A stretch of 64,000 nt of DNA, taken from assembly GCF_010672455.1 (NCBI RefSeq), contig NZ_JAAHGO010000025.1, positions 1 to 64,000 of the forward strand. The letters run 5' to 3'. Of this stretch, positions 1 through 64,000 are shown piece after piece (within the stretch, counting starts at the first letter, position 1; each line of letters begins with the position of its first letter). The notes under the pieces are model-generated. The model searched no databases and was not told where the DNA came from. It was given only the letters and a program-made list of their open reading frames with translations. Position numbers and translations under genes: made by a program. Source of the DNA: Okeania sp. SIO2C9 (GTDB taxonomy: Bacteria > Cyanobacteriota > Cyanobacteriia > Cyanobacteriales > Microcoleaceae).

Positions 1-112
1 CTCCCTGGTTCACCAACAATAGTTGTGCCACTCACTTTTTTATGTTCTATCTATTAATTTGTTGGCTAAAATTTTGATTATCGTTCATGTATCTTTTCGT
101 ACTACATTGTGA

Positions 113-424
113 AGTGCGGAATGTGGGATTAATAGTCAGTCAATTAAGTTAGTAATTGAAGTTGTCAGTAGCAATTGGAGCGATGATTATGCTCTCAAAC
201 TAGATGCTTATGAAATTATGGGCATTAAAGAATATTGGATTGTGGATTATTTGGGATTAGGAGGAAGAAAATTTATCGGTTATCCCAAACAACCAACTTT
301 TACTGTTAATATTCTAGAAAATGGAGAGTATAAATCTACTCAATTTAAGGACAAACAGCTCATTCAGTCTTCTATTTTTCCGGAATTAAAATTGACTGTG
401 GAGCAAATTTTTCTAGCAGAATAA
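113..424 (+). pseudogene. Uma2-family endonuclease-like protein, 3' fragment
   Basis: Only the C-terminal part of a Uma2 (DUF820) protein remains. The frame is open from just after a stop near 112 and reads through SIKLVIEVVSSNW, then EYWIVDY, KQPTFTV and a final SSIFPELKLTVEQIF. The complete Uma2 gene at 48531-49139 has the equivalent TIKLVAEVVSTNW, EYWIIDF, KQPTFTI and YSDLFPNLKLRLDEV in the same order, so homology begins upstream of the first ATG (218). The N-terminal half, with part of the PD-(D/E)XK-like core, is missing. Uma2 proteins are strongly expanded in cyanobacteria and their role is poorly known. A family C repeat starts two bases after the stop. Fragment status is clear; function is not expected. 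Confidence 0.75.
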
Positions 425-425
425 T

Positions 426-767
426 GTAAGCATTCAGCCGTCAGCTATCAGCTATCAGCTATCAGGTATTGTTTTTAGTTTTAGATAAAAGCTTTACTAA
501 TTGAGTCAGAATTAAATCTTACTACAAAAACTGTCTAAAACAGTCTATTTTCATTAAAACCCTGTCCTTTTTCTGAGAGCTGATAGCTAATAATATACAA
601 TCCGGTTATATAGTATATGTTCATAATTGGTGTCTACACTTCAATCTCCCCATCTCCCCATCTCCCCATCTCCCCATCTCCCCATCTCCCCATCTCCCTA
701 CGATACAATAACTATTCAACCGGATTCTATATAACTTTTTGCGCAGCATTCCGTAGGAAATGCTTAC
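426..767. repeat. Family C inverted-end repeat, interrupted by a family G element
   Basis: Left end GTAAGCATTCAGC, right end GGAAATGCTTAC. The same ends bound 51704-51907 and 61858-62037. The left part carries iterated AGCTATC units. A family G element (594-735) sits inside, and the right end carries the small palindrome GCATTCCGTAGGAAATGC. No coding content is seen. This explains most of the gap between the Uma2 fragment and the next gene. Confidence 0.7.
594..735. repeat. Family G inverted-end repeat with octamer tandem core
   Basis: Ends match as ATATACAATCCGGTT on the left and, read in reverse, ATATAGAATCCGGTT on the right. The centre is a run of the octamer ATCTCCCC (about 645-705). A second copy lies at 52733-52880 in the opposite orientation, with the same ends in degraded form and a GGGAGATG run. 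It is nested within a family C element. Confidence 0.65.
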
Positions 768-985
768 AGAATAATACCAAATAGTTTTCAACTAAAATCC
801 TTGGAAAGATTCGTCCAAGATTATCTCTATAGATATTGCTTGATGAAAAGTCAATTATTGAGTTGTTTGAGAAGGAAAAATTAAGAAAATATTAGAGAAA
901 AAGGTCTTCATCTGAGGGAAAGGTAAAAATGTTATGAAAAGTTCCTTTTGAAAAGCACCCAATATAAGGATAAACGAAGAGACAA

Positions 986-1309
986 ATGGAAAGATTGTGG
1001 AAAATTATCGCAGGAATCATGCTGGTCGCATTGGTTTTTTTCGGTACGATGCTGGCAAATGTAACTTCAGCTCTTGCAGACGATATGGGGCCATTGTCCC
1101 CTGATGTATTTATCCGAGGGCGAGGACTTGCTGTTACCGATGTTTATGGCCCAGAAGAATGTTCTAACTTATGTGAAAATGATTCTGAGTGTATAGCAGT
1201 GAATTGGTTTCGACCTACATCAACTTGTACGGAGTTAATGGCTTACTTTTCAGCAGAAGTAAATCCAGACTACATTTCTGCATTAAAACCCCAAGGTTAC
1301 AGTGACTAA
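986..1309 (+). CDS. Small secreted PAN/apple-like domain protein
   Basis: 107 residues. A hydrophobic N-terminus (residues about 7-25) ending ALA-D is a good type I signal peptide, so the mature protein of about 75 residues should be exported. The mature part has a cysteine pattern (ECSNLC, then SECIAVNW, then TCTELM) with the acidic and tryptophan residues typical of short PAN/apple domains, which bind proteins or carbohydrates. The match is to the PAN_1/PAN_4 style by eye, not by a search. The gene is isolated, with repeat-rich flanks on both sides. The start is the only ATG before the signal peptide, with AAGAGA upstream. No partner gene is evident. Confidence 0.6.
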   Translation: MERLWKIIAGIMLVALVFFGTMLANVTSALADDMGPLSPDVFIRGRGLAVTDVYGPEECSNLCENDSECIAVNWFRPTSTCTELMAYFSAEVNPDYISALKPQGYSD

Positions 1310-1324
1310 TCGCAATCTGGGGTT

Positions 1325-1594
1325 GTTGACATCCTCCCAACGCTGCTCTACGAGACAGCGCGGGATTCCTAACCATCGCGCTCTTAGATCTTTCTGCTGC
1401 CTCTTGCAGAGGAGCTGCGCTAACAATGCACCAGCCTCCAAGGTCGATCCTCTTTTCGGTCTAAAGGCGCGCTCCACAGACTGACACTGCTAGCCCAGCA
1501 GCCATATTTCTAAGTCTAACACACTATTGACGAAACCGCAAAATTGATTGGTTTTCATCCCGACGCTCCCCTTCGGGAGAGCGCGGGTCTTCAA
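1325..1594. mobile_element. Remnant of IS200/IS605-type element ends (non-coding)
   Basis: Two GC-rich stem-loops stand out from AT-rich surroundings. One lies at about 1329-1362 (GACATCCTCCCAACGCTGC, then AGACAGCGCGGG). The other is at 1558-1592 (CGACGCTCCC, loop, GGGAGAGCGCGGGTCTTC). The second stem-loop recurs in inverse orientation at 63903-63942. Such stems resemble the ends and guide-RNA regions of TnpB-type elements, but no tnpA or tnpB is left here. Short open frames on both strands look spurious. The assignment to IS605 ends is inference. Confidence 0.4.
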
Positions 1595-1631
1595 CCAACG
1601 TTGAGATAAATTAGGGTATAATATTAATCTT

Positions 1632-1725
1632 ACAGGACTTACGCAGTACCGCTATATATAGAGTATAACTTCGTAATTATTCTAGATACAATCACTATAA
1701 TTAGTGCTGTTGAGTAAGTCCTGTC
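1632..1725. repeat. Family A inverted-end repeat (about 94 bp)
   Basis: Starts ACAGGACTTACGCA and ends GAGTAAGTCCTGT. Further copies with the same ends are at 22938-23049, 49221-49335 and 50502-50595. It has no coding content and a size and structure typical of a non-autonomous miniature element. The following 1726-1790 carries a piece of another repeat, TTAGGAGTCAACCCACCCC, also found at 14880 and, inverted, near 20690. Confidence 0.7.
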
Positions 1726-1729
1726 TTAA

Positions 1730-2287
1730 TTACTTAGGAGTCAACCCACCCCTAACTCCTCCCAGGAGAGCTATCCCTGATAAGGAACTCCTGAAAAGCT
1801 TGTGGGGAGCAGGGGAGAAGGGAGAAATAGTCAATAAAGCTTGGCAAAACTACTTAACTTATCCAAATAAATGTGCTTTTAAATACATTTTTTCTCAGGA
1901 AAAAGCCTTTTGAAGGCTTATACATAATTTATATGTTTTGTCAAGTTTTATGTGAAGTAAAGATGTTTATAAAGCATAGCCCAGGAGGGGGAGAACGGAG
2001 TCAGGAGGGAAGAAAGAAGAAGAAATAAGGAATAGAAGGAGAAAGTTTTTTGTTGACTGGCGCACAACGCACGTTAACGCGGAGTGCGCAACGGAGTTCT
2101 ATCCCGCTCTTATCTGGAATGATATCATACCTCAAATCACCAACGCCTGCAATCTTAGACCCACTTTACAACTTCGTTAACGCTAGGCGAAATCTTTGCG
2201 TAGCATGACTTTCCGTATTTCATATTACGACCAAGAAAACTAGCTGTTTGCGGAGTATTCCGGCAGGGAAATGCTAAAAGCTGATAG
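1730..2287. other. Intergenic, repeat fragments only
   Basis: Contains a fragment of the TTAGGAGTCAACC repeat, a purine-rich low-complexity stretch (about 1980-2050) and, at about 2245-2290, a degraded small palindrome (GCGGAGTATTCCGG, then GGGAAATGC) next to AGCTGATAGCT. The frame at 1704-1913 looks spurious because its first part is the repeat. No gene is supported here. Confidence 0.5.
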
Positions 2288-4027
2288 CTAGTTAACTATT
2301 TGAGTTTGATTCAACAAAAAAGCTTTAGCAGTTTCAGTATCAAATGCCCAAGCTTTAACTTTAACTCTTCCTTGAGGAATTTCTTCAACAGTAAAAGACT
2401 TTTGCCAACCTGAATCTAAATAACTTGAATTATCAAAATATTCCCTGACACTAGGTCTCGGCATTCTCTGATTAATTAACTTAAATATTATGTCTTCTCC
2501 CTCGGTATTTTCATAAGTTAAAATCACACCATCAGCAACTTCATTTCTTTCCGGTAAAATTGCCCAACCATTAGCAACATAAGTCCCATAGTCAATTTTA
2601 TTAACTGTATCAAAATAACCATAAATTACATCTGTTTCTGTCTCTCCAGCAATATCTTGAATATTCTTACTCTTAATTAAACCCGGTTGCAAAAAACCTA
2701 ATTTATCTAAAATATTAGCTGTCTTTCTCAGAGGTTCTGGATTTCTTTTGGTCACCAAACATTCATTTTGCAGAATTACATTTATCATTAACAAACAAGC
2801 CTTACTTTGTAATAAAATTACTCGGCGATCGCTCATCCTCTCTACAGCATTAATTGTAGTATTAATATGCAAGAATACAAAAACACTAACCAAAAAGTAT
2901 GAACTATATTTAATCAACTTTTTCTGAGGCAATTTATGAATATTTAACTGCAAAAAAATAGCCAACAAATAAACCAAAGAAACCATCAAATATAAAGAAA
3001 AAGCCGTATATCTTGGAGCCAAAGATTGTTCGACACCAAAACCAACTCTACCTACAGCAGTTACAGCACCACTAATAATTCCATAAACCCCAATTATTAG
3101 CCAGCCAATTAAACGATGTAACAATAAAAAATCTGTTTTAACTAACCAAAAAAATTTCCAACCTAAAAACAGCCAAAAACCAAATACCAAACCTCCAACT
3201 ATTGTCGCCACAGTTAAATTTTCAAATCCTAAAGGAGCGCCTAAAAAAGCTAAAAAATAATGAACTGTCTCAACTGGGTGAGCTATAGCAGATAAAAAAC
3301 TCGGATGTTTATCGGGCTTTTGATAATCATAAAAATATACGACTAAATTAGCAACTAAACCCAACAACCCACCGATAATTATCCAAATATTCTTAGTAAA
3401 AACTTCCTCAAATTTTCCAGAAGCTAAAATTGTCAATGCTGGAAAAACTAATACCCAAGTTAACATTCCATTGGCATAAGAAAAAGTGCTAACCGCACAG
3501 AGACAAAAACAAATAATAAACTTAGTTCTTAAACTCAGTTTTTTCTGGGCAATAACCAAACAACCAGTCAAACAAGCAATAGGGATATAAACCACAATTT
3601 GAATTCCCCAAAGCCAATTTTCATATTGGGCAGGAGAAAAAATTAGTAAATTAGAAATTGCCAAGAGCAAAAGTTGAGTAAAAAGACTAGCCCTAACAGT
3701 CAACCTATTTAAACAATAAATATTGAAAGAAACAACACAAGTCAACAGAAATATCACCAACATTTCATATCTGACATCCCAATTAGTCAAATAAGCTAAA
3801 CCGATAAAAATTAGCCTGGGAAAAAATTTTCTACTTTCATGGAATTGAGCAAATAAATCGCTAAAAGATAAATTTCCAGCATAGATTTTCTCAAACATTA
3901 CTGCTAGAGGCCATTGGTCAGAAAAAGGAAAATTTACACTATATTTTAGGATGCAAATTCCCATGAATAAAACTGGCAAAAAAATCAGACATAAAATAGG
4001 AATTTGTTGGCGCGTTAACTGCTGCAT
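2288..4027 (-). CDS. Multi-pass membrane protein, GT-C-like topology
   Basis: 579 residues, hydrophobic over roughly residues 8-410 with about ten transmembrane segments, then a soluble C-terminal domain of about 160 residues. The first external loop reads FPFSDQW and is followed by ESRKFFPRL. An acidic residue in the first long periplasmic loop is a hallmark of GT-C glycosyltransferases that use lipid-linked sugars. The family itself was not recognised, so glycosyl transfer is a structural guess. The C-terminal domain (about 440-579) contains YGYFDTVNK and WAILPERNEV and may face the periplasm. It is a single gene with no operon partner. A flippase-like or polymer-assembly role is equally possible. 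Confidence 0.55.
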   Translation of the reverse strand: MQQLTRQQIPILCLIFLPVLFMGICILKYSVNFPFSDQWPLAVMFEKIYAGNLSFSDLFAQFHESRKFFPRLIFIGLAYLTNWDVRYEMLVIFLLTCVVSFNIYCLNRLTVRASLFTQLLLLAISNLLIFSPAQYENWLWGIQIVVYIPIACLTGCLVIAQKKLSLRTKFIICFCLCAVSTFSYANGMLTWVLVFPALTILASGKFEEVFTKNIWIIIGGLLGLVANLVVYFYDYQKPDKHPSFLSAIAHPVETVHYFLAFLGAPLGFENLTVATIVGGLVFGFWLFLGWKFFWLVKTDFLLLHRLIGWLIIGVYGIISGAVTAVGRVGFGVEQSLAPRYTAFSLYLMVSLVYLLAIFLQLNIHKLPQKKLIKYSSYFLVSVFVFLHINTTINAVERMSDRRVILLQSKACLLMINVILQNECLVTKRNPEPLRKTANILDKLGFLQPGLIKSKNIQDIAGETETDVIYGYFDTVNKIDYGTYVANGWAILPERNEVADGVILTYENTEGEDIIFKLINQRMPRPSVREYFDNSSYLDSGWQKSFTVEEIPQGRVKVKAWAFDTETAKAFLLNQTQIVN

Positions 4028-4239
4028 AGACTAGAAATATTTTAATTGATGACTATACTCAAGAGCTTTTCAAGTTTAATAAACTCCAGGTATAACAGAT
4101 AATATTAGATAATTTTCAGACGAAACAAAGGAAAAATGTATTTATAGAACCCCTGAGTGGGATCTTTTAGGAATAAAGTTATACTAATGAGCGATATAGC
4201 TGCCGCTAGGCTCCGCCAACGCCAACTAGCATGAGAAAA

Positions 4240-5149
4240 TGCCAGCCTTCAAGCAGTTTAACAGACAAAGAATAGGTTCTGATCGAACCACTACTACCTA
4301 AGAAGAAGAAAACTCGGCCACAAAAATGGAGCAACAGAGAAATCTTAGATGGTATCTTGTATCAACTTAAGAATGGTTGTAACTGGTGTAACTTACCCTG
4401 TATACTTACCTCCTTATTCAACAGTATTTTGGCAGCTACATTCAGTGGCGAGCATCAGGGAGAATTGAGAAGGTTAGAGATGTATTGCATTCTCAAGTAT
4501 ATCAACAGGTAAAAAAAGCCAGATGGACAACTTTAATCATCATTGATTCACTTATCTGTAAAAAATACCTGTAATGCTAGTATCAAGTCAATCATGATTT
4601 TGTTTTTACAAATCCACGAACGGAATTAAGCGACATAAGCGCGTTAGATAGTCTCGGTTTTCCTTCTTGCTCCGTCCTTACTCTGAGGAAACCTCAGAGC
4701 GGGCAGTGCGCTTTTTTTACTTATTGCAGCAAAGCCAATGTATCTGACGATCAGGGATGAATAGAAATGTTGTCAGATAACATTGATTACTTCAAGTCCA
4801 AACCTTTTAACCCATACCAAAATTACTATTTTACTTGACAGGTTTCAACAATTAATAATGAATAATGAATAATGAATAATTACCTTTCCTTGAAAAGAAG
4901 AGGATTGACAAATTCATGAAAATTTTTCTTCACAGGAGTCGATTGGATATGGCGAGGAGACCTCGCCATCCCTCGACCGCTTATTATCCCCTTAAAAGGG
5001 GAGGCGCATACCCACAATTTTTCGGTAAAAGCTTGACCAAAAATTTTGTTTGCGCAGCATTCCGCAGGAAAAGGATTCTTAAAAAGACTACAGCTAAGAT
5101 TAATCAGTGTTTGATCCGATTGATGCTTGAGAGATTGGCGATCGCATAG
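4240..5149 (+). pseudogene. IS5-family transposase, fragmented
   Basis: Recognisable blocks in order. First, SSLTDKE, a stop, then VLIEPLLPKKK, KWSNREILDGILYQLKNGC and NWCNLP, the usual N-terminal DUF4096 segment. Next comes PPYSTVFWQ in a shifted frame, then WTTLIIIDS at the first DDE aspartate region. From about 4737 follows NVSDDQG, a stop, then IEMLSDNIDYFKSK, corresponding to the 'taNvsDrqG' region of IS5 transposases. Finally, after the inserted repeat, KINQCLIRLMLERLAIA resembles the C-terminus. About 4600-4735 is unrelated insert sequence. Several stops and frameshifts make it non-functional. Confidence 0.7.
4857..5028. repeat. Family F repeat nested in the IS5 remnant
   Basis: Begins with iterated AATAATG, followed by TTACCTTTCCTTGAAAAG, and ends CACAATTTTTCGGTAA. 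It contains CCCCTTAAAAGGGG. Other copies are at 15757-15960 and 61476-61602 (inverse). The open frames overlapping it on both strands are artefacts of the repeat. Confidence 0.7.
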
Positions 5150-5255
5150 ATACCACTCAGGGGTTCTATAGCATGGTATGCTGACGCGAGGCCGCACCAC
5201 TGTTCCCTGTTCCCTGCTATAAATAAAATGGTAAATAAATAATCTGGTTTGATAA

Positions 5256-6242
5256 ATGTTCTTATATTACCTATTGGGATTTCTACTTTTACTTTTGGTG
5301 CTAGGTATTGCGCTTTATTTTCTCACCCCTCGCAGTTATGAGTCGTCTGAGACGGTAGCTAATTCCTACGATGAATGGACTCAAGACGGTATCCTAGAAT
5401 TTTACTGGGGCGAACACATTCACTTGGGTCACTATGGTTCGCCACCACAGAAAAAAGATTTTTTGACTGCCAAGTCTGACTTTGTCCATGAAATGGTGAA
5501 ATGGGGAGGGTTGGATAAACTATCTCGCAATACTACCGTTTTAGATGTAGGTTGTGGCATTGGCGGCAGCACCCGTATTCTAGCAAAAGATTATGGGTTT
5601 GACGTTACAGGAATTACGATTAGTCCTAAACAAGTACAACGTGCTCAGGAATTAACCTCGGAAGGAGTTGATGCTAAATTTCAGGTGGATGATGCTCTAG
5701 CACTTTCTTTTCCAGATAATAGTTTTGACGTAGTTTGGTCGATTGAAGCAGGACCTCACATGCCAGATAAAGCTAAATATGCTGAAGAAATGATGCGGGT
5801 ATTAAAACCTGGTGGAATATTGGTTGTAGCTGACTGGAATCAGCGAGATGATCGTCAAAAACCACTCAATTTCTGGGAAAAACCTGTAATGAAACAGTTA
5901 TTAGAGCAGTGGTCTCATCCTGCTTTTTCTAGTATTGAGGGTTTTTCGGAACTGATAGCAGAAACTGGATTAGTTGAAGGGGAAGTAGTAACAGCAGATT
6001 GGACACAGGAAACTATTCCTTCTTGGTTGGATTCTATTTGGCAAGGTGTAATTAGACCTCAAGGAATGATTCGCTTTGGTTTATCAGGGATAATTAAGTC
6101 TATACGAGAAGTACCTACCTTGTTACTGATGCGTCTAGCATTCGGGAGTGGTCTTTGTCGTTTCGGAATGTTCCGCGCGGTCAAGGTTAGTTCAATATTA
6201 TCATCAACAGAAAATACTCAAGCTGAAGTAGTTAAAATGTAA
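5256..6242 (+). CDS. MPBQ/MSBQ methyltransferase (tocopherol/plastoquinone pathway)
   Basis: 328 residues. An N-terminal membrane anchor (about 2-24) is followed by a class I SAM-dependent methyltransferase domain with motif I VLDVGCGIGGSTR, ILAKDYGFDVTGITIS, and FDVVWSIEAGPHMPDK before MRVLKPGGILVVADW. The whole chain closely resembles the Synechocystis Sll0418 type as I recall it (HIHLGHYG, NFWEKPVMKQLL, TADWT, IREVPTLLLMRLAFG). That enzyme methylates 2-methyl-6-phytyl- and 2-methyl-6-solanesyl-1,4-benzoquinol, giving precursors of tocopherols and plastoquinone at the membrane. Gamma-tocopherol methyltransferase is the related alternative, but the N-terminal anchor and C-terminal signature favour MPBQ/MSBQ. 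The gene is monocistronic, between an IS5 remnant and a family B repeat. Confidence 0.88.
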   Translation: MFLYYLLGFLLLLLVLGIALYFLTPRSYESSETVANSYDEWTQDGILEFYWGEHIHLGHYGSPPQKKDFLTAKSDFVHEMVKWGGLDKLSRNTTVLDVGCGIGGSTRILAKDYGFDVTGITISPKQVQRAQELTSEGVDAKFQVDDALALSFPDNSFDVVWSIEAGPHMPDKAKYAEEMMRVLKPGGILVVADWNQRDDRQKPLNFWEKPVMKQLLEQWSHPAFSSIEGFSELIAETGLVEGEVVTADWTQETIPSWLDSIWQGVIRPQGMIRFGLSGIIKSIREVPTLLLMRLAFGSGLCRFGMFRAVKVSSILSSTENTQAEVVKM

Positions 6243-6289
6243 TATTTGTCGGTATCTTTGACAGATTTGGGAAGTTAGTTACTGGGAGT

Positions 6290-6448
6290 AATATCAAATC
6301 TGGTAGCATTGGTCTAATTAGATTCATAGTGTGGAGACCCACCCCTAACCCCTCCGGTGGAGGGAAAGATGGGGAGATAGAGAAAGATTTAGCAATGGCG
6401 CTTTAATGGAACATTTTTTTATACCGAACCCAAGCGGATTTGATATCA
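6290..6448. repeat. Family B inverted-end repeat
   Basis: Left end ATATCAAATCTGGTAGCAT and right end CGGATTTGATATCA. The same ends bound 20502-20653, 39469-39609 and, as a variant, 38193-38344. The core includes CACCCCTAACCCCTCC. It is followed at 6484-6528 by a TTCCTTC-type tandem run. This fills the gap between the methyltransferase and the convergent OLD gene. Confidence 0.7.
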
Positions 6449-6619
6449 AAAGCTTAAAACTCAGACAACGCAAGATTTTTCTGTCTTCCTTCTTCCTTCT
6501 TCCCTCTTCCTTCTTCCTTCTTCCTTCTGCTTTGGAATCGGAAAACTTAACTGTTTCGCAATGAAAAATAAATCACAAATTTTGGTTGACTAATAGATTT
6601 TAATTGAGATATTTAAGAT

Positions 6620-8830
6620 TTAATTACTACTACCGATTTCTTTGATAATTTCGCAAATTTCTGAATCAATTTTGTCTTTATCCATTAAAGCTGCCATACG
6701 AGAAGCATCTTTTTTTTTGTTAAAGCGAACATTATATATCTGACAAACTTGATCGAGTAATAAGTCACCAGGAACTATATCCAGCTTTTTATAATTCCAG
6801 TTTTTCTCAACTTTAGATAAGATTTTATTGTAAATATTTTCTGTATCTTTCTTACTTTCTTCTAGCTTTTTAAGATTACTGTTAATTTCTAAATTTATTC
6901 TTTCAACAATTGTATTGGTATCCGAGTATTTTAATAAGCTTTGTTCAGAGAGATAAATTAGCTTAGGTAGTTTTTTAATTATCCTTTTATCAATCGAAAG
7001 TTGTTTTAATTTTTCTGCACATTCTTCTATTTTATTGGAAATTTCATCTATTTCCGGTATTTCCGGCAAATCATCTTTTGTTTTTCCTTCCAATTCTTTT
7101 TTTGACTGAATAAACTTTCTGATTGTACTAGGACAAATCAAGTAATTTTCTATTTCCCTCTTACTGAGAACTTTTAATTTTGCGTTATTTCCTAAAAGAC
7201 TTTGTAACTTACTAACCTCTGAATCTTCTTTTTCATCTCTATCTAATAAAAACCACATTTTGACTTGACGTTTAGTCAGAAAAGATAAAGTTGTTTCTGT
7301 GGCAAAATGTGCAAAATTTCTTACCCCACTCATAATCACAAAACCTACATTAGCTTGACTAAAATTAACGCCTAGTTTAGATGCCCATTCCCGAATCACA
7401 TCTTCATCAGATTTACCTTCAACAAATACCAGGCGATCGAACATAAATAAGGAACTAAGTCTAATACCAAGTTCTTGAGGTATTTTAGTTTCTGCCTCTT
7501 GAATATCTAACTTTTGAATTTGAGTTGAATCTGGTTTAGATACTAAATAAACATTTTGCATTTCACCAGTATCTAAAAAATTTGTAGAGTGAGTTGTTAA
7601 AAGAATTTGACAGCGAGAACTAATACCTTTTAAATAGCGCATCATACTTATTTCAAGAGCGGGATGAAGATGAACTTCTGGTTCTTCAATCAGCAAAATA
7701 TTAGGTTGTTTAGACTCAAAATCAAAGACTAATCTTAAAGCTTCTCTAATTCCAGACCCATTGACTTCTACTAGAAAATTATCAACATCTAACTCTGGAC
7801 CATGTTCTCCTTGAAAGGCATCAATTTCAATTCCCAATAGAGAAGAAAAAACATCTTGAATATTAGTGAATTTTTCTGTAAAACCTCTTGTATTTTTCAA
7901 TTTTAAAAAACTCTGAGCATCATGCTGGTTTATAGGTCTACGTTGCTCTTTTAAATGAATTACTTTCAGTTTTGATACTAGATTGATAACTAAAGATTCT
8001 TCTTCCATTAAAAGCTTTCGTATATTTTTTGGTGCTTCTTCTTTAAGCTCATTTAAATATTTTATAGTTGATTCTATAAATTGTTCGTAACTTTGTGATT
8101 CTTGGTAAAAATTTTCAATTTTCGATATGATAATATTTGATTTACTTATATAGTCTTGAAAAAAACCTTTACTAAATTCATCAAAAGAATCATCAGTAAT
8201 ATCTTTATATTTACAATTTTCACTCCATGTTTTGCTTGCTCTTGTTATGATTTTATTTATTTGATTAACGCCTGAAAGTTGCTTATTATTCTCCACTAAT
8301 TGCTGATATACTTCCGTTGCTGCACCATCATCAATATTTAATATAACAGTTTCATCACGATAATCTATATCATCAACACAATTTCCACTTAGCTTAATTT
8401 GAGTTACTAAACTAAAACTTTCGGGAGGAGGAAAAATTTTTAAAGTCACTAAAAGCTGTTGAATATATTCAATATTGCCTACAGCATTTTTCATTTGTGG
8501 TGCTTCATTAATAACTTTCATTAAATCTTTTTTATCACTGGATTCAAGTCCGAAAATCACTACAATTTCTATAGGTGAATCAGTTTCTTTATTGAAAAAA
8601 TCTATTTCTTTTTTGAGGGTATAATCAAGTGTAATTATCTTGCCATCCTTAGCATCTTTAAGATTTTTCAACAAGGTATTAATTTCTACAAAAAAAGTAT
8701 CAATAGCTAATAGGATGCTAGACTTACCAGAATTATTTTTACCTATGAAAACATTAAAATCACCACAATCTTTAAGCTCAACTTCTTCAATACTGCGAAG
8801 TCTTTTAATCTTAACGGAATGAAGCCTCAT
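6620..8830 (-). CDS. OLD-family ATP-dependent nuclease (AAA ATPase plus TOPRIM)
   Basis: 736 residues. N-terminal ABC/SMC-like ATPase with Walker A GKNNSGKSS (about 31-39), a long insertion, then Walker B LLIEEPEVHLHP and switch histidine LLTTHST. A C-terminal TOPRIM domain follows with FVEGKSDEDVI and LLDRDEKED, the conserved Glu and the DxD. This is the layout of OLD (overcoming lysogenization defect) nucleases, which couple ATPase dimerisation to metal-dependent DNA cleavage and occur in several phage-defence systems (for example GajA of Gabija). No GajB-like helicase or other partner lies next to it, so it reads as a stand-alone class 1 OLD. The region after TOPRIM (about 560-736) is Lys/Glu-rich and probably helical. 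Start at ATG 8830; there is no other upstream Met. Confidence 0.85.
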   Translation of the reverse strand: MRLHSVKIKRLRSIEEVELKDCGDFNVFIGKNNSGKSSILLAIDTFFVEINTLLKNLKDAKDGKIITLDYTLKKEIDFFNKETDSPIEIVVIFGLESSDKKDLMKVINEAPQMKNAVGNIEYIQQLLVTLKIFPPPESFSLVTQIKLSGNCVDDIDYRDETVILNIDDGAATEVYQQLVENNKQLSGVNQINKIITRASKTWSENCKYKDITDDSFDEFSKGFFQDYISKSNIIISKIENFYQESQSYEQFIESTIKYLNELKEEAPKNIRKLLMEEESLVINLVSKLKVIHLKEQRRPINQHDAQSFLKLKNTRGFTEKFTNIQDVFSSLLGIEIDAFQGEHGPELDVDNFLVEVNGSGIREALRLVFDFESKQPNILLIEEPEVHLHPALEISMMRYLKGISSRCQILLTTHSTNFLDTGEMQNVYLVSKPDSTQIQKLDIQEAETKIPQELGIRLSSLFMFDRLVFVEGKSDEDVIREWASKLGVNFSQANVGFVIMSGVRNFAHFATETTLSFLTKRQVKMWFLLDRDEKEDSEVSKLQSLLGNNAKLKVLSKREIENYLICPSTIRKFIQSKKELEGKTKDDLPEIPEIDEISNKIEECAEKLKQLSIDKRIIKKLPKLIYLSEQSLLKYSDTNTIVERINLEINSNLKKLEESKKDTENIYNKILSKVEKNWNYKKLDIVPGDLLLDQVCQIYNVRFNKKKDASRMAALMDKDKIDSEICEIIKEIGSSN

Positions 8831-8961
8831 TATTTTTTTCCTGAATACTAATCAATAACTGAATTATATATGTTTATAATTGCTAAAAATCGCAAACCAT
8901 TATTTTTCTCTAGAACATAATTTATTAAATACTTGTTCCGTGGAGGCTAGTAATGAAATCA

Positions 8962-9040
8962 TTAGACATATCCAGAAAAGAGGGAGTAGGGGAAAAGAAT
9001 GGATGATTTGTGTCCGATAATTGATTTAGTCCCTTAATAT
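8962..9040. repeat. Family D repeat, one end recognisable
   Basis: TTAGACATATCCAGAAAAGAGG, then a GTCCGATAATTGATTT-like segment, matches the element at 57676-57772 (TTAGACATCTCCGGAAAAG, then CCATAATTGATTT). The right inverted end is not clear here. No gene is visible in 8831-9064. Confidence 0.5.
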
Positions 9041-9064
9041 TTACTTCATAAATCAGCTATAAGT

Positions 9065-9661
9065 TTATAAATCAGGATAATAATAATCCCACCAATTACC
9101 ATATATTTTTACTATTCCATCTGACCCGTCATTGCGTAGATATAAACAATTTTCTTTACCAGGAGGCACATAAGCAATACCAAATTCATCAAACATAAAG
9201 ATACCAGTTTTAAAGAAAGTACATCCTTCGCGTTGGCGAATGGACTTAACATAAAACCATCCAATTCTGGTATTGTATTGACATAAATTAGGATTATTTA
9301 CACAATTAATTAAAGCAGATTCAGATAATTTTAATCTAATTGTATCTGTATAAGCTGCTAATAAAATGTAGGAAAAAATTAATAATGGTACTCCTATGGC
9401 TTTAATTAAAGTTTTTACCGGAGAATATTTCAGTTTATTTTTTTTGAGAGAATATATTAACATTCTCACAAGTTCTATGACCCAATAAATGCCGATAATT
9501 AAACAAAAAATTAGAGCAATTATCAGAGCAATTAAATATACTAAAAATTCAAGGGTAGACCTATAAATTAATATAAATTGCCAACCTTGAGCTAGAGGTA
9601 CAATTAAACAAAGAAAAAGTACAATTATTTCCCAATAACCTTTGATTAGTTTAAACTTCAA
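9065..9661 (-). CDS. Hypothetical membrane protein
   Basis: 198 residues with three likely transmembrane segments in the first 115 residues (about 10-30, 38-68 and 88-108), then a soluble C-terminal domain. That domain has two cysteines around a serine/arginine-rich linker (NCVNNPNLCQYNTR, RQREGCTFFKTG) and ends GNWWDYYYPDL. I do not recognise the family. The four cysteines in the final 80 residues could form disulfides if the domain is external. It is downstream of fumC on the same strand but separated by a strong hairpin, so probably not co-transcribed. Confidence 0.5.
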   Translation of the reverse strand: MKFKLIKGYWEIIVLFLCLIVPLAQGWQFILIYRSTLEFLVYLIALIIALIFCLIIGIYWVIELVRMLIYSLKKNKLKYSPVKTLIKAIGVPLLIFSYILLAAYTDTIRLKLSESALINCVNNPNLCQYNTRIGWFYVKSIRQREGCTFFKTGIFMFDEFGIAYVPPGKENCLYLRNDGSDGIVKIYGNWWDYYYPDL

Positions 9662-9703
9662 AATTAAATCTTCTAAAACATTAAAATTTAGATAAAATCG
9701 TAA

Positions 9704-9750
9704 AATAAGCGTAGGTTGGGTTGGGGTAGGAAACCCAACCTACGCTTATT
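9704..9750. terminator. 19-bp perfect hairpin between fumC and the membrane protein
   Basis: AATAAGCGTAGGTTGGGTT pairs with AACCCAACCTACGCTTATT across a 9-base loop, with T-runs on the right on the plus strand and a U-rich tail on the minus strand. It lies 60 bases after fumC and can act as its terminator, possibly in both directions. The GTAGGTTGGGTT motif is a repetitive palindrome common in cyanobacteria, so it may be a repeat in origin. Confidence 0.6.
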
Positions 9751-9808
9751 TTTTTTGGGTTTCCATGATTTAGTCAATAAAAATATTACTACATACTTTT
9801 TCCTCAAA

Positions 9809-11218
9809 CTAAGTCGAAGGATGAGTCATATTTTTAGGAATTACAATCTCGTCAAATTCCTCCGCTGAAACATAACCCAATTCCAAACAAGCTTCCTTCA
9901 AAGTCAACTCTTTCTCATGGGCAAAATGAGCTACTTTCGCCGCATTATCATACCCAATTTTCGGACTCAAAGCTGTCACTAACATCAAAGACTGTTCCAA
10001 ATAAAATTCAATTTTTTTCTGATTTGCCTGCAAATCAACTAATAGAAAATCAGTAAAATTATTACAACTATCAGCAATCAAATTAATCGACTGAATCAAA
10101 TTAAAAATCATCATCGGTTTATAAGTATTTAACTCAAAACTTCCCTGAGCGCCAGCAAAAGCGATCGCTGCATCATACCCCATTACCTGAGTTGCCACCA
10201 TCGTCATTGCCTCACACTGAGTAGGATTAACTTTTCCTGGCATAATTGAAGATCCTGGTTCGTTTGCAGGTAAAATCAACTCTCCAAACCCACACCGGGG
10301 TCCGCTTCCCAACCACCGAATATCATTAGCTATTTTCAGCAGCGAACAAGCTAAAGTTTTCAAAGTACCACTCGCCATAACTATTGGATCGTGGGCAGCT
10401 AAAGCAGCAAATTTATTAGGTGCAGACACAAATGGCAACCCAGTTATTTCACTAATATATTTTGCAGCAAGTTCGGCAAAACCACTAACTGTATTTAATC
10501 CCGTTCCCACCGCAGTGCCACCTAGAGCGAGTTCATACAAACTTGGCAATACATCACTAATGTATTGCATATTTGCATCCAGTTGCGCCACATATCCAGA
10601 AAATTCCTGCCCCAATGTTAACGGTACAGCATCTTGCAAGTGAGTACGCCCTATTTTTACAATTTCGGAAAATATTTCTGATTTTTCCTGGAGTGCATCG
10701 CGCATCTTCTTAACTTTCGGCAGCAACTTTTCCTGTAATGCTATTGCTGAGGCGATGTGCATAGCAGTGGGAAAAGTATCGTTAGATGACTGCGACATAT
10801 TAACATGGTCGTTGGGATGTATTGGTATTTTGCTTCCCATTTCTCCACCAGCAATTTCGATCGCCCGGTTGGAGATGACTTCGTTGACATTCATATTGCA
10901 CTGGGTGCCACTTCCTGTCATCCAGACTCGCAGGGGAAAGTTACCATCTAGTTTCCCAGTAATTATTTCTTCTGCTGCTTGAGAAATTAATTTTGTTTTA
11001 TCTTCTGGAAGTTTGCCGAATTCATGGTTAGTTTTGGCGGCTGCCTTTTTGAGAATGGCGAATGCTTTGATGACTTCTGCTGGAATATAGTCTTGCCCAA
11101 TGGAGAAGTAGATGAGCGATCGCTGAGTTTGAGCGCCCCAATAACGATTTGTTGGTACTTCTATTTTTCCCATGCTATCGCTTTCAATGCGCATTTTGGG
11201 CGACATTAATTCTGTCAT
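9809..11218 (-). CDS. fumC: Class II fumarate hydratase (fumarase C)
   Basis: 469 residues, full length for the family. It catalyses reversible hydration of fumarate to L-malate in the cytosol, part of the cyanobacterial TCA pathway and of fumarate recycling from purine, arginine and aspartate metabolism. Signatures: the superfamily loop [17 protein letters not shown] (about 323-339), [33 protein letters not shown] in the active site, and [16 protein letters not shown] with the catalytic His. The start at 11218 gives eight residues before MRIESDSMG; the second Met (11194) is also plausible. The gene contains HIP1 sites, and its 3' end faces the hairpin at 9704. No neighbouring TCA genes are present. 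Confidence 0.95.
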
Positions 11219-11365
11219 TAGTATTTTTATGATATGGTGTATCTTTATATTTACTTACATCATTATCTTTTATGGCACTGACTTAGTTAAATTTTTATTT
11301 TTTTGTTTTTATTTATAAGAATTTTATGGTCAGAAAATTATCTGATTATACTATTTTTATTCTCT

Positions 11366-12565
11366 TCAGCATTCAGGTGCCAAAGCTAAAGATTGTGAAA
11401 GGTTATTTTTATTTTGATATTCCTGTTTTTTTAACTTTAAATATTTTTCTACTATGTCTAAGATTTTTTTTGCATTTGCTGGTTTTCTTAAAAAATCTGT
11501 TGCCCCTGCTAATAACCCCCTGGCTCGATTTAGATAATTATCCTGTCCAGTATAAATAATAATAGGAGTTTGTTTATAAATTGAAGCTTTCCGCAAAAAA
11601 TTACAGAGTGCATAACCATCAACTTCCGGCATAGCTAAATCCATAAATATTAATTCAGGATTTTTTTTAGCCATTAATCCTACCCCTTGCATTGGGTCAG
11701 TAATTTTCTCAATTTTATAACCTTTAGGCATCAAAATTTGTTCTAAAAATTTACCTGTTGTTTGTGTAGAATCTATACAAGCTATGAGAGGTCTATAACG
11801 ATTTGTTGAACAGTAAGCTAGGCGTAATTGCTCTAATGGAGAAGGTAAATCTGGTATAGCTCTAACTTCTATTAAACCTTGTTTAAAAAAATGATACATA
11901 GTACGGGTTGTTAAGGCTAAACATTGCCTTTTTTGAGCTGTAATATCCCACAAGGTATTTTCACCATTAAATTTACTAGTAAGAACCTGTATAGATTCTT
12001 CACTGAGACGACTGTGTAATTTTATAGATTGTTTAACTACCGGAGCTTGTTCTGGAAAAATATCATTAATACCTATTTTTTGCCAGCGTTCCCAAAGTTT
12101 TTGTGCTGCCTCTATAACTTGCTTTAATTCTAATGGAGATAATGCTAAGTTGGAACAAATTTCTGATGTTAATTCCCGATCGGATTGCCAGTTGAGATTT
12201 AAAATTGACTGACTTGCTAAAGCAAAGAAAATTTCATAGCTGCTACTACGGATAATTGCTTTAGCTTGTTTTATAGTTATTTGTTCTTCAGTAAGACCTT
12301 GTTGAAGAAGCTTATATTCCCATAATTCTTCAGTAGATAGTAAACTAGCGTTAAATTTTAGATGCTGACAATATTGACTAATTGTTCTGTACCAACGTCT
12401 AGTTTGATGTAATCCTCCTGTGGCATATAACATTTGTCCCCGACAAAAGTAAATCTGCCATTTTTCTTCGCCATTGTCTAATATTAGTTTACCTGTTGCT
12501 TGCTTGTAACTAAGTGCAGCCAAAGCATTCCATACTTGATTACATCCTATATTAGTTATTAACAT
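11366..12565 (-). CDS. PATAN-REC response regulator (PatA/PixG-like), paralog 1
   Basis: 399 residues. The N-terminal PATAN/DUF4388 domain (about 1-110; ATGKLILDNGEEKWQIYF, MLYATGG, RRWYR) is followed by a helical middle segment, then a C-terminal receiver (about 255-375) with the phosphoacceptor Asp in LIFMDLAMPEVDGY and the conserved Lys in FLRKPA. Cyanobacterial PATAN-REC proteins of the PatA, PixG and TaxP1 type act in heterocyst patterning or type IV pilus phototaxis; PATAN regulators of Synechocystis bind the pilus motor PilB. In the receiver's first acidic loop this copy has CIDST where paralog 2 has CIDDS, so one metal-binding Asp is replaced by Ser. Its partner kinase is not nearby. 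Confidence 0.85.
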   Translation of the reverse strand: MLITNIGCNQVWNALAALSYKQATGKLILDNGEEKWQIYFCRGQMLYATGGLHQTRRWYRTISQYCQHLKFNASLLSTEELWEYKLLQQGLTEEQITIKQAKAIIRSSSYEIFFALASQSILNLNWQSDRELTSEICSNLALSPLELKQVIEAAQKLWERWQKIGINDIFPEQAPVVKQSIKLHSRLSEESIQVLTSKFNGENTLWDITAQKRQCLALTTRTMYHFFKQGLIEVRAIPDLPSPLEQLRLAYCSTNRYRPLIACIDSTQTTGKFLEQILMPKGYKIEKITDPMQGVGLMAKKNPELIFMDLAMPEVDGYALCNFLRKASIYKQTPIIIYTGQDNYLNRARGLLAGATDFLRKPANAKKILDIVEKYLKLKKQEYQNKNNLSQSLALAPEC

Positions 12566-13103
12566 AATTATTCTATGTTATATTTGCTATATAATTTTAT
12601 CTCTAGTTTAATCATACAATCAAACTTTTTCTATAGGGTTTAACCCTCTACTGACTATTTTATCCATGATTAATTATTAAAAAATTAATTTTTCTGAAAA
12701 TTTTACTATAAACATATAGATTAACTAGCTGTAAGCTATCAGTTACTAGCAGTCAGCGGGAATAGTCCATATAAAAAAGACATCTAAAAGCTTGGATTAA
12801 AATCCCCGACTTCTAGCTTTTCGTTGAATTTTATGAGGGGTTGAAATCCCATTCTAAAAAGCTGAATACTAAACGCTCTCTCGCTGTTTGTGGAGCATTC
12901 CATCAGGAAATGCTTTTTAATAATGTTGATTTAATGATTTTATTAAGATTACTTTTTTAATATATTTTAGGAGATATAACAAAAAGATTAAGCGGGTAGT
13001 CGTGATATGGTTTATATAGAAACACTAGATTTTACAAGTGCAAAATTGTGTATCAAAATTATCATTAATGAATAATTAACTTATAATTTATCGTAATTTA
13101 GTG
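12566..13103. other. Intergenic between the two PATAN-REC genes
   Basis: No gene seen. It holds AGCTATCAG-type units as in family C (12730-12760), an imperfect hairpin around AAAATCCCCGACTTCTAG and GGGGTTGAAATCCC (12800-12850), and a degraded copy of the small palindrome (GGAGCATTCCATCAGGAAATGC, about 12890-12915). The spacing of over 500 bp argues against a simple operon. Confidence 0.45.
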
Positions 13104-14312
13104 TTAGCTTCCTACAGCCATAAAAGTGAAATTATATGTTTGCCCCAAAGTGCTTTTTGAATCATTTGTAGAATGTTTAGGATTGACATACTTTTCCACA
13201 ACTTCTACAATTTTTTCTGGGTCGTAAGATTTACACAGGTAATCATTAGCACCTACAATTCTAGCTCTAGTCCGGTCGATAATACTATCTTGAGTTGAAA
13301 AAAATACAATTGGTATATCTTGAAAGGTAGTAGTTTTTCGTAAAAACTCACATACTGTATAACCACTAACTTTAGGCATAATTAAATCCAAAAAAATCAA
13401 ATCAGGTTTACATTCTTCCAAAAGAGCTAATCCTTTAATTGGATTTTGAATATGCAAAATTTCATATCCCAGTGGCTGGAGAATTTTACCCAGTAAGAAA
13501 CCAGTACTATAACTATCATCAATACAAGCAATTTTGACTTTATCAACACTCTTTTCTATGGCTGGCAAGTTAAATCTTTCTGAAGGTGGAAGCCAATCTT
13601 CTACCTTCAGAAAATCAATTAAGCCTAGTTTTTCAAAGCTATATAAACTACGGGTAATTACCTCTAATGACATTTTCATTTCTAATGTAATATCCCAAAT
13701 TGTTCGTTCGCCATTGAGTAACTTATCGATCTTCAAAACAGACTCTGATTTTTCTTGATTGAATAGCTTATTTCTATTTTTAATAATTGGCACAAGATCG
13801 GGATTAATTTGCCATAAACCTTTATCTTGTAAAGATTTTAAAAGTATTTTTGCTGAAGCAAGAACTTCTTTAATTTCTCGCCTTGATAACAGTAAATTTA
13901 AAGTTGTTTGAGAAGTGGAATGTTTCTGTGGATGCCATCTTCTTGTCAAACCTGCTTGACTAATGATAGCAAAGAAAACTTCTTCAGTAATAGTACGCAA
14001 AATTGCCTTAGCTTCACTTAAAGTTATCTGATTATCACTAATAGCTGTTTGCAACAATTTATATTCCCATAGTTGAACATTTGTTAACTGATTAACTTCA
14101 AATTTAAAGTTAGGACAATGTTTTTTGACAGCTCTATACCAACGTCTGGTAGGGTGTAACCCACCACTTGCATATAAAAGATGACCAAATAGGAAATAAA
14201 GTTGCCACTCTTGATTGCCATGAGCGACGCTCAACTTTCCGGTAACTTGCTTTTTGCTGACTATACTCAGGGTATTTGCTAGCTTAATATAACCAATAGT
14301 GGGTGCTGACAT
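13104..14312 (-). CDS. PATAN-REC response regulator (PatA/PixG-like), paralog 2
   Basis: 402 residues with the same architecture as the next gene downstream (11366-12565): PATAN domain (QVTGKLSVAHGNQEWQLYF, LLYASGG, RRWYR), middle region with TIWDIT, and a C-terminal receiver. Here the receiver is complete: CIDDSYST acidic pair, LIFLDLIMPKVSGY phosphoacceptor, and LCKSYD with the conserved Lys. The pair arose by duplication, but the proteins are now well diverged. A role in motility or cell patterning is inferred from the family; no CheA, CheY-only or methyl-accepting protein lies in the window. Confidence 0.85.
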   Translation of the reverse strand: MSAPTIGYIKLANTLSIVSKKQVTGKLSVAHGNQEWQLYFLFGHLLYASGGLHPTRRWYRAVKKHCPNFKFEVNQLTNVQLWEYKLLQTAISDNQITLSEAKAILRTITEEVFFAIISQAGLTRRWHPQKHSTSQTTLNLLLSRREIKEVLASAKILLKSLQDKGLWQINPDLVPIIKNRNKLFNQEKSESVLKIDKLLNGERTIWDITLEMKMSLEVITRSLYSFEKLGLIDFLKVEDWLPPSERFNLPAIEKSVDKVKIACIDDSYSTGFLLGKILQPLGYEILHIQNPIKGLALLEECKPDLIFLDLIMPKVSGYTVCEFLRKTTTFQDIPIVFFSTQDSIIDRTRARIVGANDYLCKSYDPEKIVEVVEKYVNPKHSTNDSKSTLGQTYNFTFMAVGS

Positions 14313-14834
14313 AATTATTTAACCTTTCAAATAATCGTAATATTTAATTTTGCAGTATTAAGCAGTAGAGCAGCATGATATAGACATGGTTTTTATTGTT
14401 TCATATTTCCTTCATTATGTCATCGCTTGTTATACTGAGTTTTTTTAAGAATTGTACTGAAATATCAGGGTTTTCTCGGAAACTTTTTGATTTACTTGTA
14501 GCAGGAAATACTTAAAAGTGGGAAAAAAGTTTTCTTGTATTCAATTCATCACTACTCTATATACTAACTAACTCAATATTTACTAACAATATTTATTACT
14601 AACCACATTCTCTACGGATTATACATCCGCCATTCAGATTATTTTTTAATTATTTTTTCACCAGATTCATAATATTAGATTTTAGGTATAGCAATAGACA
14701 AATAGGTTAGGACATAGATTGATCAAGATTTTTAAACAGGGAAATATTTTTCCTACTGTTCCCTATTCCCTGTAATATTTTATATTTTCAACATTGATTT
14801 AATTGTATCTCATCTCAAACTCGGTTAATTGTAT
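14313..14834. other. Intergenic, no recognisable feature
   Basis: AT-rich, no gene or convincing repeat until the element starting near 14835. It contains a short CTGTTCCCTATTCCCTG low-complexity piece at about 14755-14775. Confidence 0.4.
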
Positions 14835-14960
14835 ACCAGTTTGATAGATATTTGCTACAAATAAATAAATTATTTCTTAGGAGTCAACCGACCCCTACTG
14901 CTCCCATGAGGGGAAGTCAGTCCTCAGGTAGGGGAGCTGTCGGATTGGCGAGGTACAGAA
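14835..14960. repeat. Repeat with AGGAGTCAACC and AGCTCCCCTACC ends
   Basis: ATTTGCTACAAATA, TTTCTTAGGAGTCAACC, GGGGAAGTCA and GGTAGGGGAGCTGTCGGATT occur here in one block. The same block lies inverted at 20457-20745, where a family B element interrupts it between the CCTGA and GACTTCCCC segments. A partial copy is at 1725-1775. It overlaps the 3' end of the small ORF at 14924-15157. Confidence 0.6.
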
Positions 14961-15157
14961 TAAATAGCTTTGATACCATTTATTAGGTTTATTAGGTCAG
15001 AATTTATATTTTTAGTCCAAGGGACATCTTTGATCAAGTCTTTATAATTGCCTAAATTAATTAGTAACATTATTTTTCCAAATTGGTAGTATATAATTAA
15101 TGTTTCGTAATTTTCATAATTCACTTGCTTGCAAATTGTTATAATATTAAGTTTCAT
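14924..15157 (-). CDS. Small ORF with repeat-encoded C-terminus
   Basis: 77 residues; no family recognised. Its last part, DLINLINGIKAIYSVPRQSDSSPT, resembles an open tail at 20422-20496 (DLKNGIETIHSVRRQSDSSPT), and in both cases the stop lies in the same repeat. Two divergent copies keeping the frame suggest either a real small gene family that travels with the repeat or a coding fragment captured by it. The remainder is a plain alpha/beta-looking sequence with no signal peptide. Existence as an expressed gene is uncertain. Confidence 0.3.
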   Translation of the reverse strand: MKLNIITICKQVNYENYETLIIYYQFGKIMLLINLGNYKDLIKDVPWTKNINSDLINLINGIKAIYSVPRQSDSSPT

Positions 15158-15622
15158 GTAATACTTAGTGTGATTCGTTCTAGAAAATACGATTTGTGTT
15201 GAATCTACACTTAAATCCTTGTAAATTAAGTGTTCTATAAATTATCAAATCAGCTCTCCAAAGCAATAATATTTAACTTAAATAAATTAGTTAGGTATTA
15301 GCATAATAAATAAAGATATTAATGTTTGAATGCGATGACAAGATTGGCGATCAAATGGAAAAGTTATTGTTCCTATAGGAGTACGTTATTTGAGTTAGGA
15401 CAATAAATTTGAGTGAAAAGGGAATAAGGAGTAGGGAATAGAAGAATGTCCGTACCCTATTTGCGTAGTGCTATATGTAAAATTGATAAAAATTAGTTTT
15501 AGAAGTAGCTAAAGAGTTAAGTGACTATGATTAGCTATTAGTTTCATTTGCAAAAATACCAGGCAAAAATAGGCCTATTATTAAACTTTTCTAATTCAGC
15601 AATAAGTCTAACAAACTCCTGC

Positions 15623-15960
15623 TTACAGTGCTTTTCAGATTGATGAACCAGATCTTCACAACAAAAATCGTGTAGGGGCGAATGGCCATATAACCTGACG
15701 GCATGGGCTTCGCAATTGCGCCCCTACTGTGGTCTACCCAAACGAAAACCGCTTTCAATAATGAATAATGAATAATGAATAATGAATAATTACCTCTCCT
15801 TGAAAAGAAGAGGATTGACAAAGGGATGAAAATTTTTTTTCTCTTGGTCGATTGGATATGGCGCAGGTTTCCTCGCCATCCCATCCTAACGGACTGCTCC
15901 GCAAACGACCGCTTATTATCCCCTTAAAAGGGGAGGCTTTAAACCACAATTTTTCGGTAA
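15623..15960. repeat. Partial family E repeat followed by a family F repeat
   Basis: TTACAGTGCTTTTCAGA, then ATGAACCA and a GTAGGGGCG palindromic core, ending near GAAAACCGCTTT, is related to the family E element at 44638-44723. Directly after it, 15757-15960 is a family F copy: AATAATG repeats, TTACCTCTCCTTGAAAAG, CCCCTTAAAAGGGG and CAATTTTTCGGTAA. This F copy has an extra segment with GGACTGCTCCGCAAACG. Reading frames on the minus strand here are repeat artefacts. Confidence 0.6.
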
Positions 15961-16023
15961 GATAAATAATTATTATCTCGACAATAATACAGTAAATAAT
16001 TATCGAAGCAAAGAGTTTTTTAT

Positions 16024-16134
16024 TTACTCCCATAAAACAGTATCCATACTATTGACTCTTCTTGAGGTAATGCAGCTAATAAATTTATCGCATTATGTAG
16101 TTTATTAGCAACATAAATATGCTTTACATATTCA
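16024..16134 (-). pseudogene. C-terminal coding remnant, family unknown
   Basis: On the minus strand about 36 codons are open and protein-like, with KHIYVANKLHNAINLLAALP followed by QEESIVW and ending FYGSK before a stop. A stop immediately precedes the fragment and no start exists. The Ala/Leu-rich helix followed by a tryptophan loosely recalls helical repeat proteins such as DUF6931, but that is a weak resemblance. It abuts the repeats at 15623-15960. The stretch 16135-16650 shows nothing further. Confidence 0.3.
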
Positions 16135-16650
16135 AATTAATCACTATTTTCCTCAAAATAACGTAATTTAAGCTATTATCATGGTGATTTAAGAATAGTA
16201 TCATATAGTATTTTAGTAATTATTTATCTGATATATTGAGGAGTCAGGAATCAGGATCAAGGAAGGATGAGAGTGGAAATTATCTAGGGATATTTCGGTA
16301 TTTTATGTCTGTATTGAGTGGAAGTATAGAGTGGGATAACGGTATAACCATATTTCATATAAGTTGTGAACAATTTAACTTTATTCCAGTCTTGTCTTCA
16401 GAGTAACTTACTAATCTATTAGCTATCCATCTTTCCCATTCTTTTGTTAACTTTTTTACTTCTTTATTCCTGTTTCTAGAATAGATCATTTGAATACTGA
16501 CCAGCTTAATGAATTCCATAGTTCATTTTGGACTATTTTTTCTTCTTGATCATAGAAGTAAATCCACAATTTATGTGATTTCTATATCAACAGCTAGCCG
16601 CAATAATAGTTTGTAATTTCTATTGCCGATATTAGTATTAGTATTTTATT

Positions 16651-19359
16651 TTAACTCTGACAAAATTCTACTACTCTCATAAAATAGTTAGGTTTTCCTA
16701 CTAAAAAACTACAACTTTTACTTAAAAGTTCATCTAAATCTTCCACAGACCTTAGCCAAACCTTGCCGTTACTACCAGCAACAGCAATTTTTTTGCTATC
16801 TGAACTAAAACTAATACTAATTACATTGTCCATAAATTCAAATTGACTAATCTGCCGTCCTGATAAATTCCAAAGTCGCACAATACTATCAATTCCAACA
16901 GTAGCTATTAACTCTCCATCAGGACTAAAACTAATTAGCTTAGTATCCAAATGTAAACTTTGAAAATTGTTCATTAATTTTCCTGTAGAAATCTGCCACA
17001 ATTCCACTACTCCATTTGATGTTGCTGTTAGTAAAAGCTGAGGTTGAGAAATGCTAAAATTCATACTAATAGCTTGCACATTTAGAGTTTGGAATTGATT
17101 TTCAGATATATTCCATAATCTAATTGTAGACTTTCCATCTAATGTTGCTAGAAAATTTCCATTAGGACTAAAACTAACAGCTCTAATCAAACCATTATCA
17201 TTCAAAATTGAATCAGATAATATAGTTATAGGTGAGGATGATACATTCCAAATTTGAATAGGAATATCTATGCCAGAAGTTGCTAAATACTTACCATCAG
17301 CACTGAAACTAATACTATTAACTTCAGTTTGAGATATCTCTAATACATATAATTTTTCCCCTAATAAATTCCAGATTTTTACAGTACCATCACTACCAGC
17401 AGTTGCTAAATATTGACCATTAGGATGAAAAATTAGATTATTAACTGATTTTTGCTCTGTTTGCCATTCTGTAATTTTTTTGCCCTCAAAATTCCAAATA
17501 ATTACTTTTCCATCTACTCCTGCTGAAGCTAAAATATCTCGATTCGGTCTAAATTTAACACTGGTAACAGCACCTTGATGACCTTGCAGAATAATCTTTC
17601 TTTTCTGAAGAAAACTATCTTCAAATTGTTTTTGTTCGTCAAGTTTATCCAGAATCATTTGTAGTGCTAATATCGGTCGAGTTGCAGGATATTCTGCTAG
17701 AGGAATATTGTTATTAACCAAATCTTTTAATCTTTGTCCCGCAGATATTGCCTTGGGTAAAGCTTCAAACAATGCTTGATTTGTTGTTGACTTTTTGAAC
17801 ATTGCTAATAACAGAGCATCGGTGCCAGTTTGTTCAATTTCTCGACTAGATTGTGCCAATCTAAATCTCTGATAAGCTAATAGGGAAAAACCTATTGATA
17901 AAACTAAAGATGTGCCAAGGATAGCAGAACCTATGGAAATCCAACGTTTAGCTTTTTGTTGTGCTTTTGCAACTTTTGCTTGAGCTTTTTTAGTTTCTAT
18001 TTTTGTTGATTCTAAGGCTTCTACTTGAGCATCTAATACTAATCTTTGGCTAGTAGTCAAAAACTGAAAGTCTTGATTTCTTAAACTTTTTCCGGCTGCC
18101 CAAACTAAAGCAGATTGTAAATCTTCCCCTTGCAATAAATAGGATTTATCTTCACAGTTTGAATGAAGCCATGCTTTAATTTTTGTAGAATAAGGAGGTA
18201 GTTTTTCTAACTCTTCATTAATCATTTCCTCGTGAAAAACTGTAGCATATATCGGATTAGCCACAGTTAATTTACTATCTCTTCTAACTACCAATCCAGA
18301 TAACCTAAGTTCCATTTGTTCAGGACTATCATCGGCAACTATTCCAGCCAAATCATTCTGTAAAATTTGCTGATATAACCCTAATCTTCTGACTATTCTT
18401 TCATCCTTTCTGAAAAGGCGATCGCGAATAGTTTTCAAATGTTCTGGTATATCTTTTGCCTCCCAATTATGAATAATTTTAGATTTAATTATCTCCTCTA
18501 ATTCGATTTTGGGATTAACAATTACAGTTCTATTTTCAATGATAATTTTACATACTTTTTGAGTTAAAAACGGTTGTCCATTCGTCCACGACAAAATCTC
18601 TTTTAAAACTTCCTCTGGCTGCTGACAAATTTCAACTAATCCATCCACCAATGATAAAGCTTCATCAAATTTAAAACCAGCTAGTTCAATAGCTCTACCA
18701 ATATTAAAAGGCGTACTATTTTTGTCTTGACATAAATCTTGAGGCGTACTAACTCCTAACAAAGCAAAAGTTAAGCGATTATATTCTTGATTATTAGCAC
18801 GTTTATTATAACAAGAGCGAATAAATACAAAAAAATCATCTACCGGAAAATCTAGAGCTAGAATACTATCAATTTCATCAATAAAAATCACAATATTGCT
18901 CTGGATTTTTGTTAGTAATATCGTTTCAATAAATTCACTTAATCGTTGTACGGGTGTCAGATAATTTCGTTCTCGCCACCAGGTACGAATATTTATATAT
19001 TCTGAGAGATTAAAATTATTTTCCAAGATGCGAAGAATACCTGCATACCACTGCTCAGGAGTAACTCCCCGATTACCTATTTCGGAGATGTCTATTGCCA
19101 CACAAGAAATACCTTCTTGCTGTAATCTTTTAATCGTTCTAACTTGCAAGCTAGATTTTCCCATTTGACGAGAGTTGAGAACATAACAAAACTCACTTAT
19201 TTTGAGATTTTTATATAAGTCTTCATCTGCTTGTCGCTTGACGTAGTTGGGTGAATTTCTGGGGAGACAACCACCGACTTGATAATAGGATTTTTGTGTT
19301 GAATCATTCATGGTAATAATGTATTTATCAACTAAGTTAACAGTCATAACTTTCCTCAA
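16651..19359 (-). CDS. AAA-like ATPase fused to WD40 repeats
   Basis: 902 residues. The N-terminal AAA-like P-loop domain (about 25-400) has NSRQMGKSSLQ as Walker A and IVIFIDEIDSIL as Walker B. A Lys/Ala-rich coiled stretch (about 445-470) and one transmembrane segment (about 473-495) follow, then a C-terminal WD40 propeller (about 590-880) with motifs such as ASAGVDGKVIIWNFEG, ATAGSDGTVKIWNLLG and ATVGIDSIVRLWNLSG. Such proteins are common in filamentous cyanobacteria and are related to STAND/NACHT-like signalling ATPases; the propeller is the likely ligand or protein sensor. Their exact function is unknown. MNDSTQKS at residue 17 (19311) is the more probable start. The WD repeats are divergent, unlike recently amplified propellers. 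Confidence 0.8.
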   Translation of the reverse strand: MRKVMTVNLVDKYIITMNDSTQKSYYQVGGCLPRNSPNYVKRQADEDLYKNLKISEFCYVLNSRQMGKSSLQVRTIKRLQQEGISCVAIDISEIGNRGVTPEQWYAGILRILENNFNLSEYINIRTWWRERNYLTPVQRLSEFIETILLTKIQSNIVIFIDEIDSILALDFPVDDFFVFIRSCYNKRANNQEYNRLTFALLGVSTPQDLCQDKNSTPFNIGRAIELAGFKFDEALSLVDGLVEICQQPEEVLKEILSWTNGQPFLTQKVCKIIIENRTVIVNPKIELEEIIKSKIIHNWEAKDIPEHLKTIRDRLFRKDERIVRRLGLYQQILQNDLAGIVADDSPEQMELRLSGLVVRRDSKLTVANPIYATVFHEEMINEELEKLPPYSTKIKAWLHSNCEDKSYLLQGEDLQSALVWAAGKSLRNQDFQFLTTSQRLVLDAQVEALESTKIETKKAQAKVAKAQQKAKRWISIGSAILGTSLVLSIGFSLLAYQRFRLAQSSREIEQTGTDALLLAMFKKSTTNQALFEALPKAISAGQRLKDLVNNNIPLAEYPATRPILALQMILDKLDEQKQFEDSFLQKRKIILQGHQGAVTSVKFRPNRDILASAGVDGKVIIWNFEGKKITEWQTEQKSVNNLIFHPNGQYLATAGSDGTVKIWNLLGEKLYVLEISQTEVNSISFSADGKYLATSGIDIPIQIWNVSSSPITILSDSILNDNGLIRAVSFSPNGNFLATLDGKSTIRLWNISENQFQTLNVQAISMNFSISQPQLLLTATSNGVVELWQISTGKLMNNFQSLHLDTKLISFSPDGELIATVGIDSIVRLWNLSGRQISQFEFMDNVISISFSSDSKKIAVAGSNGKVWLRSVEDLDELLSKSCSFLVGKPNYFMRVVEFCQS

Positions 19360-19598
19360 TCTAACCGAGAAAAGCTATAAGCAGTTGTGCAAAATTACAG
19401 CGTATTCGGTGGTTTATGAAGTTGTATGCAACGTCCGTACAGAGTAGGGGATAGGAAAGAATATAGTTTTTTCCATCCTGAGTATTTTCTTCAATAAGCT
19501 TTCATTATTTGGACTCTCAACTACTGTGCCACATTTACATGGAATCTGCTGTAATTTAATATTTGGAGAAAGCAAAGAAGTTAGAAATGTCTATTAGA

Positions 19599-19873
19599 TT
19601 AGATATCTCCGAAAAAAATATAATGATGATATTTTAAACTTGAAAAGGTAAGAAGGAGTGAAGAAAAAGGGAAAAGAGAAAGATGATAAAATAGTATTTT
19701 TATTAATATAAATCTGGTGAAAAAGATATAAACTTTTTGTAAAAGTAGGGAATAGGGAATAGGGAATAGGAAATAGGGAAGATATTTTTAGGAAAAAAAC
19801 ACGAAAAATGATTTTTTTAGTTATTACAGTTTATAGCAAAGAAAGGGCAAGTTTATTTTCTGGAGATGTCTAA
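19599..19873. repeat. Family D inverted-end repeat (long copy)
   Basis: Left TTAGATATCTCCGAAAAA and right TTTTCTGGAGATGTCTAA are inverted relatives of the ends at 57676-57772. The core holds iterated AGGGAAT heptamers (about 19745-19775). No coding content. The preceding 19360-19598 shows only short AGTAGGGGATAGG-like sequence. Confidence 0.6.
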
Positions 19874-20421
19874 TATTAATTAGGACTTACGCAGTAAAAC
19901 GTATTTTCGTCCGAAGCGACCGACAGGGTTTGCGGAGTAGTCCGGAACGGATAGCAATCTCAAATCCTAGTTTTTCGTAATATAGCGCTGTGCGCAGGCA
20001 ACAGGCAACAGCGGTGCGACCCCGCGACGACGCCAGTTGCAAGCGGTCAGACCCCGCGACGACGCCAGTCGCAAGGGAACGCTGACCAAGAGAGGGAACG
20101 CGCACTCCTGTGAGGCAACAGCTCATCTGGGGGAATAAATTGCCGATAATATAAGACTTTCAGCTATTTGGCCTTTCCTGCAATTTGTAAATATACCAGC
20201 GCTCATTGCTATACCAATTTAAAAAAAGAATGTTACGAATAGTAAGAGGAATAAGAGGAATAAAAAGACAAATGCAGGATATGTACTTTGACAAAGCAGT
20301 CAAGGGATGGCGAGGAAACCTGCGCCATATCCAATAGACCAAGAGAGCGGTGCGACCCCGCGATGACGACAGTTGCAAGGGAACGCGCACCAAGAGAGGG
20401 AACGCGCACCAAGAGAAAAGA

Positions 20422-20496
20422 ATGATTTACGACTTAAAAAATGGTATTGAAACCATTCATTCTGTACGTCGTCAATCCGACAGCTCCCCTACCTGA
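20422..20496 (+). pseudogene. Tail of the small ORF family seen at 14924-15157
   Basis: ATG followed by IYDLKNGIETIHSV and RRQSDSSPT, then TGA. It matches the C-terminus of the minus-strand ORF at 14924-15157 in both residues and stop position. Only 24 codons remain, so it is a fragment. The repeat that supplies the stop is interrupted directly afterwards by the family B element. Confidence 0.35.
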
Positions 20497-20501
20497 GTTC
20501 T

Positions 20502-20653
20502 GATATCAAATCCGTTTAATTCGGTATAAAAAAATGTTCCATCTTCAACCATTACCAAATATTTCTTGATCTCCCCATCTCCCCACACTTCCCACCCTTC
20601 CCACACTCCCTACCCTCTTGATCTAATTACACCGATGCTACCGGATTTGATAT
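20502..20653. repeat. Family B inverted-end repeat, nested
   Basis: GATATCAAATCCG at the left, CGGATTTGATAT at the right, with GGTATAAAAAAATGTTCC and CACCGATGCTACCGG near the ends. It separates two parts of the repeat that are contiguous at 14880-14945, so it inserted after that repeat was in place. Confidence 0.75.
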
Positions 20654-20769
20654 GACTTCCCCTCCTGGGATGGGTTAGGGGTGGGTTGACTCCTAAGAAA
20701 TATCCTAGCTATTTGTAGCAAACATTTATCAATTTGGTATAACTCATGCGTAAGTCCTGAATATATATA

Positions 20770-22306
<1,537 letters not shown>

Positions 22307-22744
22307 ATGCCTAAAAAAGCCTATCTCAAATCTCACCTGAGTGAAATAGAAATCAAAACACGTTATCTCCAAACTAGAGATAGAGTAGAATCTCGACGCT
22401 GGCACCTTTTGTGGTTAGTGTCTCAAAAGTGGACGATTAAAGAAGCAGCTAAAGCTTTGGGTCTTAACTATGATTATGCCAAAGATATAGTAAAAAATTA
22501 CAATCAACAAGGACCAAATGCTATTTTGAATCGACGGAAAACTCGGAAATTTTATCCTTCTCATGCTTTACTGACACTAGAACAACAAGAACAATTACGC
22601 ATAGCACTCAAAAATCCACCCACAGACCAAGAAACCTGGACTGGACCGAAAGTGGCAGAATGGATTGCGAAGACTATTGGACGCGATCGCGTTTCTCCCC
22701 AACGTGGATGGGAATATATGAAACGATGTAGTTCCAATTCCTAA
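22307..22744 (+). pseudogene. IS630-family transposase, N-terminal part only
   Basis: 145 residues of the helix-turn-helix region of an IS630-type transposase: KEAAKALGLNYDYAKDIVKNYNQ is the DNA-recognition HTH, RRKTRKFYP and LLTLEQQEQLRIAL form the linker, and GPKVAEWIAKTIGRDRVSPQRGWEYMKR is the usual end of the N-terminal half. The DDE catalytic part that should follow is absent; after the stop the sequence is unrelated. In intact IS630 elements the second half is often in a shifted frame, but no such frame is visible here. A stand-alone regulator is the less likely alternative. Confidence 0.7.
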
Positions 22745-22937
22745 ATTTCCTGAATATACCAACGTTTAATCTTTTGACTCTATTCAAGGTAGGGTGTGTG
22801 ACGGCATCATTAATTAAGCTGTCACACCTGATTATCCGTTTAAATAGTGATAAAAAACTTTCTCCTCCTCTTCCTTCTTCTTCCCTCCTAACTCCTGACT
22901 CCTTCATCATTATTTATAAGTATTCAACCAGATATAA

Positions 22938-23049
22938 TCAGGACTTACGCATAACCACTACAGATAGTAGGGGTTAATGGCCATTAACCCCTACACGGCC
23001 ATTAACCCCTACAAATGGTGTATAATTTAATCTTTTGCGTAAGTCCTGA
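22938..23049. repeat. Family A inverted-end repeat (112 bp)
   Basis: TCAGGACTTACGC and GCGTAAGTCCTGA are exact inverted ends, flanked by AA/TT and then TA on both sides. The core has a GGGGTTAATGGCCATTAACCCC palindrome followed by a second half unit. This is the cleanest copy of the family. Confidence 0.8.
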
Positions 23050-23123
23050 TTATGTGATGGCAGAGAAAGAGTTGATGTTTGACTTATGCGGATGATGAAC
23101 CTCAGACAGGGAAATGTTTTTCC

Positions 23124-23210
23124 TCCTGTTGCCTGTTGCCTGTTGCCTGTTGCCTGTTGCCTGTTGCCTGTTGCCTGTTGCCTGTTGCCTGTTGCCTGTT
23201 GCCTATTACT
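23124..23210. repeat. Heptanucleotide tandem repeat (TTGCCTG)
   Basis: About eleven perfect or near-perfect TTGCCTG units directly downstream of the substrate-binding lipoprotein gene on the opposite strand. A short frame reading through it is an artefact of the repeat. It is one of many period-7 arrays in the window. Confidence 0.9.
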
Positions 23211-23220
23211 TGCTATAGGT

Positions 23221-25005
23221 TCATTTTTCGGTAACTTTCAATTCATCAATATTCCAAAAAGCTCCACCAATAGCAGAGAATTTTAAATTATCTATACGAT
23301 CGCGAACTGCTTGGAACGAAAGAGGGTTTACTAAAAAAAATATAGGCAACTGTTCCGCAACAATTTGCTGAAACTGACCGTAAATTTCTCGACGTTCATT
23401 CTCATCTACCGTCTGATATCCAGCAGCAAATAAACGGTCAATTTCTTGCTCCCAATTAGAAACTTGCCAATTTTGCATTGGTGTTTCTCCAGGTTTAGCA
23501 CCAAGATTAAATTGATGAAATGAGCCATTACTTAACCAAAATAAGGAGAGTAAATTTGGCTCAAAATCTGCACCAGGAACACCAAAAGCTCCGACATAAC
23601 ATTCCCAATCTCTACGAAGTAATAGCTTCTCTAAAACAGTATTGAAATTAAGTACCTGTAAATTAGCTTGAATCCCAATTTTACTTAAATCTTCTTTGAC
23701 TTGAACTGCTGTATCTATTCTGAGTTTTTCTTCAGATTTTACTAAAATTGTAAATTCTACTCGGTTACCATCCTTGTCTAATAATTCATTGGCATTATTA
23801 TATTTAAAACCAGCATCTAACAATAAGTTTCTAGCTTTTTCATGGTCATAATTATAGACCTTTAATCCTGCTTCCGGAGATAAATAATAAGGACTTTGTA
23901 CCCCCAGAGCAGAATGTTGTATTGCTCCTAAACCTCGATAAATATTATTATTTATCTGTTGACGGTCAATAGCATAAGCAACTGCCTGACGAAACGCCAA
24001 ATTATTAAACCAACCAGACTTAATAGGATTTAAAAAAGGCTTACCTTCCGAATTTTTAGCTTGATTAAGATTAAAACCAACAAACTGATAGCCAACTTGA
24101 GGACCACCATTATAAATCTGATATTTTCCTCGTTTTTCTTCTCGTTTAAGTAATTGAAATGCTTCGGCATCTACTCGTAGAGTATCTAATTCCCCAGAAC
24201 GAAATCTGAGCAATTGATTATCGGTTGAAGGAATAATTTGGATAATAATTTCATCGAGATAAGGCAGTGAATTACCCATGGCATCAGAACGCCAGTAAAA
24301 AGGATTTTTTTGTAAAATAATTCTTTGAGAAGGTATATAACCAGCAAGTTTAAATGCACCATTACTAATAATTTTTTGTGGTTCTGTGTTTGTATTCCAG
24401 GTTGATAAAAATAGAGGTTTACCATCAGCATCACTTGATAAAACAGTATCTCGCAAAGCATGAGCTGGTAAAATTTTTAATCTTTCTATATATCTGAGAA
24501 ATGGGGCAAATGGTTCAGGCAAAATAAATTCAACTCTTTGTCGATCGAGTTTTTTGATAGAGGGAAAAGCACCATTTCTACCAATTCTTAAAAAGTCTCT
24601 GTAAACAGTAGGAATTTGTTTATTTAGATAAATATCTTGATAGGTAAAAACAACATCATCAGCAGTTAGAGGTTCCCCATCAGACCATTTTAATCCTGAG
24701 CGTAAAGTAAAGATAATTCGTTTTTTATCTTCAGACAAAATCCAAGATTCTGCTAATGCTGGTTGTAACTCACCAGTTAGACCATTTTCTGATAGTAATC
24801 CTTCGTAAATAAAATTAAAAATTCCGTATGGAGAACGAGATATTGGGTAGTTAAAAGTGGGTGGCGCACTAGGCAGAACTAAAACTAATTTGGAATTATT
24901 ATTAATCTGTGAATTTAATAATATTGGGCGACAACCACTTATTAAAATCAATAAACAACATAATAAAAATCCAATTGAAAAATGTAGGAATCGAAAAATC
25001 ATCAT
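23221..25005 (-). CDS. Family 5 ABC-type substrate-binding lipoprotein (peptide type), orphan
   Basis: 594 residues. A lipoprotein signal peptide with lipobox LISGC (Cys25) is followed by a complete SBP_bac_5 fold: PTFNYPISRSPYGIFNFIYEGLL, LAESWILSEDKKRIIFTLRSGLKWSDGEPLTADDVVFTYQD near residues 80-130, and FRQAVAYAIDRQQINNNIYRGLG. Such proteins bind oligopeptides, nickel chelates or other solutes at the outer face of the inner membrane and hand them to an ABC permease. No permease or ATPase gene is present in the window. The nearest upstream genes on the same strand are three Cache-domain receptors, so sensing rather than transport is possible (inference). It is about 530 bp from the first receptor, with repeats between, so co-transcription is not assured. 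Confidence 0.85.
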   Translation of the reverse strand: MMIFRFLHFSIGFLLCCLLILISGCRPILLNSQINNNSKLVLVLPSAPPTFNYPISRSPYGIFNFIYEGLLSENGLTGELQPALAESWILSEDKKRIIFTLRSGLKWSDGEPLTADDVVFTYQDIYLNKQIPTVYRDFLRIGRNGAFPSIKKLDRQRVEFILPEPFAPFLRYIERLKILPAHALRDTVLSSDADGKPLFLSTWNTNTEPQKIISNGAFKLAGYIPSQRIILQKNPFYWRSDAMGNSLPYLDEIIIQIIPSTDNQLLRFRSGELDTLRVDAEAFQLLKREEKRGKYQIYNGGPQVGYQFVGFNLNQAKNSEGKPFLNPIKSGWFNNLAFRQAVAYAIDRQQINNNIYRGLGAIQHSALGVQSPYYLSPEAGLKVYNYDHEKARNLLLDAGFKYNNANELLDKDGNRVEFTILVKSEEKLRIDTAVQVKEDLSKIGIQANLQVLNFNTVLEKLLLRRDWECYVGAFGVPGADFEPNLLSLFWLSNGSFHQFNLGAKPGETPMQNWQVSNWEQEIDRLFAAGYQTVDENERREIYGQFQQIVAEQLPIFFLVNPLSFQAVRDRIDNLKFSAIGGAFWNIDELKVTEK

Positions 25006-25534
25006 AAAAATTCGGTAAGTGGGAAACCACCGTCTTTTAAGCGGTGGATGGAAGCGACTCGACGGGTTTTAACCCGTAGTCAAAAAAATGTGTTATTATA
25101 AATGAATAACTTAAAAAGTAGCCTCAATGGCCTTTTAGCCGGAGAGAGTAGTGGCAATTGGCACCGCCTAGTAGGGGCGATTCGCGAATCGCCCCTACTG
25201 TTGTATAAGTACTACGGTACGGTACTGGCAATGTGGTTGTTTGCCTAACGGCATACTTCGTAAACGAGCAATGTGAAAATCGTGGTTTTAACCCGATAGA
25301 AAGCTCCTCTGAAGAATCCACGCGACTTTAGTCCGTGGAGTGTCAACTGAGTGCCATTTTCCCATCTCCCCACACTCCCCATCCCCCCGCTTCCCACTCC
25401 TTATACCAATTGACTTTAAAAATGTCACAAATAGTTTCCCTCCTTCAAATGTTAAATAGGGTTTGCTGAATAAAGCTGATAAAATCTTAACTTTTGACTT
25501 TTGACTTTTGACTTTTGACTTCCATGAAACGATA
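25006..25534. other. Gap with a 30-bp perfect palindrome and repeat debris
   Basis: 25170-25199 is a perfect palindrome with half-site AGTAGGGGCGATTCG. The remainder holds a TTAAGCGGTGGATGG/TTTAACCCG segment, a piece reading TAGGGTTTGCTGAATAAAG (also at 29090) and a TTTTGACTTTTGACT run (25495-25520). Reading frames on the minus strand here lack protein character. Confidence 0.5.
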
Positions 25535-28500
25535 TTACTTGTGAGTAAATGCCCAAACTCCTTCCCAGTTGTTCGGCACACCAGTTGCTGTTAACTCCTC
25601 AATTCTTTCTAGATAAAGTTGGGATGTTTGGTCTGAAGAATTAACTGCCAATACTTTCTCAAAATAATTCTTAGCACCAACCAAATCTCCCAAACGATAA
25701 TACTCTACAGCTAGTTCAAAATCTGCCTGAGTTCTTAATTTTAATTCTCGCACAGAATCTACTTCTCCATCAAGCACTTCATAAACATTAATCGGTTCAT
25801 CTCTACCCTTAACAGAAGCTCTATCTAGAAATCTAATTTGATATTTTTGAGGATCTTTTAAACTCTTAAAAGCTGACTCAGAAATTAATAAAGAAACTCC
25901 ATAATACTTAGTCAAACCTTCTAAACGTGAAGTCAAATTCACATTATGAGAAAGTGCATCTCCTGACATCCGAGTTTCCTCTCCAATGATGCCAACCATC
26001 ATATGACCCCAATGAATACCAATGCCAATTTTCATCGGTAACAAACCCATAGCTTTTAGAGTCTGATTATATTCCTGTAATGTCTTAAGTTGAGAAATAG
26101 CTGACTGTATAGCATCATCAGCGCCTTCAGGAAATACAGCCATAATACCATCTCCCATAAACTTAATAATTAAACCATTGTAAGCACGAATTTCCGGACA
26201 AACTTGTTGTAAATAACCATTGACAAAAGCAAAAGTTTCTTGAGAAGTCATCTTTTCAGATATACTCGTAAAAGAGCGAATATCAGAAAAGAATATAGCC
26301 ATTTTTTTACTCACCCGATCGCCTAAATTGACATCAAGAATATTTTCTTTTGATAGCAATTTGACATATTCATGGGGTACAAAACGTCCGTAAGCATTAG
26401 TGATTTTTGATAATTGAAGATGGGTTTTAACCCTAGTTAATAATTCATCTTTAGCAAAGGGTTTAGTCAAATAATCATTGGCACCAAATCGGAAACCCAT
26501 AACTAAATCAGCTACTCTATTTTTAGCAGTTAACATCAAGATGGGCAAACTTTGAGCAGGATATTTTTCCCGAACTTTAGCGCAGACTTCATAACCAGAC
26601 ATATTAGGCATCATTACATCTAGTAAAATCATGTCAATATTCGTTTCTTTCTCCAAAACTGCCAAAGCTTCTTTTCCGTTTAATGCTTGAGTAACTTGAT
26701 AGTTATTAGCTTTGAGGTGGTTATTCAAAACTTGAATATTTATAGGTTCATCATCGACAATCAAAATATGAAAGTTACTATTGTAAATATTAGTATCAAG
26801 AGGAGTTATTTCTTCAATTTCTACTTGCTCTTCAATATAATGAATACTTTTTATTGAAGCATTCAAGGTTTCTTCTACAGTTTCTTGAGAAATTGGTAAG
26901 GTAAAACTAAAGCGAGAACCAATATCCACTTCAGACTCAACCCAAATCTGACCGCCATGAAGTTCAACTAATTGTTTTGTGACTGCTAACCCTAAACCTG
27001 TGCCGCCGTACTTTCTTGCTGTAGAACCTTCACCTTGCTCAAAAGATTCAAAGATGCGGTCTAATTTATCATTAGGAATACCAATACCAGTATCAGAGAT
27101 AGCGATTACCAGTCTTTCCCATTCAAGGCAAGAGCGATCGCTATTTTGAGATTTTGTAGTAAGATCGCTAACTAATGCAGCTGACATTTCAATTACTCCA
27201 GATTCAGTAAATTTGATAGCATTGCCAATTAAATTATAAAAAATTTGTTGCAAACGATTTTCATCAGCATAAACTGGAGGTAAATTTTTGGGAACACTGT
27301 TGATTAATTCCAGGTTTTTCTTTTTTAAAGAAACTTGACTTAAAGCCATCACTACTTCAACCACCCCACGCACATCAACTGGTTTAATTTGCAGTTCTAA
27401 TTTTTGGTGTCTGAGCTTTGAAAAGTCAAGAATATCGTTGACGAGATTAGATAGACGACGAGCGCTATAAACTATCATACTTAAGTTGGAAGAGGCGACC
27501 GAATTTAACTCTCCAGTGTTACCTTCCAAGATAAATTCACCAAGACCAATAATCCCATTAAGTGGGGTTCGGAGTTCGTGGGAGGTGTTAGCTAAAAATT
27601 CATCTTTGAGGCGGTCTAGTTGTTTGAGCTGCTCGTTTTGTGTTTCTAAAGTTTGAAAAGAATTTTTAAGTTGACTTGCCATGAGATTAAAAGAGTTGGC
27701 AAGTTCGCCTACTTCATCACGACGGTGAATATTGAGTTTATTTTCCCATTTGCCTTCAGCGATTTCTTTAGCCGCAGAATTAAGTTGTAAAATAGGTTGT
27801 GAAATCCAGTTCGTAGTTACTATTCCTACTAATATAGCTACAATCAAAGCAGCAAGACTTAATAAGATTGTCGTTCGGGTGTTGGTGTCTATTTTTTCCA
27901 TGAAATCCTTCTCAGGAACGATTACAACCACTAGCCACTCAATCCCTTTACCATCCTTAACTGGCATGATGCTAGCATAATACCACTCTCCATCAATCGG
28001 AAAATTGATTTGTTCGTTACCCTCAATTTCATCAAAATTACCGAAATTTTCTTGTAGGTGTTTTGCCGTGGAACTTACTATAATGTTATCGCTATCAATA
28101 GCAGGTAAGCGTTCAATTTTTTTCTTTTCACCAACTTCAATAGTTAGGAACGGTTGGGAAATCTGAGAACTAACAACTAAATCTCCTGATCGCTCCATAA
28201 TAAAACTTTGTCCATTGGGACTAATATATAAGTTTGTAAGAAATTCTGTAATCCTGGTCAAGCTGGTCTGATTTGCTAAAATCCCAATTAACTGGCCAGT
28301 AGAATTAAAAATGGGTCTGACAGCAGATATATCCAAAGATGTATTAGCACGAGAGAAAGCTGGATAAATAGAACTCCATGTGGGTTGACCAAGTTTCTTT
28401 GCCGCCTTATACCAAGGACGAATCCGGGGGTCATACTCTTTTACTGTCACAAACTCTTCCGCATTACCCTGAGAATCTAACCGATAAATTTCACGAACTG

Positions 28501-28945
28501 GTTCAGTAGCTATAGTACGAATCCGGAAGACAATTTCACCATTATCAGGATTAAGTTCAACACCAATAAATTCTCCCTGCTCATTACCGAAAAAAAGGTC
28601 ACTTTCCAAATCCCCTTCTTTAATAATTTGCCAAAAATAGGCTCGCATTGCCTGAAAATTGTCAACATCTAAATTGTCACTTTCAATTGCATCATTAGTT
28701 ACTCTTAGTACCTGATAAGACTTGTTGAGATAACTTAAAACGTGCTGTTCAATACGAGAACTAATTTCTTTAGTTAACTGGTTTGCAAGAGTATCGACAG
28801 TTTGGCGTCCATTAGTAAAAGAAAAATATCCTACTAATCCCACAGCACTAACAATTTGTAGAATAAAAGGGACAATAAGGACAGTTTTGAGAGGAAATTT
28901 ATTAAACATTTTGCCCAGTGTGAGAGATAGAGGTCTAAATAACAT
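25535..28945 (-). CDS. Receptor adenylyl cyclase: dCache-HAMP-histidine kinase-REC-cyclase, copy 1
   Basis: 1,136 residues. TM1 about 21-43; periplasmic dCache about 45-345 with RPWY at 176-179; TM2 about 357-378; HAMP about 380-435; HisKA with SHELRTPLNG (His456); HATPase with NLIGNAIKF, DTGIGIP and GGTGLGLA; receiver with VDDE, phosphoacceptor Asp776 (LLDVMMP) and Lys828; class III cyclase about 878-1060; helical tail. In the cyclase Asp888 and Asp932 bind metal, Lys928 and Asp996 select adenine, and Asn1003 and Arg1007 stabilise the transition state, so all catalytic residues are present. It should convert an outside signal to cAMP, probably via His-to-Asp phosphotransfer, as proposed for cyanobacterial CyaC, which shares the kinase-REC-cyclase order. 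Paralogs lie directly upstream at 29525 and 33234. Confidence 0.9.
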   Translation of the reverse strand: MLFRPLSLTLGKMFNKFPLKTVLIVPFILQIVSAVGLVGYFSFTNGRQTVDTLANQLTKEISSRIEQHVLSYLNKSYQVLRVTNDAIESDNLDVDNFQAMRAYFWQIIKEGDLESDLFFGNEQGEFIGVELNPDNGEIVFRIRTIATEPVREIYRLDSQGNAEEFVTVKEYDPRIRPWYKAAKKLGQPTWSSIYPAFSRANTSLDISAVRPIFNSTGQLIGILANQTSLTRITEFLTNLYISPNGQSFIMERSGDLVVSSQISQPFLTIEVGEKKKIERLPAIDSDNIIVSSTAKHLQENFGNFDEIEGNEQINFPIDGEWYYASIMPVKDGKGIEWLVVVIVPEKDFMEKIDTNTRTTILLSLAALIVAILVGIVTTNWISQPILQLNSAAKEIAEGKWENKLNIHRRDEVGELANSFNLMASQLKNSFQTLETQNEQLKQLDRLKDEFLANTSHELRTPLNGIIGLGEFILEGNTGELNSVASSNLSMIVYSARRLSNLVNDILDFSKLRHQKLELQIKPVDVRGVVEVVMALSQVSLKKKNLELINSVPKNLPPVYADENRLQQIFYNLIGNAIKFTESGVIEMSAALVSDLTTKSQNSDRSCLEWERLVIAISDTGIGIPNDKLDRIFESFEQGEGSTARKYGGTGLGLAVTKQLVELHGGQIWVESEVDIGSRFSFTLPISQETVEETLNASIKSIHYIEEQVEIEEITPLDTNIYNSNFHILIVDDEPINIQVLNNHLKANNYQVTQALNGKEALAVLEKETNIDMILLDVMMPNMSGYEVCAKVREKYPAQSLPILMLTAKNRVADLVMGFRFGANDYLTKPFAKDELLTRVKTHLQLSKITNAYGRFVPHEYVKLLSKENILDVNLGDRVSKKMAIFFSDIRSFTSISEKMTSQETFAFVNGYLQQVCPEIRAYNGLIIKFMGDGIMAVFPEGADDAIQSAISQLKTLQEYNQTLKAMGLLPMKIGIGIHWGHMMVGIIGEETRMSGDALSHNVNLTSRLEGLTKYYGVSLLISESAFKSLKDPQKYQIRFLDRASVKGRDEPINVYEVLDGEVDSVRELKLRTQADFELAVEYYRLGDLVGAKNYFEKVLAVNSSDQTSQLYLERIEELTATGVPNNWEGVWAFTHK

Positions 28946-29060
28946 AAAAGCTTTAAGTTTATTTCTAATATATCTCTGAACTTGAATTTGATCATGCCAA
29001 TTTTAAAAAAAGAATGTTACAAATTATAGGGAATAGGCAACAATTAATAATTAATAATTA
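28946..29060 (-). promoter_or_regulatory. Leader shared by receptor copies 1 and 2
   Basis: The 5' flank AAAGCTTTAAGTTTATTTC, TAATATATCTCTGAACTTGA and AAAAAAAGAATGTTACAA is repeated almost unchanged upstream of copy 2 (32906-33000). It therefore duplicated with the gene and may contain the promoter; no clear -10/-35 was assigned. Part of it (AAAAAAAGAATGTTAC) also occurs at 20220, so some of this is dispersed repeat. The rest of the gap to 29524 holds AATTAAT arrays and CTCCCCCTCTCC low-complexity sequence. Confidence 0.4.
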
Positions 29061-29524
29061 TTGCTCTACCGAGCTAATCTAGGGTTTGCTGAATAAAGTT
29101 TTTTGATAGGAGTAGGAGACAGGAGATAGGAGTAAGAATTGTCCCTCAATTTTTCTGTCCTTAGTTAGCATAAAAGCCAGGGGGGATAGCAAAAAAATCA
29201 CGATCGACAATTGTTCCGGGTATCTTTTCTATAATTCCTCGTTTCTCTTAACTAGGGCTTGCGCTCATAAAGCTAAAAGTCAGGTAGCTTAGGGTAATTG
29301 AGCTTTTTATATTCAATTTATCTCCTAAGTTATTGGCTCTTATTGGCATCAATTTACTGAATTTTTCTGCTGAAATTCAAGAAAATTTCTTCGCATAAAA
29401 TGGCGAAACCATTGTCTGTTACCCCATCTCCGCGTCTCCCCCTCTCCGTGTCTCCCCCTCTCCCCCTCTCCCCCTCTCCCACTCTCCGTGTCCTCAATAA
29501 CCCACTCCCCACTCCCTACTCCCT

Positions 29525-32500
29525 TTACTTGTGAGTAAATGCCCAAACCCCATCCCAGTTTTTGGGCACACCAGTTACAGTTAATTTATCAATTCTTTCT
29601 AGATAAAGTTGAGCTGTTTTATCTGAAGAATTAACGGCTAATACTTTCTCAAAATAATCTTTAGCAGTAACAAAATCTCCTAACCGATAAAACTCTACAC
29701 CCAATGCAAAATCTGCTTGAGTTTTTAATTTTAATTCTCGTACATAATCAATTTCTCCATCTAGAACTTCATAAACATTAATAGCTTTATGTCTACCTTT
29801 TACAGATGCACGGTCTAAAAATCTAATTTGATATTTTTCTGTATCTTTCAAACCCTGAAAAACTGATTCAGAAATTAATAAAGAAACTCCGTAATATTTA
29901 GTTAAACTTTCCAAACGAGCTGTCAAATTCACATTATCAGAAAGTGCATCTCCTGACATCCGACCTTTCTCCCCAACTATACCTACCATCATGTGACCCC
30001 AATGAATACCTATACCAATTTTAATTGGGGGAAAATCTTCTGCTTTTAGGGTCTGATTATATTCTTGTAATTTCTTAAGTTGAGCAATAGCAGTTTCAAC
30101 GGCATCATCAGCGCTATCCGGGAATACTGCCATAATCCCATCTCCCATAAACTTAATAATCAAACCATTGCGATCGCGAATTTCTGGACAAACCTGTTGT
30201 AAATAACTATTGACATAAGCAAAAGTTTCTTGAGAAGTCATCTGCTCGGATAGGGTTGTGAAAGAGCGAATATCAGAAAAGAAAATTGCCATTTCTTTAC
30301 TTACTCTATCTCCTAATTTAACATTTATAATACTTTCTTTTGAGAGTAACTTCACATATTCGTGAGGAACAAAACGCTCATAAGAATTAGTAATTTTTGA
30401 TAATTGAATATGAGTTTTAATCCGAGTTAATAACTCATCTTTAGCAAAAGGTTTAGTTAAATAATCATTCGCACCAAATTGGAAACCCATAACCAAATCA
30501 GCCACTTGATTTTTAGCAGTTAACATTAAAATGGGCAAATTCTCCGCAGGATATGTTTCTCTAATTTTAGCGCAGACTTCATAACCAGACATATTTGGCA
30601 TCATTACGTCTAACAAAATTAGGTCAAAATTCTGATGTTTGGCTACAGCATCTAAAGCTTCTTTTCCATTTAATGCTTGAGTAATTTGATATTTATTGGC
30701 TGTCAAATGGTTAGTTAGAACTTGCACATTTATCGGTTCATCATCAACAACTAGAATATGGAAATCACCATCTGCTAAATGATTGTCATAGGGTTCGATG
30801 TTTGGGGATGTTTCTACGATCTCATTAACTCTAGAAACAGAAAGACTCAGAGGATCGGCGACATATTTTTCGGAAACGGGTAGAGTAAAACTCAAACTAG
30901 AACCGACACCAACTTGAGACTGTACCCAAATTTTACCCCCATGAAGTTCAACTAATTGCTTGGTGACAGCTAACCCTAAACCTGTACCACCGTATTTTCT
31001 AGCTGTGGAACCTTCTCCTTGTTCAAAAGATTTAAAAATGCTTTCTAATTGATCACTGGGAATACCAATACCAGTATCAGAAACAGTAATTATTATTTCC
31101 TGAAATGCTTGGGAGTTATAATTATTGGTAATTAGTGCTGCTGAGATTTCAACTTTACCAGAGTCAGTAAACTTGAGCGCATTGCCAATTAGGTTGTAGA
31201 GAATTTGTTGTAAACGGTTTTCATCAGCACTAACGAGAGGTAAATTTTTGGGGATAGCATTGATTAACTGTAGATTTTTATTTTTGCTGATCAATAGATT
31301 TAAGGTGACTACTGTTTCTACAACCACAAAAACATCAACTGCTTTAATCTGTAATTCTAGTCTATTGTATCTAATTTGGGAAAAGTCAAGAATGTCATTA
31401 ACTAGAGTAGAAAGACGACGAGCGCTAGATACAATCATAGTTAAGTTGGAAGTGATGGTTGTATTGAGATTTTGGGTTGGTTCTCCTAGAAGAAATTCAC
31501 CAATACCAATAATGCCATTCAGTGGGGTGCGGAGTTCATGGGAAGTGTTGGCTAAAAATTCGTCTTTGATGCGGTCTAATTTTTTCAGTTCTTGGTTTTT
31601 TGCTTCTAGGGTTTCAAAGGAGTTTTTGAGTTGTGTTGCCATCCGGTTAAATGACTGAGCAAGTTCTCCTACTTCATCCCCACGATCAATATGCAGTTGA
31701 TTTTCCCATTTGCCTTCCGCAATTTTTTTCGCAGCAGAATTAACTTGTAATATTGGTCTAGTAATCCAGTATGCAGTAAATATCCCAACTAAGATAGCGA
31801 TAATTAGAGCCGTAATACTCAATAAAATAGTAGTTCTGGTGTTGGCATCTATTTTTTCCATAAAGTCACTTTCGGGAACCACAACCACCACTAACCAATC
31901 AATACCCCGTCCGTCTCTAACTGGGATGACGCTAGCATAGTACCACTTTTTATTAATAAGAAAACTAAATTGTTTGCTGCGATTAACTTTTTCTAAACTA
32001 CCAAACATTTTTTCTAGGTGAGTTGCCGTAGCACTGACTACAGCATTATTGCTGTCAAAAGCGTGCAAGCGTTCTATGTTTCGTTCCCCATTAATTTTAG
32101 TAATTACAAAAGGTTCAATATCTTCGGAACTAGCAATTAGATTTCCAGAGTGCTCCATGATAAAGCTTTTGCCATTAGGACTAATCTTTAAGTTGTTGAG
32201 AAATTGAGTCATCTCAGTTAAGCGAGTTTCATTACCCAAAACTCCAATTAAATTATCGTCAGAATCAAAAATAGGTTTAACCGCAGCTATATCTAAAGAT
32301 GTGTTTTTGTCAGAAAAGCTAGGATAAATAGAACTCCATGTAGGTTCACCTATTTTTTCTGCTGCCTGATACCAGGGGCGAATGTGAGGATCATACTTTC
32401 TAATTTTCAATAATTTGCTGATATTAGCACGCTCATCTAACAGATAAGTTTCTCGTAATGGTTGAGTAGCTGTAGTCAGAATTCTCAAGACAATATCTCC

Positions 32501-32905
32501 ACTTTCAGGATTAATGTCAACGTTGATAAACTCTCCCTCTTCGTTACTAAAAAAAAGGTCGGTTTCCCACTCCTGATCTTTGACAATTTGCCAAAAGTAG
32601 AGCCGTATTGCACCAAAGTCGTAGAGATCAAAGTTGCCACTGGTAATAGCATCATTGGTTATTCTTAGAACTTGATGGGATTTGTCTAGATAATCTAGAA
32701 CATGCTGCTGAATACGAGTGCTAATTTCCAAAGTTAACTTACTCGCCAAAGTCTCAACTGATTCGCGTCCATTAGTAAAAGAAAAATATCCCACTAATCC
32801 CACAGCAGTAACAATTTGCAGAATAAAAGGGACAATGAGGACTGTTTTCAGGGGAAATTTGCTAAACATTTTGCCTAGTGTGAAATATAGAGGTCTAAAT
32901 AACAT
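29525..32905 (-). CDS. Receptor adenylyl cyclase, copy 2
   Basis: 1,126 residues with the same domain order as copy 1 and all key residues: RPWY in the Cache domain, SHELRTPLNG, NLIGNALKF, DTGIGIP, GGTGLGLA, receiver LLDVMMP, and cyclase FFSDIRSF, KFMGDG and GDALSDNVNLTAR (Asp seven residues before the catalytic Asn, hence adenylyl type). Its sensor domain is the most divergent of the three (SPNGKSFIMEHSGNLIASS against SPNGQSFIMERSGDLVVSS in copies 1 and 3), so it probably sees a different ligand. The C-terminal 140 residues are almost identical to copy 3, with few nucleotide changes over about 440 bases. Start MLFRPLYFTLGK equals that of copy 1. The upstream leader is shared with copy 1. Confidence 0.9.
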   Translation of the reverse strand: MLFRPLYFTLGKMFSKFPLKTVLIVPFILQIVTAVGLVGYFSFTNGRESVETLASKLTLEISTRIQQHVLDYLDKSHQVLRITNDAITSGNFDLYDFGAIRLYFWQIVKDQEWETDLFFSNEEGEFINVDINPESGDIVLRILTTATQPLRETYLLDERANISKLLKIRKYDPHIRPWYQAAEKIGEPTWSSIYPSFSDKNTSLDIAAVKPIFDSDDNLIGVLGNETRLTEMTQFLNNLKISPNGKSFIMEHSGNLIASSEDIEPFVITKINGERNIERLHAFDSNNAVVSATATHLEKMFGSLEKVNRSKQFSFLINKKWYYASVIPVRDGRGIDWLVVVVVPESDFMEKIDANTRTTILLSITALIIAILVGIFTAYWITRPILQVNSAAKKIAEGKWENQLHIDRGDEVGELAQSFNRMATQLKNSFETLEAKNQELKKLDRIKDEFLANTSHELRTPLNGIIGIGEFLLGEPTQNLNTTITSNLTMIVSSARRLSTLVNDILDFSQIRYNRLELQIKAVDVFVVVETVVTLNLLISKNKNLQLINAIPKNLPLVSADENRLQQILYNLIGNALKFTDSGKVEISAALITNNYNSQAFQEIIITVSDTGIGIPSDQLESIFKSFEQGEGSTARKYGGTGLGLAVTKQLVELHGGKIWVQSQVGVGSSLSFTLPVSEKYVADPLSLSVSRVNEIVETSPNIEPYDNHLADGDFHILVVDDEPINVQVLTNHLTANKYQITQALNGKEALDAVAKHQNFDLILLDVMMPNMSGYEVCAKIRETYPAENLPILMLTAKNQVADLVMGFQFGANDYLTKPFAKDELLTRIKTHIQLSKITNSYERFVPHEYVKLLSKESIINVKLGDRVSKEMAIFFSDIRSFTTLSEQMTSQETFAYVNSYLQQVCPEIRDRNGLIIKFMGDGIMAVFPDSADDAVETAIAQLKKLQEYNQTLKAEDFPPIKIGIGIHWGHMMVGIVGEKGRMSGDALSDNVNLTARLESLTKYYGVSLLISESVFQGLKDTEKYQIRFLDRASVKGRHKAINVYEVLDGEIDYVRELKLKTQADFALGVEFYRLGDFVTAKDYFEKVLAVNSSDKTAQLYLERIDKLTVTGVPKNWDGVWAFTHK

Positions 32906-32999
32906 AAAAGCTTTAGGTTTATTTCTAATATATCCCTGAACTTGAATTTGGTTGCTAATTAAAAAAAAAGAATGTTACAAGTTATAGGGAATAGACAAT

Positions 33000-33050
33000 A
33001 ATTAATAATTAATAATTAATAATTAATAATTAATAATTAATAATTAGGGC
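33000..33050. repeat. Heptanucleotide tandem repeat (AATTAAT type)
   Basis: Six to seven AATTAAT units upstream of copy 2; a shorter array of the same unit lies at the equivalent place upstream of copy 1 (about 29040-29060), so array length changed after duplication. The rest of the gap to copy 3 is low-complexity CTACTCCC sequence. Confidence 0.8.
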
Positions 33051-33233
33051 TTACCGATCTAATCTAAAAGCATTTATAGATAAAAGTTTTAGCCTTTTTA
33101 GAACTGGAAAAAGTACCTAGCTTTCAGCTCTTTATGCTCAAAAAGGTGCGCATTTTGGGCAGGAGAGTAGCCAAAAAATTACTCCCCTACTCCCTACTCC
33201 CCCGCTCCCCTACTCCCCTACTCCCTACTCCCT

Positions 33234-36200
33234 TTACTTCTGAGTAAATGCCCAAACTCCATCCCAGTTTTTGGGCACACCAGTTACAGTTAATTTATCA
33301 ATTCTTTCTAGATAAAGTTGAGCTGTTTTATCTGAAGAATTAACGGCTAATACTTTCTCAAAATAATCTTTAGCAGTAACAAAATCTCCTAACCGATAAA
33401 ACTCTACACCCAATGCAAAATCTGCTTGAGTTTTTAATTTTAATTCTCGTACATAATCAATTTCTCCATCTAGAACTTCATAAACATTAATAGCTTTATG
33501 TCTACCTTTTACAGATGCACGGTCTAAAAATCTAATTTGATATTTTTCTGTATCTTTCAAACCCTGAAAAGCTGATTCAGAAATTAATAAAGAAACTCCA
33601 TAATATTTAGTTAAACTTTCCAAACGAGCTGTCAAATTCACATGATCAGAAAGTGCATCTCCTGACATTCGATTTGGCTCTCCCACAATACCAACCATGA
33701 TAAAACCTACATGGATGCCAATTCCTACCTGAATTTGGGGTAAACCTTCTGCTTGTTGAGTCTGATTATATTCTTGTAATTTCCGAAGTTTACCTATAGC
33801 AGCTTGCAACGCATCATCAGCGCCTTCAAGAAATACAGCCATAATAGCATCTCCTATAAACTTAATAATTAAACCATTCCGGTCACGAATTTCTGGGGAA
33901 ACTTCTTGTAAATAACCATTGACAAAAGCAAAAGTTTCTTGAGGTGTCATGTTTTCAGATATAGTAGTAAAAGAGCGAATATCAGAAAAGAAAATTGCCA
34001 TTTCTTTACTTACTCTATCTCCTAATTTCACATCAAGAATATTTTCTTTTGATAGTAATTTAACATATTCGTAAGGGACAAAACGTTCGTAAGAATTAGT
34101 GATTTTTGATAATTGAATATGGGTTTTAATCCGAGTTAATAATTCATCTTTAGAAAAAGGTTTAGTCAAATAATCATTGGCACCAAATTGGAAACCCATG
34201 ACTAGATCGGCGACTTGATTTTTAGCAGTTAACATTAAGATGGGTAAACTTTGGGCAGGATATTTTTCCCGAATTTTAGCGCAGACTTCATAACCAGATA
34301 TCTGAGGCATCATCACATCTAGCAAAATCATATCGATATTCTTATTAGTCTCTAAAGCAGCTAAAGCTTCTTTTCCATTTAATGCTTGAGTAACTTGATA
34401 GTTATTAGCTTTTAAGTAGTTACTTAAAACTTGAATGTTTATAGGTTCATCATCCACAATTAAAATATGAAAATTACTATTAGCAATATCAGTATTGAGA
34501 GGAGTAATTTCTTGAGGTTTTTCTACTGAATCTACAAAATAACGAATACTATTGACCGTAGAAGTAGTAGAGGTTTCTGCTACAGATCCTTGTGAAATTG
34601 GTAGGGTAAAGTAAAATCGGGAACCAATACCAACTTCAGACTCCACCCAGATATGACCACCATGGAGTTCGACTAATTGTTTCGTGACTGCTAACCCTAA
34701 ACCTGTACCCCCATATTTTCTAGCTGTGGAACCTTCTGCTTGTTCAAAAGAGTTAAAGATGCGGTCTAGTTTATCACCGGGAATACCGATACCAGTATCT
34801 GAGACGACGATCCTCAGTTCTTGAAATTCCTCTATATTTTGATTGGAGTATTCTCGGGCCTGAATTTGTTGGTGGGGGTTTATAGAATTGTTGCGAATTA
34901 CTTCTGCCCAAATTTCGACTTTACCAGACTCAGTAAATTTAATAGCATTGCCAATTAAGTTATAGAGAATTTGTTGTAAACGATTTTCATCAGCACGGAC
35001 GGGGGGTAAGTCTTTAGGAATATTATTAACTAACTGTAGATGTTTATTTTTCCTGACCACAAATTTATTTAAGCTAACTACTGTCTCTACTACCCCATAA
35101 ATATTAATAGCTCTAATTTGTAACTCTAATGTATGGTGTCTGATTTTAGAGAAGTCAAGAATGTCGTTGACAAGATTAGATAGACGACGAGCACTAGAAA
35201 CTATCATGCTTAAGTTAGAACTAGTGATTGAATTTAGCTGTGGTTGATCTTCTTCTAAAAGAAATTCGCCAATACCAATAATGCCATTGAGGGGAGTTCG
35301 GAGCTCGTGGGAGGTGTTGGCTAAAAATTCGTCTTTGAGGCGGTCTAGTTGTTTGAGTTGTTCATTTTTTGCCTCTAAGCTTTCAAAGGAATTTTTGAGT
35401 TGGTTGGCCATGAGCTCAAAAGAGTTGGCAAGTTCACCTACTTCGTCGCGACGGTGAATATTAAGGGTGTTTTCCCAGTGGCCTGTAGCAATGTCTTTCG
35501 CAGCAGAATTAATTTGTAAAATTGGTTGAGTAACCCAGTGAGTAGTGGCTATTCCTACCAATATAGCTATCATCAAAGCACTAAAACTTAATAAAATAGT
35601 GGTCTTGGTGTTGGCGTTAATTTTTTCCATGAAGTCATTTTCAGGAACAACCACAACCACTAACCAATCAATACCTTTACCATCCTTAAGTGGCATGACT
35701 CTGGTATAGTACCAAGCTCCATCAATTAGAAATTTAAGTTTGCGATCGCTATTAATATTTTTAAAATCACCAAAATGTTCTTGCAGTTGTTCGACAGTAG
35801 CGCTTAGTGTAGGGTTATTACTTTCGATCGCAGGTAGACGTTGGATATTGCGCTTTTTGCCCTCTTCAGTAATGATAAATGGTGTCTTAATTTGAGAGCT
35901 GACTACTAAATCTCCTGATCGCTCCATAATAAAACTTTGTCCATTGGGACTGATATATAAGTTACTCAGGAAATTTGTAACTTGCACGAGAGTAGTTTTG
36001 TTCGAGAGAACTCCCACTAACTGCCCACTGGAGTTGAAAATAGGTCTGACTGCGGATATGTCTAAGGAGGTGTTTTGACGGGAAAAGGAGGCAAAAATTG
36101 GACTCCAGGTTGGTTCACCTAGCTGCTTTGCTGCTTTATACCATGGGCGATCGCGAGGGTCATAAGCTTTTCCTTTTAAATATTCGCTGATGTTACCCTC

Positions 36201-36635
36201 ATTATTAAGTAGGTAAGTTTCCCGAATAGGTTGAGTAGCAATGTTACGAATTTTAAAAAGAATATCTCCATTTTCTAAACGTTCAACCCCAATAAATTCT
36301 CCTTCTTTATTGCCAAAGAAAAGATAATCCTCCAAATCTTTTTCTTTTACCACTTGCCAAAAGTAAAGTCTCAGAGCAGCAAAATTATCAACATCCAAAT
36401 TTTCACTTTCTATGGCATCATTGGTTACTCTTAGAACTTGATGAGATTTATTTAGATATCCTAAAACGTGCTGTTCAATACCACTGCTAATTTTTTGGGT
36501 TAACTGGTTAGCAAGATTATCAACAGTTTGTCGCCCATTGATCAAAGAAAAATATCCTACTAATCCCACAGCACCAAAGATTTGTAGAACAAAAGGGACA
36601 ATGAGGACAGTTTTCAGGGGAAATTTGCTAAACAT
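33234..36635 (-). CDS. Receptor adenylyl cyclase, copy 3 (5' end altered by a TnpB element)
   Basis: 1,133 residues with the same architecture. Catalytic positions are kept: SHELRTPLNG, DTGIGIP, GGTGLGLA, REC LLDVMMP, cyclase FFSDIRSF, KFIGDA and GDALSDHVNLTAR. The sensor, kinase and receiver resemble copy 1, whereas the last 140 residues match copy 2. The start MFSKFPLK equals Met13 of the other copies. In-frame codons further upstream (TPLFFNLGK) still align with RPLYFTLGK, but a TAG precedes them where copies 1 and 2 have ATGTTATTTAGA. Thus the native start has been lost at the junction with the TnpB gene at 36666. The first 12 residues are not part of TM1, so the shortened protein may still insert and work. 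The original leader is also gone, so expression may be reduced or driven from the transposon. Confidence 0.85.
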   Translation of the reverse strand: MFSKFPLKTVLIVPFVLQIFGAVGLVGYFSLINGRQTVDNLANQLTQKISSGIEQHVLGYLNKSHQVLRVTNDAIESENLDVDNFAALRLYFWQVVKEKDLEDYLFFGNKEGEFIGVERLENGDILFKIRNIATQPIRETYLLNNEGNISEYLKGKAYDPRDRPWYKAAKQLGEPTWSPIFASFSRQNTSLDISAVRPIFNSSGQLVGVLSNKTTLVQVTNFLSNLYISPNGQSFIMERSGDLVVSSQIKTPFIITEEGKKRNIQRLPAIESNNPTLSATVEQLQEHFGDFKNINSDRKLKFLIDGAWYYTRVMPLKDGKGIDWLVVVVVPENDFMEKINANTKTTILLSFSALMIAILVGIATTHWVTQPILQINSAAKDIATGHWENTLNIHRRDEVGELANSFELMANQLKNSFESLEAKNEQLKQLDRLKDEFLANTSHELRTPLNGIIGIGEFLLEEDQPQLNSITSSNLSMIVSSARRLSNLVNDILDFSKIRHHTLELQIRAINIYGVVETVVSLNKFVVRKNKHLQLVNNIPKDLPPVRADENRLQQILYNLIGNAIKFTESGKVEIWAEVIRNNSINPHQQIQAREYSNQNIEEFQELRIVVSDTGIGIPGDKLDRIFNSFEQAEGSTARKYGGTGLGLAVTKQLVELHGGHIWVESEVGIGSRFYFTLPISQGSVAETSTTSTVNSIRYFVDSVEKPQEITPLNTDIANSNFHILIVDDEPINIQVLSNYLKANNYQVTQALNGKEALAALETNKNIDMILLDVMMPQISGYEVCAKIREKYPAQSLPILMLTAKNQVADLVMGFQFGANDYLTKPFSKDELLTRIKTHIQLSKITNSYERFVPYEYVKLLSKENILDVKLGDRVSKEMAIFFSDIRSFTTISENMTPQETFAFVNGYLQEVSPEIRDRNGLIIKFIGDAIMAVFLEGADDALQAAIGKLRKLQEYNQTQQAEGLPQIQVGIGIHVGFIMVGIVGEPNRMSGDALSDHVNLTARLESLTKYYGVSLLISESAFQGLKDTEKYQIRFLDRASVKGRHKAINVYEVLDGEIDYVRELKLKTQADFALGVEFYRLGDFVTAKDYFEKVLAVNSSDKTAQLYLERIDKLTVTGVPKNWDGVWAFTQK

Positions 36636-36665
36636 TTTGCCCAGGTTAAAGAATAGAGGTGTGAA

Positions 36666-37970
36666 CTACCCAATGCTATAGCTATTGCTACAGGATAGGT
36701 TTCCATCTTCGCTGGGAATAGCATCTAACAAAACTGATGTTTTGCCAGGTGACTTACATTCCCTCAGATTGGCAGTAGAGCTAGTTCCTAACTCCTGTTT
36801 TGAGTGCATTTGACATTTATCGTGCGACGGCAAATTACGCACTCGCAATATCCGCAAGGCTTCATTTTTGATATTGATTGCAGCATTAATCTCTCTATTA
36901 TGGGTTGTATGACAATGCTCGCAAGTCCAATTTTTCACATTCACAGACAAACTACCAACTTGATTTAAACAAATATTACAAGTTTGTGAATAAGGCAAAA
37001 AACGATCGACTTCTATATAAGTTTTTCCTTCTCTTTCTGCCTTATAACTAAGCATTGTTTCAAACATTCCCCAAGCACCATCACCAATAATAGATGCAGC
37101 TAAATTATTGTGTCTTGGTGCGCTACCAGGTGCGTCTTTTGCTGAGGTTGGGTCACACCGCTTTTTTATAGCCAGATTTTCCACTGCAATTACTTGGTTT
37201 TCGTTGACTATCTTGCGGGATAGCTTGTGTAGAAAATCTTCACGGCATCTAGCTATTTTCCCCTGTACTCTAGCTATTTTTATGCGTGCTTTAGTTTGGG
37301 CGTTGCTGCCTTTTTGTTTACGAGCTAATTTCTGCTGCTTCCGTTTGAGATTAAGAGTATATTTAGCAATATTCTTAGGATTTTTATATTTTGAACCATC
37401 TGATGTTATACAAAAATGAGTCGATCCTAAATCAATTCCTATTGCTTTTCCTTCTGCTGATTTTTCAGGATTTACTCGATCGTCTTCAACTAAAACAGAA
37501 ACAAAATATTTACCATCTGGATTAACAGAAACAGTTACAGTCTTGATTTCTCCTGAAAAATCTCTGTGGCGACGATAATAAACTAATCCAATTTTAGGTA
37601 GTTTGATATAGTTATCCTGAAATTCTACATTTTGAGGATAAGTAATAGATTGTCTACCTTTTTTAGACTTAAATTTTGGTAACTTAGCCTGTCTATCAAA
37701 GAAATTTTTGTAAGCTGTAGATAAGTTTAATGCTACTACTTGGAGACACTGAGAATAAGTATCTGTTTTTAGCCATTCATGCTCTTTTTTAAGTTGAGGA
37801 AGCATTTTTTGAATAGCTGCTCTACTGAGACTTTTTCCAGTATTTCTGTAGGTTTCATGGCATAAATTTAGTGAATAGTTCCAAAACCATCTACAACAAC
37901 CAAAGCTCTTCGCTAAAGCCAATTGCTGTTCTGATGTTGGATATATTCTATACTTATATGCCTGATACAT
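36666..37970 (-). CDS. tnpB: TnpB RNA-guided nuclease (IS200/IS605 family)
   Basis: 434 residues. N-terminal OrfB helix-turn-helix (YKYRIYPTSEQQLALAKSFG), RuvC-I GIDLGSTHF, RuvC-II VIAVENLAIKK and an intact zinc ribbon (CNIC, CEHC). RuvC-III reads HNREINAAINI, so Glu stands where the usual DRDxNAA has the catalytic Asp. TnpB makes guided double-strand breaks at vacated transposon sites with a guide RNA from the element's right end. No tnpA lies nearby, so movement would need a transposase in trans. The stop codon is only a few bases from the start of receptor copy 3, so the right end of the element coincides with the 3' end of the gene. The long C-terminal tail after the zinc ribbon is typical of cyanobacterial copies. 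Confidence 0.88.
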   Translation of the reverse strand: MYQAYKYRIYPTSEQQLALAKSFGCCRWFWNYSLNLCHETYRNTGKSLSRAAIQKMLPQLKKEHEWLKTDTYSQCLQVVALNLSTAYKNFFDRQAKLPKFKSKKGRQSITYPQNVEFQDNYIKLPKIGLVYYRRHRDFSGEIKTVTVSVNPDGKYFVSVLVEDDRVNPEKSAEGKAIGIDLGSTHFCITSDGSKYKNPKNIAKYTLNLKRKQQKLARKQKGSNAQTKARIKIARVQGKIARCREDFLHKLSRKIVNENQVIAVENLAIKKRCDPTSAKDAPGSAPRHNNLAASIIGDGAWGMFETMLSYKAEREGKTYIEVDRFLPYSQTCNICLNQVGSLSVNVKNWTCEHCHTTHNREINAAINIKNEALRILRVRNLPSHDKCQMHSKQELGTSSTANLRECKSPGKTSVLLDAIPSEDGNLSCSNSYSIG

Positions 37971-38490
37971 TTATCACTTATCTATAACAATGATAAAATT
38001 TTAGCATATATTTTTATGTATCCGCAACTATAGCGCTACGCAAATACGCTCTTGACATTCCTCTGTTCCCTTTTCCCACCAAAGTTTAAAGTTTATTGTC
38101 AAACGCCAAAAAACGTAGTGCTATATATTGATTGTGATTAATACCAACACCAAGACTCCACTATGATGCGGGACTTATCACAACATCAAATTATATCATG
38201 TCCGCTTGAATACTTATACTTTGGTGGAAGGAAGGCAGAGGGCAGCGGGAGCTCCTATGCTGTTTGCGTAGCATTCCGTAGGAAAGGGTTTCTTTCAATT
38301 GAAACTTAATTCTATACATGCTCCGATGCTACCGGACATGATATTAAAAGTAATATGTTTAATCCAACTTGATACGGTCTCGGGGTCTCCCGTTATCATC
38401 TGCGATTTAACGGGAGGAGAATTGCCGAGCTGTAAATTAAAAGGGTGTCGATTGCTGTTCAAATGCAGCACTAAAGAGTAGTATAAAATT
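37971..38490. other. Gap between two TnpB elements: family B variant and element end hairpin
   Basis: 38193-38344 is a family B variant with ends TATCATGTCCG and CGGACATGATAT and an inserted small palindrome (GCATTCCGTAGGAAA at 38270). 38386-38417 is a hairpin, TCTCCCGTTATC, loop, GATTTAACGGGAGG, nearly the same as the right-end hairpin after the broken TnpB (39947-39980). It may be this element's left end or a leftover right end of a neighbouring copy. A CTCTTGACATTC / AACGCCAAAAAACG stretch follows the first TnpB. Confidence 0.55.
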
Positions 38491-39958
38491 ATGATAATTA
38501 CTCATTGCTACAAAATTAAGCCCACTCCTGAACAGTCAGTCAAAATTGATTATTGGCTAGAGTTGTTACGAAGACATTGGAATTATGCTCTTGGTCAAAG
38601 ACTAGATTGGTTAAATAGAACTAGATGTCAAATTGACCGTTGCTCACTAATTTCATGTCCTATTGGCGAGATTTCTAGTAGGCCAGATTATTATTTTCAG
38701 CAATCAGCACTTAAACAGACAAAACAGTTATTTCCCGACTACAAAGAAATATATTCAGAAGTTCAACAAATTAACCTACAAAGACTAGATAAAGCTTGGA
38801 AACGTTGGCTAACACCTGGTAAAACTGGTAAACGTGGAGGACGACCAAGATTTAAAAAATCAGGAAAGTTACGGTCATTCTGTTTTAGTAGAGTTAATCA
38901 TTCCAAAGCAGTAATGAAATTTGATGGAAAACAAATAATTACTACGAGGTTTGGTGCTATTCCAGTCATAGTTCATAGACCAATTCCAGATGGATTAACG
39001 ATTAAAACTGCAACTATAACCAAAAACGCTGACGGTTATTATATAAGTTTCAGTTTAGAAGATAAGTCGATTCCTAGTTTAATTCCTACAGAAAATATCA
39101 AAACTGCTGTAGGTATAGATGTCGGTTTAAAAGAGTTCTTAACTACCAATACTGGTGAAACTGTTTCTGTTCCTAAATTCTATAGAAAATCCCAATCTAA
39201 TTTAGCAAGAAAGCAAAAAAAAGTATCTAGAAAAGAAATTGGGTCAAACAATTGGAGGGTAGCACAAAATAAAATAGCTAGACTACATCAACATATTGCT
39301 AGACAAAGAGAAGATTTCCATGTGCATTACTGCTCATAAATTAGTTAAAGAATATGATTTAATTGCTTTAGAAGACCTAAAGATTAGAGGTTTAGCTAAA
39401 AACACTAAACTCTCAAAATCAATTTATGATGTAGGTAAATAATGAATAATGAATAATGAATAATGAATGATCTCAAATCCGTTGGCTTCACAGTAGTATA
39501 ATTCTGTCGATCATCATACAATCGGCAAGGGTAAATGGCCATCATTCCCTACAATATAGACTCTGATCTTTAAAGATTAAATAACACCGATACTACCGGA
39601 TTTGATATGATTCTTTAATTATTAATTATTAATTATTAATTATTAATTATTTAAGGTGTTCATGTAGGTAGGGGCGAATGGCCATTCGCCCCTACATCCT
39701 CACAATACATCACAAAATTGTAGTAATTGTGGCCTAAAAGTCCCTAAGACTTTATCAGTTAGAACTCATTCTTGTCCTAAATGTAAAGTAGTTTTAGATA
39801 GAGATGAAAACGCTGCAATTAATATATTAAATAAAGCGTTAAACGAGGTGGGTATCATCTTGTCTGCTTGTGGAGGCTTAGATGTTAATCGGCCTGTGTT
39901 CGCGCAGCGTTGCGCAGCAAAACAAGAAACTTCTTTGTTTGAGAAGCTCCCGTTATAA
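38491..39958 (+). pseudogene. tnpB: TnpB, frameshifted and interrupted by repeats
   Basis: An intact first part (38491-39339; MIITHCYKIKPTPEQ, RRHWNYALGQRLDW, RuvC-I VGIDVGLKEF) ends by a frameshift near 39320. The next frame continues TAHKLVKEYDLIALEDLKIRGL (RuvC-II) to SIYDVG at about 39435. After about 270 bp of inserted repeats, the reading resumes at about 39707 with TSQNCSNCGLKV, SCPKCKVVLDRDENAAINIL (zinc ribbon and RuvC-III with the normal Asp) and ends FEKLPL. About 25-30 codons are lost at the insertion. It belongs to a different TnpB lineage from 36666-37970 and is the parent type of the deletion derivative at 59404. Confidence 0.85.
39437..39706. repeat. Repeat cluster inserted in TnpB, including family B
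   Basis: Starts with AATAATG heptamers. Next comes a family B element (39469-39609; GATCTCAAATCCG to CGGATTTGATAT), then AATTATT heptamers (39612-39652), then a perfect 28-bp palindrome (39668-39695, half-site GTAGGGGCGAATGG). All of it replaces coding sequence of the TnpB gene. Confidence 0.75.
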
Positions 39959-40344
39959 TCGCTCTTATTTAACGGGAGAGAACTTCACAATTAAACACTA
40001 GCTTTCACAGGTAGAATGGCTTCAGCAATTATACTGAAAAAAAATTAAAATTTCCACTTTGTATAGACTACTAATTAAAGTCGTGAATGAGGAAATTGTG
40101 TGAATATTCATCAAATTCATCCTCAGTTTTTTTGACTTTCCTCAAAAAAAGTGCTATTTACAAAGATTTCCAAAATTTAACTCTACAGTATATAAACTTT
40201 TGACTATTTAATTTTGACTTTTGACTTTTATGCCTGGATAACCATTAAAAAAATTGATCTTTAGTTTTGATCCCAGGAAAGTCTGTGTAAGAATGCTTAT
40301 TAGTTTTGTCTACTTAATTAAGAATTATAAAGTAACCATAAATT
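39959..40344. other. Element end and ndhF upstream region
   Basis: 39959-39985 contains the second arm (TTTAACGGGAG) of the TnpB element's right-end hairpin, which begins inside the last codons. From there to the ndhF start the DNA is AT-rich with a TTTTGACTTTTGACTTT run (40197-40230). No clear promoter was assigned. Confidence 0.4.
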
Positions 40345-42438
40345 ATGGAAGCACTTTATCAATATGCCTGGCTGATTCCATTATTGCCCCTACTTGGAGC
40401 AATGGTAGTTGGCCTGGGACTAATATCCTATAGTCAAGCCACAAGTAATTTGCGACGGGGATCTGCAATATTTATAGTCTCCCTGTTAGGAACTGCAATG
40501 GTTCTCTCCTTTGCCATTCTCTGGAGTCAAATTAATGGCCATGAAACCTATACTCAAATGTTTGAGTGGGCAGCAGCAGGTGACTTTAGACTAAGTATGG
40601 GCTACACCATCGACCATCTGACTGCCCTAATGTTAGTCATTGTAACTACTGTTGCCTTTTTGGTAATGGTCTACACCGATGGCTACATGGCTCACGACCC
40701 TGGTTATGTACGCTTTTATGCCTACTTGAGCTTATTTAGCTCCTCAATGTTGGGTCTAGTTGTCTCTCCAAACCTCGTCCAGGTTTATATCTTTTGGGAA
40801 CTGGTGGGTGTATCTTCCTACCTACTAATAGGTTTCTGGTACGACCGGAAAGCAGCAGCTGATGCCTGCCAAAAAGCTTTTGTGACCAACCGCGTCGGTG
40901 ACTTTGGTCTGCTATTGGGGATGCTCGGAATTTACTGGGCGACTGGTAGCTTTGAATTTGAAGTCATGGGCGTTCGTCTAGAACAACTGGTAGAAACAGG
41001 CGCTCTGAGTGCTGGTTTAGCTACTCTATTTGGTGTTTTAGTCTTTTTAGGACCTGCGGCCAAGTCGGCTCAATTCCCATTGCACGTTTGGCTACCAGAT
41101 GCGATGGAAGGCCCTACTCCAATTTCTGCTCTAATCCACGCAGCGACAATGGTAGCTGCTGGGGTTTTCCTAGTGGCGCGGATGTATCCAGTATTTGAAC
41201 ATCTGCCAGTAGTAATGAATATTATTGCTTGGACAGGAGCCTTCACGGCTTTTCTAGGAGCAACGATCGCCATTACTCAAAATGACATTAAAAAAGGTCT
41301 TGCCTATTCCACTATTTCCCAATTGGGATATATGGTCATGGCAATGGGTGTGGGAGCTTATAGCGCCGGACTATTTCACCTAATGACCCACGCTTATTTC
41401 AAAGCCATGTTGTTTTTGTGTTCCGGTTCAGTTATTCATGGTATGGAAGCTGTTGTCGGTCATAACCCAGTTTTGGCACAAGATATGCGGTTAATGGGCG
41501 GACTACGCAAATATATGCCTGTTACCTCTGCTTGTTTTTTAATTGGTACTCTGGCAATTTGCGGTATCCCTCCTTTTGCTGGTTTTTGGTCAAAGGATGA
41601 AATTCTGGGCAGTGCTTTTGGAGCAAACCCCGCTTTGTGGTTGATCGGTTGGGCAACTGCTGGAATGACTGCTTTTTATATGTTCCGGATGTATTTCTCC
41701 ACTTTTGAGGGAGAGTTCCGGGGTAACGATGAGCAGATTAAACAGCAATTAATGGCTGCAAACTCTACAGGTGACAAGGTCGAGATGACCCCAGCGGTTG
41801 CTTTCGGACCTGGCGCAATGGACCCGAAAGAATTAGAACACGGCCATGATGACCATGACCATGACCACGACCACGGTCATCATAGTGACTCTCCCCATGA
41901 GTCTCCTATTAGCATGACTTTACCATTGATGGTTTTAGCGATTCCTTCAATGATTATTGGTTTGTTAGGAACGCCTTTTGCTAATTATTTTGAGCAATTT
42001 ATCTATGCACCAGGAGAATCTTTGGCAGAGGTGCTAGAGGGACTAGCTGAGTTTGACCTGACTGAATTTTTGATTATGGCAGGTAACTCTGTGGGTATTG
42101 CTTTAATTGGCATTACCTTTGCTTCCTTGATGTACTTGAGTCGTAAAATTGACCCTAGTGCGATCGCTGAAAAAATCAAACCTCTTTACAACTTCTCTCT
42201 CAACAAGTGGTATCTAGATGACCTCAATGACTTTCTATTTGTTAAAGGTAGTCGTCGTCTAGCACGTCAAGTTTTGGAAGTAGACTACAAAGTAGTTGAT
42301 GGAGCTGTTAACTTAACAGGTTTTATTACACTTCTAACTGGGGAAGGTTTGAAATATTTAGAAAATGGTCGCGCTCAGTTTTATGCCCTCATTGTATTTG
42401 TAGCGGTGTTGGGTTTAGTTGTTTTCTCTGGAGTTTAG
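40345..42438 (+). CDS. ndhF: NAD(P)H-quinone oxidoreductase subunit 5 (NdhF1)
   Basis: 697 residues, about 15-16 transmembrane helices. It is the distal proton-pumping antiporter-like subunit of photosynthetic NDH-1 in the thylakoid membrane, which takes electrons from ferredoxin to plastoquinone for respiration and cyclic flow. Seen: MEALYQYAWLIPLLPLLGA, VYIFWELVGVSSYLLIGFW, the conserved GPAAKSAQFPLHVWLPDAMEGPTPISALIHAATM, and TQNDIKKGLAYSTISQLGYMVMA, with the lysines and glutamate of the proton channel. A His/Asp-rich loop (HGHDDHDHDHDHGHH, about 508-522) is an insertion that could bind metal. Pairing with ndhD downstream identifies the NDH-1L type (NdhF1) rather than the CO2-uptake NdhF3/F4. 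Confidence 0.93.
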   Translation: MEALYQYAWLIPLLPLLGAMVVGLGLISYSQATSNLRRGSAIFIVSLLGTAMVLSFAILWSQINGHETYTQMFEWAAAGDFRLSMGYTIDHLTALMLVIVTTVAFLVMVYTDGYMAHDPGYVRFYAYLSLFSSSMLGLVVSPNLVQVYIFWELVGVSSYLLIGFWYDRKAAADACQKAFVTNRVGDFGLLLGMLGIYWATGSFEFEVMGVRLEQLVETGALSAGLATLFGVLVFLGPAAKSAQFPLHVWLPDAMEGPTPISALIHAATMVAAGVFLVARMYPVFEHLPVVMNIIAWTGAFTAFLGATIAITQNDIKKGLAYSTISQLGYMVMAMGVGAYSAGLFHLMTHAYFKAMLFLCSGSVIHGMEAVVGHNPVLAQDMRLMGGLRKYMPVTSACFLIGTLAICGIPPFAGFWSKDEILGSAFGANPALWLIGWATAGMTAFYMFRMYFSTFEGEFRGNDEQIKQQLMAANSTGDKVEMTPAVAFGPGAMDPKELEHGHDDHDHDHDHGHHSDSPHESPISMTLPLMVLAIPSMIIGLLGTPFANYFEQFIYAPGESLAEVLEGLAEFDLTEFLIMAGNSVGIALIGITFASLMYLSRKIDPSAIAEKIKPLYNFSLNKWYLDDLNDFLFVKGSRRLARQVLEVDYKVVDGAVNLTGFITLLTGEGLKYLENGRAQFYALIVFVAVLGLVVFSGV

Positions 42439-42472
42439 AGGGAACAGGGAACAGGGAACAGGCTGTTTCATT

Positions 42473-42716
42473 CTCGATAGAAACGGAGACGCGGAGACAC
42501 GGAGACACGGGGATGGAGGCTTTTAATCATAAATTAAAAGTTGGCTTTTCACCCTCGATAGAAACGGAGACGCGGAGACACGGAGACACGGGGATGGAGG
42601 CTTTTAATCATAAATTAAAAGTTGGTTTTTCACCCTCGATAGAAACGGAGACGCGGAGACATGGAGACACGGGGATGGAGGCTTTTAATCATAAATTAAA
42701 AGTTGGCTTTCACCCA
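42473..42716. repeat. 81-bp tandem repeat, three copies, between ndhF and ndhD
   Basis: Units start at 42473, 42554 and 42635 with CTCGATAGAAACGGAGACG and contain GGAGGCTTTTAATCATAAAT. They differ by only a few bases. Because 81 is a multiple of three, a repeated frame runs through them, but it has no gene-like start signal or similarity. A TTCTTCC heptamer run follows at about 42837-42880. Confidence 0.9.
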
Positions 42717-42909
42717 AAGAAGTATAACTGCCCATAACTTTCTCCCCGTAAGGCTTTGAGATAAACGCAAAAACTTAGAATGAAACAGCTTTGAGGGAAC
42801 AGGGAACAGAAAATTAACAATTTCGAGTAATATTTCTTCTTCTTCCTTCTTCCTTCTTCCTTCTTCCTTCTTCCTTCTTCAAACATTTTAAAAGTGGGAT
42901 TTGATATTT

Positions 42910-44490
42910 ATGACTAATTTTCCTTGGTTGACTACAATCATCCTATTTCCAGTAGCTGCATCGTTGCTAATTCCGATTATTCCGGATAAAGACGGCAAAA
43001 CGGTACGGTGGTACGCCTTAATTGTTGGATTAATTGATTTTGCTATTATCACTACTGCCTTCTGTACTGGGTATGACACGAGTAACCCTGAGCTTCAACT
43101 TGTAGAAAGTTATGCTTGGGTGCCGCAATTAGACTTAAATTGGTCAGTGGGAGCTGATGGTTTATCCATGCCATTAATTATCCTGACTGGGTTTATCACA
43201 ACTCTGGCAATTATGGCAGCGTGGCCTGTAACTTTTAAGCCAAAGCTATTTTATTTCTTGATGTTGTTAATGTACGGCGGTCAAATAGCTGTGTTTGCTG
43301 TGCAGGATATGTTGCTATTTTTCCTGGTTTGGGAATTAGAATTAGTACCAGTTTACCTAATTCTCTCTATCTGGGGAGGCAAAAAACGGTTGTATGCAGC
43401 AACTAAGTTTATTCTTTATACCGCAGGTGGTTCGCTGTTTATTTTGATAGCAGCATTAACAATGGCGTTTTATGGCGATACTGTTACTTTTGATATGAGG
43501 GCGGTTGCTGCGAAAGATTACGCTCTGAATTTGCAACTCTTATTATATGGAGCGTTTTTGATTGCTTATGCTGTAAAATTACCAATTTTCCCATTACATA
43601 CCTGGTTGCCTGATGCTCACGGGGAAGCAACTGCACCTGCTCATATGTTGCTAGCAGGAATTCTGTTAAAAATGGGTGGTTACGCTCTGTTGCGGATGAA
43701 TGCAGGAATGTTACCTGATGCTCATGCAGTGTTTGCTCCTATATTGGTAATTTTGGGGGTTGTCAATATTGTCTATGCTGCTTTGACTTCGTTTGCTCAA
43801 CGAAACTTGAAGCGGAAAATTGCTTATTCTTCGATTTCTCACATGGGTTTTGTGTTGATTGGTATGGCTTCGTTTACCAATATTGGTATGAGTGGAGCTG
43901 TACTGCAAATGATTTCCCACGGTTTGATCGGGGCGAGTTTGTTCTTTTTAGTGGGAGCTACTTATGACCGTACCCATACTTTAATATTGGATGAAATGGG
44001 TGGTGTCGGTCAGAAGATGAAGAAAGTGTTCGCTATGTGGACGACTTGTTCCATGGCTTCTTTGGCATTACCTGGAATGAGTGGGTTTGTGGCAGAGGTG
44101 ATGATATTTATTGGTTTTGCCACCAGTGATGCTTATAATCCAACTTTCAAGGTATTGGTAATATTCTTGGCGGCAGTGGGAGTGATTTTGACTCCAATTT
44201 ATCTGTTGTCAATGTTGCGGGAGATTTTGTACGGTCCTGAGAATAAGGAGTTAGTAGAACATGAAGTTCTCAAGGATGCCGAACCCCGCGAGGTGTTTAT
44301 TATCGGTTGTTTGTTGGTGCCAATTATTGGTATTGGTTTGTATCCCAAGATTGTAACTCAGATTTATGATGCGACGACAGTACAGTTGACAGCGCGGTTG
44401 CGAGATGCTGTACCAACGTTGATTGAATCTGGAGAAGTGGCATTGAATAGTGAGTCTGAATTGTTGATGCGTGCGCCTGCGATTAAGTAG
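42910..44490 (+). CDS. ndhD: NAD(P)H-quinone oxidoreductase subunit 4 (NdhD1)
   Basis: 526 residues from ATG 42910 ([12 protein letters not shown]); a TTG three codons upstream is less likely. About 14 transmembrane helices. It is an antiporter-like proton-pumping subunit next to NdhF in the NDH-1 membrane arm. Conserved: [22 protein letters not shown] with the key glutamate, [37 protein letters not shown], and [21 protein letters not shown]. NdhD1 and NdhF1 together define the NDH-1L complex of respiration and cyclic electron flow. The gap to ndhF (about 470 bp) is filled by tandem repeats, so the pair may or may not be one transcript. Confidence 0.93.
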
Positions 44491-44512
44491 TAAAACTTTT
44501 AGAGTGCGTTAA

Positions 44513-44578
44513 TAAACCGGGTTTATCAAGGAAATTTAGTGGTTTGAACCACAATACCATGACCATAAACCCGGTTTC
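44513..44578. terminator. Inverted repeat after ndhD
   Basis: AAACCGGGTTTA pairs with TAAACCCGGTTT across a 40-base loop, followed by CTTGG. The position just after ndhD suits a terminator or a processing and stability hairpin, though the loop is long and this may be a repeat. Confidence 0.4.
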
Positions 44579-44637
44579 TTGGTTGCTTTGCGTAAGTCGT
44601 GCTGATGAAATTGGTATAATTGATATAGCACTAAGAA

Positions 44638-44723
44638 TTACAGCGCTTTTCAGACAAATGAACCACATCGTCACCATCAAAACCTTGTAGGGACGTTCCA
44701 TGGAACGATGAAAACTGCTGTAA
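44638..44723. repeat. Family E inverted-end repeat
   Basis: TTACAGCGCTTTTCA at the left and TGAAAACTGCTGTAA at the right, with a small GGGACGTTCCATGGAACG palindrome inside. A related, longer copy is at 15623-15753. A family A half-end (TTGCGTAAGTC) precedes it at 44588, and a small GCATTCCGTAGGAAA palindrome follows at 44754. Confidence 0.65.
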
Positions 44724-44822
44724 GGTTAGGACATTTCTAAATCCCGTTTGCGCAGCATTCCGTAGGAAAAGCCTTTAAAATCCCCTGTTCCCTGTTCCCT
44801 AGCGCGTAGCGCTATAACTGAA

Positions 44823-45461
44823 ATGACAGTCACCATACCTATTAACAAAATTGAGCTTCACCCAGGTAGTCTCATTACCCTAAATGACTTAACCTGGGAA
44901 CAGTTTGAAGCATTTCTAGAAGAAAAAGAAGCTAACGGAATCAAGACACGAGTCGCTTACAGTCAAGAAACTTTAACCATTATGTCTCCTCTTCCTGCTC
45001 ACGAACGACCGCACCGAATTATTAGTGATATTGTGAAAGTATTGCTGGATAGTCAAGAGCGAGACTGGGAAGAGTTCGGTTCAACAACCTTTAGGAAAAA
45101 AGCTAAAAAAGTCGGTCTAGAACCTGATACTTGTTTTTATATCCAAAACGCTCAAAAAATGCGCTCTCGAATGAGGATAGATCTGACTGTAGATCCACCT
45201 CCAGATTTAGCTATTGAGGTAGATGTCACATCCAAAACTACTCTTGATGCTTATGAAGCTTTAGCAGTTCCAGAATTATGGATTTATACTGAAGAAAAAT
45301 TCACGATTCAGGTTTTTACCGATGGATTATATGTAGAATCATCTATCAGTCCTACTTTTCCCAATTTACCTATCTTAGAATTAATTCCTAATTTAGTCAA
45401 CCAGGTATTAACGATGGGTAGCAGTAAAATGCTAAGAGAGTTGAGGAAGAAAATGAGTTAG
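44823..45461 (+). CDS. Uma2-family endonuclease-like protein
   Basis: 212 residues, full length for Uma2 (DUF820), which has a PD-(D/E)XK-like fold. Seen: WEQFEAFLEEKE, RVAYSQETLTIMSPLPAHERPH, FRKKAKKVGLEPDTCFYIQN, DLTVDPPPDLAIEVDVTSKT with the acidic core, and a C-terminal ALAVPELWIYTEE. Cyanobacteria carry dozens of Uma2 genes; biological function is unproven and may relate to mobile DNA. It starts a small accessory cluster with the PIN, DUF4926 and HsdR_N genes. It is distinct from the Uma2 at 48531, which has the EYWIIDF subgroup motif. Confidence 0.85.
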   Translation: MTVTIPINKIELHPGSLITLNDLTWEQFEAFLEEKEANGIKTRVAYSQETLTIMSPLPAHERPHRIISDIVKVLLDSQERDWEEFGSTTFRKKAKKVGLEPDTCFYIQNAQKMRSRMRIDLTVDPPPDLAIEVDVTSKTTLDAYEALAVPELWIYTEEKFTIQVFTDGLYVESSISPTFPNLPILELIPNLVNQVLTMGSSKMLRELRKKMS

Positions 45462-45490
45462 AGTCGAGTAGTAGACTAACACAAATAAAA

Positions 45491-45910
45491 CTGTTTGTAG
45501 ATATATGGGGATGGTTAACTCTGCACTATAAAAATGAATCAAAACATCAGGAAACTGTAAATTTGTATCGGCGTTTTACCTCTCAAAATCAGAGAATTTA
45601 TACAACAGATTATGTCTTAGATGAAACTTTTACCTTGTTTTTCAAGCGACTACATCCTGCTCTTGCAAGTCAGTCTATGAAATTGTTGATAGAGGTGTTT
45701 AAGGCAGAAAAATTTAATCTGGTTTGGATTACGGAAGAGCGCTTTTTTAAAGCACAAGAATTAAGGATTAAGTTTGTAGATAAACCCCTAATTTCATTTA
45801 CTGACTTGACTTCAATGGTGGTAATGAAAGAATTTGGTATTGAATATGTTTTAACTGGAGATGCTCATTTTATTCAAGTTGGTATGGGATTTCAAAAGAT
45901 ACCTCAATAA
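45491..45910 (+). pseudogene. PIN-domain ribonuclease (VapC-like) lacking a usual start codon
   Basis: The protein-like frame starts at LFVDIWGWLTLHYKNESKHQ (from 45491) and continues to the stop at 45910. It includes the four acidic positions of a PIN nuclease: FVDIW, LDETFT, FTDLTS and TGDAHF. The first, essential Asp lies upstream of the earliest conventional start in this frame (TTG at 45563), and no ATG, GTG or TTG exists between the preceding in-frame stop and that Asp. So either a rare start (ATA or CTG) is used or the start codon was lost. No VapB-like antitoxin lies upstream; the Uma2 gene ends 30 bp before. Confidence 0.7.
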
Positions 45911-45979
45911 TTAATAATTGTTGTTATTAAACTATTGCGCAATGGTAAAGTAATGCTGTTCTCTGTTCCCTCTTTTCTT

Positions 45980-46225
45980 ATGAATGACATCAAATTACAT
46001 GACACTGTAGCTTTAACAGAGAATATGAAAACTACACAATTTATGACTGATAAAGAAATAGTATTACCTAGAGGTCAAGTAGGAACTGTGGTAGAAATTT
46101 ACGAGCAAGGAAAAGCTTTTGAGGTGGAATTTGCTAATAAAAATGGGCAAACTTACGCATTAGTATCCCTCGAAATTGAAAAACTAATGTTGCTGCATAT
46201 AGACTGTTCCAATCTAACATTTTGA
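45980..46225 (+). CDS. DUF4926 domain protein
   Basis: 81 residues from the ATG at 45980 (MNDIKLHDTVAL), preferred over the longer frame from 45935 because the family starts with this segment. Signature: IKLHDTVALTENM, RGQVGTVVEIYEQGKAFEVEF and NGQTYALVSLEIEKL. DUF4926 proteins are small SH3-like folds often found beside toxin-like or DUF6883 genes in cyanobacteria, with an antitoxin role suspected but not shown. Here it lies 70 bp after the PIN gene. It is a candidate partner of that gene only by position. Confidence 0.75.
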   Translation: MNDIKLHDTVALTENMKTTQFMTDKEIVLPRGQVGTVVEIYEQGKAFEVEFANKNGQTYALVSLEIEKLMLLHIDCSNLTF

Positions 46226-46369
46226 GTGGCGTAAATATTTATTCTGTGTGATACATAACTGTGGGAATAAAATAGATAATATACTTTCCCCTTCTCACTC
46301 TCGCTAGAAGATTTTTATAACTTCTAGGTAACGCAAAGATATTGAAAACAAAGGGGGTTTTATTGTATT

Positions 46370-48385
46370 TTACTGATATCTATTTGGATAAACATGATGC
46401 TCTTCAAAGCGACTTAATTCCCAAAGCGGTATTAGAGCATTTTTGGCAGCATTAAGTTGAGCTTGAGAGTAGTGGAGATCATCCTCAGACTCTAAAAGAC
46501 AACTAAATGTCCGAGACATTAAATCTACATAAGAACTATTTTCAAATTCTAAATTACTAATTCTTTCTACTTGTTGGTCTAAAAAATTTACCACACGTTC
46601 GTAACTCCAGTTACCCTCATTAGCGAACTTTAGCCGTTCATTTTTACTAGAGAGTTTATATTTAATTGCTCTTAATTTTCCAGTAATATAATGCGTTTCT
46701 GATACTTCACTATCTCTAACTAAATTTGTACAAGTTTGGTAGTAAGAGTATAATAGTGAAGCATCAATTGCTTTCGACCTTCTGATAGTCCATTGTTGAA
46801 TATAACAAATATAAGGTTTTAGCTGACTAGCTTCATAAATTTTTTTAATGGGAATAAGTTTTTCTTCTGCATCATCTAAAATACTATCTTCAAACTCAGT
46901 TTGATCTCGATTATGGAAATAGTAATCAAGGACTTTGGGGATAAACTTTTCTAATAACCACTTTTTAGTATAGGTAGCAGTCCAAAACCCTCTGTGGCCT
47001 ACATTTTTTTGCCATGAGTCATAATACTTGTCAAAAAATTCTAATTCATAACTGCTCAAAAAATAGATTATATCAATACTATAATATGAATCTATATTGG
47101 GGTTTAAGCTAGGCCAAACATTGGTTTGCTCTGGATAATTACTTCTACTACAAGGACGACAAACTTTAATATATCTTACTTTCTCAAAAATATGCCAATT
47201 TGAGTTTCCATCATCATAACTAAACTCCCTGACAAATTTAAGCATTAATTTCCACAATTCTTTGGTGACTGAAAACAGCTTAAAACCTTGAAAATATTCA
47301 AGATTAACTGGCTCAAATTCAGATGCTTCAAGAATATTCTCAGATTCGATAATTATACGTTTGTATTCTGAAAAAACCTCATCAACACAATCACATAAAT
47401 CTTGAGTTTCTGCTGCTGATAAAATTACTGTTGTTCCACTTAAACTTGCTTCAAAATAATTATCTTCTAATTTTCTAAGAAAACTACGAGTTCCACAGTG
47501 AGATTTCGTTTTTAATCCCATCATTAAGTTGCCAAGTATTTCTTGATGACTTAAATAAATTGTTGAACCTCTTAAAATTATGCTACTAAACTCTATTGTA
47601 CAATCACCCTCATCAAATGCTGTTGGCAAATTACATTCTATTGCTACTTTAGCTTTAACAACCCTTAAGTAATTTTTTCCTCTAGTAATAGAAGGTTCAA
47701 AGTCACCTTTATCTAAAATAGCTTGTATATGTGGATGACATTGCAAAGCTTTTTCTAAAGATACATATTGACTATGAGTTAAGTCATTTGCTGTATTTTC
47801 ATTAATTTGTTTGACAATTTCAAAGTTGAGTTGTTTATAGAATTCTGAGGCTATTTTTCTATCTTTAAGTTCATCAATATTAATATCAAATATAGATTCT
47901 TCTATACGGTGGCGAGGTCGCTTTAAAACTTTTACTTGATAGCCATTAGTTATTACTAAAAAAACAGACTTAAGATGGTCACCATAAAATTTAGCTTGTT
48001 TAATATGTGGTTCTAAATTTTTTTCTGTAGGCTTTTTTGCTTCAACAATAATCAGTGAGGTCTCAGCATTCTGTTTTTCTTGTTCATTTGTTGAAAAATA
48101 GACATGATCTGCTTCTGGATCTCTACCTTGTTTTTTGCCTGGTTGATAAGTTTTTATAGGATATTTACCTCGGCGATTATTTTCTGGATAACCTAATAGT
48201 TGAAAAAAGGGTAAGACAAATTTAGTTTCAACATCATCTTCATTTTGTAGAAGTTGTGGATTAAAATTACTTATCCACTCAATTAATAAGTCAATTTGAT
48301 GATGATTTGACATATTTTTTTTCAATAAATTTATTTGAAGATGTTTTGGTTGTGCTATTATAACATAGCATATCTGAGTTCTCAT
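46370..48385 (-). CDS. Solitary HsdR_N-type (PD-(D/E)XK) nuclease domain protein
   Basis: 671 residues. The N-terminal part (about 30-160) resembles the type I restriction HsdR_N domain: NEDDVETKFVLPFFQLLGYP, then GRDPEADHVYF and TSLIIVEAKKP, giving the D-x(n)-E-x-K catalytic triad, then HIKQAKFYG and VFLVITNGYQVKVLKR. The rest (about 200-671) is helical, has no helicase motifs, and is not recognised. Without HsdM or HsdS nearby it is not a conventional type I system. Such stand-alone proteins occur in defence islands, but a role is inference. MSNHHQIDLL (48313) is the more likely start. Confidence 0.7.
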   Translation of the reverse strand: MRTQICYVIIAQPKHLQINLLKKNMSNHHQIDLLIEWISNFNPQLLQNEDDVETKFVLPFFQLLGYPENNRRGKYPIKTYQPGKKQGRDPEADHVYFSTNEQEKQNAETSLIIVEAKKPTEKNLEPHIKQAKFYGDHLKSVFLVITNGYQVKVLKRPRHRIEESIFDINIDELKDRKIASEFYKQLNFEIVKQINENTANDLTHSQYVSLEKALQCHPHIQAILDKGDFEPSITRGKNYLRVVKAKVAIECNLPTAFDEGDCTIEFSSIILRGSTIYLSHQEILGNLMMGLKTKSHCGTRSFLRKLEDNYFEASLSGTTVILSAAETQDLCDCVDEVFSEYKRIIIESENILEASEFEPVNLEYFQGFKLFSVTKELWKLMLKFVREFSYDDGNSNWHIFEKVRYIKVCRPCSRSNYPEQTNVWPSLNPNIDSYYSIDIIYFLSSYELEFFDKYYDSWQKNVGHRGFWTATYTKKWLLEKFIPKVLDYYFHNRDQTEFEDSILDDAEEKLIPIKKIYEASQLKPYICYIQQWTIRRSKAIDASLLYSYYQTCTNLVRDSEVSETHYITGKLRAIKYKLSSKNERLKFANEGNWSYERVVNFLDQQVERISNLEFENSSYVDLMSRTFSCLLESEDDLHYSQAQLNAAKNALIPLWELSRFEEHHVYPNRYQ

Positions 48386-48486
48386 GTTTTGAGAACATCA
48401 ATTGTCTAAAGTCTGACTCATAACCAATAAAACTTATAATTAAATTATTAAATTATGATATTAGATTTCACCCACTACATAAAAAT

Positions 48487-48528
48487 ATGACTGATAACTG
48501 ATAACTGATAACTGATAACTGATAACTG
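48487..48528. repeat. Heptanucleotide tandem repeat (CTGATAA) before a Uma2 gene
   Basis: Five to six CTGATAA units run directly into the Uma2 start codon at 48531, replacing a normal ribosome-binding region. No purine-rich site remains between the array and the ATG. Confidence 0.85.
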
Positions 48529-48530
48529 AA

Positions 48531-49139
48531 ATGACTTACACTTCATCCAAACAACTTAACTTTGAAGAATTTATTGCCCAATACGGGGATAATACACGTT
48601 ATGAACTAATTGACGGAGAATTAAGAGACATAGAACCTACAGGCCCTCACGAAGCTGTTGCCGGGAGTATTGCTGGTAGAATTTATCTCGAAATTTTTCG
48701 TAATAATTTTAATTGGTTAATTCCCAAAAATTGTCTAATTAAACCCCTATATACTGAAACTACAGCACTACGATCTGATGTAATAGTATTAGATAAAATA
48801 GAACTTACTCAAGAACCCCTTTGGCAAAAAGACCCTGTCATTTGTAACGGTAGTACCATTAAACTTGTTGCTGAAGTAGTTAGCACAAATTGGCAAGATG
48901 ATTATGCTAGAAAAGTAGAAGAATATGCTTTTTTAAATATCCCAGAATATTGGATTATCGATTTTAGAGCATTAGGTGGTTTACAATTTATTGGTAATCC
49001 TAAACAACCTACTTTCACAATTTGCCAGTTACTAAATGGTGTTTATCAACAGCAACAATATCGCTTGGGTGAGCCAATTTATTCTGATTTATTTCCAAAT
49101 TTAAAACTGCGATTAGACGAAGTTATGCCAACTTCATAA
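48531..49139 (+). CDS. Uma2-family endonuclease-like protein
   Basis: 202 residues with the full Uma2 layout: NFEEFIAQYGDNTRYELIDGELRDIEPTG, HEAVAGSIAGRIYLEI, ALRSDVIVLDK, IKLVAEVVSTNWQDDYARKVEEYAFLNIPEYWIIDF, and a C-terminal IYSDLFPNLKLRLDEV. The conserved E/D-x-V core and the YWIIDF strand match the PD-(D/E)XK-like Uma2 fold. The fragment at 113-424 belongs to the same subgroup. Expression may be affected by the CTGATAA array in its 5' flank. Function is unknown. Confidence 0.88.
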   Translation: MTYTSSKQLNFEEFIAQYGDNTRYELIDGELRDIEPTGPHEAVAGSIAGRIYLEIFRNNFNWLIPKNCLIKPLYTETTALRSDVIVLDKIELTQEPLWQKDPVICNGSTIKLVAEVVSTNWQDDYARKVEEYAFLNIPEYWIIDFRALGGLQFIGNPKQPTFTICQLLNGVYQQQQYRLGEPIYSDLFPNLKLRLDEVMPTS

Positions 49140-49220
49140 TTCTGAAATAAAGCTCGAAACATTTAGCGCGATCGCTCTTTTTCCTTGAAACTATTCTGCA
49201 ATAAAAACTATTACAGCGTA

Positions 49221-49335
49221 TCAGGACTTACGCTCAGAAACTACATCCTGTGAGGGCGTTAGCGGAGCTTGACGTTAGTCAATGCCATTCGCCCCTACAT
49301 ATAGCGTTTTTAAGATGAATTTGCGTAAGTCCAGT
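49221..49335. repeat. Family A inverted-end repeat
   Basis: TCAGGACTTACGC to GCGTAAGTCCAG. The core includes GCCATTCGCCCCTAC. It lies between the convergent Uma2 and ene-reductase genes and is preceded by TA. Confidence 0.7.
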
Positions 49336-49375
49336 TAATATAAAAATTATTACCACTCAGCAACGCTAAATGTCT

Positions 49376-50479
49376 TTAAGCATCACCCAAACTTGGATAA
49401 TCTATATACCCTTCTTCACCACTGGTATAAAAAGTATTACGATTGTATTTGTTAAGTTCAGCATTCAAAGCAAAACGTTTAGGTAAATCGGGATTCGCTA
49501 CAAACAGACGACCATAAGCTACGAAATCAGCAGTGTTATTTTGGAGAGCTTCCTCTCCTGTGTCGCGAGTATATCCACCTGCGGTAATAATTGCTCCACC
49601 AAATAGCGGACGGAAAAATTTTGCTCCCAAACCTTTACCATCATCTTCAACTGTTACGTTACCTTTGATACGGGGTTCAACAACGTGAAGATAACCTATT
49701 CCCAAACGGTCTAATTCTTGCGCAACATAATTGAAAGTAGCTGCGGGATTAGAATCATGCATATCGTTGAAAGTACTACTAGGAGATAACCGCACCCCTA
49801 CTCTTTGTTTTCCCCAAACATCTATTGCTGCTTGCGTCACTTCTAGAAGGAAACGCGCTCGGTTTTCTATCGAACCTCCATATTCATCTGTTCGATGATT
49901 GGAATTATCTTGCAGAAACTGGTCGGGTAAATAACCATTGCCAGCATGAATTTCCACTCCATCAAAACCTGCCTCTTTTGCGTTTTTCGCTCCTTGTCGA
50001 AACTGCTCAATAATCAGAGGTATTTCTTCTAGTTTGAGTTCTCTAGGAGTAACGTGCGGAAATTGTCCATTGGGAAGATCCGCTAAATAATCAGCCGCAA
50101 TAGAACTAGGAGCGATTGGAATGTCTCCCTCTTCTAGTAAGTCTGGATGGGCAACTCGTCCAGCGTGCCACAGTTGTAAAAATATTTTGCCACCTTTTTC
50201 GTGTACTGCTTTTGTTATCTGTTTCCAACCTTCTATCTGCTCTTGACTATAAATTCCTGGTGTATTGGCGTAACCCAGACCGTTACGAGAAACCTGAGTA
50301 GCTTCACTAATAATTAATCCCGCAGAAGCACGTTGAGCATAATAAGTCACATTCATCGGTTGAGGAACATAGCGATCGCCTGCACGACAGCGAGTTAAAG
50401 GAGCAAGAATCATACGATTTGTTAATTCTAGGTCGCCTAAAGTAGCAGGGGAGAGTAATTTGAGTGTTTTAGTAGTCAT
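49376..50479 (-). CDS. Alkene reductase, Old Yellow Enzyme family
   Basis: 367 residues. This FMN-dependent ene-reductase reduces activated C=C bonds (enals, enones, nitro compounds, maleimides) with NAD(P)H in the cytosol. Seen: LTNRMILAPLTRCRAGD at the N-terminal FMN site, IFLQLWHAGRVAHPD, VEIHAGNGYLPDQFLQ with the His/Asn substrate pair and catalytic Tyr, and SNHRTDEYGGSIENRARFLLEV, plus a C-terminal ADFVAYGRLFVANPDLP. The HAGN order replaces the more usual HGAN, so the substrate pocket may be slightly changed. It is divergent from the LysR regulator at 50770, a standard arrangement in which the LysR protein controls the reductase. Confidence 0.9.
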   Translation of the reverse strand: MTTKTLKLLSPATLGDLELTNRMILAPLTRCRAGDRYVPQPMNVTYYAQRASAGLIISEATQVSRNGLGYANTPGIYSQEQIEGWKQITKAVHEKGGKIFLQLWHAGRVAHPDLLEEGDIPIAPSSIAADYLADLPNGQFPHVTPRELKLEEIPLIIEQFRQGAKNAKEAGFDGVEIHAGNGYLPDQFLQDNSNHRTDEYGGSIENRARFLLEVTQAAIDVWGKQRVGVRLSPSSTFNDMHDSNPAATFNYVAQELDRLGIGYLHVVEPRIKGNVTVEDDGKGLGAKFFRPLFGGAIITAGGYTRDTGEEALQNNTADFVAYGRLFVANPDLPKRFALNAELNKYNRNTFYTSGEEGYIDYPSLGDA

Positions 50480-50501
50480 AATTTATCTCTTTATAATTGT
50501 T

Positions 50502-50595
50502 TCAGGACTTACGCAGAACCTCCATATCTCGTAGGGGCGAATGGCATTCGCCCTCTACAGATACCTTATTGTCTAAGAATTTGCGTAAGTTCTGT
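50502..50595. repeat. Family A repeat inside the ene-reductase/LysR promoter region
   Basis: TTCAGGACTTACGCA to TTGCGTAAGTTCTG. It occupies a third of the 290-bp divergent intergenic region, directly upstream of the reductase start. Its insertion may have displaced or supplied regulatory sequence. The remaining 50600-50769 should hold the LysR box; none was assigned. Confidence 0.7.
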
Positions 50596-50769
50596 GTTTG
50601 CCGAGTTTCAGGTGAAAAAGTTAATTAGCGAAAGTGAGCAAATTCCAAATTATTTGTGCTTTCTTTTTCCATGTTTTTACTTTAACTCCATTCATATAAG
50701 ATGTTAATATGGCTTTTATGCCAAACAGTTTTGCATTTTACGCAATAATTTACCTGTAAATAGAAATCT

Positions 50770-51696
50770 ATGGATCAATTGGCGGCCATGCGTGCCTTTG
50801 CCCTTGTAGTTGAGACAGGGAACTTTTCGGAAGCATCTCGGCAGTTAGGAGTTGCTGTTTCTTCAGTTACTCGTCAAGTGAATGCTCTGGAAACTCTACT
50901 CCATACACAACTAACCAACCGTTCCACTCGTAGTATTACTCTCACTCCTCAAGGACGAAGATATTATGAGAAAGTGGTGCAAATTCTTCAAGATGTAGAA
51001 GCAGCTAATCTTTCAGTTGCAGAACAGGATGAAGTACCACGAGGTCTATTGCGAATTAGTTTACCTGTAGCTTTTGGCAGACTCTACATTGCACCTCTAG
51101 TTCGGGATTTTCTCGTGCAATATCCTGAAATGCAACTAAATTTGACTTTGAGTGATGGATTAGCTAATCCTGTTGATGAGCAACTCGATGTGGTGATTCG
51201 TTTGGGTAATCTTGAGCGCTCTGGCGCTACTTGGATCGTCCGCAAACTTGGCTCATATACGCGTAAAGTTTGTGGCAGTCCAGCCTATTTTCAGCAGTAT
51301 GGCAAACCAGAGCATCCTGAAGATTTAGTTCACCATAATTGTTTGTGCTTTAGCTATTCCACTGGTTATGAAATTTGGCGATTTAAACGAGACAAAGAGG
51401 TATGTGAAGTTAAAGTTAATGGCTCGTTGGTAGCAAATAATTCAGAAGTCCTTCGGCAAGTTTGTTTAGATGGTGCTGGTTTGATTTTAATGCCAACCTG
51501 GTTAATTGGAGAAGATATCCGTGGGGGTCTTCTCGAAGCTGTACTTAATGATTTTCAGTTCTATCCCCACATAGATATGGATACAGGTATTTACGCACTT
51601 TATCTACCGAATCGTCGTAATTCCTTGAGAGTTAAAACTTTCATTGATTTTTTAACTCAACGCCTTGGTAACTCACTTCTATGGGAAAAATTTTGA
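50770..51696 (+). CDS. LysR-family transcriptional regulator
   Basis: 308 residues. The N-terminal winged HTH (about 1-60; AFALVVETGNFSEASRQLGVAVSSVTRQVNALE) is followed by the linker helix and a periplasmic-binding-type effector domain (about 88-295; RGLLRISLPVAFGRLYIAPLV, LDVVIRLGNL, LILMPTWLIGEDI). It resembles the CrgA/DmlR-like subgroup that often regulates quinone or enone reductases. The divergent ene-reductase is the likely target, with an electrophile as probable effector (inference from layout). Start is the ATG at 50770; the internal ATG eight codons later would truncate the first helix. Confidence 0.9.
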   Translation: MDQLAAMRAFALVVETGNFSEASRQLGVAVSSVTRQVNALETLLHTQLTNRSTRSITLTPQGRRYYEKVVQILQDVEAANLSVAEQDEVPRGLLRISLPVAFGRLYIAPLVRDFLVQYPEMQLNLTLSDGLANPVDEQLDVVIRLGNLERSGATWIVRKLGSYTRKVCGSPAYFQQYGKPEHPEDLVHHNCLCFSYSTGYEIWRFKRDKEVCEVKVNGSLVANNSEVLRQVCLDGAGLILMPTWLIGEDIRGGLLEAVLNDFQFYPHIDMDTGIYALYLPNRRNSLRVKTFIDFLTQRLGNSLLWEKF

Positions 51697-51703
51697 ACAA
51701 TAT

Positions 51704-51907
51704 GTAAGCATTCAGCTATTAGCACTCAGCTATCAGCAATGTGAGTAATACACATCTCCATAAAATAGGGAACAGGAAGGAGAAATAATTGACAATTAAT
51801 TTATGGATAATAATTGATTTGATTTTTAATTTCCACCAGATTTCAATGAATAATTAAGAGCTGATAACTGACCGCTGTTTGCGCAGCATTCCGGAGGAAA
51901 TGCTTAC
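51704..51907. repeat. Family C inverted-end repeat
   Basis: GTAAGCATTCAGCTATT at the left, then GCTGATAACTGACCGC, the small palindrome GCATTCCGGAGGAAATGC, and TTAC at the right. It begins eight bases after the LysR stop codon. The stretch 51908-52046 shows nothing further. Confidence 0.75.
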
Positions 51908-52046
51908 AACAATACTTGGCAATTTTAAGAGAAAATCTAAAAATAAACGCCTATTAGCTGATTTTGAGATTATTGTAGAAAATCAGCTCTAAAAATCACC
52001 TTTAGTGCTACTATAAATTATAAATTCTATTTTCTAGCACAGAATA

Positions 52047-52733
52047 ATGAATAACAAAAATCTAGCAATAACTTTAGCTACAGTTGTTTTTCTAACAGCC
52101 TGTGACATTGGTGACAATAGTCATATTAAACTTAAACGTGATGGCTATCACAGTTCTAGTTATCCTAACTATATAAATCGTAGAAAAGTAGGAATTAAAA
52201 ATAACATTCCAGTTAATTCTAATACCAGCTATGTTGTCAGTTATTGTCAAGATTTTATGCAATATGAAATGGGAGTTCCTCGTAATAGTCGGTGGTCTTC
52301 AAGAGAAAATATAACTGAATATACATCTGGTTGGCAATGGCAAGGTTGGGTAGAATTTGATGGGGAACGAAGCAATTTTATTTGCAATATTGATAATAAT
52401 GAAGTAACAGCATATTTTCATCAAGAAACTTATCCCGATTATTCCCCCGATCGTTTTTATGGAGGTGGCGATCGCATGAATAAAAGTAATATTAGTGTGG
52501 TAAGTTCTTGTCAAGAATTTATGCAATATGAAATGGGAATTCCTAGTAATGGGCGGTGGTCTTCTACTCAGAATGTGACTAAAACTGCTGAAGGTTGGCA
52601 GTGGCAAGGATGGGTAAATGTTTATGGAGAAAAAAATAAGTTTGTATGTACTGTTGATCCTAATGGAGTTAGAGTTGCCACTAATTTTGAAGACTCCTAC
52701 AATTATGAATATGAATATAACGATACTTACTAA
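52047..52733 (+). CDS. Lipoprotein with two internal repeats of about 65 residues
   Basis: 228 residues. Signal peptide with lipobox LTAC (about residue 19), then two duplicated units. Each has a Cys near its start (SYCQDFMQYEMGVPRNSRW and SSCQEFMQYEMGIPSNGRW), then GWQWQGWVEFDGERSNFIC or GWQWQGWVNVYGEKNKFVC with a second Cys. The strict pairing suggests one disulfide per unit in the periplasm. I do not recognise the family. Linker and C-terminus are Asn/Tyr-rich. The gene stands alone. A family G repeat begins at its stop codon, so the 3' end may have been trimmed by that insertion. Confidence 0.65.
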   Translation: MNNKNLAITLATVVFLTACDIGDNSHIKLKRDGYHSSSYPNYINRRKVGIKNNIPVNSNTSYVVSYCQDFMQYEMGVPRNSRWSSRENITEYTSGWQWQGWVEFDGERSNFICNIDNNEVTAYFHQETYPDYSPDRFYGGGDRMNKSNISVVSSCQEFMQYEMGIPSNGRWSSTQNVTKTAEGWQWQGWVNVYGEKNKFVCTVDPNGVRVATNFEDSYNYEYEYNDTY

Positions 52734-52880
52734 TATAAAATCTGCTTGAATACTTATTATATAGTTGGGAGAGATGGGGAGATGGGGAGATGGGGAGATG
52801 GGGAGATGGGGAGATTGAATATTGAAGTGTGAATAGAATGATAAACAGATACTGTATAACCAGATTCTATTTCTATATAA
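52733..52880. repeat. Family G repeat with octamer tandem core
   Basis: ATATAAAATCTGCTTGAATA at the left, AACCAGATTCTAT at the right, with five to six GGGAGATG units inside. It is inverted relative to 594-735. The rest of the gap to smpB (52881-53261) is AT-rich with a TTTTGACTTTTAACTT run at 53218-53245. Confidence 0.6.
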
Positions 52881-53261
52881 CTAATAAGTATTATTCAATT
52901 TACCGAATAATTCAGGTCTAAAGCCTCTTCTTTAAATAATATGAAATATGTTAATGTTTACTACCAAACTATTGATAGGGAGATGGGGGAGATTCGTAAG
53001 TAGCACAATTTTTTGTATTTCATATAGGAAATAAAGAAAAAAATCCTTTTCATCAATCCTATCCATTTTCAAGAAAGATAATAATTAATTATTTATTAAT
53101 TTTTGAATGAGCAAACTAAAGCTTCAAACGTACTAAAATAAGGATATAATTGGTGGCTCTAGTACAGGATGGCGGAAATAACTGGTTACAAAATCCTAAA
53201 ACAATTACAAATTAATACTTTTGACTTTTAACTTTTGACTTTTAACTTCCGCGTAGTACCT

Positions 53262-53732
53262 CTAATATTGCTTCATTACTCTTTGCATAGTCCGTTTATC
53301 ATCTCGTTGTTTAATAGTTTCACGCTTATCATGGAGCTTTTTACCCTGTGCTAAAGCAATATCAACTTTTACCCAACCGCGCTTAAAATACATCCTCAAT
53401 GGTACTAAAGTTAATCCCTGTTGTTCTACCTTACCAATCAATTTACGAATTTCTTGTTTGTGTAACAATAGCCTCCTACTACGACGAGGTTCATGATTGA
53501 AAAATTCTCCTGCTTTTTGATATGGAGAAATATGAACGTTCAGTAACCATGCTTCATTATTACGAATTAAGGCATAACCATCTCGTAAATTAACCTTACC
53601 TTCTCGGATTGATTTTACCTCTGTTCCTTGTAATGCAACACCAGCTTCATAAGTTTCAATAATATGATAGTTAAATCTAGCTTGGCGATTATCACTAATT
53701 ATTTTACGTCCTTCACCACTTTTTTTATTCAT
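53262..53732 (-). CDS. smpB: SsrA-binding protein SmpB
   Basis: 156 residues from the Met at 53732 (MNKKSGEGRKIISDNRQARFNY); a longer frame adds six residues without the family's features. SmpB binds tmRNA and delivers it to stalled ribosomes for trans-translation. Seen: IETYEAGVALQGTEVKSIREGKVNLRDGYA, NVHISPY, RSRRLLLHKQEI, LTLVPLRMYFKRGWVKVDIALAQGKKLHDKRE and a C-terminal basic tail. The order and length are standard. The tmRNA gene was not seen in this window. Confidence 0.95.
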   Translation of the reverse strand: MNKKSGEGRKIISDNRQARFNYHIIETYEAGVALQGTEVKSIREGKVNLRDGYALIRNNEAWLLNVHISPYQKAGEFFNHEPRRSRRLLLHKQEIRKLIGKVEQQGLTLVPLRMYFKRGWVKVDIALAQGKKLHDKRETIKQRDDKRTMQRVMKQY

Positions 53733-53782
53733 AAGATATTTTAAGTACACTTAATTTTTTGTCTGTAATTTTTGATTATAGC

Positions 53783-53818
53783 AGAAGGAAGAAGGAAGAA
53801 GGAAGAAGGAAGAAGGAA
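53783..53818. repeat. Heptanucleotide tandem repeat (GGAAGAA)
   Basis: About five GGAAGAA units upstream of smpB. The remaining gap to 53993 shows nothing else. Confidence 0.85.
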
Positions 53819-53993
53819 AAGTCTTACGTTGTCTGAGTTTTCAACCTTTGAACTTTCCTAAGCTTTCCTTCGACTGCTATATACTACAAAATTATTAACT
53901 TACAAAATTATTAACTATAGAAAAAATCAAAAGTTTTAGGTGAGGCGGTCAGCTTTTTTCACCTACTACCTAAAACCTTCTTAACTCTGAAAA

Positions 53994-54797
53994 TTATCCT
54001 GGTATTTCTAACAGCGATCGCTCTAAAATAATCATCTCAGAATTGATCGCCGAACTACGAGCTATAACTCTACCTTGAAAGTTCATAACTTGTAACTTAC
54101 TAAAGTCTAAATCTTGCACTTCTTGAAACATTTGTTTAACTAATTTATCTTGTTCTTCCTCAGTTTTGTCATACCAGTCATTATTCAGTTCAACAATTAA
54201 TAAACTACTGGGAAAATTAACTCTTAAAGATTCAGTAATTCCAGCACCATATTGATTAATAAGGTCATCAATTTGATTTTGAATTGACACAATTAAAATT
54301 TGCTCTGGTGTCAACTTTGGAGGTGGAGCTATAATTTCTTCCACAGATTCAGGAGCTTCAGGAAATGAATTTTCGGATACTTCTGGATCTACACTCAGAG
54401 GTAGAGACTTTTCCGGGGCGATCGCTTCTGTTTCCTCAGCTATAGGAATATCTGCCACCTCAGTAGCAGGTTGATCGGGGGAGAAAGAAACAAAAATAAT
54501 TACCAGAATGAGGACAAAAACACTAGCGATCGCTCCTGTCAATAAGCCATCAGAAAGCTTCTGACTTAGGGACTCTGGTAATAAGGAACGAACTAATCCT
54601 AAAACCTGCTGTCCAAAACCAGGTTTGGCCACTACTGATTTTTTCTCAGTAGTAGATTGTGGTTGAGGTGGACTTTCGGGTGTCAAGGAAGTAGTTTCTG
54701 TTGATTCTCGATCGACTGCTTCATTTTCAGGTTGTTCTAAATTTGGTTGCTTTGGTTGGTCTTCTGACATTTTATCTATACCTTTTGAACTAAACAA
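53994..54797 (-). CDS. Conserved cyanobacterial single-span membrane protein
   Basis: 267 residues; MSEDQPKQ at residue 10 (54770) is the likelier start. A Pro/Gln/Glu-rich N-terminus (to about 80) precedes one transmembrane helix (about 88-110; TGAIASVFVLILVIIFVSF), an acidic Pro-rich linker, and a C-terminal domain (about 155-267) with LTPEQILIVSIQNQIDDLINQYG and LIVELNNDWYDKTEEEQDKLVKQMF. The C-terminal domain should be in the lumen or periplasm. The family seems widespread in cyanobacteria, but I cannot name a function. It is divergent from the phosphoesterase at 54886. Confidence 0.65.
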   Translation of the reverse strand: MFSSKGIDKMSEDQPKQPNLEQPENEAVDRESTETTSLTPESPPQPQSTTEKKSVVAKPGFGQQVLGLVRSLLPESLSQKLSDGLLTGAIASVFVLILVIIFVSFSPDQPATEVADIPIAEETEAIAPEKSLPLSVDPEVSENSFPEAPESVEEIIAPPPKLTPEQILIVSIQNQIDDLINQYGAGITESLRVNFPSSLLIVELNNDWYDKTEEEQDKLVKQMFQEVQDLDFSKLQVMNFQGRVIARSSAINSEMIILERSLLEIPG

Positions 54798-54885
54798 ATC
54801 GACTGATAAAGCGATAAATTAATAAAAGAAAAATTTGTACTCTGGACTATAGTCCTTTTTCTACTTATATTTATTTTCTCAAACG

Positions 54886-55794
54886 ATGAGTATTAAAGGT
54901 CGTCAATTTTTATTTTTAAGTAGTCTCAGCAGCACTAGTATTGCTGGTATATGGAACAAAATAGTAAAAATTATTAATTTTTTTAGTCCTGCTAATGCAG
55001 TGACATTAAACAATTCTTCCTCTGTTCAAACAAACCCTATTTTCAGATTTGTTTCTGTCGCTGATACTGGTACAGGAGGCAAAGATCAATTTGCTGTAGC
55101 TGAAGCTATGGGGCGTTATTTTTTAAAATATCCTTTTGACTTTGTAATTCTTGGTGGAGATAATATTTATGAAGATGGAGAAATTGAAAAAATAGAAGAT
55201 GTTTTTGAGAAGCCATATAAATCTTTACTAGAAAAAGAAGTTAAATTTTATGCTTGTCTGGGCAACCACGATATTCGTACTGAAAATGGAGACTTGGAAC
55301 TCAAATATCCAGGTTTTAATATGGCAGGAAGATACTATACTTTTCAGTATCACCCAATTCAATTTTTTGCCTTAGATACTAATATTAATGCTGACTGGGA
55401 AACCGAATTAAAATGGTTAGAAAAAGAATTGAGTAACAGTAATACTCCATGGAAAATAGTCTTTGGTCATCATCCAATTTATTCTTCTGGAATGTATGGG
55501 TTAAATGAAGATTTTATTCAAACTTTAACACCTCTATTTAAAAAATATGGGGTTCAGCTTTATATTAATGGGCATGAACATGATTATGAAAGAACTAGCT
55601 CAATTAATGGTACTACCTATTTAATTTGTGGTGCTGGTGGCAAACAACGTCCTGTAGGGAAATCAGAGTGGACTGAATATTCTACAAGTGATTTTAGTTT
55701 TGCTGCTTTTGATGTTTATCAAGACCACATAATTGTTAGAGGTATCGATGTAAATAATCGTGTTTTTGACGAAGGTATCATTAAGCTTAGTTGA
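54886..55794 (+). CDS. Secreted metallophosphoesterase (purple acid phosphatase-like)
   Basis: 302 residues. The N-terminus is a hydrophobic leader (about 5-40), so the enzyme is probably exported. Calcineurin-like motifs in order: VSVADTG (first metal Asp), ILGGDNIYEDGE, CLGNHDIR, VFGHHPIYSSG and YINGHEHDYER. They give the dimetal centre of the PAP-like group, which hydrolyses phosphomonoesters. A role in phosphate scavenging fits marine cyanobacteria but is inference; no Pho box was identified. Isolated gene. Confidence 0.85.
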   Translation: MSIKGRQFLFLSSLSSTSIAGIWNKIVKIINFFSPANAVTLNNSSSVQTNPIFRFVSVADTGTGGKDQFAVAEAMGRYFLKYPFDFVILGGDNIYEDGEIEKIEDVFEKPYKSLLEKEVKFYACLGNHDIRTENGDLELKYPGFNMAGRYYTFQYHPIQFFALDTNINADWETELKWLEKELSNSNTPWKIVFGHHPIYSSGMYGLNEDFIQTLTPLFKKYGVQLYINGHEHDYERTSSINGTTYLICGAGGKQRPVGKSEWTEYSTSDFSFAAFDVYQDHIIVRGIDVNNRVFDEGIIKLS

Positions 55795-55997
55795 AGTAAA
55801 TTTTATACTAGGTGATACAGCATATTTCGGGCAAATGGTGTATAGGATAAATAGTGAAAATTATGTAGTGCGGGCATCTTGCCCGCGTGGGTGTACCTCA
55901 TTAAAGTGAAATCTGCTGTATTAATTATTAATTGTTAATTGTCGAACTGCCCTATAAAATCTAAAGAAGTCAATATTTATCCCCAATTTTTTACTAT

Positions 55998-56327
55998 TTA
56001 ACCTTCATTTGGAGGCATTTCCTTATTTGTAAATCGCTGAATTATAATTTGTATAGCTAAGGCAACTAAACCTAAAGTAACCATCGCACACATACAAGTA
56101 GCTAAAGCAATAACTCCCACTACTAAAGCACGAACAGCAGTCGAAATATTCACCACAAAAACATTATCTGAAATAATAGGTTTACTAGCAAATGTCTCGG
56201 AAATAGATTTCATTAATAGATAGGCAAGTGTGGCTAATCCACCAGAAATTACAGCACTAGCCAAACATTGTAAAGGATTGGTATTTGAAGTATTTTTTTT
56301 GTCAGATTTAGGCCTTAAATTAGTCAT
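55998..56327 (-). CDS. DUF3082 small membrane protein
   Basis: 109 residues with two hydrophobic segments (about 24-42 and 65-100) and a charged N-terminus. Matches the cyanobacterial DUF3082 family: NPLQCLASAVISGGLATLAYLLM, then TAVRALVVGVIALATCMCAMVTLGLVALAIQ. Function unknown. It sits downstream of ispE on the same strand, a neighbourhood I recall as frequent in cyanobacteria. The 330-bp gap makes co-transcription uncertain. Confidence 0.75.
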   Translation of the reverse strand: MTNLRPKSDKKNTSNTNPLQCLASAVISGGLATLAYLLMKSISETFASKPIISDNVFVVNISTAVRALVVGVIALATCMCAMVTLGLVALAIQIIIQRFTNKEMPPNEG

Positions 56328-56661
56328 AATTTTGAATAGTTGAAGTTGGAATAAAAATTGTTTGTAATTATATAAATTATGGTGAAAATTAAAATCACAA
56401 ATAACAGTTTGTGACTATGCAAAATAGAGATTTATAGAGCTTTCAAGAACAGAAAACATAGAAGAAATAGTTATAACAAATATTGAGTTGATGCTTTACA
56501 TAGAGTAACGATAGACTTAAAAGGGGAAATATTTTTCCCACAGATGAGCTTTTGCCTCCTGCCCTTTCTCCGTTCTACTAAACTTATCTAAACTTACCCA
56601 CAGCGGAATTGCATGAACTTTGGCAGTTCAGTTCCTGCTTCAACAAGAACCACTGAACCCT

Positions 56662-57606
56662 TCAATGAGCAACAGTAATACCACTAGAATTAAACTTTGC
56701 TATCCAGAATTCTAGACCGGGGTCAGCCATTTGAGCTTTTACTGTGGCCTCAACTTCCTGTGCTTGAGCAAGAGATTCTGTCAAAGCAAATATAGTAGGG
56801 CCAGACCCCGACATCATAGCTCCTAAAACATTTTGGGATGCAAAAGCTTCTCTTAATTTTAATAATTGCGGATATTCTGGTAAAGCTACCTTTTCTAAAT
56901 CGTTGTGCAATAGTTTACCAATTTCTATATTATCTTGGTGAGCGATCGCTGAGACCATTGGTCCAGAATGTACCCTTTGTATGCTATTTTCCCGAGCTTC
57001 AGTATCATCAATATAAGTATGACCGAACTCTTGACGATAAGTGCGATAACTCCAAGGTGTAGAAATAGAGAGATTCTTATATTTAGCCAAAACCACATAA
57101 AGTTGGTCTAAATTTGGTAGTGGGGAGAGAACTTCGCCACGTCCAGTTGCCAATGCTGTACCGCCACTAACACAAAAAGGAACATCTGAACCCAATTGTG
57201 CCCCCAACTCTTGCAACTCTCCCTGAGTCAAACCAAGTTCCCACATTAAATCTAATCCTACTAATACCGCTGCTGCATCTGTGGAACCTCCTGCTAACCC
57301 TGCTGCTACAGGAATCTGCTTATTGATAGTAATTTCAACGCCACCATACCTGGCAAATACATCTGGAAATTGTTTACCCATCAAGGAAGCTGCTCGGTAA
57401 GCAATATTGTCAGCATCAGCAGGAACCAGGGGATGTTCGCATCGAACCACAATAGTTTCAATTCCAATGGCACGAATATCTATTCTGTCTGCAAGACTAA
57501 TGCTTTGCAAAACCATTGCTAATTCATGATAACCATCTGGGCGATCGCCTATGATTTCCAGATACAGATTAATTTTAGCAGGAGCAATTAATGAATAGGA
57601 GCGCAT
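56662..57606 (-). CDS. ispE: 4-diphosphocytidyl-2-C-methyl-D-erythritol kinase
   Basis: 314 residues, GHMP kinase fold. It phosphorylates the 2-hydroxyl of CDP-methylerythritol, step four of the MEP pathway that supplies isoprenoids for carotenoids, phytol and quinones. Seen: SLIAPAKINLYLEIIGDRPDGYHEL, the ATP loop PVAAGLAGGSTDAAAVL, DVPFCVSGGTALATGRGE, and C-terminal GAMMSGSGPTIFAL. The catalytic Lys and Asp are in place. DUF3082 lies downstream. Confidence 0.95.
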   Translation of the reverse strand: MRSYSLIAPAKINLYLEIIGDRPDGYHELAMVLQSISLADRIDIRAIGIETIVVRCEHPLVPADADNIAYRAASLMGKQFPDVFARYGGVEITINKQIPVAAGLAGGSTDAAAVLVGLDLMWELGLTQGELQELGAQLGSDVPFCVSGGTALATGRGEVLSPLPNLDQLYVVLAKYKNLSISTPWSYRTYRQEFGHTYIDDTEARENSIQRVHSGPMVSAIAHQDNIEIGKLLHNDLEKVALPEYPQLLKLREAFASQNVLGAMMSGSGPTIFALTESLAQAQEVEATVKAQMADPGLEFWIAKFNSSGITVAH

Positions 57607-57675
57607 TTTAGCTAGTTTAGTATTAGATATTTTAACTCGTAAGCATAATAAAAATCTTGTTATCCCTTGTTTCTA

Positions 57676-57772
57676 TTAGACATCTCCGGAAAAGAGGGAG
57701 TAGGGAGTAGGGGAAATAATTGATAATTTCTGTGCCATAATTGATTTTATTTTTTATTATTGGAGAAGTCTA
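57676..57772. repeat. Family D inverted-end repeat (97 bp)
   Basis: TTAGACATCTCCGG at the left, TTGGAGAAGTCTA at the right, with AGGGAGTAGGG and ATAATTGAT inside. It lies between ispE and the stomatin-like gene, just upstream of the ispE start. Confidence 0.65.
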
Positions 57773-57803
57773 CTCCCTATCCCAATATCTATGAGACATG
57801 ATA

Positions 57804-58670
57804 CTAATCAGATTTTTTCAGTTTAGATGGTGAAATAGGTAGATCGTTTAGTGGAGAATAATCAGGAGAATCTCCCACTAATTCAGCTAATGCTTCTGAC
57901 ATGGCTTTCGGGTCCATAAATAGAACCTTAGAATTAGCACTTTCACTTAATTTCTGATTAGTTTCTAAATATCTTTGAGCAATCAGAAATTGCATAAATT
58001 CTGGACTATCTGGGCGCAAATTTAAAATTTTGGAAAGAACCTCTATAGACTCTGCTTGTCCTTGAGCTTTAGCAATAGCAGCTCTTTTTTCTCCCTCTGC
58101 TTGTTCAAGCATAGCCTTTTTCTCACTTAAAGCTACCCTTTCCGACTCCATTGCTGCTTGCACTTTTTCAGGAAAAACAATATTTTGAACCTCGACGCGA
58201 ATCACTTTGACACCCCAGCTAGAAGTAGCTTCATCCAATTTCTTCAACAAAGCTTTATTAATATCATCTTTTGTAGATAAAACTTCTTGAAGTGGCAAGC
58301 GAGCAATTTCAGAACGCAGAGAAGTTAAAACAATATTATCAATAGCATTTTCTACGTCTTCAATTGCATAATATGCTCTCTCTATTTCTATAATCTGCCA
58401 GTAGACTACCGCATCTACCTGTAAAGTCAAATTATCTTTAGTAATGACTGACTGAGGAGCAATATCCAAGACCCTTTCGCGGATGGTATCAACGTGAGCT
58501 ATTTTTTCCACTAGAGGTATAACAAACTGAAGTCCAGGCTTCAAAGTGCGCTTATACTTACCTAAGCGTTCTACTAAAGCCTCATCTCCTTCATCAATAA
58601 CTTTTACAGATGAATTAACCGTATAACCAATGATTGCAGTTGCTATAAGAGCGACAAGATACTGGAGCAT
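57804..58670 (-). CDS. Stomatin/prohibitin-like SPFH (band 7) membrane protein
   Basis: 288 residues. One N-terminal membrane helix (about 2-22), then a band 7 domain: VKVIDEGDEALVERLGKYKRTLKPGLQFVIPL, HVDTIRERVLDIAPQSVITKDN, YYAIEDVENAIDNIVLTSLRSEIARLPLQEVLS. A coiled-coil tail follows with repeated AxxEKKAMLEQAEGEKRAAIAKAQGQAES. This resembles Synechocystis Slr1128. Such proteins form oligomeric rings in membrane microdomains and are tied to protease control and stress. No NfeD-like membrane protease partner lies adjacent. Confidence 0.88.
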   Translation of the reverse strand: MLQYLVALIATAIIGYTVNSSVKVIDEGDEALVERLGKYKRTLKPGLQFVIPLVEKIAHVDTIRERVLDIAPQSVITKDNLTLQVDAVVYWQIIEIERAYYAIEDVENAIDNIVLTSLRSEIARLPLQEVLSTKDDINKALLKKLDEATSSWGVKVIRVEVQNIVFPEKVQAAMESERVALSEKKAMLEQAEGEKRAAIAKAQGQAESIEVLSKILNLRPDSPEFMQFLIAQRYLETNQKLSESANSKVLFMDPKAMSEALAELVGDSPDYSPLNDLPISPSKLKKSD

Positions 58671-58949
58671 AAGATGTTAGAAATTAGGTTCATTATTTTG
58701 ATACTAGCATTATCAATTCAAAAGTAGTCAAGTCAAAGGTTAACTATTTTCTTTTTGGCTGTGGATATTTGGACTTAAACGAAAAATTTTAGCCCCAATC
58801 ACGTCTAAGCCCTCGAAGCTATTGTTTAACTGTTGAGCAAATAAGTAGAAAATCTAAAATTATTAATAATTGTCCCAATAATCACAGTTTTTGATTTTTA
58901 CTTAAATTAGTTAGTTAATAATCTGAAATTTTATTCTTGAGGAGTATAT

Positions 58950-59387
58950 ATGGTAAATGCTGCAGAACAGGCCAAAAATTTTCAAGTAGCTAGTAAAATT
59001 GCTTCAGTAGTAAATTTATTTAAGTCCCAGTTTGCAGATGTTAAGGTCGATCTCAAGCCCTGGATGAATGACCCAGATACTTTGGAGTTGGTTGACCCAG
59101 ATTCTATAGATATTGGTTTTCATTTGCCTGGTAGAAGTCGGTCTCTCGAAAGTCGTTGTTTATTGGTGCAAATTCGTTTATATCAAGACCCAATTGAAGC
59201 TTATTCTCGTGTAATTGGAGTGGAAGTTGCTGGTTACGATCATCGTGGAGAACAATGGAAATTATCAACGGTGGGTGGCTGGCGTTTTGTGGGAAATACC
59301 CAACCCACGACAGAATCAGCTGCCAAACTAAAATATTTCTGTCGGCAGATTTTTGAACTATTCAATAATGATGATATGGCAGCTTAA
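58950..59387 (+). CDS. Conserved hypothetical cyanobacterial protein
   Basis: 145 residues, soluble, no signal peptide or membrane segment. A strong ribosome-binding site (GAGGAG at 58939-58944) supports the start. Seen: FKSQFADVKVDLKPWMNDPDTLELVDPDSIDIGFHLP, SRCLLVQIRLY, VIGVEVAGYDHRGEQWKLSTVGGWRFVG and AAKLKYFCRQIFELFN. The acidic, Trp-containing pattern seems conserved in cyanobacteria, but I know no function. Divergent from the SPFH gene. Confidence 0.65.
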   Translation: MVNAAEQAKNFQVASKIASVVNLFKSQFADVKVDLKPWMNDPDTLELVDPDSIDIGFHLPGRSRSLESRCLLVQIRLYQDPIEAYSRVIGVEVAGYDHRGEQWKLSTVGGWRFVGNTQPTTESAAKLKYFCRQIFELFNNDDMAA

Positions 59388-59403
59388 TTGAGATTAGCCA
59401 AAA

Positions 59404-59850
59404 CCTTGTGAAGTTCTCTCCCGTTAAATCGGAGATTATAACGGGAGCTTCTCAAACAAAGATAATTGAATCCAAGTCTCAGAAGTTTCTTGTCTCACAG
59501 GCTGACTAACGCCTAAGCCTCCACAAGCAGACAAGATGATACCCACCTCGTGTAATGCCTTATTTAATATTCTGGTAGTCCTGTATAGTAATGGTGAATG
59601 GTGGCTGAAATGCTTGCTATACCGTTACCGAAAAAATTACAATGCACCACTACCAATATTCTGTTTAACAAGTCCAACCTTTGACCTAGTGCATAATTCC
59701 AATGCCTTCTTAGCAGCTCTAGCCAATAATTAATTTTGGTTGACTGTTTAGGAGTAGGCTTGATTTTATAGCAATGAGTAACTATCATAATTTGATTATG
59801 GGCTTTACCGCTATATTATGTCAAGATTCAAGTAACTATATTTTTCCGAT
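59404..59850 (-). mobile_element. Deletion derivative of a TnpB element (middle of tnpB lost)
   Basis: Read on the minus strand, the TnpB N-terminus is present (59788 downwards: MIVTHCYKIKPTPKQS, YWLELLRRHWNYALGQRLD), then about 120 bp of unrelated sequence, then only the last part of the gene (RILNKALHEVGIILSACGGLGV to FEKLPL) and the right-end hairpin CTCCCGTTAAATC, loop, ATTATAACGGGAG (59415-59442). Both parts closely match the element at 38491-39958, so this is an internal deletion with both ends kept, a typical non-autonomous derivative. It may still be mobilised in trans and still carry a guide-RNA scaffold. Confidence 0.8.
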
Positions 59851-59864
59851 CAATACTTATTCTT

Positions 59865-60323
59865 TTAATAAACAGTAATTGGTGGTAGATTTTGCTGAGG
59901 ATTAGCAACTCTTCTCAATAATTCTTGTCTAGCTTGTTGAGGATTTTGACCATTAGGAACTTGATATAATAATCTACAAGAACCATCTTGAGGATTAGCA
60001 GCACAAATAATTGGCTGTCCGTTTTTAGAAATACTTACAGTGATACTTCGATATCCGTTTCTTTGTTGAGTAGATAAAATTCCAGATACTCTAGTACATC
60101 TAGTTAGAGCATCTTCTCCTGATTCGGTAAAATAATTATTAGAATTCCAGAGAATAATCGGAATATTTTGGCCTTGTTTAGTAGCTATTGTTGCTGGAGT
60201 TGCTCCGATTCTACCACAGAAAAAATTAGTAGTTTGAGCTTCAGCAGAACGATTATTTATAGGAAGATTTAAAAATCCAATTACTGTAGCAGCAACAATA
60301 GAAGTGAATGATAAAATTTTCAT
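59865..60323 (-). CDS. COP23-domain secreted protein
   Basis: 152 residues. A signal peptide (about 1-29, ending SAEAQ) precedes a COP23 domain: FFCGRIGATPATIATKQG, IPIILWNSNNYFTESGEDALTRC, YRSITVSISKNGQPIICAA and CRLLYQVPNGQNPQQARQELL. Four cysteines probably form two disulfides. COP23 (circadian oscillating protein, 23 kDa) was first described as a clock-controlled membrane-associated protein in cyanobacteria; its biochemical role is unknown. Length is near that of the family. It stands alone, next to the TnpB derivative. Confidence 0.85.
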   Translation of the reverse strand: MKILSFTSIVAATVIGFLNLPINNRSAEAQTTNFFCGRIGATPATIATKQGQNIPIILWNSNNYFTESGEDALTRCTRVSGILSTQQRNGYRSITVSISKNGQPIICAANPQDGSCRLLYQVPNGQNPQQARQELLRRVANPQQNLPPITVY

Positions 60324-60652
60324 GGAAAAAAATATATATGGATAACAATACTAATATTCTATAAATCTATATATAGTTCTTGACTGTCAGTAATGGCATT
60401 TAAGCAAATTTTTTTTTTAGTATACTTGTGAAATTCTGGAAGTTCTGATTATCAGTGATTCTTGTGTGGTTATCATTTCTAATTAATCAATTACTTGGTT
60501 TGCTTATATTCCTTATTTAATTTATTATCTACCTTAACTTCGGTGGAATAAAACCTTCCCAATAATGGTAGTCAATCAACCAGATATAATATCAACTAAT
60601 TAACTTATTGGGAGTGGATTAAAAAATAGTAATTATCTGTAAAACTAAAAAC
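60324..60652. other. Intergenic, nothing recognised
   Basis: AT-rich DNA with a run of T (about 60410-60417) and a short CAACCAGATATAATATC piece resembling the end of family G. No gene is supported. Confidence 0.4.
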
Positions 60653-61345
60653 TTAGTCAAGATATTTTTGGAAAAATTCCATAGTGCGACTTTTGGCAAG
60701 ATTAGTAGCTTCTACGCTATAATCTTTTCCTCCGGTGCGAGCAAAGCCATGATTAACATTTGGATAATAATTTATTGTTACTAAAGGATGATTACTAAGT
60801 TCTATTTTTAATTGAGACTGAATTTCTAGAGAAACATATTCATCTTTTTCAGCAAGATTAAGCATTAACGGATTTTGAATATTAGCTGCTTCCTCAAGAT
60901 TTTTTTCAATGCCAACTCCGTAATAACTAACGTTACATTCTGCTTGGGAACGAGTAGCCATTAAATAAGCGAGTTTCCCTCCTAAACAAAAACCTACACT
61001 GCCAATTTTGCCAGTACATTCTGGTAATTCTTTGAGAGTTTTCATTGTAGAAATTAAATCATCAACTCCTTGATTTTCATCAAAATTTTGGTAAAGTTCA
61101 AATGCTTTTTGCCAGTCATTCTCAGATCGATCAGTAAGTTCAATATCTGCTTCTTGACGCCAAAATAAGTCAGGCACTATTGCCACATAACCTGCTTGAG
61201 CATATTCATCAGCTATATTACGCATTACTTCATTAACTCCAAAAATTTCTTGGATAATTATTAATCCAGGAGCAGGTGTAGAAGTCGGTGCTTTTAAGTA
61301 AGCGGAAAAAGTCTCGCCGTTGTTGCTGGGAATTTTAATTTTCAT
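60653..61345 (-). CDS. Dienelactone hydrolase family protein
   Basis: 230 residues from the Met at 61345 (MKIKIPSNNGETF); a longer frame from 61372 adds nine residues. Alpha/beta hydrolase with the DLH triad: nucleophile Cys in GSVGFCLGGKLAYLMATR, Asp in NLAEKDEYVS and His in NVNHGFAR. N-terminal AYLKAPTSTPAPGLIIIQEIFGVNEVMRNIADEYA is also characteristic. Family members open dienelactones or act on other esters; the physiological substrate in cyanobacteria is unknown. No aromatic degradation genes are nearby. Confidence 0.88.
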   Translation of the reverse strand: MKIKIPSNNGETFSAYLKAPTSTPAPGLIIIQEIFGVNEVMRNIADEYAQAGYVAIVPDLFWRQEADIELTDRSENDWQKAFELYQNFDENQGVDDLISTMKTLKELPECTGKIGSVGFCLGGKLAYLMATRSQAECNVSYYGVGIEKNLEEAANIQNPLMLNLAEKDEYVSLEIQSQLKIELSNHPLVTINYYPNVNHGFARTGGKDYSVEATNLAKSRTMEFFQKYLD

Positions 61346-61475
61346 CTTGCTTAATTGATTTGATATTGGCATTATATTTATAAATTACTTTAACATTAGT
61401 TAGTAAATTCAGTTAGCCTCCTGTCAGAGGAACTTTCCTATCGGAATTCTGTACAAACGTTAATAGTCAGCCTCT

Positions 61476-61602
61476 TTACCGAAAAATTGTGGGTATGTGC
61501 CTCCCCTTTTAAGGGGATAATAAAGAAAAATTTTCATCTCTTTGTCAATCCTCTTCTTTTCAAGGAGAGGTAATTATTAATTATTCATTATTCATTATTC
61601 AT
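61476..61602. repeat. Family F repeat (inverse orientation)
   Basis: TTACCGAAAAATTGTGG at the left, CCCCTTTTAAGGGG, CTTTTCAAGGAGAGGTAA, then TTCATTA heptamers to 61602. It matches 4857-5028 and 15757-15960 in reverse. The short segment before it (61373-61475) shows nothing else. Confidence 0.7.
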
Positions 61603-61857
61603 TGTTGAAAGAGGAACTACAACTGCGGGCTTAAGTACCTCCTGGAATAGGGAGGCGAGAATATACATAATTTTCTTTTTGACCGCCTTAAAATTTGAGG
61701 CTTGATACTTAATTTTTTGTATTTAAAAATAGCATTTAATAAATAATTTTGGTAAAAATCTTATTGATACTCTCAGTCATTGTTTATATTAATAGTGAGT
61801 TAATGATTCGGAAATTTTATATTTATTCACCTCAGATTCAAGTTAATATAATCAAAC

Positions 61858-62037
61858 GTAAGCATTCCGCTATTAGCTGTCAGATTTCAGCAAAAAGAGG
61901 GGGTTTAAATGAATATAGATTTTAAAGCCGACTTTGGTAGTAAGATTTAATTATGCCTCCATTAGTAAAGCTTTTATCTCAAACTAAAAGCAATAGCTTA
62001 AGCGCTGATAGCTGACCGCGAACCGCTGAATGCTTAC
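61858..62037. repeat. Family C inverted-end repeat without the inserted palindrome
   Basis: GTAAGCATTCCGCTATTAGC at the left and CGAACCGCTGAATGCTTAC at the right. In the other two copies the right end carries the GCATTCCGNAGGAAATGC palindrome instead of the plain CTGAATGC. Between this repeat and the next gene (62038-62459) only AT-rich sequence is seen. Confidence 0.75.
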
Positions 62038-62459
62038 AATCAAACTAATTATTCAAATAGTTATACTTAAGATTGAATTTCAGTGAATTTTGTTTGAATA
62101 CAACATTTCCATGAAAATTTACAAAGAGAAAAGTAGTTTTTTTACTATAAAATCTTTGTGTACTTTATTCTCTATACCTTTTCTTCAAAAATCTATTTAC
62201 AATCCAAACGTAAATTCTATATATCTGAGAAATATCAAAGAGTAATATCTATTTCTTAGTTGAGATTTTTGATTCCAGAAAAAATTTAACTTATTTAAGC
62301 TATGATTACTAAATTATTGAGTTAAATTGGATAAAAATTATCCATAATAAAATTAGAAAGATATTTAAGAGTGGACTTATAAAAAAAATACTTGACAAAA
62401 GTTATAAGTTTTGTTACAAAAATTTTAAAAATTAATATACTTTAAGAGGATTTTAGATT

Positions 62460-63488
62460 GTGAAAGTAGCGATTGTTGGTTTTGGATTTAATGCAGAGAA
62501 AGCCCATGTACCAGTATACAGAGATCGTTCTGATATTCATCTCACAGCAGTAGTAGATCCAGTAACATCTAGACGTGCAGCAGCGCTTCGACAATATGCA
62601 GATATCCGAGTTTATGAACAATTCAGCGATTTATTAGAAGAATATTCTAGTGAAATAGATGTAATAGATATTTGTTTACCTAGTACTTTTCACTTAGAAA
62701 GTATTAAACAAGCATTAGCAGCAGATAAGCACGTATTATGTGAAAAGCCATTAGTATTGAATAAAGCTGAATACTATGAATTAGTCAATATAGCAAACGA
62801 ACGAAAACGTATTTTATATCCATGTCATAACTATAAGTTTGCTCCTTCAATAGTTCACGCCGCCTACTTAATTAATTCAGGTGAAATAGGGATACCTTTA
62901 TTTGCATCATTTAATATATTTGGTGTAGGTTTTCAACCAGGTGTACGGGGAAAAGATAAAGAACTATCTGGTGGTGGTATTATGATAGACCATGGTTTAG
63001 ATGCGATTTCTGTTGCTCAAACTTTATTTGGTGGTTTCCCTCAACGTATTTCTGCACATACTAGAAGTTTCAATGAAACAAATAGTCAACTTGAAGATGT
63101 AGCTGTTTTTTGCTTAGATTGGGAGAACAAATTAATCAATATTAGTGTCAGCTCTTTAGGGTCTATTCCAAAAGCGTATTACAGAATTCAGGGAACAGAA
63201 GGAGAAATTAGCATTGAGAATAATGATGTATTTTTAAGCGTTAAAGATAAACCAGTTCAGCACATTTTTGTACCTACATATTTTGACGATCCTGGTCATA
63301 CTAATTGGTTTAATGGATTGATTGAGAATTTTCTAGATTGCGCTAATAATCCAGAGACTGAACCATTCTCTTTGATGGAAGCTGGTTTAGTTCTAGAGAT
63401 AGCTGAAAAAGCTAGTCATTCTAGTAATAATGGAGGTAGTTGGATGGGAATAGAATTTACTACTAAGTCATTACAAATGGTTGGTTAA
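62460..63488 (+). CDS. Gfo/Idh/MocA-family oxidoreductase
   Basis: 342 residues, GTG start with AAGAGGA upstream. N-terminal NAD(P)-binding Rossmann fold (VAIVGFGFNAEKAHVPVYRD), IDVCLPSTFHL-like strand, and the family motif HVLCEKPLVLNKAEY containing the catalytic Lys. A C-terminal alpha/beta domain follows with GGGIMIDHGLDAISVAQTLFGG, where the Asp-His pair is typical. These enzymes oxidise or reduce sugars, inositols or related alcohols; substrate cannot be told here. No sugar or secondary-metabolite cluster is visible before the window ends. The last codons (MVG, TAA) are part of a 25-bp unit that is repeated downstream. Confidence 0.88.
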   Translation: MKVAIVGFGFNAEKAHVPVYRDRSDIHLTAVVDPVTSRRAAALRQYADIRVYEQFSDLLEEYSSEIDVIDICLPSTFHLESIKQALAADKHVLCEKPLVLNKAEYYELVNIANERKRILYPCHNYKFAPSIVHAAYLINSGEIGIPLFASFNIFGVGFQPGVRGKDKELSGGGIMIDHGLDAISVAQTLFGGFPQRISAHTRSFNETNSQLEDVAVFCLDWENKLINISVSSLGSIPKAYYRIQGTEGEISIENNDVFLSVKDKPVQHIFVPTYFDDPGHTNWFNGLIENFLDCANNPETEPFSLMEAGLVLEIAEKASHSSNNGGSWMGIEFTTKSLQMVG

Positions 63489-63796
63489 TTTATGACTAGT
63501 ACCGCTACGCGGAAGTTAAAAGTCAAAAGTTAAAAGCGGGTGTGTAATTCTGAGGTTTCCTCAGAATGTAAGACACACTCAAGACAGTCAAAAGTATTGA
63601 TTGGTAATGCTTTTAGGATTTTGTAACTGGTTAGTTATTTTTGCCATCTTGCACTAGGTATGGTTGATTAATTTATGACTAGTAGACTGACACAACTAAA
63701 ACTGTGCATTAGCTTTTAACTTGAAAATTCTTAATGCATGACTTTTGACTTTTGAATTGAATCTAATGCACCATTTTAGGGGTGTCACGTCACTAA

Positions 63797-63896
63797 GTAT
63801 GGTTGGTTAATTTATGGCTAGGTATGGTTGACTAATTTATGACTAGGTATGGCTGATTAATTTATGGCTAGGTATGGCTGATTAATTTATCAAAGT
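63797..63896. repeat. 25-bp tandem repeat, four units, echoing the upstream gene's 3' end
   Basis: GTATGGTTGGTTAATTTATG-type units start at 63797, 63822, 63847 and 63872. A single unit is at 63658-63682, and the stop region of the oxidoreductase (63476-63498) is the same sequence. Sequence between is TTTTGACTTTTGAATT-like low-complexity DNA and a CTGAGGTTTCCTCAG hairpin (63552-63566). Confidence 0.85.
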
Positions 63897-63902
63897 GTTG
63901 CG

Positions 63903-63942
63903 AGAAGACCCGCGCTCTCCGGTCACGGGAGCGTCGTATGGG
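63903..63942. mobile_element. GC-rich hairpin, IS605-like end remnant
   Basis: AGAAGACCCGCGCTCTCC, loop, GGGAGCGTCG is the inverse of the hairpin at 1558-1592. With no transposase next to it in the window, it is either the end of an element continuing beyond 64000 or a stranded end. The assignment to IS200/IS605 is inference. Confidence 0.4.
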
Positions 63943-64000
63943 AATCGCAATCAATATTGATATTTCACACACAATATGTTAAACTGTGAAAAGTAAATTA

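Follow-up and report, generated by a model that had tools for sequence, protein, structure and literature searches.

Tandem kinase-receiver-cyclase receptors of Okeania sp. SIO2C9 with divergent sensors, a converted output end and a TnpB gene upstream of one copy

CyaC of Arthrospira and Anabaena combines a histidine kinase, a receiver and an adenylyl cyclase on one chain, presumably behind a cytosolic receiver/GAF part at the N-terminus. AphC reportedly phosphorylates and activates CyaC (PMC4284465). In trypanosomatids, the receptor-type adenylyl cyclases ESAG4/GRESAG4 join a variable extracellular domain to cyclases that are 83-87% identical (PMC6027212). Among bacterial dCache receptors, an Asp at the position of PctA D173 is conserved in the dCache_1 amino-acid and amine motifs (PMC11245519, PMC10104139).

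We analysed a window of 64,000 nucleotides from Okeania sp. SIO2C9, in which a sequence-only reading had described three adjacent minus-strand genes of 1,126-1,136 residues with one shared domain order. Open reading frames and Pfam matches agreed: the three paralogues, here A, B and C (Table 1), each carry dCache_1, HAMP, HisKA, HATPase_c, Response_reg and Guanylate_cyc in this order, all above the curated cut-offs. That all catalytic residues are kept was likewise borne out at 15 of 15 examined positions in each copy, which we take to be the catalytic positions of the three modules (kinase His, N-box Asn, G1 Asp and G2 Gly; receiver D/D/D/T/K; cyclase D, K, D, D, N and R). C, however, is not intact at its 5' end, where a TnpB element now lies.

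Table 1 Features of the receptor cyclase array and its border (positions in the window)
Feature	Position	Strand	Remarks
Receptor cyclase A	25535..28945	-	1136 aa; ORF and Pfam domains
Domains of A (aa)			TM; dCache 52-341; HAMP 377-427; HisKA 447-513; HATPase 561-686; REC 727-840; class III cyclase 880-1051; tail to 1136
A Gln226	28268..28270	-	PctA D173 position; codon counted by hand
Motif and seed match at A start	28926..28939	-	TTTAG + ACCTCTATC
Receptor cyclase B	29525..32905	-	1126 aa; architecture as A; final ~430 nt a copy of C
Conversion tract in B	29528..29959	-	5 differences to C in 432 nt; remainder 732 in 2931 nt
B Glu226	32228-32230	-	PctA D173 position; codon counted by hand
Equivalent motif and seed at B start	about 32886-32899	-	counted by hand
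Receptor cyclase C	33234..36635	-	1133 aa; architecture as A; start at internal Met
Tract donor, 3' end of C	33237..33668	-	near O. hirsuta C (8/432 differences)
C Lys213	35997-35999	-	PctA D173 position; codon counted by hand
Putative guide	36636..36660	-	former 5' coding sequence of C, between TnpB right end and new ATG
TnpB element right end	36661..36665	-	TTCAC; common to relatives, directly before their variable flanks
TnpB	36666..37970	-	434 aa; OrfB_IS605/Cas12f1-like_TNB; upstream of C; RuvC-III Asp to Glu

Like CyaC, each of A-C unites kinase, receiver and class III cyclase in a single chain, and the earlier label 'CyaC-type' is apt for this layout. It does not extend to the N-terminus, which is a transmembrane dCache followed by HAMP, or to the cyclase, which is nearer to CyaB-type and light-activated enzymes: its best matches among solved cyclase domains carry the names CyaB or photoactivated adenylyl cyclase (CyaB 3r5g, 1.4e-24; 2w01, 1e-21; the photoactivated group, about 1e-20 to 1e-22), against 1.6e-14 for 1wc1, which together with 1wc0 we take to be CyaC. 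As a family with variable sensors and a conserved cyclase, A-C resemble ESAG4/GRESAG4 and might work like them; the trypanosomatid proteins are eukaryotic, have a single transmembrane helix and a Venus flytrap sensor, and lack kinase and receiver, and the likeness implies no common descent.

We consider it likely, with a probability of about 0.72, that A-C are phosphorelay-gated receptor adenylyl cyclases which were duplicated and partly homogenised in their output, and through which several ligands act on one cAMP output. The extracellular dCache would bind a small molecule and signal through HAMP to the histidine kinase, which would phosphorylate the receiver of its own chain or of its dimer partner; the receiver would then open or close the cyclase. 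The three genes would stem from duplication in a family that builds such arrays repeatedly, with gene conversion keeping parts of the output half alike while the sensors differ and are sometimes exchanged. Because output parts are kept alike and sensors differ, different ligands could drive one shared cAMP output, presumably through a single cAMP pool.

Residue conservation among 99 related frames is consistent with this relay. All 99 carry the phosphoacceptor Asp, Thr and Lys of the receiver, and 97 carry the kinase His, which is replaced by Gln in one frame and falls in a gap in another. Guanylate_cyc domains with the two metal Asp, the Asn and the Arg place A, B and C among class III nucleotide cyclases. 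Adenylyl-type enzymes of this class have Lys and Asp/Thr at the purine-selecting positions; Lys was found in 99/99 frames, with Asp in 45 and Thr in 54, and A, B and C carry Lys and Asp, pointing to cAMP rather than cGMP as the probable product. The genome holds 15 cNMP-binding matches and 29 class III cyclase matches, and in view of the latter the array need not dominate cAMP. An alternative is that the receiver hands its phosphate to a partner while the cyclase is always active or responds to some other control, bicarbonate and dimer geometry being examples, so that the fusion is more scaffold than switch. Bicarbonate reportedly stimulates a CyaC enzyme (PMC4284465), but the near-invariant kinase and receiver residues and a receiver-cyclase linker 82-90% identical among A-C make this alternative quite unlikely.

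Divergence between the copies had been placed mainly in the sensor. The sensor is indeed the most divergent folded domain (58-68% identity among A-C, compared with 70-77% for HATPase, 75-84% for HisKA, 82-89% for REC and 76-81% for the cyclase), but two connecting segments are as divergent or more so, namely the HisKA-to-HATPase stretch (49-60%) and the HATPase-REC linker (32-55%). At synonymous sites, divergence among the paralogues dropped strongly along the gene, with dS of 1.03-1.85 for the sensor and 0.49-0.76 for the linker-cyclase part. The profile was much flatter between orthologues (tables without the broken A of genome G003): orthologue pairs of A, and of a dispersed fourth copy, D, showed no fall from sensor to output, and C orthologues (G000 versus G001, G002 and G003) a mild one, from 0.22-0.34 in the sensor to 0.05-0.15 at the C-end. 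Third-position differences were larger in the sensor than in the output by 0.14-0.36 in all seven paralogue pairs tested (five from this genome, two from G002), whereas the excess in six orthologue pairs was about -0.06 to 0.06, with the interval above zero in one of them (0.063; 0.010-0.114). Given this pair and the fall in C orthologues, constraint may explain part of the gradient.

At the end of the output half, the cause of the similarity is conversion. In this genome, sequence from C recently replaced the final ~430 nt of B, and the direction is known: the tract is nearly identical to C, and the same 432 nt at the 3' end of B differ from O. hirsuta B at 61 positions, B departing strongly from its O. 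hirsuta counterpart in this tract alone. Codons of conserved domains can be constrained, and the low dS of the output half could in principle reflect such constraint instead of conversion, in keeping with the mild fall in the same direction among C orthologues. With no fall in the A and D orthologue pairs, and with B near-identical to C and unlike O. hirsuta B just in the tract, we regard constraint in place of conversion as very unlikely.

On the sensor side, the predicted structure (mean pLDDT 91.9) resembles dCache chemoreceptors. Like the amino-acid and amine sensors PctA and PctD, A-C combine the dCache fold with the Y....R.WY portion of the motif; the equivalents of PctA Y121, R126, W128 and Y129 are kept as YDPxxRPWY in all three, and the Y144 position is Tyr in A and B and Phe in C. 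They differ at the ligand-holding Asp, which is conserved in those sensors: instead of the Asp that dCache_1AA sensors have at the D173 position, A has Gln, B Glu and C Lys. Gln is found in 4/4 intact A orthologues, Lys in 5/5 of C and Glu in 2/2 of B; among B-type relatives, G001 X and G016 have Glu and G034 has Gln. Each sensor type is also conserved within its own orthologue group, with dN of 0.006-0.038 between species.

These data bear on whether A-C are redundant duplicates that share a ligand and a function and are kept for dosage only, their sensor differences being drift. Such redundancy would suit the shared architecture, the similar catalytic domains and a conversion that holds one end alike. 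It appears improbable in the face of sensors that differ in about a third or more of their residues yet are each conserved between species, of a pocket residue that follows the orthologue group apart from the mixed B-type relatives, and of G002 and G004, in which A adjoins C and B is absent, copy number thus not being constant. The multi-input cAMP switch proposed by the sequence-only reading gains from the tandem kinase-receiver-cyclase receptors, whose sensors are less alike than their outputs; conserved, distinct sensor types with their own pocket residues fit several putative inputs into one cAMP output. The array offers a bacterial system in which gene conversion holds output ends alike while sensors diversify, with defined pocket changes as candidates for ligand choice.

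Copies outside the array add a further sensor/output contrast. Separate sensor and cyclase trees, as proposed earlier, were run with a sensor alignment of the 76 of 99 frames that have a full-length dCache, 45 of which were chosen for the AU tests. The output of D is closely related to the array and its sensor very different. In the output tree, D and two other copies (T) grouped with the array at support 100, but the sensor data rejected this grouping (AU p 0.007, weakened like the other AU values because the groups had been named after an initial tree built from these data). Neither array+D alone (p 0.25) nor array+T alone (p 0.21) was rejected by the sensor data, and the output data likewise allowed array+D without T (p 0.27) and array+T without D (p 0.054). 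We dropped sensor exchange as a single proven event, since array+D and array+T are each allowed by the sensor data; as the partial groupings stand and the groups were set post hoc, related copies appear to have undergone sensor exchange or very fast divergence. Plain triplication followed by sensor divergence is hence an incomplete account of a family in which an output end was converted and sensors were exchanged or diverged fast.

This arrangement is also not rare. Runs of two or three adjacent genes of this architecture were found in at least 20 genomes of the family, so it is not unique, and those of O. hirsuta and G034 contain broken copies. Three dCache copies in one run were seen only here and in O. 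hirsuta, where A is broken; each of the other seven triples includes one gene with a different sensor. In the open-access literature, mostly titles and abstract openings, we found no published account of these arrays. An SBP_bac_5 gene neighbours the array here and adjoins it in O. hirsuta and G004 as well.

Upstream of C, the TnpB element occupies the place that in A and B holds the promoter and first 12 codons. C starts at an internal Met because this IS605-type element replaced the original start, and the loss of C's own promoter region may have altered how the gene is expressed. The same junction and an open tnpB frame were present in 5/5 genomes of genus group g1, with dN/dS of 0.17-0.30 in all 10 (non-independent) pairs. 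Counting on a printed alignment to ISDra2 TnpB, whose positions 191 and 361 we take to be catalytic, we found Glu at 361 in 5/5 and, in RuvC-I, Asn at 191 in 2/5 with Asp still in 3/5. Asp 361 was kept in 27/27 paralogues of the same genome covering the site (29 loci read of 35 matched) and in 25/25 relatives read. By these comparisons, the protein looks domesticated and TldR-like: it shares with TldR the loss of RuvC residues, a frame under selection, a stable non-transposon neighbour and a preserved guide-RNA scaffold region. It differs in being cyanobacterial and beside a cyclase receptor, in that its guide and target are putative, and in the RuvC-I Asp kept in 3/5; none of six open-access papers contained both TldR and cyanobacteria. 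That the gene is an ordinary insertion sequence persisting by chance and without a role is a serious possibility, which we put somewhat short of even odds. The genome abounds in IS605-type TnpB genes (36 matches at E up to 1e-40, of which this is one), and the short TnpB-to-C sequence varies among the five genomes, with no constraint detected. Against it speak the shared junction and frame, the dN/dS values and the lost nuclease residues, as a dead remnant should decay and an active element should retain its nuclease.

A role can be sketched, which we rate as rather unlikely: having inserted in the first codons of C and lost its nuclease, TnpB may have been kept as an RNA-guided silencer, such that tnpB-C transcription makes C and represses A and B. 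Its guide would be the amputated start of C, which matches the starts of the sister genes and so could direct TnpB to them. The tnpB-C unit would then be a built-in choice between sensors sharing one cAMP output. If functional, the dead TnpB would add one more independent example of a transposon nuclease that became a gene regulator, in this case within a sensory array, and would hint at why the nuclease was lost: insertion in one member of a repeated family makes the others targets. Rfam gave no guide-RNA family at the TnpB end, its four matches all lying far below family thresholds. A full-length target elsewhere in the genome was discarded as a candidate: the 20-nt TAM plus guide, allowing up to 3 mismatches, matched 19 sites versus 11 for the reversed control, only two with 2 mismatches, one being the locus itself. 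From guide nt 1 onward, 8-10 nt match the start of A (and B) in 4/5 genomes, where the TAM-like motif deviates at a single position. The broken A of G003 has TTTAA as its motif, but guide nt 3 is mismatched there, and this mismatch argues against selection for pairing. The 14-nt seed pattern (TTYAR + ACCTCTATC) occurred at 8 sites in the five genomes, compared with 4 for the reversed control. Six lie at A or B starts; the other two, in G002 and G004, overlap an ABC-ATPase-like frame of the opposite strand at its end and are probably one shared chance site.

A, B and C, the three tandem cyclase genes, are complete reading frames in each of which matches to dCache_1, HAMP, HisKA, HATPase_c, Response_reg and Guanylate_cyc were found, and the 15 catalytic positions that were checked are intact in all three. 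This bears out the sequence-only reading, which had described three adjacent kinase-receiver-cyclase genes with dCache sensors and retained catalytic residues. The window is part of contig C168. The 10.9 Mb genome (G000; 317 contigs) contains 29 class III cyclase domain matches, 15 cNMP-binding matches and six full-length copies of this architecture, namely the array (A, B and C) and the dispersed copies D, E and F.

Coordinates and contigs of the array, its related copies and neighbouring features
Feature	Location (strand)	Remark
A	25535-28945 (-)	1136 aa
B	29525-32905 (-)	1126 aa
C	33234-36635 (-)	1133 aa
D	contig C1	63% to A
E	contig C223	50% to A
F	contig C284	48% to A
dCache-HAMP-kinase gene	G000 C223:29012-31015 (within locus L202)	~690 aa, adjoins E; one TAG inside match
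TnpB gene	36666-37970 (-)	IS605-type, upstream of C
Truncated TnpB-type frame	38491-39339 (+)	282 aa; OrfB_IS605 matched in part
Short inverted-repeat insertion	~38190-38345	ATATCATGTCCG / CGGACATGATAT (by eye), near left end of TnpB element
SBP_bac_5 oligopeptide-type solute-binding protein	23221-25005 (-)	directly downstream of array
NdhF- and NdhD-type NAD(P)H dehydrogenase subunits	40345-44490 (+)	upstream of array
Two adjacent DUF4388-receiver genes	11366-14312 (-)	~400 aa each

We consider it probable (roughly 0.72) that the three proteins are receptor adenylyl cyclases under the control of an internal phosphorelay, which would respond to different ligands and deliver one kind of output. 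CyaC-type cyclases had been named as the known parallel; their kinase-receiver-cyclase layout indeed resembles that of A, B and C, but because the cyclase domains of the array are nearer to other solved cyclases than to CyaC, we do not class the three proteins with it. In evolutionary style, the array is similar to the receptor cyclases of trypanosomatids, which the relevant sections of one source describe as having variable outer domains and conserved cyclases (PMC6027212).

Among the folded domains the copies differ most in the sensor, where pairwise identity of A, B and C is 58-68%, compared to 70-77% (HATPase), 82-89% (receiver) and 76-81% (cyclase). Among the three genes, dS was 1.03-1.85 for the sensor but 0.49-0.76 over linker and cyclase, whereas orthologues of A and D showed no comparable fall and orthologues of C (G000 compared to G001, G002 and G003 of the same genus group, g1) a mild one, from 0.22-0.34 in the sensor to 0.05-0.15 at the C-end. 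Third-position differences (sensor minus receiver-cyclase-tail) ranged from +0.14 to 0.36 in all seven paralogue pairs tested and from -0.06 to 0.06 in six orthologue pairs, with the interval for C of G000/G001 lying above zero and that for A of G000/G002 below it. Judged from these comparisons, the output (receiver-cyclase) ends appear homogenised while the sensors differ. One gene conversion within the array is clear: B and C differ at only five sites in their last 432 nt (tail identity 99%), compared to 732 of 2931 sites elsewhere. In this 3' tract, B of G000 differs from B of O. hirsuta (G003) at 61 of 432 sites, compared to only 54 of 3000 outside, while C differs from its O. hirsuta counterpart at 8 of 432. 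Since the tract of B is unlike O. hirsuta B and that of C like O. hirsuta C, C was the donor, and the conversion took place after the O. hirsuta lineage had separated.

Modelled by AlphaFold from a 31-sequence alignment (mean pLDDT 91.9), the sensor of A matched dCache chemoreceptor structures, including PctA, Mlp37 and McpX, at E-values of 1e-10 to 2e-11. The Tyr, Arg, Trp and Tyr of the amino-acid motif are retained in all three sensors as YDPxxRPWY. At the position of D173, the ligand-holding Asp of the amino-acid chemoreceptor PctA, A carries Gln, B Glu and C Lys, and these residues are kept in intact orthologues (A, 4/4; B, 2/2; C, 5/5), while relatives of the B type carry either Glu (G001 X, G016) or Gln (G034). 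PMC11245519 describes this Asp as strictly conserved in the motifs for amino acids and for amines. A, B and C therefore probably differ from ordinary amino-acid sensors, and probably also from one another.

The dispersed copies point to a more complex history of the sensors. D shares 79-83% cyclase identity with A and B and 75% with C, yet its sensor is only 27-29% identical to theirs; the E sensor is closer to the array (34-36%), although its cyclase is more distant (59-62%). Separate trees, as proposed by the sequence-only reading, placed the array, D and T (two copies from other genomes, G010 C25:43049 and G028 C450:16966) in one output clade (SH-aLRT 100), with D and T nested within the array clade (support 97, one array row outside), whereas the array stood alone in the sensor tree (support 100). 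In AU tests of groups named after seeing a first tree, the sensor data rejected array, D and T together (p 0.007), but neither array with D (p 0.25) nor array with T (p 0.21). The discordance would reflect either exchange or very fast divergence. A dCache-HAMP-kinase gene lies beside E in G000, G002, G003, G004, G011 and G016, and is a possible partner kinase.

At E <=1e-180, A matched in at least 71 of 118 genomes searched. A selection of these matches was covered by 60 stretches, and the 71 loci examined (window included) contain 99 reading frames that combine kinase, receiver and cyclase, among them fragments of broken genes. Adjacent genes of this architecture recur: runs (two or more such genes on one strand, <4 kb apart) were present in at least 20 genomes, all of one family, at least nine being runs of three, with broken copies counted in O. 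hirsuta and G034. Three dCache copies in a run were seen in this window and in O. hirsuta. In the latter (loci L105 and L127 for A and E), A and E are each split into two frames, A also lacks an internal stretch, and B and C are intact. The remaining seven triples all belong to genus group g11, and in each of them the dCache profile gives one gene's sensor no more than a brief, weak match. Among 388 genomes drawn evenly across the class, 13 had a match at E <=1e-250, with scoring limited to two candidates per genome. Together, these surveys indicate that the architecture is thinly spread over the class and that building arrays is a trait of this family.

The TnpB next to the array is the part most deserving of experiment. 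The starts of A and B read ATGTTATTTAGACCTCTAT; C instead follows the TnpB gene, whose stop lies 30 nt from, and in frame with, the ATG of C. Many relatives with differing flanks share the element's right end, TTCAC. Junction and open frame are common to all five g1 genomes (G000 included), and no TnpB match at E <=1e-100 was found in G016, an Okeania by public record from another genus group. TnpB evolves under constraint, with dN/dS of 0.17-0.30 in 10/10 non-independent pairs (p 0.009 to 4e-10). Position 361 of ISDra2 TnpB, a catalytic position like 191, is Glu in all five g1 proteins, but Asp in the 27 own-genome paralogues covering it (of 35 matched loci, 29 were read) and in all 25 relatives of 60-67% identity that were read; at position 191, G002 and G004 have Asn. 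In the 3' scaffold region 220 of 233 columns are conserved, with a near-identical fold in all five. This profile is probably that of a domesticated, nuclease-dead protein and resembles TldRs (nuclease-dead, TnpB-derived RNA-guided repressors) in its altered position 361, a RuvC catalytic residue, its constrained frame and its retained scaffold region. According to PMC13418256, TldRs arose when RuvC was inactivated, and they depend on nucleotides 1-6 of the seed.

The putative guide would correspond to what was once the start of C. Over its first 8-10 nt it matches the start of A in G000, G001, G002 and G004, and also B in G000; the adjoining motif is TTTAG or TTCAA, compared to the TTTAA common at relatives' left ends (judged by eye). 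In G003, where TTTAA does stand at A, guide nucleotide 3 is mismatched. As this similarity is expected by descent, it is no proof of function. Escape from self-cutting fits as an alternative, since a TnpB active in one array member would cleave its sister genes as long as motif, guide and nuclease all stayed as they were.

Besides this probably nuclease-dead TnpB, the second, truncated frame lies in a stretch unmatched in the congener loci compared, and the inverted-repeat insertion is apparently absent from G002 and G004. The DUF4388-receiver genes form another pair of like signalling genes, and the solute-binding protein gene also adjoins the array in O. hirsuta and G004.
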